Source: Thauera sp. 28 | Lineage (GTDB): Bacteria > Pseudomonadota > Gammaproteobacteria > Burkholderiales > Rhodocyclaceae | NCBI RefSeq assembly: GCF_000310145.2 | Contig: NZ_AMXA01000010.1 | Coordinates: forward strand, 62,001 to 126,000 | Reading direction: 5' to 3' | DNA: 64,000 nt | Shown here: positions 1 through 64,000 of the stretch, piece after piece | How positions within the stretch are numbered: position 1 is the first letter of the stretch | How the letters are laid out: every line of letters begins with the position of its first letter | The notes under the pieces: generated by a model | What the model was told of the DNA's origin: nothing | The model's input: the letters and a program-made list of their open reading frames with translations, nothing else | The model's database searches: none | Made by a program: the position numbers and the translations under genes

Positions 1-33
1 TCGCCTGATCCGCCGCCCACGCGTTGTGTGCCG

Positions 34-909
34 TCAGTGCAGGGTCGGCGGCCGGAACAGTGCGTCGATGTCGTCCGCATCGAAGCGGTAGGTGTGGTTC
101 GACAGGTCGTCGTGGACGACGATCTCTCCGTGTTCGGCGAGCATTGCGCGAACCTCCTGCTCGCCCAGGCCCTGTAGCATGGCCCCCACCTTGGCAGGGT
201 CGGCAGGCCAGTCGTGGCGAACCGGCCGAGCCTCGAACAGGCGCACGGTCTCCTCGGCGAACAGCCGGCGCAGGATCTCCTCGGCCTCCAGGCCAAGCAG
301 TTCGTCTTCGCGCACGGTCTGTGCCAGATGCTGCACCCGTGCCCATCCGTCGGCGTCGCGTTCGTCGGCGCCGGGCAGCTTCTGGACGAACAGCGCGACG
401 GCGGCGTCCGCCGAGCAGGCCAGCCAGAGGCCTGCGGGTTGTTGCTCCGACTGGGCGAGATAGTTCTCGAAGCAGCGGGCGATGCTGTCGCCTTCGAGCG
501 GGACCAGGCTCTGATAGGGCTGATCGAGGCCGGGGATGTCGAGCGAAAGCTGCAGGCGGCCGTCTCCGACCAGGTCGGCGACCCCGCCGTCGAGGGCCAC
601 CGAGGCAGGCACGGCGTCGGCCTTGGCGTAGGCGCGCAGGTTGAGCGATTCATTGCAGTCGACGACGAGCAGGCTGACCGGACCATGGCCGTTGACCTGG
701 AAGGTCAGCCGCCCGGGCTGCTTGAGGTTGCCGGCGATGACGGCAGACACGGCAGTCATCTGGCCGAGCAGGCTTGCCACGGCAGGCGCATACCCGCGCT
801 CGCGCTGCAGGGCCTGCCAGACGTCGGTCAGACGGACCACGGCGCCGCGGATGTCGAGTTCTTCCAGCAGGAAGCGCTGGACGTAACTTTTTGGGGGAAG
901 GGCATTCAT
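34..909 (-). CDS. hslO: Hsp33-family chaperone HslO without its zinc cysteines
   Basis: Hsp33 is a cytoplasmic holdase activated by oxidation, which releases zinc from a C-terminal C-x-C...C-x-x-C centre. The 291-residue protein has the whole fold: N-terminal domain (about 1-175, with the [14 protein letters not shown] stretch), linker helices, and the C-terminal VGAMLQGLG segment. The four cysteines are absent. By alignment to the family pattern from memory, the C-x-C site reads W234-P-A236 and the C-x-x-C site D267-D-L-S270. Hence normal redox switching seems impossible; activation by unfolding alone is a possibility. The start at 909 is preferred over an in-frame ATG 30 bases upstream because GGAA lies about 10 bases before it and the family begins here. 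Family call sure; activity uncertain. Confidence 0.93.
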
Positions 910-955
910 CAGTCGGTATTCCGTTGTCCCTGCACGCATGCAGGGGCTGTGTTGT

Positions 956-1309
956 TCAGCGTCGGGCGAGGTGCTCGAATGCTGCGGTATCGAGACCGAC
1001 GACGAGTTCGCCGTCGGCGAACTCGACCACCGGGCGGCGGATCAGGCTGGGCTGGGCCTGCATCAGCGCGATTGCGGCAGCGGTGTCGGCAAGCGCTTGC
1101 TGTTCGGCTGAGAGTTTGCGCCAGGTCGTGCCACGTGTGTTGACGAGGGCCTTCCAGCCCAGGCGGTCGCACCAGCGGGTCAGCGTTGCGGTGTCGATAC
1201 CGACCTTCTTGTAATCATGGAACGCATATGCGATGCCCTCGCCATCGAACCAGGCGAAGGTTTTTTTCATGGTGTCGCAGTTCTTGATGCCGTGGATGAT
1301 CGGTTTCAT
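956..1309 (-). CDS. ArsC/Spx-family reductase-like protein (YffB type)
   Basis: This 117-residue protein belongs to the thioredoxin-fold ArsC/Spx superfamily. It opens with [13 protein letters not shown], giving the single family cysteine at residue 11, and has the later [17 protein letters not shown] segment typical of YffB. Its length matches the family (about 115-120). YffB members are thought to act with glutathione rather than as arsenate reductases, and the true substrate is not known. It lies between tex and hslO on the same strand, 46 bases from each, so the three may be co-transcribed. Homology is clear, biochemical role is inferred from family only. Confidence 0.9.
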
Positions 1310-1356
1310 GTCCTGAATCAGTGCTCTGAGGGTGGCGTGCGGCGGCGCGGTCCTGA

Positions 1357-3744
<2,388 letters not shown>

Positions 3745-3872
3745 GGGCGGAATACGGCCTCTAGGCGCTGGAGAGGGGGAGGGGCCGGATAGTGCAACAG
3801 GCAGCGCGCGAAGATCAACCGCGATTGCGTGATTGTGTGGGCGTGATTGCGGCCAGCGTGGCCGGGTGTCGA

Positions 3873-3878
3873 TACAAT
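3873..3878 (+). promoter_or_regulatory. Possible -10 box upstream of ygiQ
   Basis: TACAAT lies 11 bases before the chosen ygiQ start, in the tex-ygiQ divergent gap. No good -35 box is seen at 16-18 bases. If used, the transcript would have almost no leader, or translation would begin further downstream (for instance at the ATG at 4003). Confidence 0.3.
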
Positions 3879-3888
3879 GGCGCCCATC

Positions 3889-6084
3889 ATGCGTCAAACA
3901 GTTCGCTCCCTGCCTCCTGCTGCCCCTCCGCCCGCCTTGCCCGCAGGCGCTCCCAGCATTCTGCCCGCCGCCGAAAGTGGCGCCGCCGCGCCTTTCCTGC
4001 CCATGTCGCGCAAGGAAATGGACGCGCTCGGCTGGGACGAATGCGATGTGATCCTGGTGACGGGCGATGCCTATATCGACCACCCCAGTTTCGGCATGGC
4101 CCTTGTCGGGCGCCTGCTCGAAGCCCATGGCTTCAGGGTCGGCATCATCAGCCAGCCCGACTGGCAGTCGGCCGAGCCCTTCCGTGCGCTGGGCCGGCCA
4201 AGGCTGTATTTCGGCATCACCGCCGGCAACATGGATTCGCTGGTCAATCGCTATACCTCGGACCGCAAGATCCGCTCCGAGGACGCCTACACGCCGAATG
4301 CCGAGGCTGGCAAGCGGCCCGACCGCGCGGTGACGGTCTATGCGCAGCGCGCCCGGGAAGCTTTCCCGGGTACGCCGATCGTCATTGGCAGCATTGAGGC
4401 CTCGCTGCGCCGGATCGCGCACTATGACTACTGGTCGGACAAGGTGCGGCGCTCGGTGTTGCCGGACGCCAAGGCCGACATTTTGCTCTTCGGCAATGCC
4501 GAGCGTGCGCTGGTGGCGCTCACCCAGCGCATGGCGGCGGGCGAGGCGATCGACTCGATTCGCGATCTGCGCGGCACCGCCTTCATGGTCAAGCCGGGCT
4601 GGCGCCCGTCCGACGAGTGGCATGAAACCGATTCACTGGCGCTGGACCGGCCAGGGCGCATCGACACTCACCCCGACCCCTACGCGATGGAGCCGGCGGC
4701 GGCTGCGCCCAGGCCGACGGCGGACGGCGCCCAGCCGGTGCGCATCGTACCCGCAGCAGAGCGTGTCGCCGCACGCCGCGCCGACCGTGCCCACACGGTA
4801 ATCCGCCTGCCGTCCTACGAGCAGGTGAAGGACGATGCGGTGATGTACGCGCACGCCTCGCGGGTGTTCCACCTCGAGTCCAATCCGGGTAACGCGCGTG
4901 CCATGGTGCAGTGTCATGGCGAGGGGCCGGGCGCGCGTGACGTGTGGATCAACCCGCCGCCGGTGCCGCTCACCACGCCCGAGATGGATTTCGTCTACGG
5001 TCGTCCCTACGCGCGTGCGCCGCACCCGAGCTATGGCAGTGCCCGCATCCCGGCCTGGGACATGATCAAGTTCTCGATCAACATCATGCGCGGCTGTTTC
5101 GGTGGCTGTACCTTCTGTTCGATCACCGAGCACGAGGGCCGCATCATCCAGAGCCGCTCGCACGAATCGATCATCCACGAGATCGAGGAGATCCGCGACA
5201 AGTCGCCTGACTTCAAGGGCCACATCACCGATCTTGGCGGGCCCACGGCCAACATGTACCGGATGGCGTGCAAGAGCAAGGCGATCGAGGAAAACTGCCG
5301 ACGCCTGTCCTGTGTGTACCCGGGCATCTGCGAGAACCTGAACACCGATCACAGCTCGCTCGTCGAACTCTACCGCAAGGCGCGCGCCGTGCCCGGCGTC
5401 AAGCGCATCACCATCGGCTCGGGCCTGCGCTACGATCTGGCAGTGCGCTCGCCCGAGTACGTCAAGGAACTCGTCACCCATCACGTCAGCGGCCTGCTCA
5501 AGATTGCGCCCGAGCACACCGAGGAGAACACCCTCGCCAAGATGATGAAGCCGGGCATCGGTGCCTACGAGGAGTTCGCCCGCATGTTCGAGAAGTTCTC
5601 GGCGCAGGCTGGCAAGAAGCAGCACCTGGTGCCGTACTTCATCGCTGCCCATCCGGGGACGACCGACGAGGACATGCTCAACCTGGCGCTATGGCTGAAG
5701 AAGCACAACTTCCGCCTCGATCAGGTGCAGACTTTCCTGCCCACGCCGATGGCGATGGCGACCACGATGTATCACTCGCGCAAGAACCCGCTGAAAAAGG
5801 TGTCGGCCGACTCCGAAGTGGTCGAGACCGCGCGTGCTGGCAAGATCCGCAAGCTGCACAAGGCCTTCCTGCGCTGGCACGACCCGGAGAACTGGCCGAT
5901 CCTGCGCGAAGGCCTGATGCGCATGGGGCGCGCTGAACTCATCGGCAACGGGCCCAACTGCCTTGTGCCGCGGCATCAGCCGGTTGCCAACCAGGCGAGC
6001 GTTGCAACGCGCAAGCCGGCACCCGGGACGTGCCGATCGTCCGCGAAAGGCCGCAAGGCCGTTGACCGGCGGGGGGCGCGCTAG
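3889..6084 (+). CDS. ygiQ: YgiQ-family radical SAM protein (UPF0313)
   Basis: A 731-residue protein, close to the 739 of E. coli YgiQ. It has the family N-terminus ([18 protein letters not shown]), a B12-binding-like region, and the radical SAM cluster motif C-x3-C-x2-C in [17 protein letters not shown] (about residue 400-416), which would bind a 4Fe-4S cluster and S-adenosylmethionine. The reaction catalysed is unknown. The C-terminal region carries the [20 protein letters not shown] segment typical of the family. Alternative starts exist at 3847, 3877 and 4003; 3889 keeps the usual family length. It ends overlapping by 4 bases with the convergent diguanylate cyclase gene. Confidence 0.95.
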
Positions 6085-8081
6085 GAGCGGGCGCTTCCTT
6101 GGCCGCCTGGCAGTGCGAGTGCCGATGCCGCGCTGGTCTCGACGCGGTTGCGCCCGCCCGCCTTGGCGCGGTACATCGCAGCGTCGGCCCGGCGCAGCAG
6201 CGACTCGGCGCTGTCGTCCTCGCCGCTGAAGCAGGTCAGGCCGATGCTTGGCGTGCTCTGGAGCGTCGCGGAGCCCACTTCGAAAGGCTGGTTCAGCGCG
6301 GCGAGGATCTTGTCGGTGATGACGGTGCCCTTGGCAAAGGCCTCCGTGCTGGAGTCGCCCAGGTCCTCGAGCATGATCACGAATTCATCCCCGCCCAGGC
6401 GTGCGACCGTGTCGCCCTCGCGTACGCATTGGCGCAGGCGGCTGGCAACCTCGCACAGCAACTCGTCGCCGGCTTCGTGGCCGTGGGCGTCGTTCACCGC
6501 CTTGAAGTGGTCGAGGTCGACGAACAGCAGTGCGCCGTGGTGGCCGTGGCGCCGGCTGTTTGCAAGGCCCTGCCGTAGCCGGTCGAGCAGGAAGCGGCGA
6601 TTGGGGAGTTGGGTGAGCGTGTCGACGAAGGCGAGGCTGCGCATGGTCTCCTCGGCGTGCTTGAGCGCGCTGATGTCGACGATCACCCCATCGAGCCAGA
6701 GGTCTCGACCCAGCGCATCGGCGTGCACCCGCCCGCGCTCGCTGACCCAGCGCACCGCTCCGTCACGACCGAGCATGCGGTATTCCACCTCGTAGCTCGT
6801 CTGCTTGTCCGCGGCGTCGCGGATGGCCTGCTCGATGCGAGGGATGTCCTCGGGCTCGATGAAGTCGGCGAAAGACACCGCTCCGGAGACGAACTCATCC
6901 GCCGTGGCACCGGTCAGCGCCTCGACGCTCTGGCCGATGTGGATCACGGGCCAGGGGGCGCCGACCTGGCAGCGGAAGACCACGCCAGGTACGTTCTCGA
7001 CCAGGGCGCGGAACTCGTCCCTGCTGGCGGCAAGGCTGTTCGCCGCGGCCTGCATGCGCCGACGGTGGAGTGCGTTGGTACGCAATACCGTGAACAGCAG
7101 CACCCCTAGTGCCGAGCCGCCGACGAGGATCAACATCGGTTCCGCACTTTGGGAGTCGGCCTCGAAAGCCGCCGTGCTGCTGAAGCGCACCACCCAGTTG
7201 CGGCCGCCGACCTCCACCGCATGCGTCACCGTGTGACGTGCGTCGTGGCGCGCTGGGGCAGAGGCGAACAGCAGGTTGGCGTCGTCGGGGTGGTCGTCGA
7301 AGAGCTCGACGATGGCGTTGCGCAGGCCGTCGGCGAAGATGCTGCGCATCATGTCGTGCGCACGAAATGGGCTGTAGACATAGCCGAGCAGTGCGGTCCG
7401 TCGCCCCACGACATCACGGGTGTCGATCTGGCGATCGAAAACGGGGAGATAGATCAGGAAGCCGGGCTGAGTGTTCCGGCCGTCCTCCTGGACCAGCGTC
7501 ACCTTGCCCGATAGCGCGGCTTGGCCACTGTCGCGCGCGCGCGACATCGCCTCGCGCCGCACCGGCTCTGAGTACATGTCGTAGCCGAAGGCACGCAGGT
7601 TGCGGTCGATGAAGGGCTCGAGGTAGACGATGCTCGTGTAGGGGTCGCGCGCGCCCGGCGGGTGGACGCTGTAGCCCGGAAAGCCCTCGCTGCGCACTGC
7701 GGCATGGTGCTCATCGAGCCTGGATGCAGGGATCAGCTCGGCAAAGCCGATGCCCTGGATGCCTGGCAATCCATCGTCGAGGTCGAGTGCAGCGACGTAG
7801 TCGTGCCACTCCTTGCGGTCGACATGCTCGCTCGCCGCGAACAGCGCCGCGCCACCGCGCAAGACCTGCTCGTAGGCGCGCATGCGCGACAGGAGCTGGT
7901 TGCGCGCCACTTCCGTGCCGATCATGAAGCGGTCCTGGGCCCGCGTGTCGAGATGGGTAGCCACGTACTGCGCCAGTGCGATGGTCAGCGCACAGCTCAC
8001 GCCCAAGGCAAGCCACGCGGCGGCACTGCGGTCGAGCAGTCCCGGGGTGCGGCCTTGCGGAGCATTCGCTTCTGGCGGCAT
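6081..8081 (-). CDS. CHASE-PAS-GGDEF membrane diguanylate cyclase
   Basis: The 666-residue protein is built as a membrane signalling enzyme making cyclic di-GMP. A first transmembrane helix (about 22-42) and a second (about 310-330) flank a periplasmic CHASE sensor domain with the typical [10 protein letters not shown] and [18 protein letters not shown] stretches. A cytoplasmic PAS/PAC module follows (about 350-470), then a GGDEF domain whose active-site loop is intact ([14 protein letters not shown]). An RxxD inhibitory site (REGD) sits five residues before GGDEF, so product feedback is likely. No EAL domain is present. The ligand of the CHASE domain is unknown. It is transcribed toward ygiQ. 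Confidence 0.95.
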
Positions 8082-8289
8082 GGGGCGACGTTTCCTGCGC
8101 TGTCGTTACCGATCAGTGTTTCACGAATTTCGGGCGCCTGCCAGCGTCGTGGCCGGCGGGCTGCAGCGCTGCCGGGCTTGGCGGCAAGTGCCCCGACTTA
8201 CATTCGCATGCGCTTTGGTGTCGCGCTGCAGGCCAAGGGCGGGCACAATGCCGGGCTTGTCCGAACCGGGCTGAGGATACCTGAATTCC

Positions 8290-9546
8290 ATGCGTTATGA
8301 ATTTCTCGTGGGCATGCGCTACACGCGCTCGCGCAAGCGCGCGCAGGGGCGCAACCGTTTCATCTCCTTCATTTCGTTCGTATCCATGTTTGGCATCGCG
8401 CTCGGGGTTGCGGCCCTGATCGTCGTACTGTCGGTCATGAACGGCTTCCAGGAGGAGTTGCGCACCCGCATCCTGGGGGTTGCCTCCCATATCCAGGTGC
8501 AGAGCCGCGGCGAGGGGTTGGAGACCTGGCAACAGGTCGCAGAGGAGAGCATGCAGCATCCTTCGGTGCGCGCGGCCGCGCCCTACGTGCAGGAGCAGGG
8601 CATGCTGTCCTTCGACGATGCAGTACGCGGCACCGTCGTGCGCGGGGTCATTCCGAGCGAGGAAGACAAGGTGGCCGACTTCGGCGGCTACATGCAGAGT
8701 GGCGACTTCCACGCCTTGCAAGCCGGGCGCTTCGGCATCGTGCTCGGGCGCGACCTTGCATTTGCCCTGCGCGTGCAACTGGGCGACAAGGTGACACTGA
8801 TCGCGCCTCAGGGGCTGGTCACTCCAGCCGCGGTGCTACCGCGCGTCAAGCAGTTCGAGGTGGTGGGCATCTTCGAGGCTGGCATGTACGAATACGACTC
8901 CGGCCTTGCCCTGGTGCATGTCGCCGATGCCCAGGCGCTGTATCGGCTCGGTGATGCGGTGAGTGGCGTGCGGCTCAAGCTCGACGATCTGTTTGCCGCG
9001 CCGCGTGTGGCCCGCGAGCTGGCGCTGATGATCAGCGAGCCCGGGCTGATCGTGGCTGACTGGACGCGCAGCCATGCCAACTTCTTCCGCGCCGTCGCGC
9101 TCGAGAAGACGATGATGACGCTGATCCTGTTCCTGATCGTCGCGGTGGCCGCCTTCAACATCGTATCCACGCTGGTCATGGCAGTGCAGGAGAAGTATGC
9201 CGACATCGCCATCCTGCGCACTCTGGGTGCGAGCCCGGCCTCGATCATGACCATCTTCGTGCTCCAGGGCTCGATCATCGGTGTCGTCGGTCTGCTGGCC
9301 GGCGTCGCTGGCGGGCTTGCCATCGCCGGCAACCTCGATGTGGTGATCCCCGCGCTCGAGACGGTGACCGGGGCTACGCTGTGGAACAAGGAGGTGTATT
9401 ACATCGACGAGTTGCCATCGAAGGTGTTGACGTCCGACGTGGTCAGCATCGTGTCCGTGTCCTTTGTACTCACCCTGCTGGCGGCGATCTACCCTAGTTG
9501 GCGCGCGTCACGGGTGAACCCGGCGGAGGCCCTGCGCTATGAGTGA
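8290..9546 (+). CDS. lolC: Lipoprotein-releasing ABC transporter permease LolC/E
   Basis: This inner-membrane permease works with LolD to extract mature lipoproteins from the inner membrane and pass them to LolA. The 418-residue protein has the family N-terminus ([15 protein letters not shown]), one transmembrane helix (about 25-50), a large periplasmic domain, and three C-terminal helices (about 275-400), with the FtsX-like segment [21 protein letters not shown] single permease is encoded here, so it may form homodimers (LolF type), as in bacteria lacking a separate lolE; a lolE elsewhere cannot be excluded. It overlaps lolD by 8 bases, which indicates translational coupling. Confidence 0.95.
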
Positions 9547-10237
9547 TCCCGTGATGATGCCGGCGGCTTCGTCGGTGGTGGCCTGCGAAGGCCTGAGCAA
9601 ACACTTCCGTGAAGGTGCCGATGCGGTCAAAGTGCTCGACGGCGTGAATCTGCGCATCGAGCGTGGCGAGCGCGTCGCCATCGTCGGCGCCTCGGGTTCG
9701 GGCAAGAGCACGCTGCTGCATCTGCTCGGCGGGCTGGACGTACCCAGTGCGGGCAAGGTCAGCCTGATGGGGCAGGATTTCTCGGGCATGTCGGAAACGG
9801 CGCGTGGCCGGTTGCGCAACGCTGCGCTGGGCTTCGTGTACCAGTTTCATCACCTGCTGCCCGAGTTCAGCGCGCTGGAGAATGTCGCCATGCCGCTTTA
9901 CGTCCGCCGTATCGCCCGCGAGGAGGCCGAGGCGCGGGCGGCCAGGATGCTCACCGAGGTCGGTCTTGGTCATCGCCTCGATCACGCGCCGGGCGAACTG
10001 TCCGGTGGCGAGCGCCAGCGTGCGGCGATCGCTCGCGCCCTGGTGAGCGAGCCGGCCTGCGTGCTCGCCGACGAGCCGACAGGCAACCTCGATAGGCGAA
10101 CTGCGGGTGCGGTGTTCGAGCTGATGCTGTCGCTCAATGAGCGCTTCTCGACCAGCTTCGTCATCGTCACCCATGATGAAGCGCTCGCCGCACGCGCCCA
10201 GCGCACCTTGCGGCTGAGTGATGGCCGGCTCGAATAG
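9539..10237 (+). CDS. lolD: Lipoprotein-releasing ABC transporter ATPase LolD
   Basis: The ATPase subunit of the Lol exporter, 232 residues. Walker A is GASGSGKST, the signature motif is [15 protein letters not shown], and Walker B is [12 protein letters not shown], followed by the H-loop ([11 protein letters not shown]). The Q-loop region [18 protein letters not shown] is the LolD-type variant that distinguishes it from MacB relatives. The start overlaps the end of lolC, so both are made from one message. Confidence 0.97.
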
Positions 10238-10246
10238 TGCCGTCGC

Positions 10247-10288
10247 GGGAGGCGCTGCTGCCGTGCTCAGCGCGGAGCGGCGCCTCCC
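10247..10288. terminator. Possible two-way hairpin between lolD and DUF2062 gene
   Basis: GGGAGGCGC at 10247-10255 pairs perfectly with GCGCCTCCC at 10280-10288 across a 24-base loop. It lies between convergent genes, though the distal arm is inside the end of the DUF2062 coding region. No clear T-run follows on either strand, so termination is uncertain. Confidence 0.3.
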
Positions 10289-10830
10289 GTTCTTGCGCGC
10301 CGGGCTTTGCGCTGAGCCCACTGGCGCAAAAGCCAGTAGCGCCAGCTCCAGCGCACGCCCAGGTAGCCCACGATCGACAAGCCCGCCGCGAGTGCCACCA
10401 GGCCGATGAACAGGGGTCTGCCCAGGCTTGTCGTCCACGCGAGCAGATCGCTGATCCAGGTCGCCGGGTTCAGGCTGGCGAGTTCGGGGGGTGGAGCAAA
10501 CGCAATGTCCCCGTTGCCAGTGATGAGGCTGCCGATCCCGAAGGCCAGCACATACAGGGGCACGATGGTGATCGGGTTGGTGTAGAGCGTCGTCAGCAAG
10601 GCGAGCGGCAAATTGACCCGAAAGGCCACGCAGAAGAGCGCAGCACTGAGCATCTGCAGCGGGCCGGGGACAAGGCCGCAGAACAGGCCCACGGCTACCG
10701 CGCCTGCGGCGGAATGGCGGTTCAGGTGCCACAGGCGCGGATGCAGCAGGGTGGATGCGAACGGGCGCAGCCAGCGGTTCGCGCTGATGGTCTGGTGATC
10801 GGGCAGGAGGCGCTTGAGTCGCTTGCGCAT
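10267..10830 (-). CDS. DUF2062 membrane protein
   Basis: A 187-residue inner-membrane protein of the DUF2062 family. It has a basic N-terminus (MRKRLKRLLPDHQTI), then hydrophobic segments around residues 40-60, 70-95 and 140-165, and the family stretch AVAVGLFCGLVPGPLQ. The basic C-terminus (WAQRKARRARTGG) should be cytoplasmic. DUF2062 has no proven role to my knowledge; it often sits near comEC and lolCD, as here. The start at 10830 gives the family N-terminus; the frame continues upstream without a better start. Confidence 0.88.
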   Translation of the reverse strand: MRKRLKRLLPDHQTISANRWLRPFASTLLHPRLWHLNRHSAAGAVAVGLFCGLVPGPLQMLSAALFCVAFRVNLPLALLTTLYTNPITIVPLYVLAFGIGSLITGNGDIAFAPPPELASLNPATWISDLLAWTTSLGRPLFIGLVALAAGLSIVGYLGVRWSWRYWLLRQWAQRKARRARTGGAAPR

Positions 10831-10966
10831 GGACTTGTCTTGCTGGCGCAGGGTTCCTGGACGGCGGCGCAGTCTAGCAGTTCGGCAGCCGTCCGGGCCC
10901 TTGTGTCCCGGCTGATGTGGGCTGCCGATTGTCACCACAGGTTTCGCTGCGGATAGGCAGCAGGCA

Positions 10967-13366
10967 ATGCTTTTGGCATCATTCGATGTCATGAGGATGG
11001 TTGCGTTGGGTTTCCTGGCAGGCGTGTGCCTGCTTCAAACCCGCAGCACGCTCGATGCCGGGCCTGCAGCGGCGGGCATTGCACTTGCGTGCGTGCTGCT
11101 CGGGGCGCTGTTCGGCGCGAGCGCCAGGGGCTGGGCGGGGCGCTACGCCATCGCTGCCTGTGTCGTGGCGACGGCATGTGCGACGGGGTTCGCGTGGGCG
11201 GCGCAGCGTGCGGAGTGGCGCATGGCCGATGCCCTCGCCCACACGCTGGAAGGGCAGGATATCTCGGTGGCGGGGCGCATCACCGGCTTGCCGCAACCCT
11301 TGGCCGGCGGCTGGCGATTCGTGTTCGAGCCCGACGCCGCGCCGGAAGGTGTGCCCGCTCGCATCCAGTTGTCGTGGTACGAAAACCATCGTGCGCCGAA
11401 CCCCCTTCCGGCCTTGCAGGCCGGCGAGCGTTGGCACTTCGTGGTCCGCCTCAGGCCCCCGCATGGTTTTGCCAATCCGCATGGTTTCGACTACGAGGGC
11501 TGGCTGCTCGAGCGCGCCATTCGTGCGACCGGCTACGTACGTGCGGATGCCGAATTGCTCGACGCCGCGCCAAGCGGTGTAATGCAATGGGTGCACCGTC
11601 AGCGTGGGGTCGTGCGCGAACGCATTCTCGCCGCATTGCCGGAGGGCGAGCATGCAGGCGTGCTCGCCGCACTGGCCGTGGGCGACCAGCGCGCAATTGC
11701 AGAGGCCGACTGGACCGTATTCCGCAATACCGGCATTGGCCATCTCGTGGCGGTGTCGGGGCTGCACGTCAGCCTGGTCGGCTTGCTGTGTGGCGGCTTG
11801 TGCAGCCTGGCGTGGCGGCGGGCTCCGGGCTTGGCGTTGCGTCTGCCAGTACACAAGGCGCGCGCCTTGGCAGCCCTTGCGGGGGCAAGCGCCTATGCAC
11901 TGCTGGCCGGGCTTGGCCTGCCGGTGCTGCGGGCCTGGCTGATGCTGGCGGTGGCGGTACTGGCGCTGCTTTCCGGCCGCAGGCTGGCAGCTTCGCGCGT
12001 GCTGGCGGCAGCGCTGCTGGTGGTGCTGGTGGCCGACCCGTGGGCCGTGCTGTCGGCCGGGTTCTGGATGTCATTTGCGGCGGTGGCGATCATCCTGGCC
12101 GTGCTCGGTGGTCGCGTCCGCCCGCCTTCGGGATGGCGCGCCGCGTTGCGCGTGCAGTTGGCGATCAGCTTTGCGCTGGCGCCTGCGCTGCTCGCCCTGT
12201 TTCAGTCCTTCCCGCTCGTGTCGCCGCTGGCCAATCTGGTCGCCATCCCGGGGGTGAGCTTCGTGATCGCGCCGCTCGTGCTGCTCGCGCTGATCGTGCC
12301 GGTCGATGGCCTGTTCGTCCTGGCACATGGCGCCACCGTGATGATGATGGATGTCGTGCGGCCGCTTGCCGAGCTCGAACACGCGCTCTGGGAGCAGGCC
12401 CGGCCGCCGCCATGGCTGATTGCCGCTGGGGCGCTCGCCGTCGCCATGCTGTTGTTGCCACGCGCGACGCCCGGGCGTCTGGCGGCGCCGGCGCTGCTTG
12501 CCGGACTGGCGTTGTGGGCACCCCCGCGGCCGGAGCCGGGTGCTTTCGTAGCCCGCACGCTCGATGTCGGCCAGGGCTTGGCGGTGCATGTACAGACACA
12601 CCGCCACGACATGCTGTTCGATGCCGGTCCTGCTTACGGCATGAGCGCCGACGCGGGTAGCCGTGTCATCCTGCCCTACTTGCGCGCGCACGGCGTTGCC
12701 GCGCTCGATCTGCTCGTGCTTTCACACGATGACATCGATCATGTCGGCGGTGCTTCGAGCCTCCTTGAGGCGATGTCGGTGGGCACCGTGCTTGCCGGTC
12801 CACATGACGCTGATGCGCGCTGGGGAGCGGCCTGGGCAGCCCAGGCCGGCGCGGCGGGTACGGCGCGGCGTTGCCAGCGCGGCCAGGCATGGGAATGGGA
12901 TGGCGTCCGTTTCGAGGTACTGCATCCGGGCGGTGAGGTGGCGCTTGCTGGCTCGTCACGCCACGATAATGACAACTCCTGCGTGCTGCGAGTGCTTGGC
13001 CCCGGGGGCGCGCTCTTGCTTACCGGCGACATCGGACGCAACGCGGAGGCACAACTGATCGCCCGCGAGCGCGAGGGTTTGGAGAGCGACGTGGTACTGA
13101 GTCCTCACCATGGCAGCCGCAGTTCGTCTTCGCAGGCGTTCGTGGCAGCGACCTCGCCTGAGCACGTGATCCATTCGGCGGGCCGGCGTAACGCCTTCGG
13201 TCATCCGCATCCCGAGGTGTTGGCACGCTGGACGCAGGCGGGGACACGCAACTGGCGTACCGACAGCCAGGGCGCGGTGACGGCGGCGTTCCCGGCGCGT
13301 GGCGGCGAGCGCGTCCGCATCAGGGCGGAGCGCACCGAACGGACGCGATACTGGCATGGGCGCTGA
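10967..13366 (+). CDS. comEC: DNA uptake channel protein ComEC/Rec2
   Basis: ComEC forms the inner-membrane pore for incoming single-stranded DNA in natural transformation. The 799-residue product has N-terminal helices and a DUF4131 region (about 1-200), the Competence membrane domain (about 220-500, with TGIGHLVAVSGLHVSLVG), and a C-terminal metallo-beta-lactamase fold starting at LDVGQGLAVHVQTH. The metal site SHDDIDHVGG (about 586-595) and a later SPHHGSRSSSS motif are intact, so nuclease activity is plausible. The start could be 10967 or the ATG at 10991; neither has a strong ribosome site. Its presence suggests the strain, or an ancestor, is transformable if pilus genes exist elsewhere. 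Confidence 0.95.
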   Translation: MLLASFDVMRMVALGFLAGVCLLQTRSTLDAGPAAAGIALACVLLGALFGASARGWAGRYAIAACVVATACATGFAWAAQRAEWRMADALAHTLEGQDISVAGRITGLPQPLAGGWRFVFEPDAAPEGVPARIQLSWYENHRAPNPLPALQAGERWHFVVRLRPPHGFANPHGFDYEGWLLERAIRATGYVRADAELLDAAPSGVMQWVHRQRGVVRERILAALPEGEHAGVLAALAVGDQRAIAEADWTVFRNTGIGHLVAVSGLHVSLVGLLCGGLCSLAWRRAPGLALRLPVHKARALAALAGASAYALLAGLGLPVLRAWLMLAVAVLALLSGRRLAASRVLAAALLVVLVADPWAVLSAGFWMSFAAVAIILAVLGGRVRPPSGWRAALRVQLAISFALAPALLALFQSFPLVSPLANLVAIPGVSFVIAPLVLLALIVPVDGLFVLAHGATVMMMDVVRPLAELEHALWEQARPPPWLIAAGALAVAMLLLPRATPGRLAAPALLAGLALWAPPRPEPGAFVARTLDVGQGLAVHVQTHRHDMLFDAGPAYGMSADAGSRVILPYLRAHGVAALDLLVLSHDDIDHVGGASSLLEAMSVGTVLAGPHDADARWGAAWAAQAGAAGTARRCQRGQAWEWDGVRFEVLHPGGEVALAGSSRHDNDNSCVLRVLGPGGALLLTGDIGRNAEAQLIAREREGLESDVVLSPHHGSRSSSSQAFVAATSPEHVIHSAGRRNAFGHPHPEVLARWTQAGTRNWRTDSQGAVTAAFPARGGERVRIRAERTERTRYWHGR

Positions 13367-13449
13367 GTGCCGTCAGCGACAGTCGCAGCCTCAGTCGCAT
13401 TCGGGCTAGACTTGGGTCACTGCCGATAACACGGGATCTGCCTGCTGCC

Positions 13450-14364
13450 ATGACTACATCGAGCCCCCTGTTCGCCGCGTCCTCCCTCGGTGCAGGTTCG
13501 CGGCACAACCTGCGCGAGCGTCGTGTGCAGTGCCTCGGGCCGCATGGCCTGCACCGCATGGCCTACACCGAATGGGGCGACCCCGCCAACCCGCGCGTAC
13601 TGCTCTGCGTCCACGGACTGACGCGCAACGGCCGCGATTTCGACGACTTGGCGCGCGTGCTGGCCGACGACTACCGCGTCGTCTGTCCTGACGTGGTTGG
13701 GCGCGGGCGCAGCGACTGGCTGGGGGTCAAGTCCGATTACGGCTTTCCCGTGTACGTGGCGGACATGGTGACGCTGATCGCGCGCCTGGATGTCGAGGAG
13801 GTGCATTGGGTCGGTACTTCGATGGGCGGCATCATCGGCATGCTGCTCGCCAGCCAGCCGCATACGCCGATCAGCCGCCTGGTGCTCAACGATGTCGGTC
13901 CCGTCATCACCCGCGTGGCGCTCGAGCGCATTGCTCAGTACGTCGGCATGACGCCGCGCTTTCCGACCATGGAGGCGGCCGAGGCCTACATCCGCGAGGT
14001 AAGCGCGCCGTTCGGACCGCTCAGCGACGCGCAATGGCGCCACCTCACGCAATACTCGGTACGGCCGGTTGGCGGCGAAGGCGGTGGCTTCGCCTTTGTG
14101 TATGACCCAGGGCTGGGCGATGCCTTCCGCGCCGGGCCGATCGATGCCGATATCGACTTGTGGCCTGTGTACGAGGGCGTGCGCTGCCCGACCCTGGCCT
14201 TGCGTGGTGCGCAGTCCGATTTGCTCGCGGCCGACGTCTTCGAGGCAATGGGTACGCGAGGGCCGCGGGCGCGCACCGTCGAATTCACCGGGGTGGGGCA
14301 CGCGCCGATGCTGATGGATCCGGTGCAGATCGAGGTGGTGCGGGGCTTTCTGCTCGAAGCCTGA
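13450..14364 (+). CDS. Alpha/beta-hydrolase
   Basis: A 304-residue alpha/beta-hydrolase fold enzyme. The oxyanion-hole HG is in VLLCVHGLTRNGRDF, the nucleophile serine in GTSMGG (about residue 124), the acid is probably the aspartate in AQSDLLA, and the histidine is in GVGHAPML near the C-terminus. No signal peptide is seen, so it is cytoplasmic. The substrate cannot be read from sequence; relatives include esterases and lactonases. It stands alone between comEC and the convergent rsgA. Confidence 0.9.
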   Translation: MTTSSPLFAASSLGAGSRHNLRERRVQCLGPHGLHRMAYTEWGDPANPRVLLCVHGLTRNGRDFDDLARVLADDYRVVCPDVVGRGRSDWLGVKSDYGFPVYVADMVTLIARLDVEEVHWVGTSMGGIIGMLLASQPHTPISRLVLNDVGPVITRVALERIAQYVGMTPRFPTMEAAEAYIREVSAPFGPLSDAQWRHLTQYSVRPVGGEGGGFAFVYDPGLGDAFRAGPIDADIDLWPVYEGVRCPTLALRGAQSDLLAADVFEAMGTRGPRARTVEFTGVGHAPMLMDPVQIEVVRGFLLEA

Positions 14365-14407
14365 TCATCAGGCCCGCCGCGCCAGCCCGGGGCCGCTCCC
14401 GTCAGGA

Positions 14408-15352
14408 CTACCAGCCCGGATTGAGCCTACGTGCGGCGGCAATCTCTTCGCGAATGCTGCGGTAATGTTCCCAGCGTCGGCGGTGGATTGCTCCGGACTC
14501 GAGGGCGGCACGCAGCGCACAGCCTGGCTCTGCCTCGTGGCGGCAGTCGCGGAAGCGGCATTGGCCTAGATGAGGGCGGAACTCGACGAAGGCTTCGGCG
14601 AGGTCCTCGGCTGAAAGGTGCGCAAGCCCGAAAGCCTGCAGCCCAGGGCTGTCGATGAGCCAGCCGGCAGGCTCGCCGGCCCGTGCCGGCGGTAGTGGAT
14701 AGAGGCGGGCGAAGGTGGTGGTGTGCTTGCCGGAGTCGAGCGCGGCCGAGATTTCCCGAGTGGCGGCATTGGCCTCGGGGACAATCGCGTTGGTCAGGGT
14801 GGACTTGCCCATGCCCGATTGGCCGACGAAGATCGCGCGCAATCCTGCGAGGCGCTTGCGCAGCACATCCGCACCCTCCAGGGCCGAAACCTCGATCACC
14901 TCGTAGCCGAGGCGCGCGAAGGGTTCCAGCTGGGCGCGTGCAGCAGGCAAACGTTCATGCAGGTCGGCCTTGTTGAGGACCACCAGCGGCGTGATTTCCT
15001 GGCTCTCGGCGGCGGCAATGCAGCGCGACACCAGCAGATCCGAGAAGCCCGGCTCGGTTGCGACGACAATGACGATGTGGCTGAGGTTGGCGGCGATCAG
15101 CTTTTCGCGGAAGGCATCCGATCGCCACAACAGGTTGCGGCGCGGTCTCAGCGTCTCGATCACGCCCTGGCCGTCACCCCCGGGCAGGACTTGCACCTCG
15201 TCGCCGCAGGCAAAGCTGCTCTTCTTGCCGCGTGGATAGCAGCGCAGGCGTCCTTCGGGCGTGTCGATTTCGTAGTGGCGGCCAAAGGCGGCGACGATCA
15301 CGCCATCCACCCCATGTTCTTGGCCACCGCCGGGCCGGACGCGTTTTCTCAC
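14408..15352 (-). CDS. rsgA: Ribosome biogenesis GTPase RsgA
   Basis: RsgA is a circularly permuted GTPase that helps mature the 30S subunit. The 314-residue protein has an N-terminal OB fold (VIVAAFGRHYEIDTPEGRL), then G-motifs in permuted order: VVLNKADL (G4), VGQSGMGKSTLTNA (G1), a G2-like segment and IDSPGLQAFGL (G3). The C-terminal zinc knuckle is present (C-x4-C-x-H-x5-C in GQCRFRDCRHEAEPGC). It lies downstream of the M48 peptidase gene on the same strand and divergent from orn, a common proteobacterial arrangement. Confidence 0.96.
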   Translation of the reverse strand: MRKRVRPGGGQEHGVDGVIVAAFGRHYEIDTPEGRLRCYPRGKKSSFACGDEVQVLPGGDGQGVIETLRPRRNLLWRSDAFREKLIAANLSHIVIVVATEPGFSDLLVSRCIAAAESQEITPLVVLNKADLHERLPAARAQLEPFARLGYEVIEVSALEGADVLRKRLAGLRAIFVGQSGMGKSTLTNAIVPEANAATREISAALDSGKHTTTFARLYPLPPARAGEPAGWLIDSPGLQAFGLAHLSAEDLAEAFVEFRPHLGQCRFRDCRHEAEPGCALRAALESGAIHRRRWEHYRSIREEIAAARRLNPGW

Positions 15353-15423
15353 TCGAACCTGTCGCTGTGCTTGTTGTGGAACCGGGCGCGATGGTATTCG
15401 CCCTCGGCCAGGAGGTCCACGAT

Positions 15424-16671
15424 TCAGTGCGGCAATGCCTGCAGGCGCGCCACGCGCAGCACCGCGGGCGGGTGCGAGTCGAACACGCGCGAATACAGGG
15501 GGTCAGGCGTCAGCGTCGAGGCATTGTCGCGGTAGAGCTTGACCAGCGCTGCGACGAGATCCGATGCGCGCGTCTGCTTCGCCGCGTAGGCGTCGGCCTC
15601 GAACTCGTGCCTGCGCGACATGTGGCTGAGCACCGGCGCGAGCGGAAAGGTGAAGGCAGGCAGCACGAGGAAGAACAGGGCCAGTGCGGTCGCCATGTCA
15701 TTTGCCGAAGTCCCCAGTCCGGTGAAGAACCAGGGCTGGCTCGCGAGCCATCCCAGCAGGGCGAGCAGGACCAGGCTGGTCGGTGCAAGCACGGCCAGGC
15801 GCTTGATGATGTGGCGGTGACGGAAGTGTCCGAGTTCGTGGGCGAGCACGGCTTCGACTTCGTCTGTGTTGAGCTTGGCGAGCAGGGTGTCGAAGAAGAC
15901 GATGCGTTTGGCGGCACCGAAGCCGGTGAAATAGGCATTGCCATGCGCCGAGCGCCGTGAGCCGTCCATCACGAACAGCCCCTTGGACTGGAAGCCGCAA
16001 CGTGCCAGCAGGGCTTCGACGCGTGCCTTGAGCGCGGAGTCGGCTAGCGGCGTGAAGGTATTGAAGAGAGGCGCGATGAAGGTGGGCCAGATGATCATCG
16101 CCAGCAGGTTGAAGCCGAGCCAGAAGGCCCACACCCACAGCCACCAGAGTTCGCCCATTGCGCCCGCGAGCCATAGCAGCAGCGCAAGCACGGGCAGGCC
16201 GATCAAGGCCGCGAGTGCGCCCTGGCGGACAGTGTCGGTGACGAAAAGGCGCGGGGTCATGCGATTGAAACCGAAGCGTCGCTCGATGCCGAAGGTGCGT
16301 GCGAGCACGAAGGGTAGGTCCACCAGCCAGCCCAGCACACCCAGCGTCGCCAGCAGGGCGACACCGTGCGCCAGGCTGCCGGCACCGAGCAGCGGCGCCC
16401 ACGCGTCATGGATGAACTGCAGTCCGCCGCCCAGTGTCAGCACCAGGACCAGCACCACGCCTGCCACTGCGTCGCGCATGCCGAGGCCGACGCGTGCTGC
16501 CGTGTAGTCGGCCGCACGCTGGTGTGAGGCGAGCGGGATGGCATCGGCAAAGGCCTCGGGCACGCGATCGCGATGTGCCTGCACGTGGTGCCTGTGGCGC
16601 TGCATCAGTGCCAGCCGCGCGGCGAGGCCGAGCAGCAGGACGCAGACGAAGAGGGCGGTGAATGCATTCAT
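15424..16671 (-). CDS. M48-family membrane metallopeptidase (Ste24-like)
   Basis: This 415-residue integral membrane peptidase belongs to the Ste24/CAAX-protease-like M48A group. It carries the zinc motif HELGH in EAVLAHELGHFRHRH (about residue 274) and a downstream EADAYAA glutamate that completes the site. There are several hydrophobic segments (about 1-20, 65-90, 100-125, 145-165, 180-205, 290-315 and 325-350), as in the Ste24 barrel. Bacterial members are assumed to take part in membrane-protein quality control. It precedes rsgA by 71 bases on the same strand. Confidence 0.93.
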   Translation of the reverse strand: MNAFTALFVCVLLLGLAARLALMQRHRHHVQAHRDRVPEAFADAIPLASHQRAADYTAARVGLGMRDAVAGVVLVLVLTLGGGLQFIHDAWAPLLGAGSLAHGVALLATLGVLGWLVDLPFVLARTFGIERRFGFNRMTPRLFVTDTVRQGALAALIGLPVLALLLWLAGAMGELWWLWVWAFWLGFNLLAMIIWPTFIAPLFNTFTPLADSALKARVEALLARCGFQSKGLFVMDGSRRSAHGNAYFTGFGAAKRIVFFDTLLAKLNTDEVEAVLAHELGHFRHRHIIKRLAVLAPTSLVLLALLGWLASQPWFFTGLGTSANDMATALALFFLVLPAFTFPLAPVLSHMSRRHEFEADAYAAKQTRASDLVAALVKLYRDNASTLTPDPLYSRVFDSHPPAVLRVARLQALPH

Positions 16672-16891
16672 CGGTGGTCAGGGGAGGCGAGGGTGACTGT
16701 TGAACAACGGGCCTGCTGCCGAGGACTGGGCGTTCGGCCATGGGGTGCGGGGCGCCAGCTTCGAAACACGGGCTGGCGCTCCTGCGATTGCGGCAGCCAA
16801 GGCGAGCCGTGGGTGCAGCGAGTCATGCGAACTGTGACACAATCGCCCCCTTGATTGTTTCGTGGCAACGCACCGACAGGGCGCATCGATT

Positions 16892-17440
16892 ATGGCACAG
16901 GACCCCAAGACCCTTATCTGGCTGGACATGGAGATGACCGGCCTGGAACCCGATCGCGATCGCATCATCGAGATCGCCATCGTGCTCACCAACGAGCAGC
17001 TCGAGACCATCGCCGAGGCGCCGGTGATCACCGTTCACCAGCCCGACAGCGTGCTCGACGGCATGGACGAATGGAACCGCAACACGCATGGCAAGTCCGG
17101 CCTCACGGCGCGGGTGCGGGCATCGACCGTGTCCGAGGCGGAGGCCGAGGCTACGGTGCTGGAATTTCTGCAGCAATGGGTGCCGGCGCGCAGTTCGCCG
17201 ATGTGCGGCAACTCGGTGTGCCAGGATCGTCGCTTTCTTGCACGCTGGATGCCGGGCCTGGAGGCCTGGTTCCATTACCGCAACCTCGACGTGTCCACAG
17301 TCAAGGAGCTCGCCAGGCGCTGGCGCCCGGAGGTGTACGAGGGCGTCAAGAAGGCCGGCACACACACCGCACTGGCTGACATCCACGAATCGATTGCCGA
17401 GTTGCGCCACTATCGCGATCACTTCCTGCGCCTGGACTGA
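16892..17440 (+). CDS. orn: Oligoribonuclease
   Basis: Orn is the DEDDh exonuclease that degrades two-residue RNA products, including pGpG from cyclic di-GMP turnover. The 182-residue protein has exo I (WLDMEMTGL, with D and E), exo II around [16 protein letters not shown], and exo III around [18 protein letters not shown] with the catalytic histidine and aspartate. An in-frame ATG 30 bases upstream exists, but [18 protein letters not shown] matches the family start. A GACACAAT sequence about 50 bases upstream may be the -10 region. Confidence 0.97.
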
Positions 17441-17449
17441 GCAGCGGTC

Positions 17450-19102
17450 TTACTCCCTCCGCCGCAACAGCCTGAAGTTCTCCTGGCGCTTGCCGGCGCC
17501 ACGGCGGAACTCCCACACTGTCTCCCATTCGGGCGCGAGCTCGACGGCGCCCTCGCGACGCTCGAGCTGCACCAGCAGCAGCGGGCACGGCGTACTGCCT
17601 GCGACGATACGTTCGGCGCGCAGCCCGGCGTAATAGTCCATCGAGGTGCGCATCGCGTCGGATAGTCCGGTGGTGGCAATGCAGCTCAGTGGCCGTTCGC
17701 TGCGTTCGCCCTGGACGGCGATATCCAACGATTGCACCACACCGCGGTAGCTGCGCCCATGGTCGAACCACGGCATCAGCAGGACCACGGCAAGGCTCCA
17801 CAGCATGACCAGGCCGATTGCCCAGTTGGCAGGCGCTCGCGAGATGCTGCGTGGCAGGCGCGCCACGAGCAGGATCCACAGCGCAGTGATCGCCACGCCT
17901 GCGATCAGGCGGTATTGTTCCTGTGGCAGGACGAAGTCGGGCGCATTGCGCTCAACGTGGCGGGCAAGCCCTGGCGGCCACTCGAATGCCTGAGCGCTCC
18001 ACGCCAGCCAGACCAGGATCCCGAATACTGCCAGGCTCATCAGCGCGAACCAGTCGAAGGCGCTCGCTGCGCCGCGACGCAGTTGCACGACCCCCACTGC
18101 CGCGAGCAAGGCGGCACCTGGAATCAGGGCGAGCAGGTTGGCCTGCGACAGGTCGCCGGACAGGACCACCCAGCCCAGGCCCAGCGCGAGGCTGAGCACC
18201 GGCAGCAGGGCGGGCAGAGAAGTGAGGTGGCGGCGGGCGCGCCACAGCCCCCACAGTGCGACTGGCCACAGCGGCCACAGGAACCAGCCGACGAGTTCGA
18301 GCAGGCGGGGTGTTTCCGCGACGGCGAGTGCTGCGGCCGACAGCCTCAGCCATTCGGCACCCAGCCACAGGTTGAGCAGTTCGGGGGCGTTCAGGTGCAG
18401 GGCAAGTGGCCAGGCACCCGACACGGCCAGCATCAGGCACAGACCGGCAAGCAGTCCGCCGCTGGCGCGTGGCTGGCGGCATTCGGCGCTGAGTAGCGCC
18501 AGCATCATCAAGGGCGCTGTGATCAAGAGCCCGCCGAGGCCGCCGGCGAGGAAGGCAAGGCCGCTGCCCAGCCCGGCCGTGACGCCGCCGGCGAGGGGGC
18601 GCCGCGGCAGTTCGGCCAGACCGCTCAGCGTCAGTGCGAGCATGGCGAACACCGCCAGCAAAGGCTGAGTCTCATGGGCATGCAGGACGAGACCGAGCGT
18701 ACCGAGCGCAAGCAGGGCCGCTGGCGTGCGACTGGACCGACCGTGGAGGGATTCTGCCGCGCGGGCGGTGAAGAAAATGGCGATTGCGACGAATAGCGCA
18801 CTCGCAAGGCGTGCAGCGCCATGTGCCGTGAGCAGATCGCCAGCCAATGCGGCAAACACCGCTGCCACCCAGTAGTAGAGTGGCGGATAGTCTGTCAGTG
18901 GCTCGCCAGCCAGCATCGGGAACAGCGCTGACTCGCCCTGCAGGATGCTCAGCACGGGGCCGAAATAGCGCGCATCGTCGCCGCGCCAGGGGTCGTGCAC
19001 GGTGAGACCGACAAGCAGGTAAGCCGCGATCAGCACGGTCAGGCCGACGGTGCCATAGATGCGGCGCTGGAACAGGGTAGGCGTGGCGGGCTCGCGAATC
19101 AT
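17450..19102 (-). CDS. GT39/GT83-like membrane glycosyltransferase
   Basis: A 550-residue polytopic membrane protein of the ArnT/PMT-like superfamily, which moves sugars from polyprenyl-phosphate carriers on the periplasmic side. The N-terminal loop has the hallmark acidic motif (HDPWRGDDARYFGPVL, with DD about residue 37) and the downstream TDYPPLYYW stretch. About eleven to twelve hydrophobic segments follow, then a soluble C-terminal domain from about residue 450. The acceptor is unknown; lipid A modification or protein glycosylation are both possible. The start at 19102 fits the family; the frame is open further upstream but low-complexity. It converges on orn. Confidence 0.85.
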   Translation of the reverse strand: MIREPATPTLFQRRIYGTVGLTVLIAAYLLVGLTVHDPWRGDDARYFGPVLSILQGESALFPMLAGEPLTDYPPLYYWVAAVFAALAGDLLTAHGAARLASALFVAIAIFFTARAAESLHGRSSRTPAALLALGTLGLVLHAHETQPLLAVFAMLALTLSGLAELPRRPLAGGVTAGLGSGLAFLAGGLGGLLITAPLMMLALLSAECRQPRASGGLLAGLCLMLAVSGAWPLALHLNAPELLNLWLGAEWLRLSAAALAVAETPRLLELVGWFLWPLWPVALWGLWRARRHLTSLPALLPVLSLALGLGWVVLSGDLSQANLLALIPGAALLAAVGVVQLRRGAASAFDWFALMSLAVFGILVWLAWSAQAFEWPPGLARHVERNAPDFVLPQEQYRLIAGVAITALWILLVARLPRSISRAPANWAIGLVMLWSLAVVLLMPWFDHGRSYRGVVQSLDIAVQGERSERPLSCIATTGLSDAMRTSMDYYAGLRAERIVAGSTPCPLLLVQLERREGAVELAPEWETVWEFRRGAGKRQENFRLLRRRE

Positions 19103-19258
19103 GCGCGCATTGTGCGGGTGAGTTGTATTGCATGGCAAACATGCCGGCAGCGTGGGCTGAGGGTGCGGTGCGGGCGCAACGCCCGCTACGCCCGCCAGGA
19201 CGGTGCAGCGCTGCTGCGCCGGGGCTTTGGGCGCCACGCTTGTGTATGCGCCGGACAC

Positions 19259-19281
19259 AAAAAAGGCAGCCGAAGCTGCCT
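19259..19281 (-). terminator. Rho-independent terminator of rpmE
   Basis: Read on the minus strand this is AGGCAGC, loop TTCG, GCTGCCT, then a T-run: a perfect 7-base-pair stem with a stable UUCG tetraloop. It lies about 70 bases after the rpmE stop. Confidence 0.9.
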
Positions 19282-19351
19282 GTTCTGTGCTGCCGAGGCG
19301 CGTTTGGGCGCTCTGGCGTGCAGCGCCTCGTCGGGCGCCGCGCGTGCCGGA

Positions 19352-19570
19352 TCAGCTGGCGCGCTGGACGCTGCCGTACTTCTGGCGGAAGCGCTCGACG
19401 CGGCCGGCGGTGTCGACGATCTTCTGCTTGCCAGTGTAGAACGGGTGGCAGGCCGAGCACACTTCAACGTGGTAGGCGGGCTTGCCCAGGGTCGAGCGAG
19501 TGACGAACGTGTTACCGCAGGAGCAGGTCACGTTGACGTCGTTGTACTTGGGATGGATGTCCGCTTTCAT
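19352..19570 (-). CDS. rpmE: 50S ribosomal protein L31
   Basis: The 72-residue L31 is of the zinc-binding (C+) type: cysteines occur in VTCSCGNTF and [11 protein letters not shown], the four-cysteine pattern typical of rpmE rather than rpmE2. The start is MKADIHPKY, the usual N-terminus. The coding region is followed by a strong hairpin terminator. It is divergent from the dihydrouridine synthase gene, with about 170 bases between their starts. Confidence 0.98.
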
Positions 19571-19692
19571 GGTGGTTTCCTGATGCTGGCGGGCGGCGGA
19601 TGTGACCACCCTGTTGTGAAGAATCCAGGATTATCCGACAGTCGCAACACCCATGCAAGGAAAATGCGCAGCGCGGGCCTGGCTGCGGTATT

Positions 19693-19698
19693 ACAATC
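19693..19698 (+). promoter_or_regulatory. Possible -10 box upstream of dus
   Basis: TACAAT sits 45 bases before the GTG start, in the gap to rpmE. The same hexamer occurs before ygiQ. No convincing -35 box is seen. Confidence 0.3.
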
Positions 19699-19743
19699 GC
19701 GCCCTTTCGGACCGGCTGCCGCCTCTGCGGCAAGGAGACCGCG

Positions 19744-20784
19744 GTGCTGTTGCTCGCGCCCATGGAAGGCTTGCTCGATGACGTCCTGCGCGCGGTGCTG
19801 ACGCGGGTGGGCGGCTACGACCACGCGGTGACCGAGTTCGTACGCGTTTCCGGCACCCTTCTGCCCGACCGCTACTTTCGCCGCATCGCCCCCGAGCTGG
19901 ATGCCGGTAGCCGCACGGGCGCCGGAGTTCCTGTGCGGGTGCAGCTGCTCGGCTCCGACCCGGCCTGCATGGCGGCCAACGCCGAGCGCCTGGCGCGGCT
20001 CGATCCCGCCGGGGTTGATCTCAATTTCGGCTGCCCTGCGCCCACGGTCAACCGCCATCGTGGTGGTGCCGTGCTGCTCGACGAGCCCGAACTGCTGCAT
20101 CGCATCGCCGCAGCGCTCGCGGCTGTGCTGCCGCCTGGCCTGCCGCTCACGGCCAAGATGCGCCTGGGGGTTGCCGACCCGGGCCGCGCGCGCGAGTGTG
20201 CGCTGGCCCTGGTCGAAGGCGGTGTGCATGGCCTGGTGGTCCATGCGCGCACCAAGGTGCAGGGCTACAAGCCGCCTGCGCACTGGGAATGGGTTGCGCG
20301 CATCGCCGATGTGGTGAACGTGCCGGTCGTCGCCAACGGCGAGGTGTGGACCGCCGCCGACTGGGTGCGCTGCCGCGCCGTCGCTGGCGTGCCGGGCGTA
20401 ATGATCGGGCGCGGCGCGGTGGCTGACCCCTTCCTCGCCGCGCGCATCCGTGCAGGGCGGCTGGACGCGCCGGACGCCGCCGAGCGCGCGCGCGAATGGC
20501 AGGTGTTGCTGATGCTGCTGGAGGATTTTCGCGTCCGCGTGCGGCGCAAGGTCGAGCCGCGCCACGTGTCCGGGCGCATCAAGCAGTGGCTGCACCTGCT
20601 CGCCCGCAACTACCCACAGGCCGATCGCCTCTTCACCGACATCCGGCCCATCAAGGCGCTGGCCGAGATCGAAGCGGTGATGGCGCGACACGGCGTCCCG
20701 CTCGGTGCGCAGGCGAGCTGTGTGGCCGATACCGTTGCCGATGCCTTGCCTGAGGCCAAGCGCCTGCTGCCGATTGCCGCATGA
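19744..20784 (+). CDS. dusC: tRNA-dihydrouridine synthase, DusC-like
   Basis: A flavin enzyme reducing uridine to dihydrouridine in tRNA, 346 residues. The FMN-binding TIM barrel starts at MLLLAPMEGLLDDVLR; the catalytic cysteine is in NFGCPAPTVNRHRGGA (about residue 97), and phosphate-binding residues are in VVANGEVW and MIGRGAVADPF. The protein looks closest to DusC (position 16 of tRNA), but subfamily is judged by eye. The start is GTG at 19744 with AAGGAG 9 bases upstream. The next gene begins 38 bases downstream and may be co-transcribed. Confidence 0.9.
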   Translation: MLLLAPMEGLLDDVLRAVLTRVGGYDHAVTEFVRVSGTLLPDRYFRRIAPELDAGSRTGAGVPVRVQLLGSDPACMAANAERLARLDPAGVDLNFGCPAPTVNRHRGGAVLLDEPELLHRIAAALAAVLPPGLPLTAKMRLGVADPGRARECALALVEGGVHGLVVHARTKVQGYKPPAHWEWVARIADVVNVPVVANGEVWTAADWVRCRAVAGVPGVMIGRGAVADPFLAARIRAGRLDAPDAAERAREWQVLLMLLEDFRVRVRRKVEPRHVSGRIKQWLHLLARNYPQADRLFTDIRPIKALAEIEAVMARHGVPLGAQASCVADTVADALPEAKRLLPIAA

Positions 20785-20821
20785 TCCAGACCGAACCGAC
20801 GTGCCTCGCCGAGGACAGCCG

Positions 20822-21526
20822 ATGAGCTACGCCAACTCCAGTATCCCGCAGAGCGCCCAGCAGACGGTGCACCATGCCCTCGCCGAGCGTGTGCGCAAGC
20901 ACCTCGCCGAGCCTTTTCGCAAGCCCTACGCGGAGTACAACCGCGCCGCCTTCGACATCAGCCTGGCGGGCTGGGACGGGCGTGCGCCGCTCATCCTGGA
21001 CGCCGGCTGCGGCGTGGGCCACAGCACCATCCAGATCGCCCGCCAGTTCCCGGACCACTGGGTGATCGGCGTCGATCAGTCCCAGGACCGGCTGTCGCGA
21101 CGCAAGCCCTACCCGGATGCGCTGCTGCCCAGGAACATGGTCTTCGTACGCGCCGACCTGGTTGACTACTGGCGCCTGCTCGACGCCGCCGGGCTGCGGC
21201 TGGCGCGCCACTACCTGCTGTATCCCAATCCCTGGCCCAAGATCGGCCACCTGGGTCGACGCTGGCACGCTCATCCGGTGTTCCCGTGGATCGTCCGCGC
21301 CGGCGGGGTGCTGGAATGCCGCAGCAACTGGCAGGTCTATATCGAGGAGTTCGCGTGTGCGCTCGGCGTGGCACTCGGCAGTGCGCCGTCGTGGGAGACC
21401 TTCGAGGCCGACCAGCCGCTCACGCCCTTCGAGCGCAAGTATCGCGATTCCGGCCAGGCGCTTTACCGGCTCGTACTCGAACTGCCGTCCGCCGCAATCA
21501 CTGCGGGCGCTGTAACGGATCTTTGA
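20822..21526 (+). CDS. TrmB-like SAM-dependent methyltransferase
   Basis: This 234-residue protein has a class I methyltransferase fold: motif I is ILDAGCGVGHSTIQIA (about 59-74), followed by the acidic motif II in VIGVDQSQDRL. HYLLYPNPWPKIGHLGRRW resembles the PDPWPK signature of TrmB, the tRNA guanine-46 N7-methyltransferase. Other TrmB features are weak (P-N for P-D and a loose C-terminus with FERKYRDSGQALYRL), so it is a diverged TrmB relative rather than a sure TrmB. It follows a tRNA-modifying dus gene closely, which supports a role on tRNA. Confidence 0.78.
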   Translation: MSYANSSIPQSAQQTVHHALAERVRKHLAEPFRKPYAEYNRAAFDISLAGWDGRAPLILDAGCGVGHSTIQIARQFPDHWVIGVDQSQDRLSRRKPYPDALLPRNMVFVRADLVDYWRLLDAAGLRLARHYLLYPNPWPKIGHLGRRWHAHPVFPWIVRAGGVLECRSNWQVYIEEFACALGVALGSAPSWETFEADQPLTPFERKYRDSGQALYRLVLELPSAAITAGAVTDL

Positions 21527-21580
21527 CTTGCCGGGCGGCGCTGCATGCGCCACCCTTGGTACCGACCTGTGGAGACTGCC

Positions 21581-22348
<768 letters not shown>

Positions 22349-22354
22349 ATCTTT

Positions 22355-22372
22355 CTGCAAAATGTTTTGCAG
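22355..22372. terminator. Perfect palindrome after the YecA-like gene
   Basis: CTGCAAAA-TG-TTTTGCAG, an 8-base-pair perfect inverted repeat starting 7 bases after the stop codon. No T-run follows. It could be a hairpin that ends or protects the message, or an operator for the next gene. Confidence 0.4.
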
Positions 22373-22489
22373 GGCATTGATTGATAAGCACTAATCAGGT
22401 GCTCGGGGGCTTGCGTGGCGTAGCCGTTGGGATAGAATCCGCGCGCCTCTCGGCCCCCGATCAATGTTCATTTCCTGCGAAAACGGTTC

Positions 22490-22864
22490 ATGGAAGGTTT
22501 CAACCCCTGCCTGGATTGCGGCATCTGCTGCACCCACTTCCGCATCTCGTTCTACTGGGCAGAGGCGGACGATGCCCCCGGCGGGTTCGTGCCCGCCGCC
22601 ATGACCGAGAAGCTCAACCATACGATGCGTTGCATGAAGGGCAGCAACACGGTGCCGCGGCGCTGTTCAGCACTCGCCGGCGAGGTTGGCAAGCAGGTCG
22701 CATGCACCATCTACGAGAACCGTCCGACGCCCTGTCGCGAGTTTCCGGTCTATTTCGACGACGGCACGCCCAACCCGAAGTGCGATGAGCTGCGCGCCAC
22801 CATTGGCCTGCCGCCGCTGCCGCACTCGCCATTGCCCCAGTCGCCGCTGCCGCGTGCAGCCTGA
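22490..22864 (+). CDS. YkgJ-family cysteine cluster protein
   Basis: A 124-residue protein of the YkgJ/UPF0153 type (zinc- or iron-chelating domain). Conserved cysteines are in CLDCGICC (residues 7-14), MRCMKG, RRCSAL, ACTIYENRPTPCREFP, which together can hold a metal or Fe-S cluster. The function is not established. A GATAGAAT sequence about 55 bases upstream could be its -10 region. The C-terminus is a short proline-rich tail. Confidence 0.9.
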   Translation: MEGFNPCLDCGICCTHFRISFYWAEADDAPGGFVPAAMTEKLNHTMRCMKGSNTVPRRCSALAGEVGKQVACTIYENRPTPCREFPVYFDDGTPNPKCDELRATIGLPPLPHSPLPQSPLPRAA

Positions 22865-22875
22865 GGGAATGCGCC

Positions 22876-23733
22876 TCACCCCGGCCGACCAACTGCGGCG
22901 AGCACCGCAAGCGCACCTGCAGCGCGCAGGCGCGCGATCTGGGCGTGGTCACGTACGAACAGTGAACCTGCGTACGCCAGCGAGTTGATCGATACGTCCT
23001 GCCATTTCTCCTGCGTGCGCGGCACCAGCAGCAGGCACTCGCGGCTGACCAGCAGGTTGTAGTCAGGCATCGATTGGGCGCGCGCGGGCATGGAAAGCGC
23101 TGCGCAGGCAGTCTGGAGAGCTGCGCGCAGGTTCTGGCCCGCGGCTGTGTCGTCTCGCCACGCGTGCTCTTCCAGACCGACGAACGCGTGTGCCCAGGGC
23201 AGTGCGGGGTTGCATACCGCGTACCCGGGCCTATCGAGGCAGGAGCGCGGCACGAAGGGTGTCAGTGCAGCTGCGGTCGATGGTACCCACTGCAAGTGCT
23301 TGTGCGCCTGGCTGGCACCGGCAATGCGTCCGCCGTTGTAGAAACCCAAGCCGCCATGTGCGCGCAGCACTTTTGCGAGGGCGAGCAGGTCGGAGTCCGA
23401 CAGCGCTGCCGTCTGGGGCTCGAACGCACGGGTGACGATCAGCAGGTGGCGCTCGATCACCGGAAACTTGTTGAGCACGACGAGGTGATGCTCGCCGATT
23501 GCTGCCACCGTCAGCGCGGGCTCAGGTGGCAGGAATGGGTTGAAGTCGGGGCGCCGGCGAATGACGGTGTCGACGCGTGCGCGGTCCTTGAGTGCGAGCG
23601 AGGATACCCAGCGTACGGAAAAGCGCAGGCCTTCGGCGTCGAGCCAGGTCTGCTCGGTGCGAATGGGCTGCAGCGCACCGCACGCGAACGCGTCTGCGCT
23701 GCAGCGGTCTGCACGCTGCAGCAGCGCGTCCAT
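22876..23733 (-). CDS. Ap4A phosphorylase-like (ATP adenylyltransferase) protein
   Basis: A 285-residue HIT-superfamily protein resembling diadenosine tetraphosphate phosphorylase, which splits Ap4A into ATP and ADP. The N-terminal domain has the DFNPFLPPEPALTVAAIGEHH segment and NKFPVIERHLLIVTR; the active-site motif is QAHKHLQWVP (family pattern HxHxQ-like). The C-terminal domain has DYNLLVSRECLLLVPR. The start at 23733 is chosen because the family begins near here; an in-frame ATG at 23832 would add a low-complexity leader. It converges with ykgJ-like gene, 11 bases apart. Confidence 0.85.
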   Translation of the reverse strand: MDALLQRADRCSADAFACGALQPIRTEQTWLDAEGLRFSVRWVSSLALKDRARVDTVIRRRPDFNPFLPPEPALTVAAIGEHHLVVLNKFPVIERHLLIVTRAFEPQTAALSDSDLLALAKVLRAHGGLGFYNGGRIAGASQAHKHLQWVPSTAAALTPFVPRSCLDRPGYAVCNPALPWAHAFVGLEEHAWRDDTAAGQNLRAALQTACAALSMPARAQSMPDYNLLVSRECLLLVPRTQEKWQDVSINSLAYAGSLFVRDHAQIARLRAAGALAVLAAVGRPG

Positions 23734-24019
23734 AGGACAATCGGCTGCCGTTGCGCCGGGAGCGTCCGTTTCGTTGGGGGATGCTTCGATGCGGGGTGGC
23801 GCGATGGCGGTAGGGCGGGCGTTGCGGGTCATGCGGGCGAGTGGTCTGGGCCAAGGGCGGGGATGTCGTTCCCTGCATGCTACATGGAGCGTTAAGCTCC
23901 GACCATTGGGCTGGGCACACGCGGAGGCTCGCGGGGGGCGCTGTTCAGCCATTCATCAAACGCGTACCGGCCTGAGTCACTGACCTTGTGCGTTGATCCG
24001 GCAAAGGAGAAAAGCGACC

Positions 24020-25177
24020 ATGGAGCAGGTCGATGTCGTGGTGATCGGTGCCGGCGTAGTGGGGCTTGCGTGCGCGAAGGCCTTGGCCGAAGCAGGCCGC
24101 GAGGTGCTCGTCATCGAGCGTGAAGACCGCATCGGCAGCGGTATCAGTGCCCGCAGCAGCGAGGTCATCCACGCCGGTCTGTACTATCCGCCGGGCTCGC
24201 TGAAGGCCCGGCTGTGTGTAGCCGGGCGGGAGATGCTGTACGCGTACTGTGCGCGGCGTGGGGTCGCACATGTGCGCTGCGGCAAGCTTGTGGTTGCCGC
24301 GCGGGCGGCCCAGGCCGATGCGCTCGAGGCGATCGCGGCGCGTGCCCGCGCCAACGGGGTAGGCGACCTGCGCCGGCTCGATGGCCGCGCCTTGGCAGCG
24401 CTCGAACCGGCGCTGGAGGCACATGCGGCGCTGCTGTCGCCGTCGACCGGCATCATCGACAGCCATGGCCTGATGCTCGCCCTGCTGGCCGATGCCGAGC
24501 GCCATGGTGCCGTGCTTGTGCTGCGCAGCCCGGTGACTGGCGGGGTTGCCGAGGATGGGGGTGTGGTGGTCGAGGTGGGCGGCACCGCGCCGATGGAGCT
24601 ACGCGCGCGCTGGGTGGTCAATGCGGCCGGGTTGGAGGCGGTCGGTCTGGGGCGTGCCATCCGCAGCGCGGCCTCGGCGCAGGCGCCGCGGGCCTGCTAT
24701 GCGCGCGGGGTGTATTTTGGCTATGCCGGCAAGGCGCCGTTCTCGCATCTCGTCTATCCCATCCCTGAGCCTGGCGGGCTGGGCGTACACCTCACCCTGG
24801 ACCTGGCCGGCCAGGCCCGCTTCGGGCCCGATGTCGAGTGGGTCGATTCCCCCGACTACCATGTCGATCCAGCGCGGGCGGAGCGCTTTGCCTGCGCCAT
24901 CCGCGACTGGTGGCCCGCGCTCGATGCAGCGCGACTGCAGCCTGCCTATGCCGGCGTGCGGCCGAAGATCGTGGGCCCGGGCGAGGCCGATGCCGACTTC
25001 CGCATCGACAGCCCGGTGCAGCATGGCGTGGCGGGTCTGGTGCACCTTTACGGCATCGAATCGCCCGGCCTGACCTCGGCGCTGGCAATCGGCGCCCATG
25101 TGGCGGGGATGGTGATCAGCGGCGCTAGCCTTCAGGCTGAGGGTTCGGCTTCTGCCTCGACCCCGCCGATGCTGTAG
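24020..25177 (+). CDS. FAD-dependent oxidoreductase, L-2-hydroxyglutarate dehydrogenase-like
   Basis: A 385-residue DAO-family flavoprotein. The N-terminal dinucleotide-binding motif is [21 protein letters not shown], and the family segment [21 protein letters not shown] is the same as in L2HGDH/LhgO proteins. The C-terminus has [20 protein letters not shown], the last FAD contact. Substrate is probably an L-2-hydroxy acid, by family. A good ribosome site (AAAGGAGA) precedes the ATG at 24020. The end overlaps the convergent CobW-like gene by 46 bases. Confidence 0.88.
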
Positions 25178-26277
25178 AAGAGCTCGACCACTGCCGTGCG
25201 TGGCAGCTCGCGGACGATGAAGACCAGGCGGCTCTTGCGGTCGTCGTAGGGCGGCTGGTCGGGCCAGGCTGGCAGGCTCGTGGGCTGGTAGATCGAGTGC
25301 TGAACGCATTGGACGATGCGTGGCAGCGGGTCGCCGGCCACGTTGAGCAAGCCCTTGATGCGCAGCACGCGTTCGCCGTAGACCTGCAACAGCAGGCCGA
25401 GCGCATCCGAGAAGGCGAACCAGTTGAGCGGCTCGGGGAAGGTCAGCACGTAGCTCGTCACGTTCGCGTCGTGGCGGGCGGGCGCCGTCGGCGCCACGAT
25501 CGGCTGGCCGCTCTTGCGCCAGGCCAGCGGCGCAGCAAGTGCGGCCTTGCGTGCCTGCTGATGGCGCACCCGCTCTTCGCCAAGCCAGGCCGCGACGTCA
25601 GGCGACTTGGCGCCAGGGTCGTAGAGCCCGCAGCCGAACACGACATCCGGGTCAGTGCTGCCATGGCTGATCTCGACCTGCTGCGCGCCCGGGTTGAGTG
25701 TCGCGATGCGGGCTGCAACCTCGGCCAGGGTTGCGGTGTCGGCGAGGTCGCACTTCGTGATCAGCAGGCGATCGGCCATCGCCACCTGGCGCACCGCCTC
25801 GCGGTTGTCGCCGAGCTGGGTGATCGCATGGGTGGCGTCCACTGCGGTGATCACGCCGTCGCAGCGGTAGCGTTCGGCTATGAAGGGTTCCTCCATCACG
25901 GTGTGCACCACCGGCACCGGGTCGGCAAGGCCGGTGGTCTCGATCAGCACGCGGGTGACGGGCGGAATCTCCTTGCGCAGGGCGCGCATGAAGATGCCCT
26001 TGAGCGCCTTCACCAGGTCGCCCTGCACGCTGCAGCAGATGCAGCCGGAGTCGAGCAGTACGACCGACTCGTCGACCTGCTCGACCAGATGATGATCAAC
26101 GCCGACCTCGCCGAACTCGTTGATCAGCACCGCCGCACCAGCCATTTGCGGCTGCTTGAGCAGGTGGTTGAGCAAGGTGGTCTTGCCCGCCCCGAGGAAG
26201 CCGGTGAGGATGGTGACCGGGATGCGGTGGTCGTGAGAGGCAGGTGGTGGGGGGCTGGGCGGCGTTGTGGAGCTCAT
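25132..26277 (-). CDS. CobW/COG0523-family GTPase
   Basis: A 381-residue G3E GTPase of the COG0523 group, which are metal-insertion chaperones. Walker A is [16 protein letters not shown], the metal-binding CxCC motif is in [15 protein letters not shown], Walker B-like ETTGLADP, and the guanine motif is [10 protein letters not shown]-terminal CobW_C domain ([16 protein letters not shown]) is present. The metal cannot be told from sequence, and no Zur box was noticed. The start at 26277 gives the usual short Pro/Ser-rich leader before IPVTILTGF. Confidence 0.92.
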
Positions 26278-26480
26278 GTTCGGCAGGCGGTGGAGGGCGT
26301 GAGGACGTGATGGTAGCAGCAGCGTTGGATGGAAGAATGCAAAACGCTCGCGACTGGCGCCGCTCCTGCGGTGCCCCGTAGCGCACGTCGCCTGCAGGGC
26401 GCGCGGCGCGGGCCGGCAGGCCGGATTCAATTGAGTTGGAACGGGCTCGCAGGCTACAGTGGCGGCCGTTTGTGGAGAAG

Positions 26481-26714
26481 ATGATGACGATGCAGTTTGA
26501 AGTGCGCGGGGAGTACATCCAGCTTGACCAGTTGCTCAAGGCGAGCGGGCTGGTGGGCTCGGGGGGTGAAGCGCATGCCCTGGTCGAGCAGGGCGGTGTG
26601 GCGGTGGATGGCGTGTGCGAGACGCGCAAGCGCGCCAAGCTGAGGCCCGGGCAGCGCGTGCGCCTGGGCGGTGAGGAGGTGGTACTGGTCGCCGCGGGCG
26701 CTCAGGGCAGATAG
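26481..26714 (+). CDS. S4-domain RNA-binding protein (YbcJ-like)
   Basis: A 77-residue protein consisting of one S4 RNA-binding domain (IQLDQLLKASGLVGSGGEAHALVEQG...VDGVCETRKRAKL). It matches the YbcJ/RqcP-like stand-alone group in length. Likely binds structured RNA or ribosomes; a specific role is not known. GGAGA lies just upstream of the start; ATG codons at 26481, 26484 and 26490 are possible. Its 3' end overlaps the convergent channel gene by 13 bases. Confidence 0.9.
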   Translation: MMTMQFEVRGEYIQLDQLLKASGLVGSGGEAHALVEQGGVAVDGVCETRKRAKLRPGQRVRLGGEEVVLVAAGAQGR

Positions 26715-28474
26715 CTGCCGTTGCTCTTTGGTCTGCCGTTCGCCGGGGCGGGCAGGCTTGCTCGCGCCTTGCTGCGCGCGAGACGCTCCCAGATCCAGCC
26801 GCCGGGCAGGTCTTCGCCGGTGAGCACGTAGTTGAGCGTGTGCTCGTTGCCGACGATGAGCCGGAAATCGTTCAGCGCGGCCGCGGTACCGGCGAGCAGC
26901 AGTTCGTCACCGGCTCGGATTGGCGTGTTGGCGGCCGGCATCAGCAGGTGGTCGTCGTCGTCGCGATCGAGGAATAGCACTTCGCAGTGCAGCGCCACGC
27001 TGCGATCGACCGGCGAGCGCAGCAGCATCGACAGCGTCACAGTCTCGCCGCGCATCAGGCGCCGGTAGAGGGCTGGGGCGCGGCTGAGGTTGATGCGTTC
27101 GCTGCGGATCTCGGGCACGGTCCAGCCCAGGCGGGTGGTGAGGCGTTCGAGGTGGGCACCGCACCAGTCCTCGTCACGCGTGCGCACCTCGGCGAGGAAG
27201 GGGGCGAGCAGAGGTGTGCTGAGGATGGCCAGGCATTCGTGGGCGATGATGCGGCTCGGTACTACGGTGATGTCCGATTCGAAGGCATCGAACAGGGCGC
27301 GGTTGTCGTAGTGGTTCTGGCGCAGGATGACGAACAGCCCGGGGTTGAGCTCGCGCGCGGTCACCGCGATCGACAGGTTGTCGACATCGGAGCTGGTGCC
27401 GCACACGATGCCGCTGGCGGTGGTCACGCCTGCTTCGGTGAGGGCGTCCTGGCCGGTGCCGTCGCCCTGCACCCAGCGGTGCACGCCGTCGCCCTTGGGC
27501 TCGATGTCGATGATCGTCACCGGCACCGCCTCGGCATCCATGGCATCCACCATCCAGCGCCCGAAGCGGCCATGGCCGCAGATGATCCAGTGTCCGCGCG
27601 GCGGGTCGCGTCGGCGTTCGAAGCGCGTGCCCGGCAACCCAGTGAGCCAGCCCATGAGCTGGGAAGCGTTGGGCGCATGCAGCGCTAGCGCCAGCGTCTC
27701 GCTGAAGCGTTCGAAGGGGTTGATGATGTGGCGGGTGCCGAAGGAGGCCATGTTTGCCGAGGTAGCGCGATGCTCGGCACGGCATACCGCCGGCACCTTG
27801 GGCGCCAGCAGGCGCGCCGAGATGGCCAGTGCGAGGTTGGTCTGGTCGTCGTTGGTGAGCGCAACCACGCCCGCGCAATGGGGGTGTGTGAGGCCGGCAT
27901 ACTTGAGCGTTTCGGGGTTGCCGGCGTCGGCGCAGATTGCCGGTACATCGAGCGCGTAGCTGTGCAGGTCGATCTCGCCCACCTTGTTGTCGTCGATTTC
28001 CAGCACGACGGCGCGCACGCCCTTGCGGTCCAGTGCCTGGCAGATGAGCCGGCCGGTCTCGCCATAGCCGGCGACCAGGTAGAACGGTTCGCGCAGGCGG
28101 CGCACCGCGCGCACGAAGCGCTGCATCGATATGGCCTGGCGCAGGCTGCGGTCCGACAGCAGGTTGAACACCGAGCCCAGCGTATAGGCCCAGCCGATCA
28201 CCGACATGTAGATGGAGATGGTCACCCACAGCCGCTGCTGGTCGGAGAATGAGTAGGGCACCTCACCGAAGCCGATCGTCGTCGCCGTGTAACTCATGAA
28301 GTACAGGGCGTGGAAGAAGCTCAGGTAGGTGACCTTGCCATCGTCGTCCACGCCGGGTACCAGCGTGAGCCCGAGCACCGAGATCGCCATGATCGTGATC
28401 AGCATGATCAGCGGTGTGCGCATGCGCCGCATGATCAGGAAGAAGACGCTGTGGTGGCGGGCGAGCGGTTCCAT
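26702..28474 (-). CDS. Two-TM potassium channel fused to tandem TrkA/RCK domains
   Basis: The 590-residue protein starts with two membrane helices around an ion-selectivity filter (SYTATTIGFGEVPYS, about residues 58-72; GFGE rather than the usual GYGD). After it come two TrkA_N Rossmann domains: the first starts FYLVAGYGETGRLICQAL (about 132), the second HWIICGHGRFGRWMVDAM (about 295). TrkA_C-like regions close it. Such proteins are ligand-gated K+ or mixed cation channels of the inner membrane. It is followed by the DUF6394 and YchJ genes on the same strand, 16-24 bases apart, so an operon starting upstream is likely. Confidence 0.88.
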   Translation of the reverse strand: MEPLARHHSVFFLIMRRMRTPLIMLITIMAISVLGLTLVPGVDDDGKVTYLSFFHALYFMSYTATTIGFGEVPYSFSDQQRLWVTISIYMSVIGWAYTLGSVFNLLSDRSLRQAISMQRFVRAVRRLREPFYLVAGYGETGRLICQALDRKGVRAVVLEIDDNKVGEIDLHSYALDVPAICADAGNPETLKYAGLTHPHCAGVVALTNDDQTNLALAISARLLAPKVPAVCRAEHRATSANMASFGTRHIINPFERFSETLALALHAPNASQLMGWLTGLPGTRFERRRDPPRGHWIICGHGRFGRWMVDAMDAEAVPVTIIDIEPKGDGVHRWVQGDGTGQDALTEAGVTTASGIVCGTSSDVDNLSIAVTARELNPGLFVILRQNHYDNRALFDAFESDITVVPSRIIAHECLAILSTPLLAPFLAEVRTRDEDWCGAHLERLTTRLGWTVPEIRSERINLSRAPALYRRLMRGETVTLSMLLRSPVDRSVALHCEVLFLDRDDDDHLLMPAANTPIRAGDELLLAGTAAALNDFRLIVGNEHTLNYVLTGEDLPGGWIWERLARSKARASLPAPANGRPKSNGSYLP

Positions 28475-28498
28475 GGCCGTTATCCGGGCGGGAGCAAG

Positions 28499-28882
28499 TC
28501 AGCGGCGCTGGATGATGGTCTCGGCGATGAGGATGACCACCGACACCATGTTGGCCAGCAGCGCGCCTGCGGACAGCGACACGATGCTGGCCGTGGCCTC
28601 CGGTGTCACGCCTGCTGCGGAGACGTGGGCAGCGTAGCCCCACACCATGGCCGCCGCCACCAGCTGGAGGTCGGCCACCAGGCTTGTCGACAGGTGGATG
28701 GCACCGATCTGGGTGCGATCGCCGAACTTGAGCACGGTGGCGATCATGCTCACCACGAGGGCGGCGAACAGTTCGTAGATGTGATGATGGGTGGGGTCGT
28801 CGAAGTCACCGAGCACGAAACCGAAGTTGAGCGTGGCAGCGAGCACGATGAAGAAGCCGAAGATGACTTTTTCGAGGTTCAT
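28499..28882 (-). CDS. DUF6394-like small membrane protein
   Basis: A 127-residue hydrophobic protein with about four membrane helices (residues 5-24, 38-55, 68-88 and 98-122). It begins MNLEKVIFGFFIVLAATLNFGF and has DDPTHHHIYELFAALVVS. I recall this as the DUF6394 family, usually placed beside K+ channel/TrkA genes as here, which suggests an ion-transport accessory role. Function unproven. Confidence 0.8.
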   Translation of the reverse strand: MNLEKVIFGFFIVLAATLNFGFVLGDFDDPTHHHIYELFAALVVSMIATVLKFGDRTQIGAIHLSTSLVADLQLVAAAMVWGYAAHVSAAGVTPEATASIVSLSAGALLANMVSVVILIAETIIQRR

Positions 28883-28898
28883 GGCGGGCAGGTCCGGG

Positions 28899-29285
28899 TC
28901 AGAAAAGGGTTCCGTCGACGTAGTACCAGCGCTCGTCGACGCGCACGAACCTGCTGCGCTCGTGCAGCCGGTGGGCGCGGCCACCGATACGGTAGCGGGC
29001 GACGAACTCGACCTCGGCGCGGTCGGGGGCGCAGCGTACATGGTCCCTGACCTGCAGGCCGATCCAGCGTACCGCCGGCTCATTGGCTAGGTCGAGCGCA
29101 GCCGGGCGCGTGCTGGGGTGCCAGGTGGCGAGCAGGTAGTCTTCGCGGCCGAGCACGAAGGCGGTATAGCGCGAGCGCATGAGGGCTTCGGCACTCGCGG
29201 CCGGTGCGCCGCTGTCTAGCAACAACGCGCAGCAGTGCGCATGGAGGCGGCTGGAGCCGCAGGGGCAGGGCTGGTCTGGCTTCAT
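28899..29285 (-). CDS. YchJ-family protein
   Basis: A 128-residue protein of the YchJ/UPF0225 family: an N-terminal zinc-knuckle-like CPCGSSRLHAHCC (residues 7-19) followed by an NTF2-like domain with SAEALMRSRYTAFVLG and RWYYVDGTLF. Function unknown. It is first in a likely three-gene run (ychJ, DUF6394, channel), transcribed away from the DUF502 gene. Confidence 0.92.
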   Translation of the reverse strand: MKPDQPCPCGSSRLHAHCCALLLDSGAPAASAEALMRSRYTAFVLGREDYLLATWHPSTRPAALDLANEPAVRWIGLQVRDHVRCAPDRAEVEFVARYRIGGRAHRLHERSRFVRVDERWYYVDGTLF

Positions 29286-29436
29286 GCTGGATCAAAATGC
29301 TGCAATGCCCCGATTCTGCCCGAATTCGACGCATGCACAGCGAAAACCGCTGACGCGCATGGGATGCCGCGCGGCGGGCAGCGGGCTTGCGGTATCCTCG
29401 CACGCTTTCACATCCGCTTAACGAACCGCGCTCGCG

Positions 29437-30123
29437 ATGGACAAAGACACACAACAACGCATCCGCACCACCCGGCGCTACCTGCTGATCGGCCTGTTGA
29501 CGGCCGCACCGCTGTGGGTCACCTGGCTCGTATTCGACTTCATCTTCACCCAGCTCTCGAAGCTGGGCACGCCCTGGGTCGTTGCCATCTCGCGCGGCCT
29601 GCGGCGCAACTACCCGGCGATTGCCGATTTCATCCTGCTTCCGCAGTTCCAGTCGGTACTGGGCGTCATCTTCACCCTGGTGGTGCTCTACCTGCTGGGC
29701 TGGCTGGCTTCGCTGGTCATCGGTCAGCGCATCATCGGCTGGCTCGAGCGCCTGGTGCAGAACATTCCGCTGGTGGCGGCCATCTACGGCGGCACCAAGC
29801 GATTTCTCGCCGCCGTCAAGGAGAAGCCCGCTGGCGTGCAGCGCGTCGTGCTGATCAGTTTCCCCAGTCCGGACATGAAGGCCGTGGGCTTCGTCACCCG
29901 GGTGATCCGCGACGAGACCACCGGTGAGGAACTGGCCGCCGTGTATGTGCCGACCTCGCCCAATCCGACCTCCGGATACATCGAGATCGTGCCGGTGTCG
30001 AAGGTCGTGTCGACCGACTGGACCATGGACGAAGCAATGAGCTTCGTGATGACCGGAGGCGCCACCTCGCCGGCGAACATCCGGTATCGCGCGGCAGGCG
30101 AAAGCCGCGCCGGAGAGGAGTAG
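29437..30123 (+). CDS. DUF502 membrane protein
   Basis: A 228-residue protein of the DUF502 family, with two membrane helices (about 13-35 and 75-97), then a soluble domain with the typical VQNIPLVAAIYGGTKRFLAAV and TSPNPTSGYIEIVPVSKV segments. It is probably anchored in the inner membrane; function unknown. It lies 144 bases upstream of acnB and is separately promoted, judging by the -10 box before acnB. Confidence 0.92.
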   Translation: MDKDTQQRIRTTRRYLLIGLLTAAPLWVTWLVFDFIFTQLSKLGTPWVVAISRGLRRNYPAIADFILLPQFQSVLGVIFTLVVLYLLGWLASLVIGQRIIGWLERLVQNIPLVAAIYGGTKRFLAAVKEKPAGVQRVVLISFPSPDMKAVGFVTRVIRDETTGEELAAVYVPTSPNPTSGYIEIVPVSKVVSTDWTMDEAMSFVMTGGATSPANIRYRAAGESRAGEE

Positions 30124-30176
30124 AATCTGCAAGTTTTCACCCGGATCACATGTCTGCTTGCTGCGCTGCACCGCAA

Positions 30177-30197
30177 GTCTTATAAAAGACATATAAT
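30177..30197 (+). promoter_or_regulatory. acnB promoter with near-palindrome
   Basis: TATAAT at 30192-30197 is a consensus -10 box, 71 bases before the acnB start. Immediately before it, GTCTTATAAAAGAC (30177-30190) is a near-perfect inverted repeat (GTCTT/AAAGAC) that would lie under RNA polymerase, so it looks like an operator. I recall similar GTCTTATA-type palindromes before TCA-cycle genes in betaproteobacteria, but cannot name the regulator with certainty. Confidence 0.55.
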
Positions 30198-30267
30198 CCA
30201 GTTCGATCCGCAAGGGTGATCCCCGTGCGGAGCCTTGATCACCGCCACGAAAAGTGAGGAAGTCGCC

Positions 30268-32865
30268 GTGCTTGAAGCCTACCGTGCCCATGTCGCCGAA
30301 CGTGCCGCCCTCGGAATCCCGCCGCTGCCGCTGTCCAAGCAGCAGGTCACCGAGCTGGTCGAGCTGCTGAAGAACCCCCCCGCCGGCGAGGAGGCCTTCC
30401 TCGTCGAGCTCCTCACCTATCGTGTGCCGGCTGGCGTCGATGACGCAGCCAAGGTCAAGGCCGAATTCCTCGCCAAGGTTGCCAAGGGCGAAGAGGCCTG
30501 TGGCCTGGTATCGCGCGCCAAGGCCACCGAACTGCTCGGCACCATGCTGGGCGGCTTCAACATCAAGCCGATGATCGACCTGCTGGGCGACGCCGAAGTG
30601 GGCGCAGTCGCGGCCGAGGGCCTCAAGAAGACCCTGCTGATGTTCGACTACTTCCACGACGTCAAGGAACTGGCCGCCGCCGGCAACGCCAACGCCAAGG
30701 CCGTCATGCAGTCGTGGGCCGACGCCGAGTGGTTCACCAGCCGCCCGGAAGTCCCCGCCTCGCAGAAACTCACCGTGTTCAAGGTCACCGGCGAGACCAA
30801 CACCGACGACCTGTCGCCCGCACCGGACGCCTGGTCGCGCCCCGACATCCCGCTGCACGCGCTGGCCATGCTCAAGAACCCGCGCCCGGGCATCGAGCCG
30901 GAAGAGGCCGGCGTGCGTGGTCCGGTCAAGTTCCTCGAGGAGCTCAAGGCCAAGGGCAACCTGGTCGCCTACGTTGGCGACGTGGTTGGTACCGGTTCCT
31001 CGCGCAAGTCCGCTACCAACTCGGTGCTGTGGTTCACCGGTGAGGACATCCCCTTCGTGCCGAACAAGCGCTTCGGCGGCGTGTGCCTGGGCTCCAAGAT
31101 CGCCCCGATCTTCTTCAACACCATGGAAGACGCCGGCGCGCTGCCGATCGAGATCGACGCCGGCCAGATGGACATGGGCGACGAGATCGAGCTCAAGGTC
31201 GACCACGCCACCGGCAAGGTCACCGCGCTGAAGAACGGCGCCATGATCGCCGAGTCGCAGCTGAAGACCCTGGTGATCCTGGACGAAGTGCGCGCAGGTG
31301 GCCGCATCCCGCTGATCATCGGCCGTGGCCTCACCACCAAGGCGCGTGAGGCCCTCGGCCTGCCGCCCTCGACGCTCTTCCGCCTGCCGCAGGCCCCCGC
31401 CGACACCGGCAAGGGCTTCTCGCTGGCGCAGAAGATGGTCGGCCGCGCCTGCGGCATGCCGGAAGGCCAGGGCATCCGCCCGGGTACCTACTGCGAACCC
31501 AAGATGACCACCGTCGGCAGCCAGGACACCACCGGCCCGATGACTCGCGACGAGTTGAAGGACCTCGCCTGCCTCGGCTTCTCGGCCGACCTGGTGATGC
31601 AGTCCTTCTGCCACACCGCCGCCTACCCGAAGCTGGTCGACGTCAAGATGCACCGTGAGCTGCCGAGCTTCATCAGCACCCGCGGCGGCGTCTCGCTGCG
31701 TCCGGGCGACGGTGTCATCCACTCCTGGCTCAACCGCCTGCTGCTGCCCGACACCGTCGGCACCGGCGGCGACAGCCACACCCGCTTCCCGATCGGCATC
31801 TCCTTCCCGGCCGGCTCCGGCCTGGTGGCCTTTGCCGCCGCGACCGGCGTGATGCCGCTCGACATGCCGGAATCGGTGCTGGTGCGCTTCAAGGGCACGA
31901 TGCAGCCGGGCGTCACGCTGCGTGACCTGGTCAACGCGATCCCGCTGTACGCCATCCGCCAGGGCCTGCTGACGGTCGAGAAGAAGGGCAAGAAGAACAT
32001 CTTCTCCGGCCGCATCCTCGAGATCGAAGGCCTGCCGGATCTGAAGGTCGAACAGGCTTTCGAACTGACCGACGCTTCGGCCGAGCGCTCCGCCGCCGGC
32101 TGCACGGTCCACCTCAACAAGGCGCCGATCGTCGAGTACATGAACTCGAACATCACCCTGATGAAGTGGATGATCGCCAACGGCTACCAGGATGCCCGCA
32201 CCCTCAAGCGCCGCATCAAGGCCATGGAAGACTGGATCGCCAACGGCGAGCTGCTCTCCGGTGATGCCGACGCCGACTACGCCGCCGTGATCGAGATCGA
32301 CCTCGCCGACATCAAGGAGCCCATCGTCGCCTGCCCGAACGACCCGGACGACGTCAAGCTGCTGTCCGAAGTCGCTGGCGACAAGATCGACGAAGTCTTC
32401 ATCGGCTCGTGCATGACCAACATCGGCCACTTCCGCGCTGCCGGCAAGGTGCTCGACGGCAAGACCGACATCCCGACCCGCCTGTGGATTGCCCCGCCCA
32501 CCAAGATGGACGCGATGATCCTCAACGAGGAAGGCTACTACGGCGTGCTCGGCAAGTCCGGCGCCCGCATGGAGATGCCGGGCTGCTCGCTGTGCATGGG
32601 CAACCAGGCGCAGATCCGCAAGGGCAGCACCGCGATGTCGACCTCGACGCGTAACTTCCCCAACCGCCTGGGCATCGACACCCGCGTCTATCTGGGTTCG
32701 GCCGAGCTGGCCGCGGTGTGCGCGCTGATGGGCAAGATCCCGACCGTGCAGGAGTACCTGGCGCAGGTGGAGGTGGTGAACAAGAAAGCCGCCGACATCT
32801 ACCGCTACATGAACTTCGACCAGATCGAGGAATTCCGCTCCGTTGCTGACACTGTGGAGGTTTAA
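30268..32865 (+). CDS. acnB: Aconitate hydratase B
   Basis: AcnB isomerises citrate to isocitrate in the TCA cycle and may also use 2-methyl-cis-aconitate. The 865-residue protein has the B-type domain order: HEAT-like domain 5 first ([14 protein letters not shown]), the swivel domain 4 ([18 protein letters not shown]), then domains 1-3. Cluster-ligand cysteines lie in SFCHTAAYP and the late pair [11 protein letters not shown]; active-site [10 protein letters not shown] is present. GTG at 30268 is chosen because the family begins (M)LEAYR and GAGGA lies just before it; the frame opens 33 bases earlier. Strong codon bias suggests high expression. Confidence 0.98.
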
Positions 32866-32908
32866 GGTTCCAAAGTGTCTAAGAAATAAGGCTAGTTAGG
32901 CTTACTAA

Positions 32909-32945
32909 AACCCCCGTCGTTACTGATGGGGGTTCTTCTTTTTAG
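32909..32945 (+). terminator. Terminator of acnB
   Basis: AACCCCC at 32909-32915 pairs with GGGGGTT at 32928-32934, followed by CTTCTTTTT. The hairpin is flanked by a wider imperfect inverted repeat (AGTGTCTAAGAA near 32874 and TTTTTAGACACT near 32939), so a longer stem is possible. This is the last clearly core-genome feature before the accessory region. Confidence 0.85.
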
Positions 32946-33134
32946 ACACTCATTTGGCATTTTTGGCCGGCTTTGTTTTTATGGCATCCGGGTGATGATG
33001 GCTGTGCGGCACCATGACTTTGAGCCCTTGGTAACGGTGCTTGGGAGGTGTCGTGGGTTCGCTGCTGTCGGGCTTCGGGCAGATCATGATCAGATGGGTT
33101 GGTGTACACTCCGCCCGCAGACCGGGCCTCACCG

Positions 33135-33707
33135 ATGCGATCCGTACGACTATTCCTCGACACCGAATTCACCGCTTTCACTCGCCCCCGCTTGATGTCC
33201 TTCGCGCTCGTTGCCGAAACCGGCGAGGCGCTGTATCTCGAGCGCTCAGAGGGCTGGACGATTGAGGACTGCTCGGGCTTCGTACGAGAGGCAGTCCTGC
33301 CGCTCCTGGGCCCTCCAGAAGCGCGCGCTGTCGCTGATGGTGACACCCTCACCGTGTTGAAAAGCGACTTCCAGCAGGTAAAGGTTCGGCTCGCCGAGAT
33401 CGACGCGCCTGAGAAGCGACAGCCCTTCGGAACGCGCTCGAGGCAGTCGCTTGCTGCGCTGTGCCTCGAAAAGCGCGCGGAAGTCCGTGTCGTAGATGTC
33501 GATCGATACAAGCGCATCGTGGGGCGTGTGCATTGTGGCGGTGTCGATGCGAACGCGGCCCAGGTGCGACGAGGGATGGCTTGGGTGTATGAGCGCTATG
33601 CGACCGATGCCGCGCTCCCCGAACTTCAGGACGAGGCGCGTGCCGCGAAGAGGGGATTGTGGGTAGATCCGGCGCCAGTGCCACCCTGGGAGTGGCGAAA
33701 GCGCTGA
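33135..33707 (+). CDS. Fusion of truncated DEDD exonuclease and thermonuclease (SNase)
   Basis: A 190-residue chimera. Residues 1-60 match the start of the Rv2179c-like 3'-5' exoribonuclease family (LFLDTEFTAFTRPRLMSFAL, catalytic D9 and E11; later CSGFVREAVLPLLG), but the rest of that domain, with its other acidic residues, is missing. From about residue 64 a complete staphylococcal-nuclease domain follows: VADGDTLTV (D68, D70), VRLAEIDAPE (R85, D90, E93) and RIVGRV (R131), matching R35, D40, E43 and R87 of SNase, then the GLWVDPAPVPPWEWR end. No signal peptide. The exonuclease half should be dead, the SNase half active. An upstream in-frame start at 33099 is possible; 33135 fits the exonuclease family. 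Confidence 0.82.
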   Translation: MRSVRLFLDTEFTAFTRPRLMSFALVAETGEALYLERSEGWTIEDCSGFVREAVLPLLGPPEARAVADGDTLTVLKSDFQQVKVRLAEIDAPEKRQPFGTRSRQSLAALCLEKRAEVRVVDVDRYKRIVGRVHCGGVDANAAQVRRGMAWVYERYATDAALPELQDEARAAKRGLWVDPAPVPPWEWRKR

Positions 33708-33714
33708 AAGCTTG

Positions 33715-33876
33715 ATGATAGTCGGCTACGTGGAGGAAGCCCTGCGGAACCGAATGGCTGTTGCTGATCGGGAGGAGGGACTATCTGCTGTGGTGGCGCT
33801 GTTGGCAATCAAGTGGGGTGTCACGTGCACAAGGCGAGGCTGGGTACCGTGCGTGCTCTCGGGGTCCCAGCCTTAA
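33715..33876 (+). CDS. Possible 53-residue protein
   Basis: A short reading frame starting 7 bases after the nuclease stop. Its first half (VEEALRNRMAVADREEG) looks protein-like; the second half does not. It may be the decayed start of a lost gene. No match recognised. Confidence 0.25.
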   Translation: MIVGYVEEALRNRMAVADREEGLSAVVALLAIKWGVTCTRRGWVPCVLSGSQP

Positions 33877-34253
33877 GCCCTGCGGACAACAGCAATCGGG
33901 CAGAAGCGGCCTTTGCGAAGCGAGGCCGGTAAGCGGGTACTCACAATCTCTTCCTCGCTCGGACGAGGTTCGCATGTCATCCGCGCGTCGACGGGTATCA
34001 AGCGACACGTGGACGTCCGTCGGCAAGGCACCCCTCGCCCTCCTCCAATTACCAATAACACTGCCCCAGAAAGGCGCGACCACGCGAACCGCATCCGAGA
34101 GGCCGGATCGCTGGCGCCGGAGCCGACCTCTTTCTGGCCTTCGCGAAGACATGTCCCAATTGGCCAGCTCTCGCTCTGCGGCCAACATCCCCCCGGCCCG
34201 CCCCCACGAGGAGCTCCACCGTCGACGATTTACGCAGATCCGAAGCGCATCCA
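33877..34253. other. Gap with no recognised gene
   Basis: About 380 high-GC bases. Open stretches exist on both strands but none has a convincing start or recognisable product. Nothing else seen. Confidence 0.6.
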
Positions 34254-34292
34254 TTGACTTGCGCACTTTGTGCGCGCACACTGTGCGCACAA
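34254..34292 (+). promoter_or_regulatory. Promoter with nested palindromic operators
   Basis: TTGACT at 34254 is a good -35 box. Downstream the sequence is built from GTGCGC/GCGCAC units: GCGCAC-TTT-GTGCGC (34261-34275), GTGCGCGCAC and GTGCGCAC, all perfect palindromes, ending just before the GGAGGGAG ribosome site. Overlapping the expected -10 area (CACACT), they look like binding sites for a repressor, possibly the product of the gene itself. Confidence 0.6.
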
Positions 34293-34307
34293 CTGGAGGG
34301 AGCACCA

Positions 34308-35129
34308 ATGGCATGGGAACACACCATTCACAGCGGCACGGCAACACACATTGAATCTGGCGCGGTCTTCGAGGTTGTCTATCGATCTCGAGACGTTCAA
34401 TCTGTCGACGACTTGGACCTCATTCCCACGAAGAAGGGAAAGTCGAGCCCTGATGACATCGCGAAGCTCAAACAAGACTTATGGCGCCACATTGAGGCCG
34501 AGCAGGACAGAGGCGCCCTCTTGGGGATGATCCAGAAGGACTTCCTCGGGGACTGCCAACGGGCAGCGCGAGCGATCACGGGAGTGTCCGGCCAGAAGGT
34601 CTCCGAAAGAACTATTCAGGCGTGGCTCATCGACCCTAGCCGGGTGAGTAGCCGCAAGTGCCCTATGTGGGCCGTGAAGGCACTCCGCGACTACCTTGCG
34701 GTTCCGGAGAACAAACGCAACCTCGCCGAGTTGGCCGAATACCGCGAGCAAATTGGCCAACAGCGAAGCAGGATCAACGACGTAATCGACCGGCACCAGG
34801 TGCGCATGGCGACCACCGAAATCGAGGTCGAGCATGCGAATCGCCAACGCTGGGCCGAGTGCAGTTTCAACGAGCTGCCTACGAGGCTTTTCGAACTGGA
34901 AAAGCGCTTCGCTGATCACCTCGAATATCTAAATTGCAAGCTGTCTGCCGTGATGCACGCACTGGAGACAAGCAGTACGTTCGAGGACTTCAAGAGGCTG
35001 GTGAAGGACAAGATCAACGAGGAGTGGATGGTCTCGAACGTAGTCAGGAACGCACGCAGGGCGATCGAAGACGGCACTGACGAATTCGCGAACGAGGACG
35101 GGGTGCAGAATCATGGGCGGCACACCTAG
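34308..35129 (+). CDS. Unknown protein with HTH-like and coiled-coil regions
   Basis: A 273-residue protein with no family I recognise. A middle stretch (QKVSERTIQAWLIDPSRVSS, about 105-124) looks like a helix-turn-helix recognition segment, and residues 150-240 are strongly helical with heptad-like patterns (LAEYREQIGQQRSRINDVI; RLFELEKRFADHLEYL), suggesting a coiled coil. It is preceded by GGAGGGAG and a promoter loaded with palindromes, which suggests autoregulation. Plasmid KfrA-type or phage regulators have a similar plan, but no specific signature is present. Confidence 0.7.
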   Translation: MAWEHTIHSGTATHIESGAVFEVVYRSRDVQSVDDLDLIPTKKGKSSPDDIAKLKQDLWRHIEAEQDRGALLGMIQKDFLGDCQRAARAITGVSGQKVSERTIQAWLIDPSRVSSRKCPMWAVKALRDYLAVPENKRNLAELAEYREQIGQQRSRINDVIDRHQVRMATTEIEVEHANRQRWAECSFNELPTRLFELEKRFADHLEYLNCKLSAVMHALETSSTFEDFKRLVKDKINEEWMVSNVVRNARRAIEDGTDEFANEDGVQNHGRHT

Positions 35130-35841
35130 CTCACGGTTGCCGTCTCCAACGGTGCCTCCTCGCCGCATTTCTCCCGACTTCTCACACCTAGTGATCAGAT
35201 CGTATCATGCGCGTTCGTCGCAGCTCCTCAGCTCTTCCGAGACGGCGTGAGCGCGACACAACAGGGGAAACCTGCCGTTCGAGGCACCGACCGCGTGCGG
35301 GACGCCCCGTTCGATAGGACACACTGACGTCGATTACTTGAGCTCCGGGTTTTGGGCGCTCCAGACGCTCGCAACCGCTATCCCAAGGTCTCAGCCCGGC
35401 CAACTGCTGCCGCACGACTATCGGATATACCTGCTGTCACTGCCGCTCGAACGGCCGCTTCGCTTGGCCGACTACCTCTCGGCCAGTGGAGGCTCTTTCC
35501 GCTTAGCCTAAGTACGGCGTGAGTAAGACCCTCGTTGTGGAAGGTCGGGTTGCCTGCGGGCAGGATGTGCCGTTTTGTCTCTAGTCGGATCGTATCCGCG
35601 TCCTAAGCAACCGACACGGCACCACGCGTGCTACGTGGGGATTCGACAGCGCTTCGGTCGAACAAGGTCTGAAGTATCTTATACGTCATAATGAACGACG
35701 CCGCCTAGCTCACGCCCTCGACCCTATCTGCGCTTCGGACTAACTTGCCCTCTGTTCTGCGAATCTTCGCTCGAATCCGAACAACATACGGCCTGGTCGC
35801 CCCATGAACAGACCCGTCCGCCAACACAGCGATCGAAAACC
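35130..35841. other. Gap with no recognised gene
   Basis: About 710 bases between two plus-strand genes. Only short open stretches without starts or known motifs were seen on either strand. It may hold decayed sequence and the promoter for the NYN gene. Confidence 0.6.
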
Positions 35842-37242
35842 TTGAAAAGCGCTCTCTTCGTCGATTTCGACAACGTTTACTCCGGCCTCCGCAAGCTCGA
35901 CCAAACCATCGCCGACCGCTTCGCCCGCCAACCGCTGGAGTGGATGAACTGGATCATCAATGAACTCGAGTTGCCAGACCACACGCCCGACGGCGCGCGA
36001 CGGCGCGTCCTGGTCAGGCGCTGCTACCTGAATCCACAGGCGTACCAGCGCTTCCGGCCCTCCTTCAATCTTGCCGGCTTCGAGATCATCGACTGTCCCG
36101 CGCTTACGAGCGAGGGCAAGACCAGCACCGATATCCACATGGTGCTCGACATCATTGACCTCCTCCAACACGAGACCCATTACGACGAGTTCATCGTCTT
36201 CTCGGCGGACGCCGACTTCACGCCCGTTCTGCGCAAGCTGAGGCGGTGGGATCGTCGCACGACGGTGCTGGCAATCGGCTTTCCATCAGCGGCGTATCGC
36301 GCCTCTGCCGACCTTCTGATCGATCAGGATGAGTTCGTCCGCAATGCACTTGGCTTCAAGGACGAGGACGAGCCACCGGTCACGGAATCCGTGGTGGCCC
36401 CGCCGAAGCCAGCGTCGGATGCCAGCACCTTGTCAGCCGCTGCGCGGGTGCTCGTGGAGGAAACGGTCCGAGAATCTGCTGTCGCCGTGCCCATGGCGAA
36501 GGTTGCAGCGCACATCTTGGACACCCTGGAGGGAATGGACGCATCGACCTGGGCGGGCCATGGGAGCTTTCGAGGGCTCATCGAATCTTGGGATGCCGAC
36601 TCGGTTCGTTTCACCACGGCGGGAGGCGGCGTAATCTACGATCCACGCCGCCACACCGCCCCGACCGCAACACCCGTCGCCAGTGCAAAGCCGCTTGACC
36701 GAGATACCGACAGCGTGACCGAGGCCATACGAAAGGAAGTCGCGCGATCCTCCACCGTCGTCCCCTGCAGTCGCCTCGCCAAGCACCTCACGGAGATGTT
36801 CAGCACTATCGCAGCGGACTGGAATGGCAAGGGCAGCTTCCGAAAATACGTCGAAGGTCTCGATCTCGCGCCACTGTGCTTCGATTGGACCAGCGGAGGC
36901 GGGGTGATCTACGACCCAACTCGGCCCGAAGCACGCACTCGAAACGGGAACGGCACGACCGACTGGGGTAACGATCGGGACATCTTCGTCGTCGCCACCC
37001 AGATCCATGAGGTCTCGGACGCGCCCCTGCTCAGGCCGAACGATTACCGCGCGCTGTTTTCGATCATCGAACAGGACACCCGCTCGCACCCGTTCGATCT
37101 CAAGGAAACTGGCAAGCGCGTTCGCGATGGTCTGCGAGAGCGCGGGCTCGGGGGAAGCCGCCTCGACGTCAACTGGGTTTTACGCGGTCTGCTCATGCGT
37201 GGTCATGTTTTCGGCAAAGTGTTGGCGCCGGCCGAAAACTGA
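35842..37242 (+). CDS. NYN-domain RNase-like protein with two LOTUS-type domains, 3' end replaced by IS21
   Basis: A 466-residue protein starting at TTG (MKSALFVDFDNVYSGL). Residues 1-170 are a NYN/PIN-like nuclease domain: D8 and D10, the acidic TSTDIHMVLDIIDLL and FSADADFTPVLRKL motifs. Two LOTUS/OST-HTH-like modules follow, each ending in a GGGVIYDP motif (about 200-275 and 295-360). A third, similar start (PLLRPNDYRALFSIIEQ, about 390) leads to the C-terminus. The last seven residues and the stop codon lie inside the terminal repeat of the adjoining IS21 element, so the original C-terminus is lost. NYN-LOTUS proteins are predicted RNA-processing enzymes. Confidence 0.85.
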   Translation: MKSALFVDFDNVYSGLRKLDQTIADRFARQPLEWMNWIINELELPDHTPDGARRRVLVRRCYLNPQAYQRFRPSFNLAGFEIIDCPALTSEGKTSTDIHMVLDIIDLLQHETHYDEFIVFSADADFTPVLRKLRRWDRRTTVLAIGFPSAAYRASADLLIDQDEFVRNALGFKDEDEPPVTESVVAPPKPASDASTLSAAARVLVEETVRESAVAVPMAKVAAHILDTLEGMDASTWAGHGSFRGLIESWDADSVRFTTAGGGVIYDPRRHTAPTATPVASAKPLDRDTDSVTEAIRKEVARSSTVVPCSRLAKHLTEMFSTIAADWNGKGSFRKYVEGLDLAPLCFDWTSGGGVIYDPTRPEARTRNGNGTTDWGNDRDIFVVATQIHEVSDAPLLRPNDYRALFSIIEQDTRSHPFDLKETGKRVRDGLRERGLGGSRLDVNWVLRGLLMRGHVFGKVLAPAEN

Positions 37243-37323
37243 CCATCTAACGGGGTGAATTCCGGTTGAAGACTGACCAGGGTGTTTAACCTCTCTGCCT
37301 CATTTTGAGGCAGAGGACATGAG

Positions 37324-38829
37324 GTGATCACCATGGAACTGTTGGGGAAGGTCAGACGGATGCATTACCGGGACGGGCTGTCCCGTTCGGAGATTGCGCG
37401 GCGCACGGGGCTGTCGCGCAACACGGTGAAGAAGTGGCTGACGGCCCCTGAGGCCGTCGAGCCGCGTTACCGGCGCTTGCAAGCACCGGGCAAGTTGGAT
37501 CCCTTCCACGGTGCGCTGTTGCAGGCGCTGGAAGCCGATGCGCGGCGCCCGAAGCGCGACCGGCGTACGGCGAAGGCGCTTTACGCGGAACTGAAATCGC
37601 AGGGCTATGCCGGCGGTTACACGGTCCTGACCGATTTCATCCGCCACTGGCGTGAGCAGGCGGGCGCGAACGCGCCGACGCGCGCCTTTGTGCCGCTGAG
37701 GTTCGAGCTGGGCGAAGCGTTCCAGTTCGACTGGAGCGAAGAGCGGCTGGTGATCGGCGGGGTCTGGCGGAAGCTTCTGGTGGCGCACCTGAAGTTGTGT
37801 GCGAGCCGAGCCTTCGTGCTGATCGCCTACCCGAGCCAAAGTCACGAGATGCTGTTCGACGCCCACACACGCAGTTTCCAGGCGCTGGGCGGGATTCCCC
37901 GGCGCGGCATCTACGACAATATGAAGACGGCGGTCGACAAGGTCAAGAAGGGTAAGGGCCGGGTGGTCAATGCACGCTTCTCGGCGCTGTGCTCGCACTA
38001 TCTGTTCGATCCGGACTTCTGCAACGTCGCCTCGGGATGGGAGAAAGGTGTCGTCGAGAAGAACGTGCAGGACAGCCGGCGGCGGATCTGGCAGGAGGCC
38101 GGCACGTTGCGCTTTGGCAGCTTTGCTGAGCTGAACGCCTGGCTGCTGGCCCGTTGCCAGGCCCTGTGGCAGGAAGTGCGTCATCCCGAGTACGCGTTGT
38201 CGGTGGCCGAGATGCTCGAACACGAGCAACCGCACCTGATGCCGATGGTGTCTGCCTTCGATGGGTATGTCGAAGAGCCGGGCCGCGTGTCGAGCACCTG
38301 TCTGGTGACGGCCGCCCGCAACCACTACTCGGTGCCGTGCGAGCTGGCGGGCAAGCTGATCAGCAAGCGGTTCTATCCGGAGCGCATCGAGATCGTGTTC
38401 GACGAGGTCGTGATGGCAAGTCACCCGCGCCTGTTCGAGCGGGGGCAAACCCGCTACGACTGGCGCCACTACCTGCCGCTGGTGGAGCGCAAGCCCGGGG
38501 TGTTGAGGAACGGGGCGCCGTTTGCCGAGATGCCCGAGCCGCTGGTGCGGCTGCAACGCCTGCTGCTGCGGCGCGAAGGCGGTGACCGGGTGATGAGCCA
38601 GATGCTCGCGGTGGTGCCCAAGGCCGGGCTCGACACGGTGCTCGTCGCCGTCGAGTTGGTGCTCGAATCGGGTGTGGTCAGTGTGGAGCATGTGCTCAAT
38701 GTCATTGCCCGGCTCAACCAGGCGCCGTTGCCCGAATCGGTGCCGACCACGCTGCAGGTCAAGGAGGCGCCGGTGGCCGACACCGGTCGCTACGACCGCC
38801 TGCGTACCCAGGAGGCTGATCATGCGTGA
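37324..38829 (+). CDS. istA: IS21 transposase IstA
   Basis: A 501-residue DDE transposase. It begins with a helix-turn-helix ([20 protein letters not shown]), followed by the RNase H-like core: the first aspartate in [17 protein letters not shown], the second in [15 protein letters not shown], and the glutamate in [13 protein letters not shown]. The frame is intact and overlaps istB by 8 bases. The start is GTG at 37324 or ATG at 37333. Confidence 0.95.
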
Positions 38830-39631
38830 GCTCGGCGCCGAACTGAAAGCCTTGCGTCTGTATGGCATGGCCAGCACCTGGGCCGAGTTGAGCGCCAATG
38901 GCGGTGACGTCGGGCTCCAGAGCGCGTGCTGGCTCATCGAGCGCCTGTTGGAGGCCGAATCCACCGACCGCGCCATGCGCTCGGTCCGCTACCAGATGTC
39001 GGCCGCCCGCTTCCCCGTTCATCGGGATCTGGCGGGTTTCGACTTCGGGCAGTCGTGCGTTGAGCGCAAGCTCATCACAGGACTGGCCGATCTGTCGTTT
39101 ACCGACCAGGCGCACAACGTCGTCTTCATCGGCGGGCCGGGCACGGGCAAGACCCATCTGGCAACGGCGCTGGGCGTCTCAGGGATTACGCGTCATGGCC
39201 GGCGAGTGCGCTTTTACTCGACGGTCGATCTGGTCAATGCGCTCGAACAGGAGAAGGCCGCTGGCAAAGCCGGGCGGCTTGCGCTGTCGCTGCGCAGCAT
39301 GGACCTGGTCATCCTCGATGAGCTGGGCTATCTCCCCTTCAGCCAAGCCGGCGGCGCCTTGCTCTTCCACCTGCTCTCCAAGCTCTACGAACACACCAGC
39401 GTGATGATCACGACCAACCTGACCTTCGGGGAATGGGCCAGCGTGTTCGGCGACGCCAAGATGACGACGGCGCTGCTGGACCGGCTGACGCATCACTGCC
39501 ACATCGTGGAGACCGGTAACGAGTCGTGGCGCTTCCAGCACAGCAGCGCGGCCGCCAAGTCCCGCATCCAGTCAAGGGAGAAGAGCAAGCGGGCTGTAGC
39601 GTCTGAAAGCGACGGGGCTGACCCGTTCTGA
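38822..39631 (+). CDS. istB: IS21 helper ATPase IstB
   Basis: A 269-residue DnaC/DnaA-like AAA+ ATPase that directs IstA to its target. Walker A is [15 protein letters not shown], Walker B is [14 protein letters not shown], and the sensor region is [12 protein letters not shown]. The ATG at 38822 overlaps the istA stop. The gene appears complete, so the element may be active. Confidence 0.95.
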
Positions 39632-39841
39632 GCCGGCGCGACGCGGGGGAATCTGCTTCGGGCTACGCCCTTCGCAGATTCCCCCGCGTCGCCTCTCCCT
39701 CGCTCGACAGCAAGCACACAGGAGGGCAAACAGGACCGCGAATCCGATACACTTATCCACAGCTGCAGCAATGACGAGCAGCTATCGCCCCTGGTCAAAA
39801 TTCAACCGGTACACCTGGTCAATATTGGACCGGCGCCGACA

Positions 39842-40550
39842 CACCGGGCTCCGTCACCAGCCCGGGTCTTGCGGTGTCGAACTCCGTGTCCGACACGGCG
39901 AGAAAACGGTCGGCGCCCGCGCGGAAGCCGTAGCCGGCGTGAAAGAAGACAATTAGAGCGTCCTGCACCGGCAGTGACGGCTGGGGCTGCGCGCCATCGG
40001 GTTCCACAGTAATGCCCACACGTCGAATCGACGCGGCCACCTCGTCTGGAGTGGAAACGCAAATTGCCTCGATCGACGCCAGAACGGACGCCCGCGTCGG
40101 ATCGCGCAGCGTTTGCACGTTGAATCCGCTCGCAGACGGCGCTTGGGGGATGGGTGGCCGAGGAATACGTCACCGTTCATGTCGGACGAAATGAACGGCC
40201 GCTGACTGCCGTTGGTGGCTTTCGCGACCTGGGTCGTCGTCTGGGAGAGCGCCACCCACAACGAGATGTTGGGCGACTGCAGTTCCCGCAGCAAGGTGCC
40301 AGTGTAGGGCGAGTGGCTATCCGCGCCACTGTCCATCGCCAACTGGCCGGGCGATTTGGCGTAGGCCGCGATCTGTCCGCTAGTCGATGCTCCCAGTCCT
40401 CCCCCGCTGCGATGTCGCTGCGGTCCAGGTAGCCCTCGAACTGCAGCAACTTGAGTGCAGTGACCAGTTCCTCGGCCAGCGTGCCGCAGTCCTGCCGGGC
40501 ATAGGACACGAACACCTTCGGGGCGATCTTCGCTGCAATGTCCAAGGTCC
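39842..40550 (-). pseudogene. Decayed TIR/caspase-like gene, cut by IS21
   Basis: On the minus strand, from about 40545, a TIR domain starts (PKVFVSYARQDCGTLAEELV, then YLDRSDIAAGEDWEHRL) and stops after about 50 residues. The frame then shifts to a caspase-like C-terminal part (AAYAKSPGQLAMDSG; HSPYTGTLLRELQSP; QRPFISSDMNGDVFLG), and shifts again to a second caspase-like start (DALIVFFHAGYGFRAGADRF, where FAGHG would be expected). It is ended by the IS21 right end. Frame breaks, missing parts of both domains and the lost GHG histidine show it is dead. TIR and caspase-like domains occur together in bacterial immune proteins. Confidence 0.65.
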
Positions 40551-41191
40551 GCCCTCCTGCGCGTTGGCGCCCCCTCTGCAAGGGCACGGTCAACTTTGGT
40601 CCACGTCCAGGCGCGGGTCCAGCCCGTCGAAATATGTCTCGGCCCGCCAGGGGCGTTCGATTACGCGACTTCAGCAGGCCGAAAACAGCGCGCTCGCCCG
40701 AGAGCGAACTTCAGTCAGTCAACGGCATTTCGGGCCATAACGGGACGCCAGATCGCCGGCTTGGTCATCGGTTGCAAGAACATACACAATCAGCCGGAAG
40801 CAGCAGTGGCCGTTAGTTTCACTTGCAGGCCGATGGAGCTCGTCTATGTTGAAGTAATGGCGTGATACAAGGTTCCCGTCCGGGAGAGGTCCGCAATCCT
40901 CATTTTTCTTTTCGAACCCTTAGCTAGAAATCCTGCCGAGACGAATATCGCATCACTTCGACTATTGCAACGTCCGAAGTGCCCCTGACTTTCGTCTTTA
41001 CTGATTGATGGATAAAACATGGCAAGTAGGCAACTCCTCGCTGTCGCCAACTATTGGCTTCTCGAGATCGGTAAATATAACAAATGAAGAAACTCGCGCC
41101 GCATTAGAAGTCAAAACCAATATCTCTTAAGATTGAATCGCGCATTAGTACCGCAACTCCGATTACTCGCGATTAGGCGGAGGAGAGAGCT
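40551..41191. other. Gap with no recognised gene
   Basis: About 640 bases. The first part is GC-rich and may be more decayed sequence of the TIR gene; from about 40870 the composition turns AT-rich, like the CHAT operon that follows, and probably holds its promoter. Confidence 0.5.
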
Positions 41192-42136
41192 ATGATTCGC
41201 ACGAGACATCCATCACTATTGATTTTCATTGCGGCGATCTTCGTGTCGTCATCTAGTTTCGCGCAGGGCATCATCGAGCAGAAAAGATGCCCAAATGCAG
41301 AAAAGGGGCATCACGATGGTAATGGTGGTGGGTATTCGGACCAATTTACCTACGAGTCTTGGGTTGACGACGACATGGATCGGGACGGTAGGTATTTCCG
41401 GCGATGCATTGAAAACAAAGCATCGAAGAGTATCTGGACTCATTGGAAGGGAGTGCTTTCTAGCAGTTGGATTCCAGTTGAGCATCGCCTATTCGGTTCC
41501 ACATTCATCACTAGAGGGGAGGTTGATAATAGCAAAACCGATCTCTGGTGGGGAGATAATAGGAGCCAAAGGTTAGTTGCAGAGGCGAGGTGTTACAAAG
41601 GAGAGGACGCCTGCAAGGGAGCCAAGACCTCAAGAGTCGGGCAGTTTATGATGGTTCAATGGTCGGGCTCTATCGGCCGGGCTTTTAGTCTCTCGGAAGA
41701 ACTCGCGAGCGCGCTGGACTCGAAGAAGGACTTCGCCGTTCACTCCTACCAAGAGTTCTTTGTATCCTCTGACGGACAAAGTCAAAATGCGAATCTTTCT
41801 AAGATTGCACTCAGTGTAAGTAGCCGATTAAATGCAGGCGAGTTGGCTTACTCCGTCCGCGTACAGACATCGGTTGGACTATCACTGAAGAACTCGGAGG
41901 AGACTCTTTTTCGTCTTAGCGTGGCTGATAGCAAGTTTTCGAAAATGGTTCCGATCGATGAAATTAGATTCACCAATTATTTGCTAAACTGGGCATCAGG
42001 CCGACGTATTGATGTCATGAAGGAAGTCAAGTTCAGGCCAAGCCGTATTTTCGCTCGCATGATTAGCATCGACGTGATCGACTCTTCCGAGGTTGTTATT
42101 GCCTCGATACCCATGACTGTCCTTGAGGGTGAGTAA
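41192..42136 (+). CDS. Secreted protein of unknown function, partner of CHAT protease
   Basis: A 314-residue protein with a clear signal peptide (LLIFIAAIFVSSSSFAQG, cut likely after residue 24-25, no lipobox cysteine), so periplasmic or secreted. The mature part has four to five cysteines, many tryptophans near the start (ESWVDDDMDRDGRYFRRC; WTHWKG; LWWGDNRSQ), and is beta-rich later. No family recognised. Base composition is lower in GC than the core genome. GGAGGAGAGAG precedes the start. Its stop overlaps the start of the CHAT gene (GTGAGTAA), so the two are translationally coupled and likely work together. Confidence 0.8.
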   Translation: MIRTRHPSLLIFIAAIFVSSSSFAQGIIEQKRCPNAEKGHHDGNGGGYSDQFTYESWVDDDMDRDGRYFRRCIENKASKSIWTHWKGVLSSSWIPVEHRLFGSTFITRGEVDNSKTDLWWGDNRSQRLVAEARCYKGEDACKGAKTSRVGQFMMVQWSGSIGRAFSLSEELASALDSKKDFAVHSYQEFFVSSDGQSQNANLSKIALSVSSRLNAGELAYSVRVQTSVGLSLKNSEETLFRLSVADSKFSKMVPIDEIRFTNYLLNWASGRRIDVMKEVKFRPSRIFARMISIDVIDSSEVVIASIPMTVLEGE

Positions 42137-43235
42137 GTTGCCTCGGTCCGCCCCCTCACTACGTGACCTTATTTTTGGGTGGCCTAATTGGGCGCTGCCG
42201 GGAATTCTCTCACTACTTTCCCCATGGCTTGCTCATGTTATGAGGCTGCCTCTTATCAGCGATTGGTACCAACCACATCTCAATTCCGCAACCAGTGCCT
42301 TGGTAGCTGTCGTTTTTCTTTGCGCCTATGCTTTACTTTTCAGAGAATCCGAGAAGGCTAAGAGAGCTTGGCTTTTGCGAGTTGTATCGGTCTTCATTGG
42401 TTCTTTTGTTGTTTGTCTTCTTACTCCAGTTCTACTCAGTCAAGGTTGGGAGATCCCAACTCTGATCGTGGATCTCATAAACTTGATGCATGTTCTCTTA
42501 TATGTCGTGTTATTTTCCGCATTTTCTGTAGGGCTGATGATTGCATTTCTCCTTAGCGCATCTGTTTATAGAAAATCGAAGAAATTCGATAAACCTGCTG
42601 AGAATGATACAGAGAATGCGCACTCTGAAAGGAGAATCCTTGTGCTGTTCTTGGGAGCAAATCCTAAGGACACAAGCAGACTGAGGCTTGATGAGGAGGT
42701 CCGGAGTATCGACGAGGCTCTCAGAATGGCGTCACAGCGTGATAAACTGGAGATCGTACAACACTGGGCTGTACGAGTTTCCGACTTACAAAGTTGCCTT
42801 CTTCGTTACAGTCCTGACATTCTGCATTTTAGTGGACACGCGAGTGCCGCTAACGGAATCCTCATAGAGGATCAGAGTGGAAACGGCCGACCTGTGTCTA
42901 CAGACGCGTTGCGTAAATTGTTTTCGATATTCAAGGGAAAGGTACGGTGCATAGTGCTCAATGCGTGTTATTCCGAGCAACAAGCTCGCGCTATCGCGCA
43001 GGAGATTGACTGCGTTATCGGAAATTCGGAGGCAATAGAAGATCAAGCCGCGATTACTTTTGCAGCAGGGTTTTACGAAGCAATCGGGCATGGGAAAGAT
43101 ATACATACTGCATATGAGTTGGGCTGTAGTCGTTTGCAAATGGAGTGGCCCAGTGAGCGCACGACGCCGAAATTGATAGCTGTGAATGTCGACCCCAAGG
43201 ACGTCTTGCTCGTACCAAAGCCTAAAGCGACATGA
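42129..43235 (+). CDS. Membrane-anchored CHAT-domain protease
   Basis: A 368-residue protein. The N-terminal 150 residues hold about four hydrophobic helices (around 15-40, 52-72, 83-107 and 118-145). The cytoplasmic C-terminal half is a CHAT domain, a caspase-like cysteine protease: strand RILVLFLGANPKDTSRLRLD, catalytic histidine H237 in ILHFSGHASA, catalytic cysteine C280 in CIVLNACYSEQQA, then GNSEAIEDQAAITFAAGFY. Both catalytic residues are intact. The GTG start at 42129 overlaps the upstream stop; a TTG at 42123 is an alternative. CHAT proteases act as effectors in bacterial conflict systems; membrane anchoring plus a secreted partner is an unusual layout. Confidence 0.87.
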   Translation: MSKLPRSAPSLRDLIFGWPNWALPGILSLLSPWLAHVMRLPLISDWYQPHLNSATSALVAVVFLCAYALLFRESEKAKRAWLLRVVSVFIGSFVVCLLTPVLLSQGWEIPTLIVDLINLMHVLLYVVLFSAFSVGLMIAFLLSASVYRKSKKFDKPAENDTENAHSERRILVLFLGANPKDTSRLRLDEEVRSIDEALRMASQRDKLEIVQHWAVRVSDLQSCLLRYSPDILHFSGHASAANGILIEDQSGNGRPVSTDALRKLFSIFKGKVRCIVLNACYSEQQARAIAQEIDCVIGNSEAIEDQAAITFAAGFYEAIGHGKDIHTAYELGCSRLQMEWPSERTTPKLIAVNVDPKDVLLVPKPKAT

Positions 43236-43429
43236 CTAGGTGGCGAACTCCGAGACTCGCTAAACTAGCTGTCCTCCGACGCCCAAGTCTACTTGTTGTG
43301 GTTCAACTTGATTGCGGTTGGGGGTCAGGGTGCAATCTGAATGACCGTCCCCTCGGGGTCGGGGTCCAGATAGCCGCAGTGAGGTCGCAGCGTTTCCGTG
43401 CGCCTGCTGGGCTGGAAGTCTCAGTCCCG

Positions 43430-43904
43430 CCATCACGGGCCGCAACGGCCCCGCCGGTCTGACCGCGCTTGACGTGCTCATAGACCCGATTGGGCTGCGG
43501 TAATTTCCTGGCTTCCCGTTGATCCGCGACCTGGTCGTGGAGAGGATGCAGTTGTTCGCCCATCCCCATTACCTCAGCGCCTTGGTGAATAACGACGAGC
43601 TACTGCTCGAGCGGGAACCGCTGCAGAAGCCGGCCGAGCGCGAGCGCCTGGACGGGCGGCGAGACGAATGCATCCTGTGCGCTTGCAGCAGTGTGCCATG
43701 TCCGCCTACAGGTGGAATCCAGGCAAGTTCATCGGGCCTTCGTGGCCGTTGAAGGCGTCCAGCTTCATCGCCGACAGCCGAGAGACCGCTTCGGCCGAGC
43801 GCCTGGATTACGTTGACGATCTGCATCGCCTTCACTTCTCCCGCATGACCATGGCCTGCACCGAGGTCTGCGCGAAGGGCTTGCGTCTCTCGCAGGCGGT
43901 TTAG
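43430..43904 (+). pseudogene. Decayed sdhB (succinate dehydrogenase iron-sulfur subunit) fragment
   Basis: Translated in shifting frames, this reads as SdhB: GLTALDVLIDPIGLR, a stop, FPGFPLIRDLVVERMQLF, then PAERERLDGRRDECILCACS, a frameshift, and RWNPGKFIGPSWPL, FIADSRETASAERLDYVDDL, CTEVCAKGL. These correspond in order to the middle and C-terminal Fe-S regions of SdhB (CILCACCSTSCP, WWNPDKFIGPA, NCTEVCPKGLNP). In-frame stops, a frameshift and lost cysteines show it is dead. It starts and ends without the usual sdh neighbours, so it is an isolated remnant. Confidence 0.8.
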
Positions 43905-44847
43905 CGTATCTGCCTGGCACTTCTGGGCTGTTCATCCGAGCCTCAAGCACCGCACACTGCTGCAGTCACTTCGCTGCGTGCGCAAACGGGAGTTGGCGCT
44001 GCACCCTTCGAGTCCGAGCCGGTTGAGTGAGAGCCATCTCGGAGTGCTGGTGTAAGTGGAGCACAAAGTGCGAGACATCCCGCCCGGTGGTCTGCGCCAG
44101 GGAGGGTTCGCCCCAGATCGTGAGCAGGGCTCACAACCGTCGTTGTGCTGGATGTCCGTAAGGACGCGGACAGTCGCGTGTTGCACGCTTGCACCAGCGT
44201 GGCCGTGAACGCGCTCATGTCCAGAGCAGTGGTGATCCGAGGCGCGATTGTGCGATCCAACATCACACGCTGGTTATTATCGAGCACGAACTGGATCGAC
44301 CCCTACAGTCGGGTTGTCGATGGCCGGCCGAAGCAGACACCGTCCAGCGCGCCATCAAGCCTGCAGACTGGATCAAGTTGCCTGGCCAATTATGTAACGA
44401 GGCACCTGACCAGTACGTGGCCTAGTTCCACCTAGCTGAACACGTTGCTTAGACCGATCGATTCGTGTTCTCCTCAGGCTAAAACAATTGTTGCTGCAGT
44501 CTGACTGGAAAGTCGGATGCGAATCCCTTCGTAGAGGGGATTGCGATGAATGTGTAAATGGCTATAGTTAAAAACTTGACTATTTTTATTAGATTAGAAT
44601 ACTGGAGTCACCTTTTTTATAAGGATGGATATCCGGCTATTAATCGAAAATATCAGACTGTCCGTTTTGGGAAAATGAAAAAGTCATCAAGTTTTGGAAC
44701 AATTGTTAAAAAGGCAAGTGGGGGGTGATTGAGAAATGCGGTGCAGTTGAGTTATGTTTAAATGGCTCCGTGAGAACCCTCGTTTTTTTGTTGGTTGTGT
44801 GATAATGAGTAGCTGCGTGGCTTATCTATTAACGGGCTATTCAAATC
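43905..44847. other. Decayed sequence, then AT-rich promoter region
   Basis: From 43905 to about 44440 GC-rich sequence has only broken reading frames; it may continue the decayed sdh region (a basic stretch near 43975 could be a trace of sdhE, very uncertain). From about 44450 the DNA is AT-rich and has the promoter-like element described separately. No gene recognised. Confidence 0.5.
44568..44604 (+). promoter_or_regulatory. Promoter-like element upstream of repeat protein gene
   Basis: TTAAAAACTTGAC with a TTGACT -35-like hexamer at 44576, followed by an AT-rich spacer and TAGAATACT. It resembles the TTAAGAAAAAACTTG element at 49702 and 55551. The transcript would have a leader of about 240 bases. 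Confidence 0.45.
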
Positions 44848-45642
44848 ATGTCTTCGAGAATCCAGCAGGGACCCGCCTCAACAACTCAACGAAGGCAGGG
44901 AATTCGAAAAGCCTGCTGTGATGTAGTGGAAGTGACCTACGGCGATGCTCTTCAGGCACTCCTTGACGGGAACTTGCCCGCAGATTTCGCTGGCTGGGGG
45001 CTTCGTGAGCCACGCCGCCCTTTCAATGGTGGACCGCATACCTTGGCGCACTATGCAGCGAGGCGAGGACTACTTCCCGATGGCTTTGAATGTTGGGGCC
45101 TTGTAAACGGTCGTGGAGAGACCGTCGCACATGTTGCGCTTGAGCGCGGTCCGCTGCCGTCCAGTTTCGACCGCTGGGAACTGAAGGGAGCCTTTTATGA
45201 ACCTGTTGCGCATGTCGCAGCGAAGACTGGGCGTCTCCCACAAGGCTTCTGGCTCTGGGAACTGATGAATGACTACGGCAATACGGTCGCTCATTCTGCA
45301 GCCTACGCGGGTCGGTTGCCTAAAGACTTCGATCGCTGGGAACTGAGAGCCGCTGACCTGTCAACAGTCGCTCACGCATCTGCGTTTGCTGGAAACCTGC
45401 CCGAGCGCTTCTCAGCCTGGCACCTACGAGACGGCTTCGGAGAAACAGTTGCTAGCCTGGCACTGCGTCATTGTCGCATGGGGAGTGAGTACGCCCGGCG
45501 TTACGCCGCTTATCAAGCCGCAAGACTTGCGGACGCCATCGAGGTGGAGCGCCGGGATAATAAAGGGATGGCTGGCATTGCGAGTAAGCCGGCTTGCATT
45601 TCCCCTTGCAAGTCCGCAATTGCGCGAGATAGTGGTCCTTAA
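44848..45642 (+). CDS. 27-residue-repeat protein (ankyrin-like), five repeats
   Basis: A 264-residue protein of unknown role. After an N-cap (VEVTYGDALQALLDGNLPAD) it has five tandem repeats, mostly exactly 27 residues, with consensus TVAHxAAxxGxLPxxFxxWxL then D/NxxG (from about residue 56 to 195). The first half resembles ankyrin helix 1 (TPLHxAAxxG), but ankyrin repeats are 33 long and the second half differs. A helical C-cap with RRYAAYQAARLADAI ends the repeat domain. Two relatives lie at 54297 and 56409. The true start may be a GTG near 44923, which would match the N-terminus of the 54297 protein. A small gene overlaps its end. Confidence 0.75.
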   Translation: MSSRIQQGPASTTQRRQGIRKACCDVVEVTYGDALQALLDGNLPADFAGWGLREPRRPFNGGPHTLAHYAARRGLLPDGFECWGLVNGRGETVAHVALERGPLPSSFDRWELKGAFYEPVAHVAAKTGRLPQGFWLWELMNDYGNTVAHSAAYAGRLPKDFDRWELRAADLSTVAHASAFAGNLPERFSAWHLRDGFGETVASLALRHCRMGSEYARRYAAYQAARLADAIEVERRDNKGMAGIASKPACISPCKSAIARDSGP

Positions 45643-45918
45643 TATCACCTTAGATCTTCGAGCATGGCTTCGCGTGCTTTTAGATGCCGTAGGGCTCAAT
45701 CCCGCAAAACTCGATGTGATCAGAGAAAATGTCGATCATCAGGAATTTTTTCTTTCCAGCGAGGCATCTGGAAAGATCCTCAGGAGCCAAGGAGTACATG
45801 CAAGGCTCCCCTTTATGAAGCGCTGAAAGCTGATGAAGGAGAGGCATGCAGTTTGCCGATTGGCTTTGAAGTGGAAGAACTGCTGTTTGATCCTCCCGGC
45901 TGTGGATGCCATCGATAA
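45632..45918 (+). pseudogene. Small unknown gene, apparently frameshifted
   Basis: GTG at 45632 overlaps the stop of the repeat gene and opens a 64-residue frame (LDLRAWLRVLLDAVGLNPAK; ENVDHQEFFLSSEASGKILR). Protein-like sequence then continues in another frame to 45918 (LYEALKADEGEACSLPIGFE, then VEELLFDPPGCGCHR). The simplest reading is one gene of about 95 residues with a frameshift near 45790-45815. No family recognised. Confidence 0.4.
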
Positions 45919-46106
45919 TGCAAACTGAGAAATATGGTTGCTGGTCTCCGAGTGAATTTACGTTGCTCGAGGAATTGATCACAAGCCATATTCCCGGATC
46001 AGCCTGGTGTGAACGTTTATCGGGAATTTTTGAAGCAGAGATTGAGCTGATCCGGGATCGGTGCAACAGCTTGGCAATGGTATCTGCGTTGAAAGAAATG
46101 GTATAG
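45906..46106 (+). CDS. Possible 66-residue protein
   Basis: A short frame (YGCWSPSEFTLLEELITSHI, then AWCERLSGIFEAEIELIRDR) with protein-like, helical composition. It overlaps the end of the preceding frameshifted gene by 13 bases, in the style of the other overlapping small genes nearby. No family recognised. Confidence 0.4.
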   Translation: MPSIMQTEKYGCWSPSEFTLLEELITSHIPGSAWCERLSGIFEAEIELIRDRCNSLAMVSALKEMV

Positions 46107-46705
46107 AAAGCCATAGAAGTAAAGACTGTGATTAGTTGGATGATACATCATTTCATAAATAATCTTGTTTTTAATGTCGTAAATTGAGTTCAAAGGGCAG
46201 CCGGATAGAGGTAACGATCGCGTTGATGATAATGCAGGCTGGTCGCCAGGAGCTTTTCAGAAGTCGGGCTCTCTTTGATTAATGATCCAGGTCAGGGAAT
46301 CTGTTTGGTCTTTGAGGGGCTGTGCTGATTGCGCTGCCTGTTTCGCCCATTTTGGGGGTGCTTGTTGAGCGCCAAGATGCCCTTTTTGACCGTTACAAAG
46401 CGCAGCTGATGGGGTGCCTTCATCGTCGGCCGGTTGCAAGCCTTGCTATGAACTGCTCGCTTCGCTCCTTGATTCTTCCGTCCGCGTGGTAGCCCTCAGC
46501 ACAATGTCACCAGAACGCGTTTGGTCTTCACGAACCGCTTTCCACCTGGCATCTGTGGGACTACCTACCTACGACTGCCACCATCTTAGTGAATGGCAGG
46601 GAAGGGGCCTGGCTGGGCAAGGTGGTCATTGGTGCGCCTGCGAGGAGCGAAAACAATCTCTGTTTGCTATCGTCAATACTTTCCGTAGAGCAATGAGGTC
46701 AATTC
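46107..46705. other. Gap with broken reading frames
   Basis: About 600 bases. Between roughly 46290 and 46690 plus-strand stretches look protein-like (LIALPVSPILGVLVERQDAL; ATILVNGREGAWLGKVVIGA) but are broken by stops and a frame change, so this is probably a decayed gene. It cannot be assigned. Confidence 0.4.
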
Positions 46706-46933
46706 GTGTCCGAACGGGGCGTCGATGGTCGTGCAGCCAAGCGCACGGATGATCAGAGGTACATGAAGGAAGTCGAGGCCCTACGTGAGGCTGCCCATTT
46801 CCTGGCCTCTGCAGGCTCTGAGCTCGAGTCACTGCGTCTAGAGCTTGCGGTCCTTACGGTAACTGGTGAGCGCCGTTCGAGGGCATCCCCCGGTGACATC
46901 CGTCCCCAGAAGGTCCGTCGTCGAGAGCTTTAG
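46706..46933 (+). CDS. Unknown 75-residue protein
   Basis: A GTG-started frame with a helical, heptad-like middle (MKEVEALREAAHFLASAGSE, then LESLRLELAVLTVTGERR) and a basic tail (IRPQKVRRREL). No family recognised. Its stop codon lies in the 8-base target site of the IS66 element, so the insertion just spares the coding region. Confidence 0.5.
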   Translation: MSERGVDGRAAKRTDDQRYMKEVEALREAAHFLASAGSELESLRLELAVLTVTGERRSRASPGDIRPQKVRRREL

Positions 46934-47023
46934 GGTAAGCGTCCGCCCAATGCCGTCTTCCCTTCAGCGTAGCTGTCGCTGACGATCACCCCCTCGGAGG
47001 GGGCACCCAACTTTGTGCCCACA

Positions 47024-47413
47024 ATGGATTTCATGGACACAAATTTGGACCAACGCCCGCATCGCGACCTGCGCGGCCCATACCGCCGCCATTCGATCGA
47101 TTTCAAGCGCACCGTCGTCGAACAGTCGCTGCAGCCGGGCGCCTCCGTGTCGCGTCTCGCGCGCCAACACGACGTCAACGCCAACCAGATCTTCGCGTGG
47201 CGCAAGGCCTACCAGGAAGGTCGCCTGGGGGTGGCTGCGTTCGTGCCGATCATCCTCGCCGACACCGACGATGAGGACGCGCCCGAGATGCTCGATACCC
47301 CAGCGGCCGCGTTCGGTCGGCTGACGATCGAGCGCAAGGGCGCACGGCTGACTGTCGAAGGACGTCCCGACGCCCAGGTGCTCGCGCAGGTTCTCGCGGT
47401 ACTGCTGCGGTGA
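47024..47413 (+). CDS. tnpA: IS66 accessory protein TnpA
   Basis: A 129-residue protein with an N-terminal helix-turn-helix (FKRTVVEQSLQPGASVSRLA, then RQHDVNANQIFAWRK), as in IS66 OrfA. Needed with TnpB for transposition in studied elements. Starts at 47015 (GTG) or 47033 are also possible. Its end overlaps tnpB by 4 bases. Confidence 0.88.
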   Translation: MDFMDTNLDQRPHRDLRGPYRRHSIDFKRTVVEQSLQPGASVSRLARQHDVNANQIFAWRKAYQEGRLGVAAFVPIILADTDDEDAPEMLDTPAAAFGRLTIERKGARLTVEGRPDAQVLAQVLAVLLR

Positions 47414-47754
47414 TCGTCCCGCCTGCGGGCACGCGGATCTGGATCGCAGCCGGGATCACCGACATGCGGCGCGGCTTCGACGGCCTGGCCGCGCTCGTTC
47501 AGACCCAACTCCAAGCCGATCCCTTCAGCGGACAGATCTTCGTGTTCCGGGGCCGGCGTGGAGATCGGATCAAGGTGCTGTGGTGGGACGGCGACGGGCC
47601 GTGCCTGTTCGCCAAGCGGCTCGAGCACGGTAAATTCGTCTGGCCGCAGGTGACTCATGGGACCGTGGCGCTGACGCCGGCCCAGTTGTCGATGCTGCTC
47701 GAGGGCATCGACTGGCGGCGTCCGGTCAGAACGGCGCCGAATCGCGCTGCATAG
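47410..47754 (+). CDS. tnpB: IS66 accessory protein TnpB
   Basis: The 114-residue IS66 Orf2 family protein, recognised by GITDMRRGFDGLAALVQ and GDRIKVLWWDGDGPCLFAKR. It begins at GTG overlapping the tnpA stop. Function in transposition is required but not biochemically defined. Confidence 0.93.
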   Translation: MIVPPAGTRIWIAAGITDMRRGFDGLAALVQTQLQADPFSGQIFVFRGRRGDRIKVLWWDGDGPCLFAKRLEHGKFVWPQVTHGTVALTPAQLSMLLEGIDWRRPVRTAPNRAA

Positions 47755-47820
47755 CGGCTTATAGGAGCTTTTTAGCGTCATTTGGCGGCTTTTGGCGGCA
47801 TGCTCCGGTATCATGTCGCC

Positions 47821-49341
47821 ATGTCGAACACCCCTGTTTCCTCTCCTGACGAAGTCATCGCCCTGCGGGCGAAGGTGAGCGAACAGGCCGCCGAGATCGA
47901 GCACCTGAAGCTGGTGATCGCCAAGCTGCGCCGCATGCAGTTCGGCCGCAGCTCGGAGCAGATGAACGAGATGCTCGGCCAGTTGGAGCTCTCGCTCGAG
48001 GAGCTCGAGACCCTGCGTGCCGAGACCCCGGCCGAACCGCCCGCGCCAGCCGATATGCGCGAGGTGCCCCCGCCCCGCAAACCGCTCCCCGATCATCTGC
48101 CACGCGACATTGAGGAGCACCTGCCTTCGGCGTGCGACTGCCCAGCCTGTGGCACCTCGCTCAAGAAGCTGGGCGAGACCGTCAGCGAGATGCTCGAGTA
48201 CGTGCCGGCGAGCTTCCGGGTGATCCGTCATGTGCGCCCGAAGTTCGCCTGCAGCCGCTGCGACACGATCGTGCAGGCGAACGCGCCCGCGCGACCGATC
48301 GCCCGGGGGCTGGCCGGCGCGGGGCTCCTGGCCCATGTGCTGGTCGCGAAGTATTGCGATCACCTGCCGCTGTACCGCCAGAGCACCATCTACGCTCGGG
48401 AGGGTGTCGAACTCGAGCGCTCCACGCTGGCCGACTGGGTGGGGCAATGCAATGCGCTGCTGCGCCCGTTGGTCGAGGCGCTGCGCAAGCATGTGCTCTC
48501 GGCCACCAAGCTGCATGCCGACGACACCCCGGTGCCGGTGCTCTCGCCGGGTGAAGGCCAGACCCGGACCGGTCGGTTGTGGACCTACGTGCGCGATGAC
48601 CGCCCTGCAGGCGATGAGACACCCCCTGCCGTGTGGTTCGCCTACTCGCCCAATCGCCGGGGCGAGCACCCGCAACGCCACCTCGCGCGCTTCAAGGGCG
48701 TGCTGCAGGCAGATGCCTTTGCCGGATTCGCGCCGCTCTATCTGGGCGGGGCCATCCAGGAGGCCGCCTGCTGGGCACATGTGCGGCGCAAGTTCTACGA
48801 TCTGCACAAGACGCAGGCCTCGCCCCTGGCGGCCGAGGCGCTCAAGCAGATCGGCCTGCTGTACGCGGTTGAAGAGGCGATTCGCGGCAAACCGCCCGAA
48901 CTGCGCCGGGCCGAGCGGCAGGCGCGCGCTGGCCCCGTGCTGGTCGCGCTACGCGCCTGGTTCGACGCCACGCTCAAACAACTCTCGCAGAAATCGGCAT
49001 TGGCCGAGGCGATCCGCTATGCGCTCGCCCGCTGGGACGCGCTCGTGCGCTACAGCACCGACGGGCGCATCGAGATCGACAACAACGCCGCCGAACGGGC
49101 GCTGCGCACGGTCGCCCTGGGTCGGAAGAATTTCCTCTTCGGGGGCTCCAACGCCGGGGGCGAGCGTGCGGCGGCGATCTACAGCCTGATCGGCTCGGCC
49201 AAGCTCAACGGCCTCGACCCCGAGGCCTACCTGCGTCATGTGATCGGCCGCATCGCCGAGCATCCGGTCAATCGTGTCGATGAGCTGTTGCCGTGGAAGG
49301 TCGAGCTGAAGGTGCCGGCTCCCGAACAGAAGGCCGCCTGA
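47821..49341 (+). CDS. tnpC: IS66 transposase TnpC
   Basis: A 506-residue DDE transposase. It has a leucine-zipper-like N-terminus ([20 protein letters not shown]), a zinc-finger region ([25 protein letters not shown]), and the catalytic core: first Asp in [13 protein letters not shown], second in LQADAFAGF, and Glu after [16 protein letters not shown]. Starts at 47782 and 47800 are possible; 47821 fits the family. The stop overlaps the passenger start (ATGA). Confidence 0.94.
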
Positions 49342-49598
49342 TGAAGTATCCCGCCGTCGACCCGCTGGCAGCGCTCAAGAACGTGGACTGGCTGATATCA
49401 AATGGGGGCCAGATCTCGCTCGGCGCTGTCGGCCCGGTTGAGTGTGCCGCAGTGGCCAGTGACGAGAGTGAATGCCTGGCGATGCTACAGCGCCGCGATG
49501 GTGAATCCCTCTACCAGCTTCTGACCCGCCTCGATGCCGCCATCGCCCGCGCATGGAATGAGGGCGAGTTCACCGACGAGATCAACCCGGACTGCTGA
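49341..49598 (+). CDS. IS66 passenger protein, 85 residues
   Basis: A small protein (LAALKNVDWLISNGGQISLG; LLTRLDAAIARAWNEGEF) coupled to tnpC by an ATGA overlap and located inside the right inverted repeat. Similar short genes accompany many IS66 elements; role unknown. Confidence 0.75.
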   Translation: MKYPAVDPLAALKNVDWLISNGGQISLGAVGPVECAAVASDESECLAMLQRRDGESLYQLLTRLDAAIARAWNEGEFTDEINPDC

Positions 49599-49701
49599 AT
49601 AACTGGCAAGACGGCGATCGTCGGACGCTTACGCTTTAGGCAACGTGGTCTGGTAGATGCGAAAACCAAGAACCTGAAAATTTAAAAGAACACGAAATCT
49701 C

Positions 49702-49735
49702 TTAAGAAAAAACTTGCATTGGTTTTAAAAATGAT
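49702..49735 (+). promoter_or_regulatory. Shared promoter-like element before the polymerase operon
   Basis: TTAAGAAAAAACTTG at 49702-49716, then CATTGG and an AT-rich stretch. The same 15 bases occur at 55551. It lies 150 bases before the first gene and just inside the IS66 right flank, so the insertion has left it intact. CTTG(AC) would serve as part of a -35 box. Confidence 0.5.
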
Positions 49736-49866
49736 TTAGGCTCTCTTCATCTTATAGAGGAGGGGAGATTGTTTTACATCGGAAGAAAGGATGTAGTCTT
49801 TAGGGAATTTGGTGTCGTCAGGGCAGTCGATTCGCGCTCCGTCGGGCAGCGGAACGGGAGGCTGTC

Positions 49867-51282
49867 ATGAGCACGCGGCACGGTTTCTTGTCAGCAGATT
49901 TTATCGATCATCTTCATTCAAACGTGCCGGAGTACGCGAAGCTGACCCGGCGTCAGCAGTGGGCGCTGGCCGATATGCTGTGGTGCAGCTCCTCAAAGGC
50001 GCGTAGGCATAGCATTCTCGAAGATTTTCAGAGCTTCCATTACGCAGAGCTTGAGAACTGGTTCGGTCGAGAGGGCTTCTCCCGGATCAATGAGCGGCTG
50101 CAGATCTTTGATGTAACCCCAAACTGGTTCTATGAGGAAGGTGCAACTAAGGGGTATCGGTTGCGTCCTAAATTCCAGCGCATTCTGGATAGCTACTTCC
50201 TTGACCCTGGCTCGTCGCCATCCTACTTGGTGACAGGGAACCTTCGCGCGATCAAGAAGTTCCGGGCGGCAGTTGCATCTACGGACATGCGTGGCTCCAA
50301 GGCTACGGAATGGCCTTGCGGGAGCTTTCTGAACTGCGTTCCGGTCCGGGTTGATATGCTTGAGTCTCTGCATGCAGGTTTGAGCGAAAAATTTCGTTCC
50401 TCTTGCGATCAAGGGTCAGGTGAAGGTAGCGAGACCATTAGGCGTCTTCTCCTTTCGGCCGCTTGTGCAATCCGTCTCTCGACATCGCTCTCTGCACGGC
50501 CTGGTTTCATGCCCCATCTCTATGTTGAAGCTGAAAGCGGCCGTCTCTATGCACGAGGGCTGAGTCTTCAGAATGCCCCGAGAATTGTGAAACGGGCAGC
50601 CTTGTATGGGCTCTGGGATTACGACTTTTCTAACTGCCACTTCACTATCTTTGCCCAGATGAGCGAGAGGAATGGCTACAGGACTGAAGCCATTCAGGAC
50701 TACCTCAGCAGAAAGGCAGAAATCCGCCAGAGCATTGCTCAACAAGCTTCAATCTCAGTCGAGCAGGCCAAGCAGTGCTTGATCGCAGTCATGTACGGAG
50801 CATCAACAACGCTCTGGTATAACAATGCGATCCCCAGGGAGATCGGACAGGACGCTGCCGCACGCTTGTTTGCAGTGCCGTTTTTCAAAGACTTGGTCAG
50901 AGACATCTATAGGGGGCGCGAGGTCATTCTTAATGAGCGACCTCGAACAGCCAACTGGCGACTCCCCAACGCTATGGGGAAGGCGATCAAGTTCGAGAAG
51001 AGCAAACCGATGCGTGCGATTGCCCATCTGATTCAAGGTGTTGAAGCCCTTGCGCTTAAGAGTACGCTCGAGCTCTACAACGATGAGATCGTCCTTCTTC
51101 AGCATGATGGATTTGCCGCACATAGCCGCTTGGATAGGCTGAAGATTGAGCAGTACGTAGAAAATCGTACAGGATACAGGCTCACGCTTGATGAAAAGAG
51201 GATTGGTTTTAATTCCAGTGAGCTTGATGTGCTGGTTGAGGGAACCCATCAGAATCAAAAACAAGAGGCTTGCAAAACATGA
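49867..51282 (+). CDS. Small family A polymerase-like protein
   Basis: A 471-residue protein that appears to hold a Pol I-type palm. Candidate motif A is LWDYDFSNCHFTIFAQM (catalytic D253), motif B is AKQCLIAVMYGAS (K302 and Y310-G311, the same 8-residue spacing as K758 and Y766 of E. coli Pol I), motif C is VLLQHDGFAAH (D414). A-to-B (49) and B-to-C (112) spacings are near those of Pol I (53 and 124). The motif B arginine is not conserved and motif C has HDG where HDE is usual. Residues 50-115 look like a winged helix (ELENWFGREGFSRINERLQI), as in replication initiators. No exonuclease domain is present. GGGAGG precedes ATG. Its stop overlaps the next start. Confidence 0.6.
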   Translation: MSTRHGFLSADFIDHLHSNVPEYAKLTRRQQWALADMLWCSSSKARRHSILEDFQSFHYAELENWFGREGFSRINERLQIFDVTPNWFYEEGATKGYRLRPKFQRILDSYFLDPGSSPSYLVTGNLRAIKKFRAAVASTDMRGSKATEWPCGSFLNCVPVRVDMLESLHAGLSEKFRSSCDQGSGEGSETIRRLLLSAACAIRLSTSLSARPGFMPHLYVEAESGRLYARGLSLQNAPRIVKRAALYGLWDYDFSNCHFTIFAQMSERNGYRTEAIQDYLSRKAEIRQSIAQQASISVEQAKQCLIAVMYGASTTLWYNNAIPREIGQDAAARLFAVPFFKDLVRDIYRGREVILNERPRTANWRLPNAMGKAIKFEKSKPMRAIAHLIQGVEALALKSTLELYNDEIVLLQHDGFAAHSRLDRLKIEQYVENRTGYRLTLDEKRIGFNSSELDVLVEGTHQNQKQEACKT

Positions 51283-51506
51283 GTAGTTATATCACTTTTT
51301 CAAGCCGAAATAATCTTCTTGCGCAAGTTAGTAGGTATCCTGTTCCTCGGGTAGTGGCGCCCCTGTGGCCCTCTCCCTCCTCCTCCTTCGCTTCTCTCGT
51401 CCGTGCTGTTTGCAATTTCGATCCTGTTCGACATGGTTTCTATCTTCACTCACGTCTCGAAGATCCGATAGGGCGGTTTTCTAATCGGAGGGTGGGAGAT
51501 GCTTGA
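51279..51506 (+). CDS. 75-residue coupled protein of unknown function
   Basis: Starts by ATGA overlap with the polymerase-like gene and ends by an 8-base overlap with the AAA+ gene, so it is clearly a translated member of the operon. Sequence is proline/serine-rich in the middle (VVAPLWPSPSSSFASLVRAV) and basic at the end. No family or motif recognised. It might bridge the polymerase and the ATPase. Confidence 0.6.
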   Translation: MSSYITFSSRNNLLAQVSRYPVPRVVAPLWPSPSSSFASLVRAVCNFDPVRHGFYLHSRLEDPIGRFSNRRVGDA

Positions 51507-52680
51507 GGCTAGGGCACGAGATGATGGGGGCTATGTCCCTACGAAGTTTTTCAATGAGCGTGGTCAATCCATTCTTCTTCCGCGAGAAGCGGCGCGGCGG
51601 ATCGCCGAAGAGAAGGTCAAGGCGCGCCAAGCCGAGCAGAAGGAACTGGAAGACAGGCGGCAGGAGGAGAGCGGGGATGTAGAGGTGGCTGGAGAGGGGG
51701 AGTGCGCGCCGTTGCAAAGTGACGCCCCTCCTGGACCTATGCGTCAGATCTTCGACCTCGTCGCGTTCTCGGGCGTCATCGAGATGCGTGGCAAAAGTGA
51801 TCGGGAGCGGCGCGAACAGCTACAAGGCTGGGAGAAGCTGATGCGCAGGCATCGGGGGCGCCGCGCTGTTCGCCAATTTCCCCACCGCCTGGACTCGCTT
51901 CGGGAACGTTTTCCGAACTTCGCGCGTGTCGTGGATGCAATTGAGGCGCTGGTCGCTGTCAGTTCCGACCTTGCGCACGGACTGGTGGTAGAGCCGCTGT
52001 TGATGGTCGGCCCTCCAGGCGTCGGGAAAACGCTCTTTGTCGAGGCACTGGCTGAGGCTGTTGGGGTCGACATGGCATCCATCCCGCTCGGTGCGGCGCA
52101 GGGTGGTTTTCAGGTTGTGGGAACGTCCACCCACTGGTCGAACAGCTCCCCGGGCCAGGTTTGGAAGCTTTTGGCCTCGGGCGACTTCGCAAACGGCGTG
52201 TTGCTGCTCGATGAGATCGACAAGATGAGCGGTGACTCCAGGTACAGCACGGAGAGCTCGCTGCTTGACCTCCTTGACCCCCGGACGGCCAAGCGTTTCG
52301 AAGACCAGGCCGTGGACATCGCCTTTGACGCATCGGCGTTGTGGAAGCTGGCTACGGCAAATGAGCTCGGGACCCTGTCGAAGCCGATCAAGAGTCGGTT
52401 CGAGATCGTTGAAATCAAGCCGCCAACTGCTAGCGAATTGGCCGAGATCTATCGGCGGCAGTGGCTCGCCCATTGTGAAGGGCACCCGAGTGCGCCGGAA
52501 CTGAGTCGGGCGGTCTTGGAGAGGATGGCCAGTGAGCGGATCTCGCCCCGTGAGGCCAGCCGGCGCTTGCGTTTCACCCTCGGGGCGGCGATCCGGGATG
52601 GACTTGGCCGTGTAGATGCTCTTTTCGAGATCGCCGGAGGATCGAAGAAGGGCGCGAGGATCGGGTTTGTGACCGAGTAG
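51499..52680 (+). CDS. Lon-like AAA+ ATPase without protease domain
   Basis: A 393-residue protein. The first 70 residues are charged (LPREAARRIAEEKVKARQAE). The AAA+ module has Walker A GPPGVGKT (171-178), Walker B LLLDEIDK (235-242) and sensor 1 LATANEL. The segment DEIDKMSGDSRYSTESSLLD followed by LLDPRTAKRFEDQ is very like Lon (LLEVLDPEQN, F.DHYL), as is the C-terminal lid. The Lon N-terminal and Ser-Lys protease domains are absent, so it likely unfolds or remodels a partner rather than cutting it. It is third in the polymerase operon. Confidence 0.85.
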   Translation: MLEARARDDGGYVPTKFFNERGQSILLPREAARRIAEEKVKARQAEQKELEDRRQEESGDVEVAGEGECAPLQSDAPPGPMRQIFDLVAFSGVIEMRGKSDRERREQLQGWEKLMRRHRGRRAVRQFPHRLDSLRERFPNFARVVDAIEALVAVSSDLAHGLVVEPLLMVGPPGVGKTLFVEALAEAVGVDMASIPLGAAQGGFQVVGTSTHWSNSSPGQVWKLLASGDFANGVLLLDEIDKMSGDSRYSTESSLLDLLDPRTAKRFEDQAVDIAFDASALWKLATANELGTLSKPIKSRFEIVEIKPPTASELAEIYRRQWLAHCEGHPSAPELSRAVLERMASERISPREASRRLRFTLGAAIRDGLGRVDALFEIAGGSKKGARIGFVTE

Positions 52681-52829
52681 TTGCTCGGCCGTCAAGCTTT
52701 CGGCTCAATAACGGTGGCAGCCTTATCGATGCCCTAAAAAAGATGATTCTTGGGCTCTATCTATTGAATCGAAAAGTAAAGGGTGTTCCAGGATTAAAGG
52801 CGCGACGATCAATACTAAACTGGGATCCT

Positions 52830-53513
52830 ATGATGCTGAGAATCACTGAGGGCGGTCTTGTCGAGAAGTATCCTCTGATCTTTCAGGATCGTTATGCATC
52901 AGTGAGAAATAGCTGCATGGCTTTTGGGATTGAGTGTGGTCCCGGTTGGTATCCGATCCTCGATGTACTGTTTGATAAAATAACTAAATATTGCGAAGAG
53001 GTTCGATTTCCATCACCGAAGGCGCTTCAGATCAAAGAGAAATTTGGAAACCTCCGCGTCTACATGGACGTCACGACGCCCTACATCGATGGCTTGATCT
53101 GGATGGCTGAGAGCATTACAGACTCGACCTGTGAGGTTTGCGGCGGGCCGGCGAGGCTGATGGGTTTCGAAGCGGGCTGGCTGGAGGTCCGTTGTCCGGA
53201 CCACAGCCGTATCAAGGCTGGGGCTGCTGCCTCGAGGAATGCGGTCGGCAGCGTTCCAAAGACGATCACGGATCGGCCGCCCTACGAGCGCCGTGTTCCT
53301 GCTTATACGAAGGATGGAGAGTCGATCGCCCTTCTGGACGTCTTGAACGTTGCGCTCATCAGCTACTGCGAGTCGAGAAAGGGCGCGGACGTTAAGGTCA
53401 AAGAGGTCCGGATTGAAGATGGCAGCATGCTCTTCGATGCGGAGGGCGTCGATGAAGAGGCGCAGGGGATCATGGATATGGCCGCAGCTTTCTGGAGGAC
53501 GACGAGCGCTTGA
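52830..53513 (+). CDS. Zinc-ribbon protein, copy 1
   Basis: A 227-residue protein paralogous to its downstream neighbour: GGLVEKYPLIFQ, ECGPGWYPILDVLFDKIT, ALQIKEKFGNLRVYMD, then a C-x2-C...C-x2-H metal site (CEVCGG and RCPDH). I recall this plan (CGDGW...KEKFGxLRFY...CExCG) from a widespread family of uncharacterised bacterial proteins. The C-terminal half has SIALLDVLNVALISYCESR. The start at 52830 matches copy 2 and has GGGA upstream; a start at 52743 would add 29 basic residues. Its stop overlaps copy 2 (TTGA). Confidence 0.7.
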   Translation: MMLRITEGGLVEKYPLIFQDRYASVRNSCMAFGIECGPGWYPILDVLFDKITKYCEEVRFPSPKALQIKEKFGNLRVYMDVTTPYIDGLIWMAESITDSTCEVCGGPARLMGFEAGWLEVRCPDHSRIKAGAAASRNAVGSVPKTITDRPPYERRVPAYTKDGESIALLDVLNVALISYCESRKGADVKVKEVRIEDGSMLFDAEGVDEEAQGIMDMAAAFWRTTSA

Positions 53514-54148
53514 ACGATCTCATTCAAGATGGCCTGCTCGCCCGGTATCCGGAGATCCTCGGCAGCCTGGCCGACGGCATCCAGTGCGACGACGGTTGGC
53601 TGGATCTGCTCGATGCCCTGTTCGATGAGATCACGAGGCAGTGCATGAGCGTTGGGATCCCACTTCCAAGAGCTCGTAAGGTCAAGGAAAAAACCGGCTC
53701 GCTTCGCTGCTACCTCTCTTCCAAAGATGATTTCATAGTCGGCCTGGTTCAGATGGCTGAGGAGATCTCGGGGAGGACCTGCGAGGTATGCGGAGAGGCC
53801 GGTGTAATGGACGTACAGGACAACGTGGTTCAGGTGCGGTGCCTTCTTCATGGAGGCCGAAGCGGGGCTGATCGCAATCGCATGACGACGATCTGGCGCT
53901 TTGATCCCAACAGGCCAGCCTCGTTAGTGCGAAGGGTGCCTGGAACAACGGAGGAGGGGGCCGAGCTTTGGGTCCTTGATCTGTTGAACGAGGTCGCGGA
54001 TGACTACTGCGTGAAGCGGGCGACGGGATTTCGCGCGAACGCTGTTCGTGGGGGTGATGGCCTTCGGTTCGACGCAGCGAATGCCGACCAGCGGCTTCAG
54101 GGGATGATGGCAATGACCTCGGCGTTCTGGAAGCGGCGGTCGCCGTGA
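53510..54148 (+). CDS. Zinc-ribbon protein, copy 2
   Basis: A 212-residue paralogue of the preceding protein, with the same blocks: DGLLARYPEILGSLADGIQC, DDGWLDLLDALFDEIT, ARKVKEKTGSLRCYLS, and the metal site CEVCGE (C91, C94) with RCLLH (C111, H114). The C-terminal half also matches (ELWVLDLLNEVADDYCVKR). It starts at TTG overlapping the upstream stop. Tandem paralogues kept intact and coupled suggest a heterodimer. Function unknown. Confidence 0.75.
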   Translation: MNDLIQDGLLARYPEILGSLADGIQCDDGWLDLLDALFDEITRQCMSVGIPLPRARKVKEKTGSLRCYLSSKDDFIVGLVQMAEEISGRTCEVCGEAGVMDVQDNVVQVRCLLHGGRSGADRNRMTTIWRFDPNRPASLVRRVPGTTEEGAELWVLDLLNEVADDYCVKRATGFRANAVRGGDGLRFDAANADQRLQGMMAMTSAFWKRRSP

Positions 54149-54300
54149 GCTTCTTCGTGTTGTTTCAGGGTTCCGACCGCGTTGTGCACCCTGACAACGA
54201 TCAACCGATTGAGATGAGGCTCCGTACGCAGCGTATGCCGAAAGAGGTCCTCTGCTGGAGAGGGGGTTTTAGCCCGACCGCAATCCCTGTTTACCCGTGA
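54145..54300 (+). CDS. 51-residue coupled protein
   Basis: GTGA overlaps link it to both neighbours: its GTG overlaps the stop of zinc-ribbon copy 2 and its own stop overlaps the GTG of the repeat gene. The sequence (FFVLFQGSDRVVHPDNDQPI, then EMRLRTQRMPKEV) has no known motif. The double overlap is the main support for it being real. Confidence 0.5.
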   Translation: MSFFVLFQGSDRVVHPDNDQPIEMRLRTQRMPKEVLCWRGGFSPTAIPVYP

Positions 54301-54701
54301 GGGCCACTGTGACCTACAACGAAGCGCTACTCCATCTGACCGGTCGCACGCTCCCATCTGACTTCTCGGATTGGGGGCTCAAGGACGAGCGAGGGGCGCC
54401 GCTTGCCCATTTTGCAGCCATGCATGGATTGCTGCCGGCGGGGTTCGAGCACTGGGATCTCGCGAATGAGTTCGGAGTCACGACGCTTCGCGTGCTGCTC
54501 GGTGTCGGCGCAGATGTTCCGGATGGGTTCGAAGACTGGGCGAGGCTCGTCGACGGAGAGCGCACCGTTATTGAGGTGGCCCGTGCTCTTGGAAATCGGC
54601 GACTCGTTGCGAAATTCGAGGCCTGGAAACTGGCTCACAATATCGCCAAAGACACCTCCAGCCTGCTGTCTCGCCCGTTGATCACTCGGGATGCCGTGTG
54701 A
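54297..54701 (+). CDS. Short 27-residue-repeat protein
   Basis: A 134-residue member of the repeat family. It has the N-cap VTYNEALLHLTGRTLPSDFS, one full 27-residue repeat (PLAHFAAMHGLLPAGFEHWD), one degenerate repeat (GADVPDGFEDWARL) and the C-cap VIEVARALGNRRLVAKFEAW. The C-cap matches the end of the 56409 protein (VIELARILEIGGVIAKYDAY). It is last in the overlapping run of genes that starts at 52830. Confidence 0.75.
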   Translation: MRATVTYNEALLHLTGRTLPSDFSDWGLKDERGAPLAHFAAMHGLLPAGFEHWDLANEFGVTTLRVLLGVGADVPDGFEDWARLVDGERTVIEVARALGNRRLVAKFEAWKLAHNIAKDTSSLLSRPLITRDAV

Positions 54702-54914
54702 GCTGGGCTGACTGTTCATCGTCAATGACCACGCAGCACCTGCAGTCAGGCCAATTTTCGCCGGCCGATCTGAGCAAAATCTATTCTCCACGTGGGTAGC
54801 GCTCACCACAAGGAAAGGACTGCCGGCCTCAGATCGCCTGCGGCAGGTTGGTTTACTTGAGATGAAAGGTGAGAGCGACTTTCGGCCCCACCTGTCGCAT
54901 ACGAGGAGAAAATT

Positions 54915-55301
54915 GTGGTCAAGGCCGTAAGAGCTCTTCGGATGGACGACCTGCTGGCCGGCATGATCCGACCGGCCCGCTTTCCCGAACTCCACTTCAT
55001 CATGTGGGACCAGCGCGATACTCCGATGATCACGCCCGAACTAGCGCATGCGCTGTATCGCGACCGATGGAGCTACGTGCACGAACATCGGATGCTGTCC
55101 AACGAGGCTGCACTCGTCGACCACCTTGAGCGGAAGTTCGGGGCGATCCGAGAACAGCGCAACTGGCGCCGAGCTCGTGGCGCCTGGGTGCCCGGAAAGC
55201 CGATTTTCTGCCGAGGCCTTCAGGGGAAACATCGCGGATGTCCGAGCCAGCCCGAAGTCGGGGTATGTGATGACCGTCAACAGCATCAGCACGATCAATG
55301 A
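54915..55301 (+). CDS. Unknown protein, possibly frameshifted
   Basis: GTG with AGGAGA upstream opens a 128-residue frame. The first 95 residues look real (LRMDDLLAGMIRPARFPELH; YRDRWSYVHEHRMLSNEAAL). After about residue 95 the sequence loses protein character, whereas another frame continues well to 55323 (SRFSAEAFRGNIADVRASPK; VMTVNSISTINDSTDIDG). A frameshift near 55190-55200 is likely. No family recognised. Confidence 0.45.
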   Translation: MVKAVRALRMDDLLAGMIRPARFPELHFIMWDQRDTPMITPELAHALYRDRWSYVHEHRMLSNEAALVDHLERKFGAIREQRNWRRARGAWVPGKPIFCRGLQGKHRGCPSQPEVGVCDDRQQHQHDQ

Positions 55302-55550
55302 TAGTACGGATATCGATGGTTGAGATGGGGCTTTCTTGTGTCCGGACGTCCACACGACAGAAGAATATGTCGCCAAGATTGTGGTGATGACGGAATGGGA
55401 TTGAGTTGTTGTGCAAGGCGTCCGAAGTAACCATCTCTTAAGTTGAAGATAGTCTGCATCTAGAGTCCACCGCACGGCCGATACCGATGCAAACCCGAGA
55501 TCTATTGAAAGCCGAGCACGGCGTGAAAGACTAAACGAGGCACATTACGT

Positions 55551-55590
55551 TTAAGAAAAAACTTGACTTTTTCATAAAGAGCGTAAAATA
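55551..55590 (+). promoter_or_regulatory. Second copy of the shared promoter-like element
   Basis: TTAAGAAAAAACTTG at 55551-55565, identical to 49702-49716, here continuing as ACTTTTTC. TTGACT at 55563 is a -35-like box, with TAAAATAC about 15-17 bases further on as a -10. It lies about 90-105 bases before the next start. Confidence 0.55.
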
Positions 55591-55654
55591 CTAAGCAAGC
55601 ATTTTAAAGACGGGACCGTCCGATTTCTTATGGATGCCTATTAAAGGAGAGGTT

Positions 55655-55783
55655 GTGGTAGTCGCTATCAAGACTGAGCTCGAACACAGGGTCGCGAGAA
55701 CGAAAGATGAAGAAAAGGTCAAATCACTTTCAGTCCTAGACGGGCGCCGAGAGCCTTTTGAAGGCTGTACTAGCGTTGTGTAA
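55655..55783 (+). CDS. 42-residue protein or start of a frameshifted gene
   Basis: GTG at 55655 follows AAAGGAGAG. The frame encodes a charged helical peptide (KTELEHRVARTKDEEKVKSL) and ends in the start of the next frame. It may be a coupled small protein, or with 55758-56057 may be one gene split by a frameshift. No family recognised. Confidence 0.4.
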   Translation: MVVAIKTELEHRVARTKDEEKVKSLSVLDGRREPFEGCTSVV

Positions 55784-56057
55784 GCATTGCGAAGAGATGA
55801 GGAAAGGGTATGGAGATATAGGGTGCGAACGTTCTTGGTTGGAAATTGACGATGAGCCGATTGACCCCGACGATCTCGAAGAGATCATACGTTTAAATAC
55901 TGTTTTCTCTAGGCACCGGCCCTTCATACGTCCTCATGTACGGTCACAGATCCAAAAAAACGAGCTAATTGACCATGCGGGGGCGCGCAAAGTCGCCGTT
56001 TTAACAAGGGTCTGTGAGTGCACTTCTTTCCGAGCCAGATCGAGCAGAAAGAAATAA
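55758..56057 (+). CDS. Unknown 99-residue protein
   Basis: A TTG-started frame overlapping the preceding one. The N-terminal part has a C-x2-C (LCKHCEEMRKGYGDIGC) and an acidic region (WLEIDDEPIDPDDLEEII); the C-terminus is basic. The C-x2-C and tryptophan are faintly like CxxC-type sensor tails, but not enough to name. Likely part of the unit behind the 55551 promoter element. Confidence 0.45.
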   Translation: MKAVLALCKHCEEMRKGYGDIGCERSWLEIDDEPIDPDDLEEIIRLNTVFSRHRPFIRPHVRSQIQKNELIDHAGARKVAVLTRVCECTSFRARSSRKK

Positions 56058-56408
56058 AATTTTTTCGCCATTGATAGGGGACTAAATCCAGTCTCATGAC
56101 TTTTCAGGTTTAGTGCGACAGAAGATAAAGTGCTAGATTTGGAGTGCCGCGCAGAAGAGGTAATATTTTGGACGAAAGGCTGCATGTTTTTCTTGGCTTT
56201 GAAAGTGTTAAGAAACTGTCTTTTATGATAGTGTAATAACATTAATAATTCTGTAAAACGTGCGTTCTTTTTGTGTTATTCGGAAAGCGTTCGTGGTGGC
56301 GCTGCTCATTATGTGGTCGCCCGGTTGGTGATTCTGTGAATATTTGAAGTGTGGCACGTGGGGTCGCAGCATCAGTTTTTAGAAAAATTTGAATAGAGAG
56401 GTTCTGCT
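56058..56408. other. AT-rich gap
   Basis: About 350 AT-rich bases with no gene seen. GAGAGG lies just before the next start. The region probably holds its promoter, but no element like 55551 was found in it. Confidence 0.6.
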
Positions 56409-57491
56409 ATGAATAATATATTTGAAGTTAAGTGTAGAAAGTTTGATGGGAAAGACGGGTTAGGCCTGAGTTTCGATGAACTTGTTGAGAAGTTGAATAA
56501 TAGTTCTTTTGCGGAAGACCTGGCTCCTGAGATTTGGGGCTTGCGAGGTCGCGATCCCTTTTTGTTGGATTCTGTAGATTCTGAAGTTACGCTTGCGCAC
56601 ATAGCCGCACTGTACAATCGTTTGCCCGCCAGTTTTAGTTTATGGGGGCTCGTGGATGACAATGGCTGGACGGTGGCCCATGCCGCTGCTGCAATGGGCG
56701 TATTGCCTGATGATTTTCAAGATTGGAGCTTTGCGGACAAGGACGGAACCACTGTGGCCCATGTGGCTGCTGAGGAAGGGCTGTTACCAGATGGCTTTTC
56801 AATGTGGGATTTGCGCGATCTAAAAGGCGCTACAGTCGCTCACGTTGCCGCAAGAAACGCGAATTTGCCTTCTGGGTTCTCTCAGTGGCAACTAGCGGAC
56901 AATCGTGGACGCACCGTCGCGCATGAAGCGGCAGCATATGGTTCCCTTCCCGAAAGTTTTCAAGACTGGAGGTTGGCTGACTCCGATGGTTGGACTCTTG
57001 CACATGAGGCGGCTGAGGTTGGTCTTCTTCCTCGGGAGTTCGATGGCTGGGATTGGGCAACAAAGTCAGGGGTTACGGTTGCACATGCCGCTACAATCGG
57101 AACAATACATCCCGCTGATTTTCGCTTTTGGAGCCTTCCTGATATAAACGGAAATACTGTGGCTCATAAAGCTGCGAAGCATGGAACTTTGCCAACTGGA
57201 TTCACCCGCTGGGGTCTAGTGAACAATAAGAAAGAGACGGTGGCTCACGCTTATCTGCTTGCAGCTAAAGAACGTTGCGGTCGGGGAGAGTTCAGCCATA
57301 GAATTGAGTTTCCGGACAACTTTGAGGATTGGGATGCGGTAACAGATGAGGGTGTTAGCGTTATAGAGTTAGCTCGCATCTTAGAGATTGGAGGGGTTAT
57401 TGCAAAATATGATGCCTACAAAATAGAACAGTATATTGCCGAAGGAGGGAGGCCTTGGCGTGTTGGAAGTGTATTGAGAAAGGAGGTCTAA
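56409..57491 (+). CDS. 27-residue-repeat protein (ankyrin-like), eight full repeats
   Basis: A 360-residue protein made almost wholly of tandem repeats. After an N-cap (LSFDELVEKLNNSSFAEDLA) eight repeats of exactly 27 residues run from about residue 60 to 275, e.g. TVAHVAAEEGLLPDGFSMWD, TVAHEAAAYGSLPESFQDWR, TVAHKAAKHGTLPTGFTRWG. A ninth is degenerate, with an insertion, and a C-cap follows (VIELARILEIGGVIAKYDAY). No signal peptide or membrane helix is seen, so it should be a cytoplasmic solenoid for protein binding. GC is lower than in the core genome. Relatives at 44848 and 54297. Confidence 0.82.
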   Translation: MNNIFEVKCRKFDGKDGLGLSFDELVEKLNNSSFAEDLAPEIWGLRGRDPFLLDSVDSEVTLAHIAALYNRLPASFSLWGLVDDNGWTVAHAAAAMGVLPDDFQDWSFADKDGTTVAHVAAEEGLLPDGFSMWDLRDLKGATVAHVAARNANLPSGFSQWQLADNRGRTVAHEAAAYGSLPESFQDWRLADSDGWTLAHEAAEVGLLPREFDGWDWATKSGVTVAHAATIGTIHPADFRFWSLPDINGNTVAHKAAKHGTLPTGFTRWGLVNNKKETVAHAYLLAAKERCGRGEFSHRIEFPDNFEDWDAVTDEGVSVIELARILEIGGVIAKYDAYKIEQYIAEGGRPWRVGSVLRKEV

Positions 57492-57788
57492 GGTATTTTG
57501 GCTTTAAATGCTGAACGCAGTCGAGAACGAGTGGAACAGACCTCTCGTTTCATTTACGATGGTTGCGATTTTTTGCATCGATTGCGTATCTAAGGTGAGA
57601 CTGAAGAATAAGCCCTAAAATTACGTTTTTAGTTTGAGTGTTTTGATTGGATGCGGACGATTAAAGGCTTGGTCGGTAAGGAAAGTACAGAGATCGGCTT
57701 TAAAGTTGATTCTTCGTCTAAACGCCGTGCGAATCTCATCGTTGTTGGAAATAGTGTATTTCGATAGTAGGCTCCGGGGTTCGATACC
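57492..57788. other. Gap before IS4 element
   Basis: About 300 bases with no gene seen. It ends with the left copy of the IS4 target duplication (TTCGATAC, 57781-57788). Confidence 0.6.
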
Positions 57789-59138
57789 CAATGCTCTCAA
57801 CTTAACGCTCCCTTATAGGACATATGCAAATGTGGCTTGCTTCGGGGCGGTCGTGGGTAGCTTCTGCCTGGCTGGATGCGGCATCGACTGCGGCCCATGG
57901 CGGCCAGGGTATCGGGCAATGCCGCCCATGCCTGAGCGATGCCGAGCAGGCACCCGGCGAGGATGGGCTTGAGTGCGCCGAATGCGTAGGTGCGATTCGG
58001 GCGGGAGTCGGTCTGGATGGCGTCGTCGGTGCCGCTGCCGCTGAGCAGTGCGCACAGGTTGTCGGCCAGGATCTTGGCGGCGAAGTCCTGCTGCAGGGCG
58101 AGGTAGTTCAACCCCGTCGTGGCCTCGAGGCGCAGACGATGCTTGATGCGCTTGAAGGCCTCCTCGACGCGCCAGCGCTGGTGATAGAGCGCGCTGAACT
58201 GCGCGGCCGGATACGACTGGGCATCGAGCAGGTTGGTCATCAGGACGCGGATCTGGCCGTTCGGAGCGATGTTGCGGATCAGGCGCACGGTGGTGGCGGT
58301 GCGGGCCAGATCGAACGTGCTGGCATCGCGTGCGGTGGGCGGCGACAGTGTGACCACGCGCTCGGCCTCGTTCGAGCGTCGGAAGTCGGCGACGCAACGC
58401 CAGCCGCTGGCATCGACGCGCAGACAGAAGGCCATGCCGTGTTGCGCCAGCGTCGCCGCCATGGTGTTGCCGACGTAACCTCGGTCGAGCACGAGCAGAT
58501 CCTGCGCCGGATCGAGTGCGTCGAGCGCCTCGAACAGCATCTGCCGCTCCGAGCCGTCGGCCGGATGCAGACTGGCGTGCAGCGTGAGTTCGGTGCCCGG
58601 CAGAAACAAGGCAAACGCGTAGTGGTCCGCCGTCAGTGCGGCCGTCTTGCGTGTCGACACACGCAGGCGCGACGCATCAGCCGCCACCACGCGGCGGCCA
58701 TTCCAGCGTGCCGCCTCGATGTGCGGGCGCGCCAGGTGCAGCAGGTGCGCACTGGCCAATTCGAACAGCCGGCCCGAAAACCCCTGGCGGGCCTTGCTGA
58801 AGGCCTGTGCGCTGACCTCGCGGATCCGCCCGGGCACCGCATGCAGGCGACCAAAAAAGGCGTCGAGTTCGGCTTGAACGCTCGCGCACATGCCCGAGAT
58901 CATCATGGCCGCCAGGCGCGGCAGGGTGAGCTTGCGATCGCGGGTGAAAGCCCCAGGCCGAAGACGTACCTGCTCGGCCAGCGCGGGCTCGAGCAGAAAG
59001 TCAGCGAACTCGGACAGCAGCGACTCGTGGTCGAGTATTCGAGTTCATATTGTCTATTTATCAATGACTTAACGAACGACATTTTACCCGTTTCCCATAG
59101 GGCTCACAAGGGCTATAAGCTAAAGTTGAGAGCATTGG
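57789..59138 (-). mobile_element. IS4-family insertion sequence
   Basis: About 1350 bases bounded by 16-base perfect inverted repeats (CCAATGCTCTCAACTT at the left, its reverse complement at the right). The target duplication TTCGATAC is at 57781-57788 and 59139-59146; it may extend by a few more C residues. The transposase is on the minus strand. Confidence 0.9.
57797..58906 (-). CDS. IS4-family transposase, possibly 5'-frameshifted
   Basis: A 369-residue DDE transposase part: first Asp in RRVVAADASRLRV, second in DLLVLDRGYVGNT, and the YREK-type signature with Glu in YHQRWRVEEAFKRIKHRL. The same frame continues about 50 residues upstream of the ATG at 58906 with protein-like sequence (HESLLSEFADFLLEPALAEQ; RPGAFTRDRKLTLPRLAAMM) but no start codon before a stop. 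An ATG about 140 bases upstream is in another frame, so a small indel near the 5' end probably disables the normal start. Internal starting at 58906 would lose the N-terminal domain. Confidence 0.85.
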   Translation of the reverse strand: MMISGMCASVQAELDAFFGRLHAVPGRIREVSAQAFSKARQGFSGRLFELASAHLLHLARPHIEAARWNGRRVVAADASRLRVSTRKTAALTADHYAFALFLPGTELTLHASLHPADGSERQMLFEALDALDPAQDLLVLDRGYVGNTMAATLAQHGMAFCLRVDASGWRCVADFRRSNEAERVVTLSPPTARDASTFDLARTATTVRLIRNIAPNGQIRVLMTNLLDAQSYPAAQFSALYHQRWRVEEAFKRIKHRLRLEATTGLNYLALQQDFAAKILADNLCALLSGSGTDDAIQTDSRPNRTYAFGALKPILAGCLLGIAQAWAALPDTLAAMGRSRCRIQPGRSYPRPPRSKPHLHMSYKGALS

Positions 59139-59261
59139 TTCGATACCCCCCCCGATTGTCGTCCCTTTTCCGAAATTGCCTCCAACGTCGGCTAGGGTTT
59201 GAAGGCCGTGATTGCAAAAGCGCGGTGGTGGCACGTTTTTTAACAGTTACCTTCAAGGGGT

Positions 59262-59904
59262 CACTGCGCCTTCTCGGCTAACCGCGAGCGCTTGCTCAAG
59301 GAGGGCGTGATGTACGAGTTCTTCGGCGGCGTGATCACGATCGCCGAATGGGCCGAGCTGGTGTCCTATGAGCATTTCAGCGTCGTCAGCTAGCTCAGCG
59401 GGCGTGGGCCTCGCACAAGAGCATGGTCGCGCGCGACGACTCGGATGAGCCGTCTGGGCCGGCTCCGGGCCGCAATCCCGAGGTCAATTTCCGAGGCCAG
59501 AACCGCTCGAACGCGACGCACATCTCGCGTAACGACCCCGATTTGCCGCTCGCGAGCAAAGGTGGCGGCATGGCGTTTCTAAGCTACGCCACGCATGCCT
59601 TGGCCGAAAATCGGCACAGGCCGCTCTTCGATTTGCACACACACACGGCTGCAGCCACCGGGACCGTCGAACGTGAGGCTGCGCTGTTGCATGTCAAGAG
59701 TAGCGTCAAGCCGGCGAGCGGGAGCCGCAAACCCACCGTCGCTGCAGACCGGGGTTACGACACCGCCGAGTTCGTGGGCGCCCTGACGGCACAGGGGTTG
59801 CACCCAACGTGGCCGGCAGCGAACCCCACGCCGGGGTTCTTCAGCGTCGATTCTTTCCAGCAAAGCTGGAAGCCGAAGGTGACGACGCATTTTCCAACAC
59901 GTTG
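59262..59904 (+). pseudogene. Remnant of an IS5-family element
   Basis: This segment matches the middle and end of the intact IS5-type element at 60008-61391 (from its base about 60415 on), with stop codons (for example after HFSVVS near 59390), a large internal deletion that joins about 60935-equivalent to 61313-equivalent, and a 5' end missing. It keeps the right end CAACACGTTG followed by CTAG. Plus-strand reading gives FRGQNRSNATHISRNDP and GGGMAFLSYATHALAENRH, the same as the intact transposase with substitutions. Confidence 0.85.
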
Positions 59905-60007
59905 CTAGGAGTGGCCCACCCGCCGATGGCATGGGGTGGCTGGCGATAACGATGGGTGCCTCAAAATTGAGCAAGAAGACCTGGAAATACTAAGTTTCTT
60001 AAACTAG

Positions 60008-61391
60008 CAGGTTGTTGATTTAGCTAAAACCGAGCACCGGCAAGGCTTTCCCGGACGTTACAATACGATCTGCATTACCACTCGAATTGCTCCGATGCGC
60101 GGCACCGACCATAAACAGAGCCCCCTGTTCAGCTACGTTAATCTCGAGGATCGAATTCCCCGAGACCATCCGCTGCGTCGCGTGAAGGTGCTCGCCGATC
60201 TGGTTTTGCGTTCGATGTCTGCGCATTTCGATGCGCTCTATGCCGAAGGCGGACGTCCCTCGATTGCGCCGGAACGATTGCTGCGGGCCTCGCTGCTGCA
60301 ATGCTTGTTTTCGATCCGCTCGGAACGCGCGCTGGTCGAACATATCGACTTCAACATGATGTACCGCTGGTTCGTCGGGCTGACGCTGGACGAGGCGATC
60401 TGGGATCACTCGACGTTCTCGGCCAACCGAGATCGCCTGCTCAAGGAGAGCGTGATGCGCGAGTTCTTCGGCGGCGTGGTCGCGATCGCCGAATGGGCCG
60501 AGTTGGCGTCCGATGAGCATTTCAGCGTCGACGGCTCGCTGCTGCGGGCGTGGGCCTCGCACAAGAGCATGGCCGCACGCGACGGCTCGGACGAGCCACC
60601 CGGACCGGATCAGGGGCGCAACCCCGAGGTCGATTTCCGGGGCAAGAAACGCTCGAAAGCAACGCACGTTTCGCGCACAGACCCCGAGTCCCTGTTGGCG
60701 AGCAAGGGCGGCGGCATGGCGTTTCTGAGCTACACCACGCATGCACTGGCCGAGAACCAGCACGGGCTGATCGTCGATGTGCACACGACCCCAGCCACCG
60801 GGACCGCCGAACGTGAGGCCGCGCTGGTGATGCTCAAGCGCAGCGTCAAGCCAGCGAGCGGGGGCCGCAAACCCACCGTGGCTGCGGATCGCGGTTACGA
60901 CACTGCCAAATTCGTGGGCGCCCTGACGGCACTGGGCATCGCCCCGCATGTGGCTGCCAAGACCCAGGGCAGTGCAGTGCCCGAACACATCAAGACCACC
61001 GAAGGCTATAGGGTCAGTCTGCGTCGTCGAAAGATGATCGAGGAAGCCTTCGGCTGGGTGAAGGATATCGGCACGCTGCGCCGTTTGATGGCGCGCGGCC
61101 TGGACAAGATTCGCGCGCATGCGCTGCTCAATTTCGCCGTGTACAACCTGACGCGATTGGGCAATCTGCTGGCGCCGTAATTTGTTGGCGCTCGCGCGCC
61201 ATTCGAAGTGCGGCATGGGATAGGAAACAACGTCTTTGCAGCGACGGGAGCGCTGCTGAATTGCGGTAGCGGAATCGGCTCGAAAGACGGCTGGAAAGTG
61301 CTTCATGCCAAACCACGCCGGGGTTCTTCAGCGTCGATTTTTCCCAGCCAACCTGGAAACCGAAGGTGATGATGCAATTTTCAACACCCTG
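60008..61391 (+). mobile_element. IS5-family insertion sequence
   Basis: About 1384 bases. The ends are short imperfect inverted repeats (left CAGGTTGTTGATTT, right reversed CAGGGTGTTGAAAATT), flanked by the 4-base duplication CTAG (60004-60007 and 61392-61395), typical of the IS5 family. The transposase frame is intact. The 210 bases after the gene include a stretch also found at the end of the remnant copy (CCGGGGTTCTTCAGCGTCGA). Confidence 0.8.
60095..61180 (+). CDS. IS5-family transposase
   Basis: A 361-residue transposase with the DUF772-type N-terminal domain (RRVKVLADLVLRSMSAHFDA; PSIAPERLLRASLLQCLFSI) and a DDE core: first Asp in HFSVDGSLLRAWAS, second in TVAADRGYDTAKFVG, Glu in RRRKMIEEAFGWVKDIG. 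The frame is intact, so the element could be active. It is the likely parent type of the remnant just upstream. Confidence 0.92.
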   Translation: MRGTDHKQSPLFSYVNLEDRIPRDHPLRRVKVLADLVLRSMSAHFDALYAEGGRPSIAPERLLRASLLQCLFSIRSERALVEHIDFNMMYRWFVGLTLDEAIWDHSTFSANRDRLLKESVMREFFGGVVAIAEWAELASDEHFSVDGSLLRAWASHKSMAARDGSDEPPGPDQGRNPEVDFRGKKRSKATHVSRTDPESLLASKGGGMAFLSYTTHALAENQHGLIVDVHTTPATGTAEREAALVMLKRSVKPASGGRKPTVAADRGYDTAKFVGALTALGIAPHVAAKTQGSAVPEHIKTTEGYRVSLRRRKMIEEAFGWVKDIGTLRRLMARGLDKIRAHALLNFAVYNLTRLGNLLAP

Positions 61392-61622
61392 CTAGGTCGG
61401 GGAGTTAGTTTAAGAAAGTTGTGTTTTGTGGGCCACAACGAGGACGGAACCGGATGTTGCTCTAAAGCGGTCCTGGGTGCCTTGCGTCCTTTGACACCCC
61501 AAAAGCGGAGCGTATAACGGGACCAGCTTGGTCCGCGACAGAGTGCATTTTCCTTTTTTCGATTGAGGTTTTTCGTTCGCTAAGAGATCAACAGGAGCAA
61601 CCTGGCCTTGCGGTTCTCCAGG

Positions 61623-62855
61623 TCAGCCTGGGGTCGGCCTTTCAAGTTTCGCGTGAAGCAGTCGGTGCACCATGTGCTCCGCAGGGAGGACGTCCAGCAT
61701 CTGTTGCAACTGACCGAGAGCGCGGTCGAGGCACTGGGCTCGTCCGCCGGCCTCGAGCAAATGATCGAAAGCGGCCAGGATTTCACCGGTGCTCACCTCG
61801 AAGGCTCGCCCAGCGCTGATCCAGTGCAGCGCGAGCAAGGCGCAGTCCGCTGCAAAGCTGGGCTGGCACTCGGAAAAATCCTTTGCGGCCCGGATGAGTG
61901 TGCGGTGATCCACCGGCGAGCGTCGTGCAAGTTCGCTCGCCAGCGCGTACAGGCCGGCATCTTTTGCGGCAGCGAACCATTTGCCTTCGTCACCCGGGCT
62001 TCGGTCGATCAGATCCTGTAGGACCAGCTCGGGTGCTTTGTGCGGATATCTCTTGCAGAGGGCACGGAAGGTGGGGAGGTAAGTGCCCGCGTAGTTGGCC
62101 TCGATGGCGTAGCGGGCGTAGGCCTCATCGGCGCGGCCGCAGGACAAGAGGATGGCTTCGCAGGCCCGGGCGACCTCGTCGCGCGGGGCGCTCTGCTCTC
62201 GCAGGGCTTCCGCGTATTGCAGGGCCTCTTCCGTGCGCCCCAGGGCGGCCAAGGCCTTCACGCCCCACTGGTGATCGTGCCAAAGCCTGTAGGGGCACTT
62301 GTCGAGGAGGCCTAGGAGGCGATCGTACTGTCCAGCCGCCAGCATTGCCGAGAGGCCCACGTTGGTGCCATGAAAGTACACGTGTTCCTGCGGATACCGG
62401 CGCCAAGCCGTCTCGATTGTCAGTGCCAGTGCGTCGGCCCACTCGGCTGCAAGTGTGGGGCTCGCGCATAGCGTGCCCCAGTGGTCACCCAGCGGTTCGA
62501 TGTACGGAATGGATTCTGCGCCGTGGGCTTCAAAAAGTGCTCCGAGCCATCGGCGACGTGTCGGCAGATCAGCCGGGGCATCCGCAATCAAGGGCACCAG
62601 GGCATCGATCGCTCTGTTTACCGCGTTGCTAATCGACCCCGACGAGCTGTCCACGTGTTCGATCGCTGGCGAGATACGCACCAGAAACATGACTGCGCCC
62701 TCGGCGCCGCGCACGGGGTCCTTGCGGGCCACGGCCTTGATCTCGGAGACGGCTTCGCGGATGCGGGTGATGGCAGGCTGGGCCTTCCAGCCGAAGGTGT
62801 GGCGCCGAAAGCGCGCAGCGAATTCCCAGGTGGCCTTGTCAGTCTTTGTGCTCAT
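61623..62855 (-). CDS. Helical-repeat protein of unknown function
   Basis: A 410-residue all-helical protein with TPR-like pairs of helices (GQYDRLLGLLDKCPYRLWHD; ALGRTEEALQYAEALREQSA; CGRADEAYARYAIEANYAGT). Block APELVLQDLIDRSPGDEGKW resembles the tail of SWIM-finger/DUF6880-type proteins. No catalytic motif is visible. It is divergent from the next gene, whose product is also a helical-repeat protein, about 260 bases away, so the two may share a control region and a process. Function unknown. Confidence 0.75.
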   Translation of the reverse strand: MSTKTDKATWEFAARFRRHTFGWKAQPAITRIREAVSEIKAVARKDPVRGAEGAVMFLVRISPAIEHVDSSSGSISNAVNRAIDALVPLIADAPADLPTRRRWLGALFEAHGAESIPYIEPLGDHWGTLCASPTLAAEWADALALTIETAWRRYPQEHVYFHGTNVGLSAMLAAGQYDRLLGLLDKCPYRLWHDHQWGVKALAALGRTEEALQYAEALREQSAPRDEVARACEAILLSCGRADEAYARYAIEANYAGTYLPTFRALCKRYPHKAPELVLQDLIDRSPGDEGKWFAAAKDAGLYALASELARRSPVDHRTLIRAAKDFSECQPSFAADCALLALHWISAGRAFEVSTGEILAAFDHLLEAGGRAQCLDRALGQLQQMLDVLPAEHMVHRLLHAKLERPTPG

Positions 62856-63117
62856 GAAATCGCGATATTGTTTGGTCCGTCATGGGGCGGGAAGTCGGCG
62901 ACGTCGGGAAGCCGAGTACGTGATGCGCAGGTGCGCTGTTCGGTTTGCGTCCCGGCGAGGAGGTGTTGCGCAGGTCCGGCGTGGTCCCGCAACATCGGTA
63001 TTTTCTCCCCAATCCGACTCTGTGACCGTGGCCGAATGACGAGAGGGCTTTTGAGCCAGCTTCACCGCAAGCAGGTGAGCTTTCATCGCACTGCCCGGAG
63101 TCCCGATACCGAAGCCC

Positions 63118-64000
63118 ATGGACAACCAGCAACAAGTCATCGACTACCTTGAGAGCCTTGGCGCGGCGGCGTTGCGCAAGGTGCTGCTCGAGGCCGCCTT
63201 CAACAACGCCGAACTGTGGAAGCGCCTGGTGACCCAGGTGACGGCAGCAAAGCGTCCGGGCTTGCGAACGCTCGAGAAGGCACTTCTGCATAGCCTCACT
63301 CCCGAAGGCAGTTTCGGCTGGGCGGATGACGCCGGCTACGCCGATCGTGTGGAAGATGCGGTCCGACTGCTCGACGCACGCATCGGAGACGGCGATCCTG
63401 CCTTGCTTGAGCTCGTCGAGAAGCTCATCGACCTCGTCGAGCGGTCAGTCGAGCAATTCCACGAGTCCTCTGGCCTCCTGGATGATGCGATCCGTGACCT
63501 CCACCGAACGCATCTCGACGCCTGCGCTGCACTCCGCATTCCTCCGGAAGACGTGGGGCGCGCGCTATTCCGACGGCAACTCGAGGACCGCTGGGGGTTT
63601 CTTCCCGAAATCATCGAGGACTACTTCGAACTGATCGGTGAAGCCGGCCAGTCTGCGTACTGGCGGGCCGCCTTCGAAGCCTGGGAAGTCTTGCCCGCCC
63701 TTGAGGCCGGAGACAGGAGCTCCTCGGTTAGCTCAAGGCGCCATGCGATCGAAGCAATCGTCGAAGGAAGGCTGGCTCAGGCTGGCGATCTGGACGCCCT
63801 GATCCGCGCGAAAGCCAGAAATCTCTCCCGAAGTGGTCGCCATCTGGAGCTCGCAAAGCTTTGCCGCGAACATGGGCGGCTTGACGAGGCGATTCGTTGG
63901 GCGGAGGAGGGCTTCGAAGCGTTTCCTATTAACGAGTCCTACCCGCTCGAGAGTCTCTTGGTCGAGCTCTATCGCGAAAGGGGGGATTACGAAAAGGTCG
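63118..64000 (+). CDS. DUF6880-like helical protein, runs off the window
   Basis: The frame is open from ATG at 63118 to the window end (294 residues seen), so the C-terminus is missing. The start reads MDNQQQVIDYLESLGAAAL. Blocks such as LLELVEKLIDLVERSVEQF and DLHRTHLDACAALRIPPEDV, then RALFRRQLEDRWGFLPEI and GEAGQSAYWRAAFEAWEVLP, are what I recall of the DUF6880 family. TPR-like repeats follow (AKLCREHGRLDEAIRWAEEG). Function unknown. It is divergent from the gene at 61623-62855. Confidence 0.8.
   Translation, partial: MDNQQQVIDYLESLGAAALRKVLLEAAFNNAELWKRLVTQVTAAKRPGLRTLEKALLHSLTPEGSFGWADDAGYADRVEDAVRLLDARIGDGDPALLELVEKLIDLVERSVEQFHESSGLLDDAIRDLHRTHLDACAALRIPPEDVGRALFRRQLEDRWGFLPEIIEDYFELIGEAGQSAYWRAAFEAWEVLPALEAGDRSSSVSSRRHAIEAIVEGRLAQAGDLDALIRAKARNLSRSGRHLELAKLCREHGRLDEAIRWAEEGFEAFPINESYPLESLLVELYRERGDYEKV

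Follow-up and report, generated by a model that had tools for sequence, protein, structure and literature searches.

What does the open reading frame at positions 49867 to 51282 (forward strand) of the 64,000-nucleotide stretch of Thauera sp. 28 DNA analysed here, called the window below, encode, and what would its product copy? A reading made from the sequence alone had proposed a minimal family A polymerase of 471 residues. The frame is real: it starts with ATG and runs uninterrupted through 471 codons to its stop, open from end to end, and a Shine-Dalgarno-like GGGAGG (49856-49861, forward strand) lies five bases 5′ of the ATG. The source genome carries a single copy of this gene, plus a normal DNA polymerase I (Pol I).

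We compared the family of this protein with bacterial Pol I by profile-profile alignment, a check that the sequence-only reading had proposed. Aligning 23 family rows with 49 Pol I rows in hhalign gave a probability of 96.6 and an E-value of 6.3e-10 over 191 columns, compared to 0.57 for the reversed control; smaller runs gave 3e-4 (14 and 20 rows, respectively) and 7.8e-6 (18 family rows). The motifs fall in register, with D253 on the D of DYSQIE, K302 and Y310-G311 on motif B, and HDG on HDE. Two extra family A signatures are in register as well (SGRLYA..LQNAP with TGRLSS..LQNIP, and LIQG with MQG). The same check had provided for phage-type RNA polymerases, and kinship to them is unsupported: three family alignments against four phage enzymes gave E-values of 0.04 to 0.34, compared to 0.08 to 0.46 for their reversed controls.

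The predicted model, built from 12 sequences, has a pLDDT of 87 and a pTM of 0.85. Searching it against the PDB with Foldseek returned 112 matches at an E-value of 0.001 or better and 346 at 10 or better. The best 50 of these 346 are all family A polymerases (50/50), headed by the Klenow fragment (E = 7.3e-9), and the TM-scores within these best 50 of 346 are modest (0.38-0.45 by query and 0.25-0.38 by target). Against a viral library, the top two matches are uncharacterised phage proteins, and virophage replication proteins and phage Pol I appear within the first 13. The predicted secondary structure assigns D253 to a strand (250-254), K302 to a helix (298-309) and H413-D414 to a turn that links two strands (408-411 and 415-418), which is the placement of the catalytic residues in Pol I. 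The Pol I profile alignment with its reversed control and the Foldseek comparison of the model thus bear out the proposal, and the computations show that the window gene encodes a minimal family A fold with its catalytic residues intact.

Weaker evidence, drawn from the same sequences as the profile alignment, points the same way. With a family HMM, the top score among 217 other six-frame open reading frames is 4.3 bits; 22 of the 49 Pol I sequences exceed it, two tie with it and 25 neither beat nor tie it. The 217 frames are 222 minus five family members, include a divPolA2 gene, and many of them need not be genes. The reverse search with a Pol I HMM gave E-values of 1.6 for the window protein (P0001) and 0.012 for the best relative (P0002), and a core profile matched DNA polymerase nu best among PDB sequences (E = 0.077). 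Single-sequence searches of Pfam, NCBIfam and the PDB with P0001 returned no family A match, and neither did a four-row profile run against the PDB. In PHROG, P0001 matches families of unknown function (0.007 and 0.038), with phrog_34692 not matched, and phage sequences gave no blastn match to Pol I DNA.

All residues named in the sequence-only reading are found at their numbers (D253, K302-x7-Y310-G311 and H413-D414-G415). On the forward strand, motif A (DYDFSNCHFTI, 50617-50649) contains the catalytic D253 and also H258, which sits at the place of Pol I E710; motif B (50770-50799) comprises K302-x7-Y310-G311; and motif C (QHDGF, 51100-51114) contains the catalytic D414. The motif B arginine is absent, as had been read, because V298 occupies the position four residues before K302, and no exonuclease domain was recognised in the protein with Pfam or NCBIfam. 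Upstream of motif A lie R226 (50542-50544, forward strand), the conserved beta-hairpin arginine of SGRLYA, and before the palm two long helices (residues 162-182 and 185-205; 50350-50481, forward strand) that form the predicted thumb. The winged-helix-like N-terminus of the earlier reading stands in part: DSSP of the model predicts for residues 28-99 (49948-50163, forward strand) the order helix-strand-helix-helix-strand-strand, which is that of winged helices, but no winged-helix profile matched the N-terminus (Pfam for 13 members; PDB).

We surveyed these positions across 23 aligned rows. D253, K302, E393, H413, D414 and G415 are identical in all 23, Q390 is kept in 20, and R226 is identical in the 22 rows with a letter there, one row being gapped. 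Twelve of the rows are the window protein and rows from motif-pattern scans, which favour the motifs by construction; the other 11 (P0002, P0003, L003, L008-L010 and L077-L081) came from tblastn or HMM searches, and they retain the key residues of all three motifs. The survey includes the partial L015 and L017, and it omits the partial L020 and L022, L012 because its protein is the same as that of L006, and L082, a tblastn/HMM match (E = 8e-4) with HDA as motif C. The distance from motif A to motif B is 49 in all 12 closer sequences. At the position of the RxxxK arginine, four before the lysine, R is present in 1/23 rows. The place of Pol I E710, five residues after the motif A aspartate, holds His in 17 rows, Gln in four, Val in one and Asn in one, and Glu in none of the 23; the 11 tblastn/HMM rows show the same residues (H 5, Q 4, V 1, N 1). 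The place of Pol I F762 holds Phe in one row and Leu, Ile or another residue in 22.

The family is rare. With tblastn, two Polaromonas plasmids gave relatives of 36% and 34% identity, and one phage type, represented by two records, gave another; more queries reached Ma-LMM01-like cyanophages, a Vibrio phage and a Deinococcus plasmid. A non-exhaustive motif-pattern scan of 84,980 species' genomes yielded 12 loci, each with a betaproteobacterial title, and a scan of viral contigs yielded two; scanning the viral contigs with the pattern of P0001 alone gave no match. The gene occurs in 2 of 297 genomes of its own family and 7 of 398 of its phylum (16-row core profile; one of the seven is weak, at E = 8e-4), the source genome included in both counts, and in 1 of 369 genomes of its class, which is the source genome itself (three-row profile). 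In a tree, the 23 family rows separate from Pol I (4 of the 49 sequences used), while 10 of 24 inner branches are left open and long branches make the inner placements unsure.

Current annotation overlooks this polymerase. On both Polaromonas plasmids, for example, the relatives are annotated as 'Clp protease N-terminal domain-containing protein' and 'hypothetical protein'. For P0002, the 'Clp_N' match falls below the cut-off (E = 0.00083) and spans 31 residues between motifs B and C, and the label was rejected. In the accessible text of the Polaromonas plasmid paper (PMC6015842; supplements aside), none of three passages with 'polymerase' concerns this gene and 'primase' is absent. Separately, a relative of 767 residues at L003:9191-11494, present in both Nitratidesulfovibrio phage SRB7757 and Desulfovibrio phage 7757, is unannotated; its ribose-gate position is occupied by Val.

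We examined the relatives' surroundings for genes that accompany the polymerase. Four plasmid-like sequences (L001, L002, L017 and the 4.6-kb contig L011) carry a serine-type recombinase and, immediately upstream of the polymerase, a gene some 123-126 codons long; for L017, the upstream gene is seen on the opposite end of its 11,937-base contig. Three of the upstream proteins were scanned against phrog_378 ('single strand DNA binding protein'), giving E-values of 3.2e-5 and 0.0057 and one without a match, and a single-sequence model of the upstream protein (pLDDT 40) did not confirm an OB fold. This partner gene was found neither in the source genome nor in 10 of the 12 relatives' genomes searched, a search that took in neither L003, L008-L010 nor L077-L083, and an all-against-all comparison found none on the circle L023. 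Both Polaromonas plasmids (L001 and L002) carry their own RepA and the L017 plasmid has a RepA relative, and thus these plasmids encode a replication protein besides the polymerase.

Two of these elements are circles. The L017 contig (also L091; G731:C38, 11,937 bases) belongs to a Rhodoferax ferrireducens MAG, and its ends overlap by 91 bases, which closes it into a circular plasmid with relatives of RepA, ParA and the serine recombinase, the SSB-like gene and the polymerase. L023 (L023:1-10864) is a 10,809-bp circle by its 55-base end repeat and carries terminase, portal, protease, head protein and ParA genes together with the polymerase; no tail gene was recognised among the ten other open reading frames scanned. 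Satellites are known that make heads and borrow tails, and L023 recalls them but is plasmid-like.

Other relatives have mobility or defence genes nearby. In L019, an excisionase-like gene lies just before the polymerase and type I restriction genes follow it, and L021 has homologues of both; L018 and L021 share homologous integrase-like genes near the polymerase (by eye), and AbiE genes lie near it in L018. A defence role was considered and rejected: PADLOC returned no match for the polymerase or two relatives, despite the AbiE genes of L018 and the type I restriction genes of L019 and L021.

The window gene itself lies in an island of its own. The GC content is 48-59% over 40-58 kb (2-kb windows, those of IS66 aside) compared to 64-70% over the first 33 kb, and transposase genes flank the polymerase region on either side. 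An IS66-family insertion sequence (46935-49632, forward strand), recognised by IS66 TnpB and transposase profiles and by its inverted ends, is bordered by an exact 8-bp duplication, GCTTTAGG, at 46927-46934 and 49633-49640; its matching ends and this duplication indicate that it is probably a recent arrival. Downstream, an AAA+ ATPase gene of Lon type (51499-52680, forward strand; PF00004 E = 1.8e-15), whose link to the polymerase is uncertain, also matches Lon below the cut-off (E = 1.2e-27, NCBIfam) and a clamp-loader PHROG (E = 2.7e-10). The 'uncharacterised operon' of the sequence-only reading is not borne out: since the IS66 copy ends 234 bp before the polymerase start codon and the AAA+ gene begins 216 bp after its stop, the polymerase gene is intact with no visible operon. 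An AAA+ relative (33% identity) lies near the polymerase in L016; across 16 loci and plasmids, several of them incomplete, this arrangement is seen in 2.

Several features of these surroundings were observed in passing. In L016:7764-13125, the AAA+ gene precedes the polymerase and its C-terminal part recurs behind the polymerase; frames resembling transposases (by eye) flank the polymerase on both sides. The window's island also contains defence-like genes at 40177-43235 and 35842-37242, including CHAT-domain and NYN-domain proteins and a short fragment resembling TIR, which matches PADLOC ThsB at E = 2.9e-4 and, below the cut-off, NCBIfam Thoeris ThcB4 at E = 9.4e-9. Three genes with 'LPxxFxxWxL'-like repeats (by eye) are spread across it (44848-45642, 54297-54701 and 56409-57491), two of which are ankyrin-like by Pfam, weakly or clearly, and two adjacent genes at 52743-54148 are apparent paralogues (by eye) with no Pfam match.

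We consider that the window gene encodes a primase-polymerase of mobile elements, of the TV-Pol kind, and that this copy, though intact, has been left stranded in an island that is eroding, with a probability of roughly 0.7. The proposed architecture would join an N-terminal domain ordered like a winged helix to a predicted thumb of two helices and a palm-fingers core, in which D253 and D414 would bind two metal ions for template-directed DNA synthesis. Starts without a primer may be made together with the ssDNA-binding partner, or with the enzyme's own N-terminal domain gripping the single-stranded template. We infer priming because CcPol-MP is a proven primase and because an ssDNA-binding-like gene neighbours the polymerase on the plasmid relatives. 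The role would be element replication or second-strand synthesis, and the window copy may no longer serve a moving element. The relatives' context and the CcPol-MP precedent support, by analogy, an element-specific and possibly self-priming role, and the relatives probably initiate and perform the copying of the plasmids, islands and phages that carry them; use of NTPs by the polymerase is a speculative addition.

A wider reading goes further and is rather doubtful. Here the family would be a distinct proteobacterial, self-priming branch of family A without the usual ribose gate, which would begin strands from NTPs or dNTPs while either its own DNA-binding N-terminal domain or the SSB partner grips the ssDNA, and which would be the replicase of the elements that carry it, from plasmids and defence islands to the 10.8-kb circle with phage head genes.

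Several other mechanisms would account for the gene, and they are not all mutually exclusive. The polymerase could be a primer-dependent enzyme that repairs the element or fills its gaps, with an active palm and no priming, while the SSB merely shields the template; we regard this as a minority possibility that deserves to be taken seriously. CcPol by itself extends primers only (PMC7581432), a repair role is one option given for the phage divPolA2 (PMC11348598), and the partner gene is missing from most of the relatives' genomes searched (10/12). Yet the host already has its own Pol I, the family is sporadic (the 2/297 and 7/398 genomes above, own genome counted), and several relatives lie on plasmids, in phages or next to integrase-like genes.

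Alternatively, the protein could be an RNA-making or ribonucleotide-tolerant primase or polymerase, which appears unlikely. Pol I rejects ribose by E710 and F762, and CcPol, which prefers dNTPs, keeps both (PMC7581432), whereas both ribose-rejecting residues are altered in the family (His, Gln, Asn or Val in 23/23 rows at the first place, non-Phe in 22/23 at the second). A histidine at the E710 place could, however, still block the 2′-OH; the family's profile is close to that of Pol I, with no such closeness to T7-type RNA polymerase (only four RNA polymerase sequences compared); and no RNA polymerase is found in the best 50 of the 346 PDB matches.

The gene could also be a non-functional relic of a decaying island, a reading to which we give a low probability. 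The IS66 copy with its perfect 8-bp duplication ends 234 bp upstream, and no long open frame was found just before IS66 in the three plus-strand frames. No consensus promoter-like site was found at 49600-51520, where 1.1 would be expected by chance, and tblastn probes with the relatives' partner, recombinase and integrase found nothing convincing in the window. However, the 471-codon frame remains open with its catalytic residues retained, and the promoter scan covered a single promoter type. Finally, a chance resemblance of motifs in an unrelated protein, for which the lack of a curated family match (Pfam, NCBIfam) might speak, is highly improbable, as it is contradicted by Foldseek and the Pol I profile alignment and also by the HMM scores and the residues conserved in 23/23 rows.

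If the family does consist of primase-polymerases of mobile elements, it would matter beyond this locus. Nearly all known primases belong to the DnaG-like or the archaeo-eukaryotic class (PMC10061031). The branch offers a compact candidate on small plasmids, where the need for the polymerase is testable, and the absence of the ribose gate and of the motif B arginine would allow the family A residues that serve priming and sugar choice to be tested directly. The plasmid relatives also suggest that a polymerase is paired with an ssDNA-binding gene outside Bacillota, while the 2023 survey drew its examples from Bacillota only (PMC10061031).

Among known systems, the T7-type RNA polymerases share K-x7-YG and an HD motif with the window protein, with no significant profile match to the four phage sequences. 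Two other divergent phage family A groups have been described, including divPolA2 of tailed phages, which resembles the family in its divergent family A palm, its lack of an exonuclease and its own N-terminal domain (PMC11348598). Membership in divPolA2 was rejected with one example (AUR84708), which scores an E-value of 27 against the family HMM, no better than other open reading frames, and has FDE for HDG. Bacterial Pol I has the same palm-fingers core and motif order; compared to it, the window protein is about half the size (most of the Pol I sequences compared have 877-879 residues), has no recognised exonuclease, carries HDG in place of HDE, and is without the motif B arginine and the ribose-gate glutamate.

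The CcPol-MP and PolA-SSB systems provide a functional precedent. Priming by CcPol together with MP has been proven, and D169A and D324A abolish the activity (Bebel 2020, PMC7581432). Like the family, these systems have a family A catalytic protein, of which CcPol retains part of an exonuclease domain only, and like the plasmid relatives they have a small ssDNA-binding partner gene and a serine recombinase on the element (PMC7581432, PMC10061031). They also differ: CcPol is far closer to Pol I than the family is, and the partner gene of PolA-SSB pairs, whose examples in Rice 2023 all come from Bacillota, lies between the polymerase and a helicase, whereas on the plasmid relatives it lies before the polymerase (PMC7581432, PMC10061031). 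Pfam recognised no helicase beside the window gene, and none is annotated on L001 or L002; L006 has a helicase-like frame (by eye) at 3432-6107 on the opposite strand. CcPol-MP has been counted among the TV-Pol polymerases, and its authors wrote in 2020 that they were aware of no other characterised TV-Pol (PMC7581432).

TV-Pol was defined in 2008 by Iyer, Abhiman and Aravind, who predicted primase-polymerase activity and named Ma-LMM01 as a holder (PMC2579912). The plan noted from the sequence alone is borne out as that of a minimal polymerase, but of a kind that had already been described. TV-Pols have 400-600 residues, as the window protein does, and like the family they are often stand-alone and nuclease-free, with a beta-hairpin arginine, two palm aspartates and a fingers lysine; they occur on mobile elements with a resolvase or integrase, as relatives of the window protein do (PMC2579912). 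In the family, the arginine is R226, the predicted helices before the palm may correspond to the TV-Pol two-helix thumb, and linked recombinases are present on the plasmid relatives, while the only such genes among the scanned open reading frames of the window are insertion-sequence transposases. A D5-type helicase, which a subset of TV-Pols has, was found neither among the scanned window neighbours nor in the annotation of the two Polaromonas plasmids. Unlike TV-Pol, the family has no RxxxK arginine in 22/23 rows. Its motif C is HDG in 23/23, and the ssDNA-binding-like neighbour gene of the plasmid relatives is absent from the text of the TV-Pol paper (PMC2579912). Homology to a named TV-Pol runs through P0002: Ma-LMM01 gp030, which likewise has no arginine four residues before the lysine, matches P0002 at an E-value of 6e-5, and P0002 matches phrog_34692, the family of gp030, at 1.1e-5. 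From the neighbouring transposase genes, we infer that gp030 is the Ma-LMM01 protein meant in 2008. The window protein looks like a TV-Pol, though the defining RxxxK arginine is not there, and, judged by its alignments, the family is a TV-Pol-like branch without that arginine and the ribose-gate glutamate, within a kind of polymerase already known as TV-Pol.
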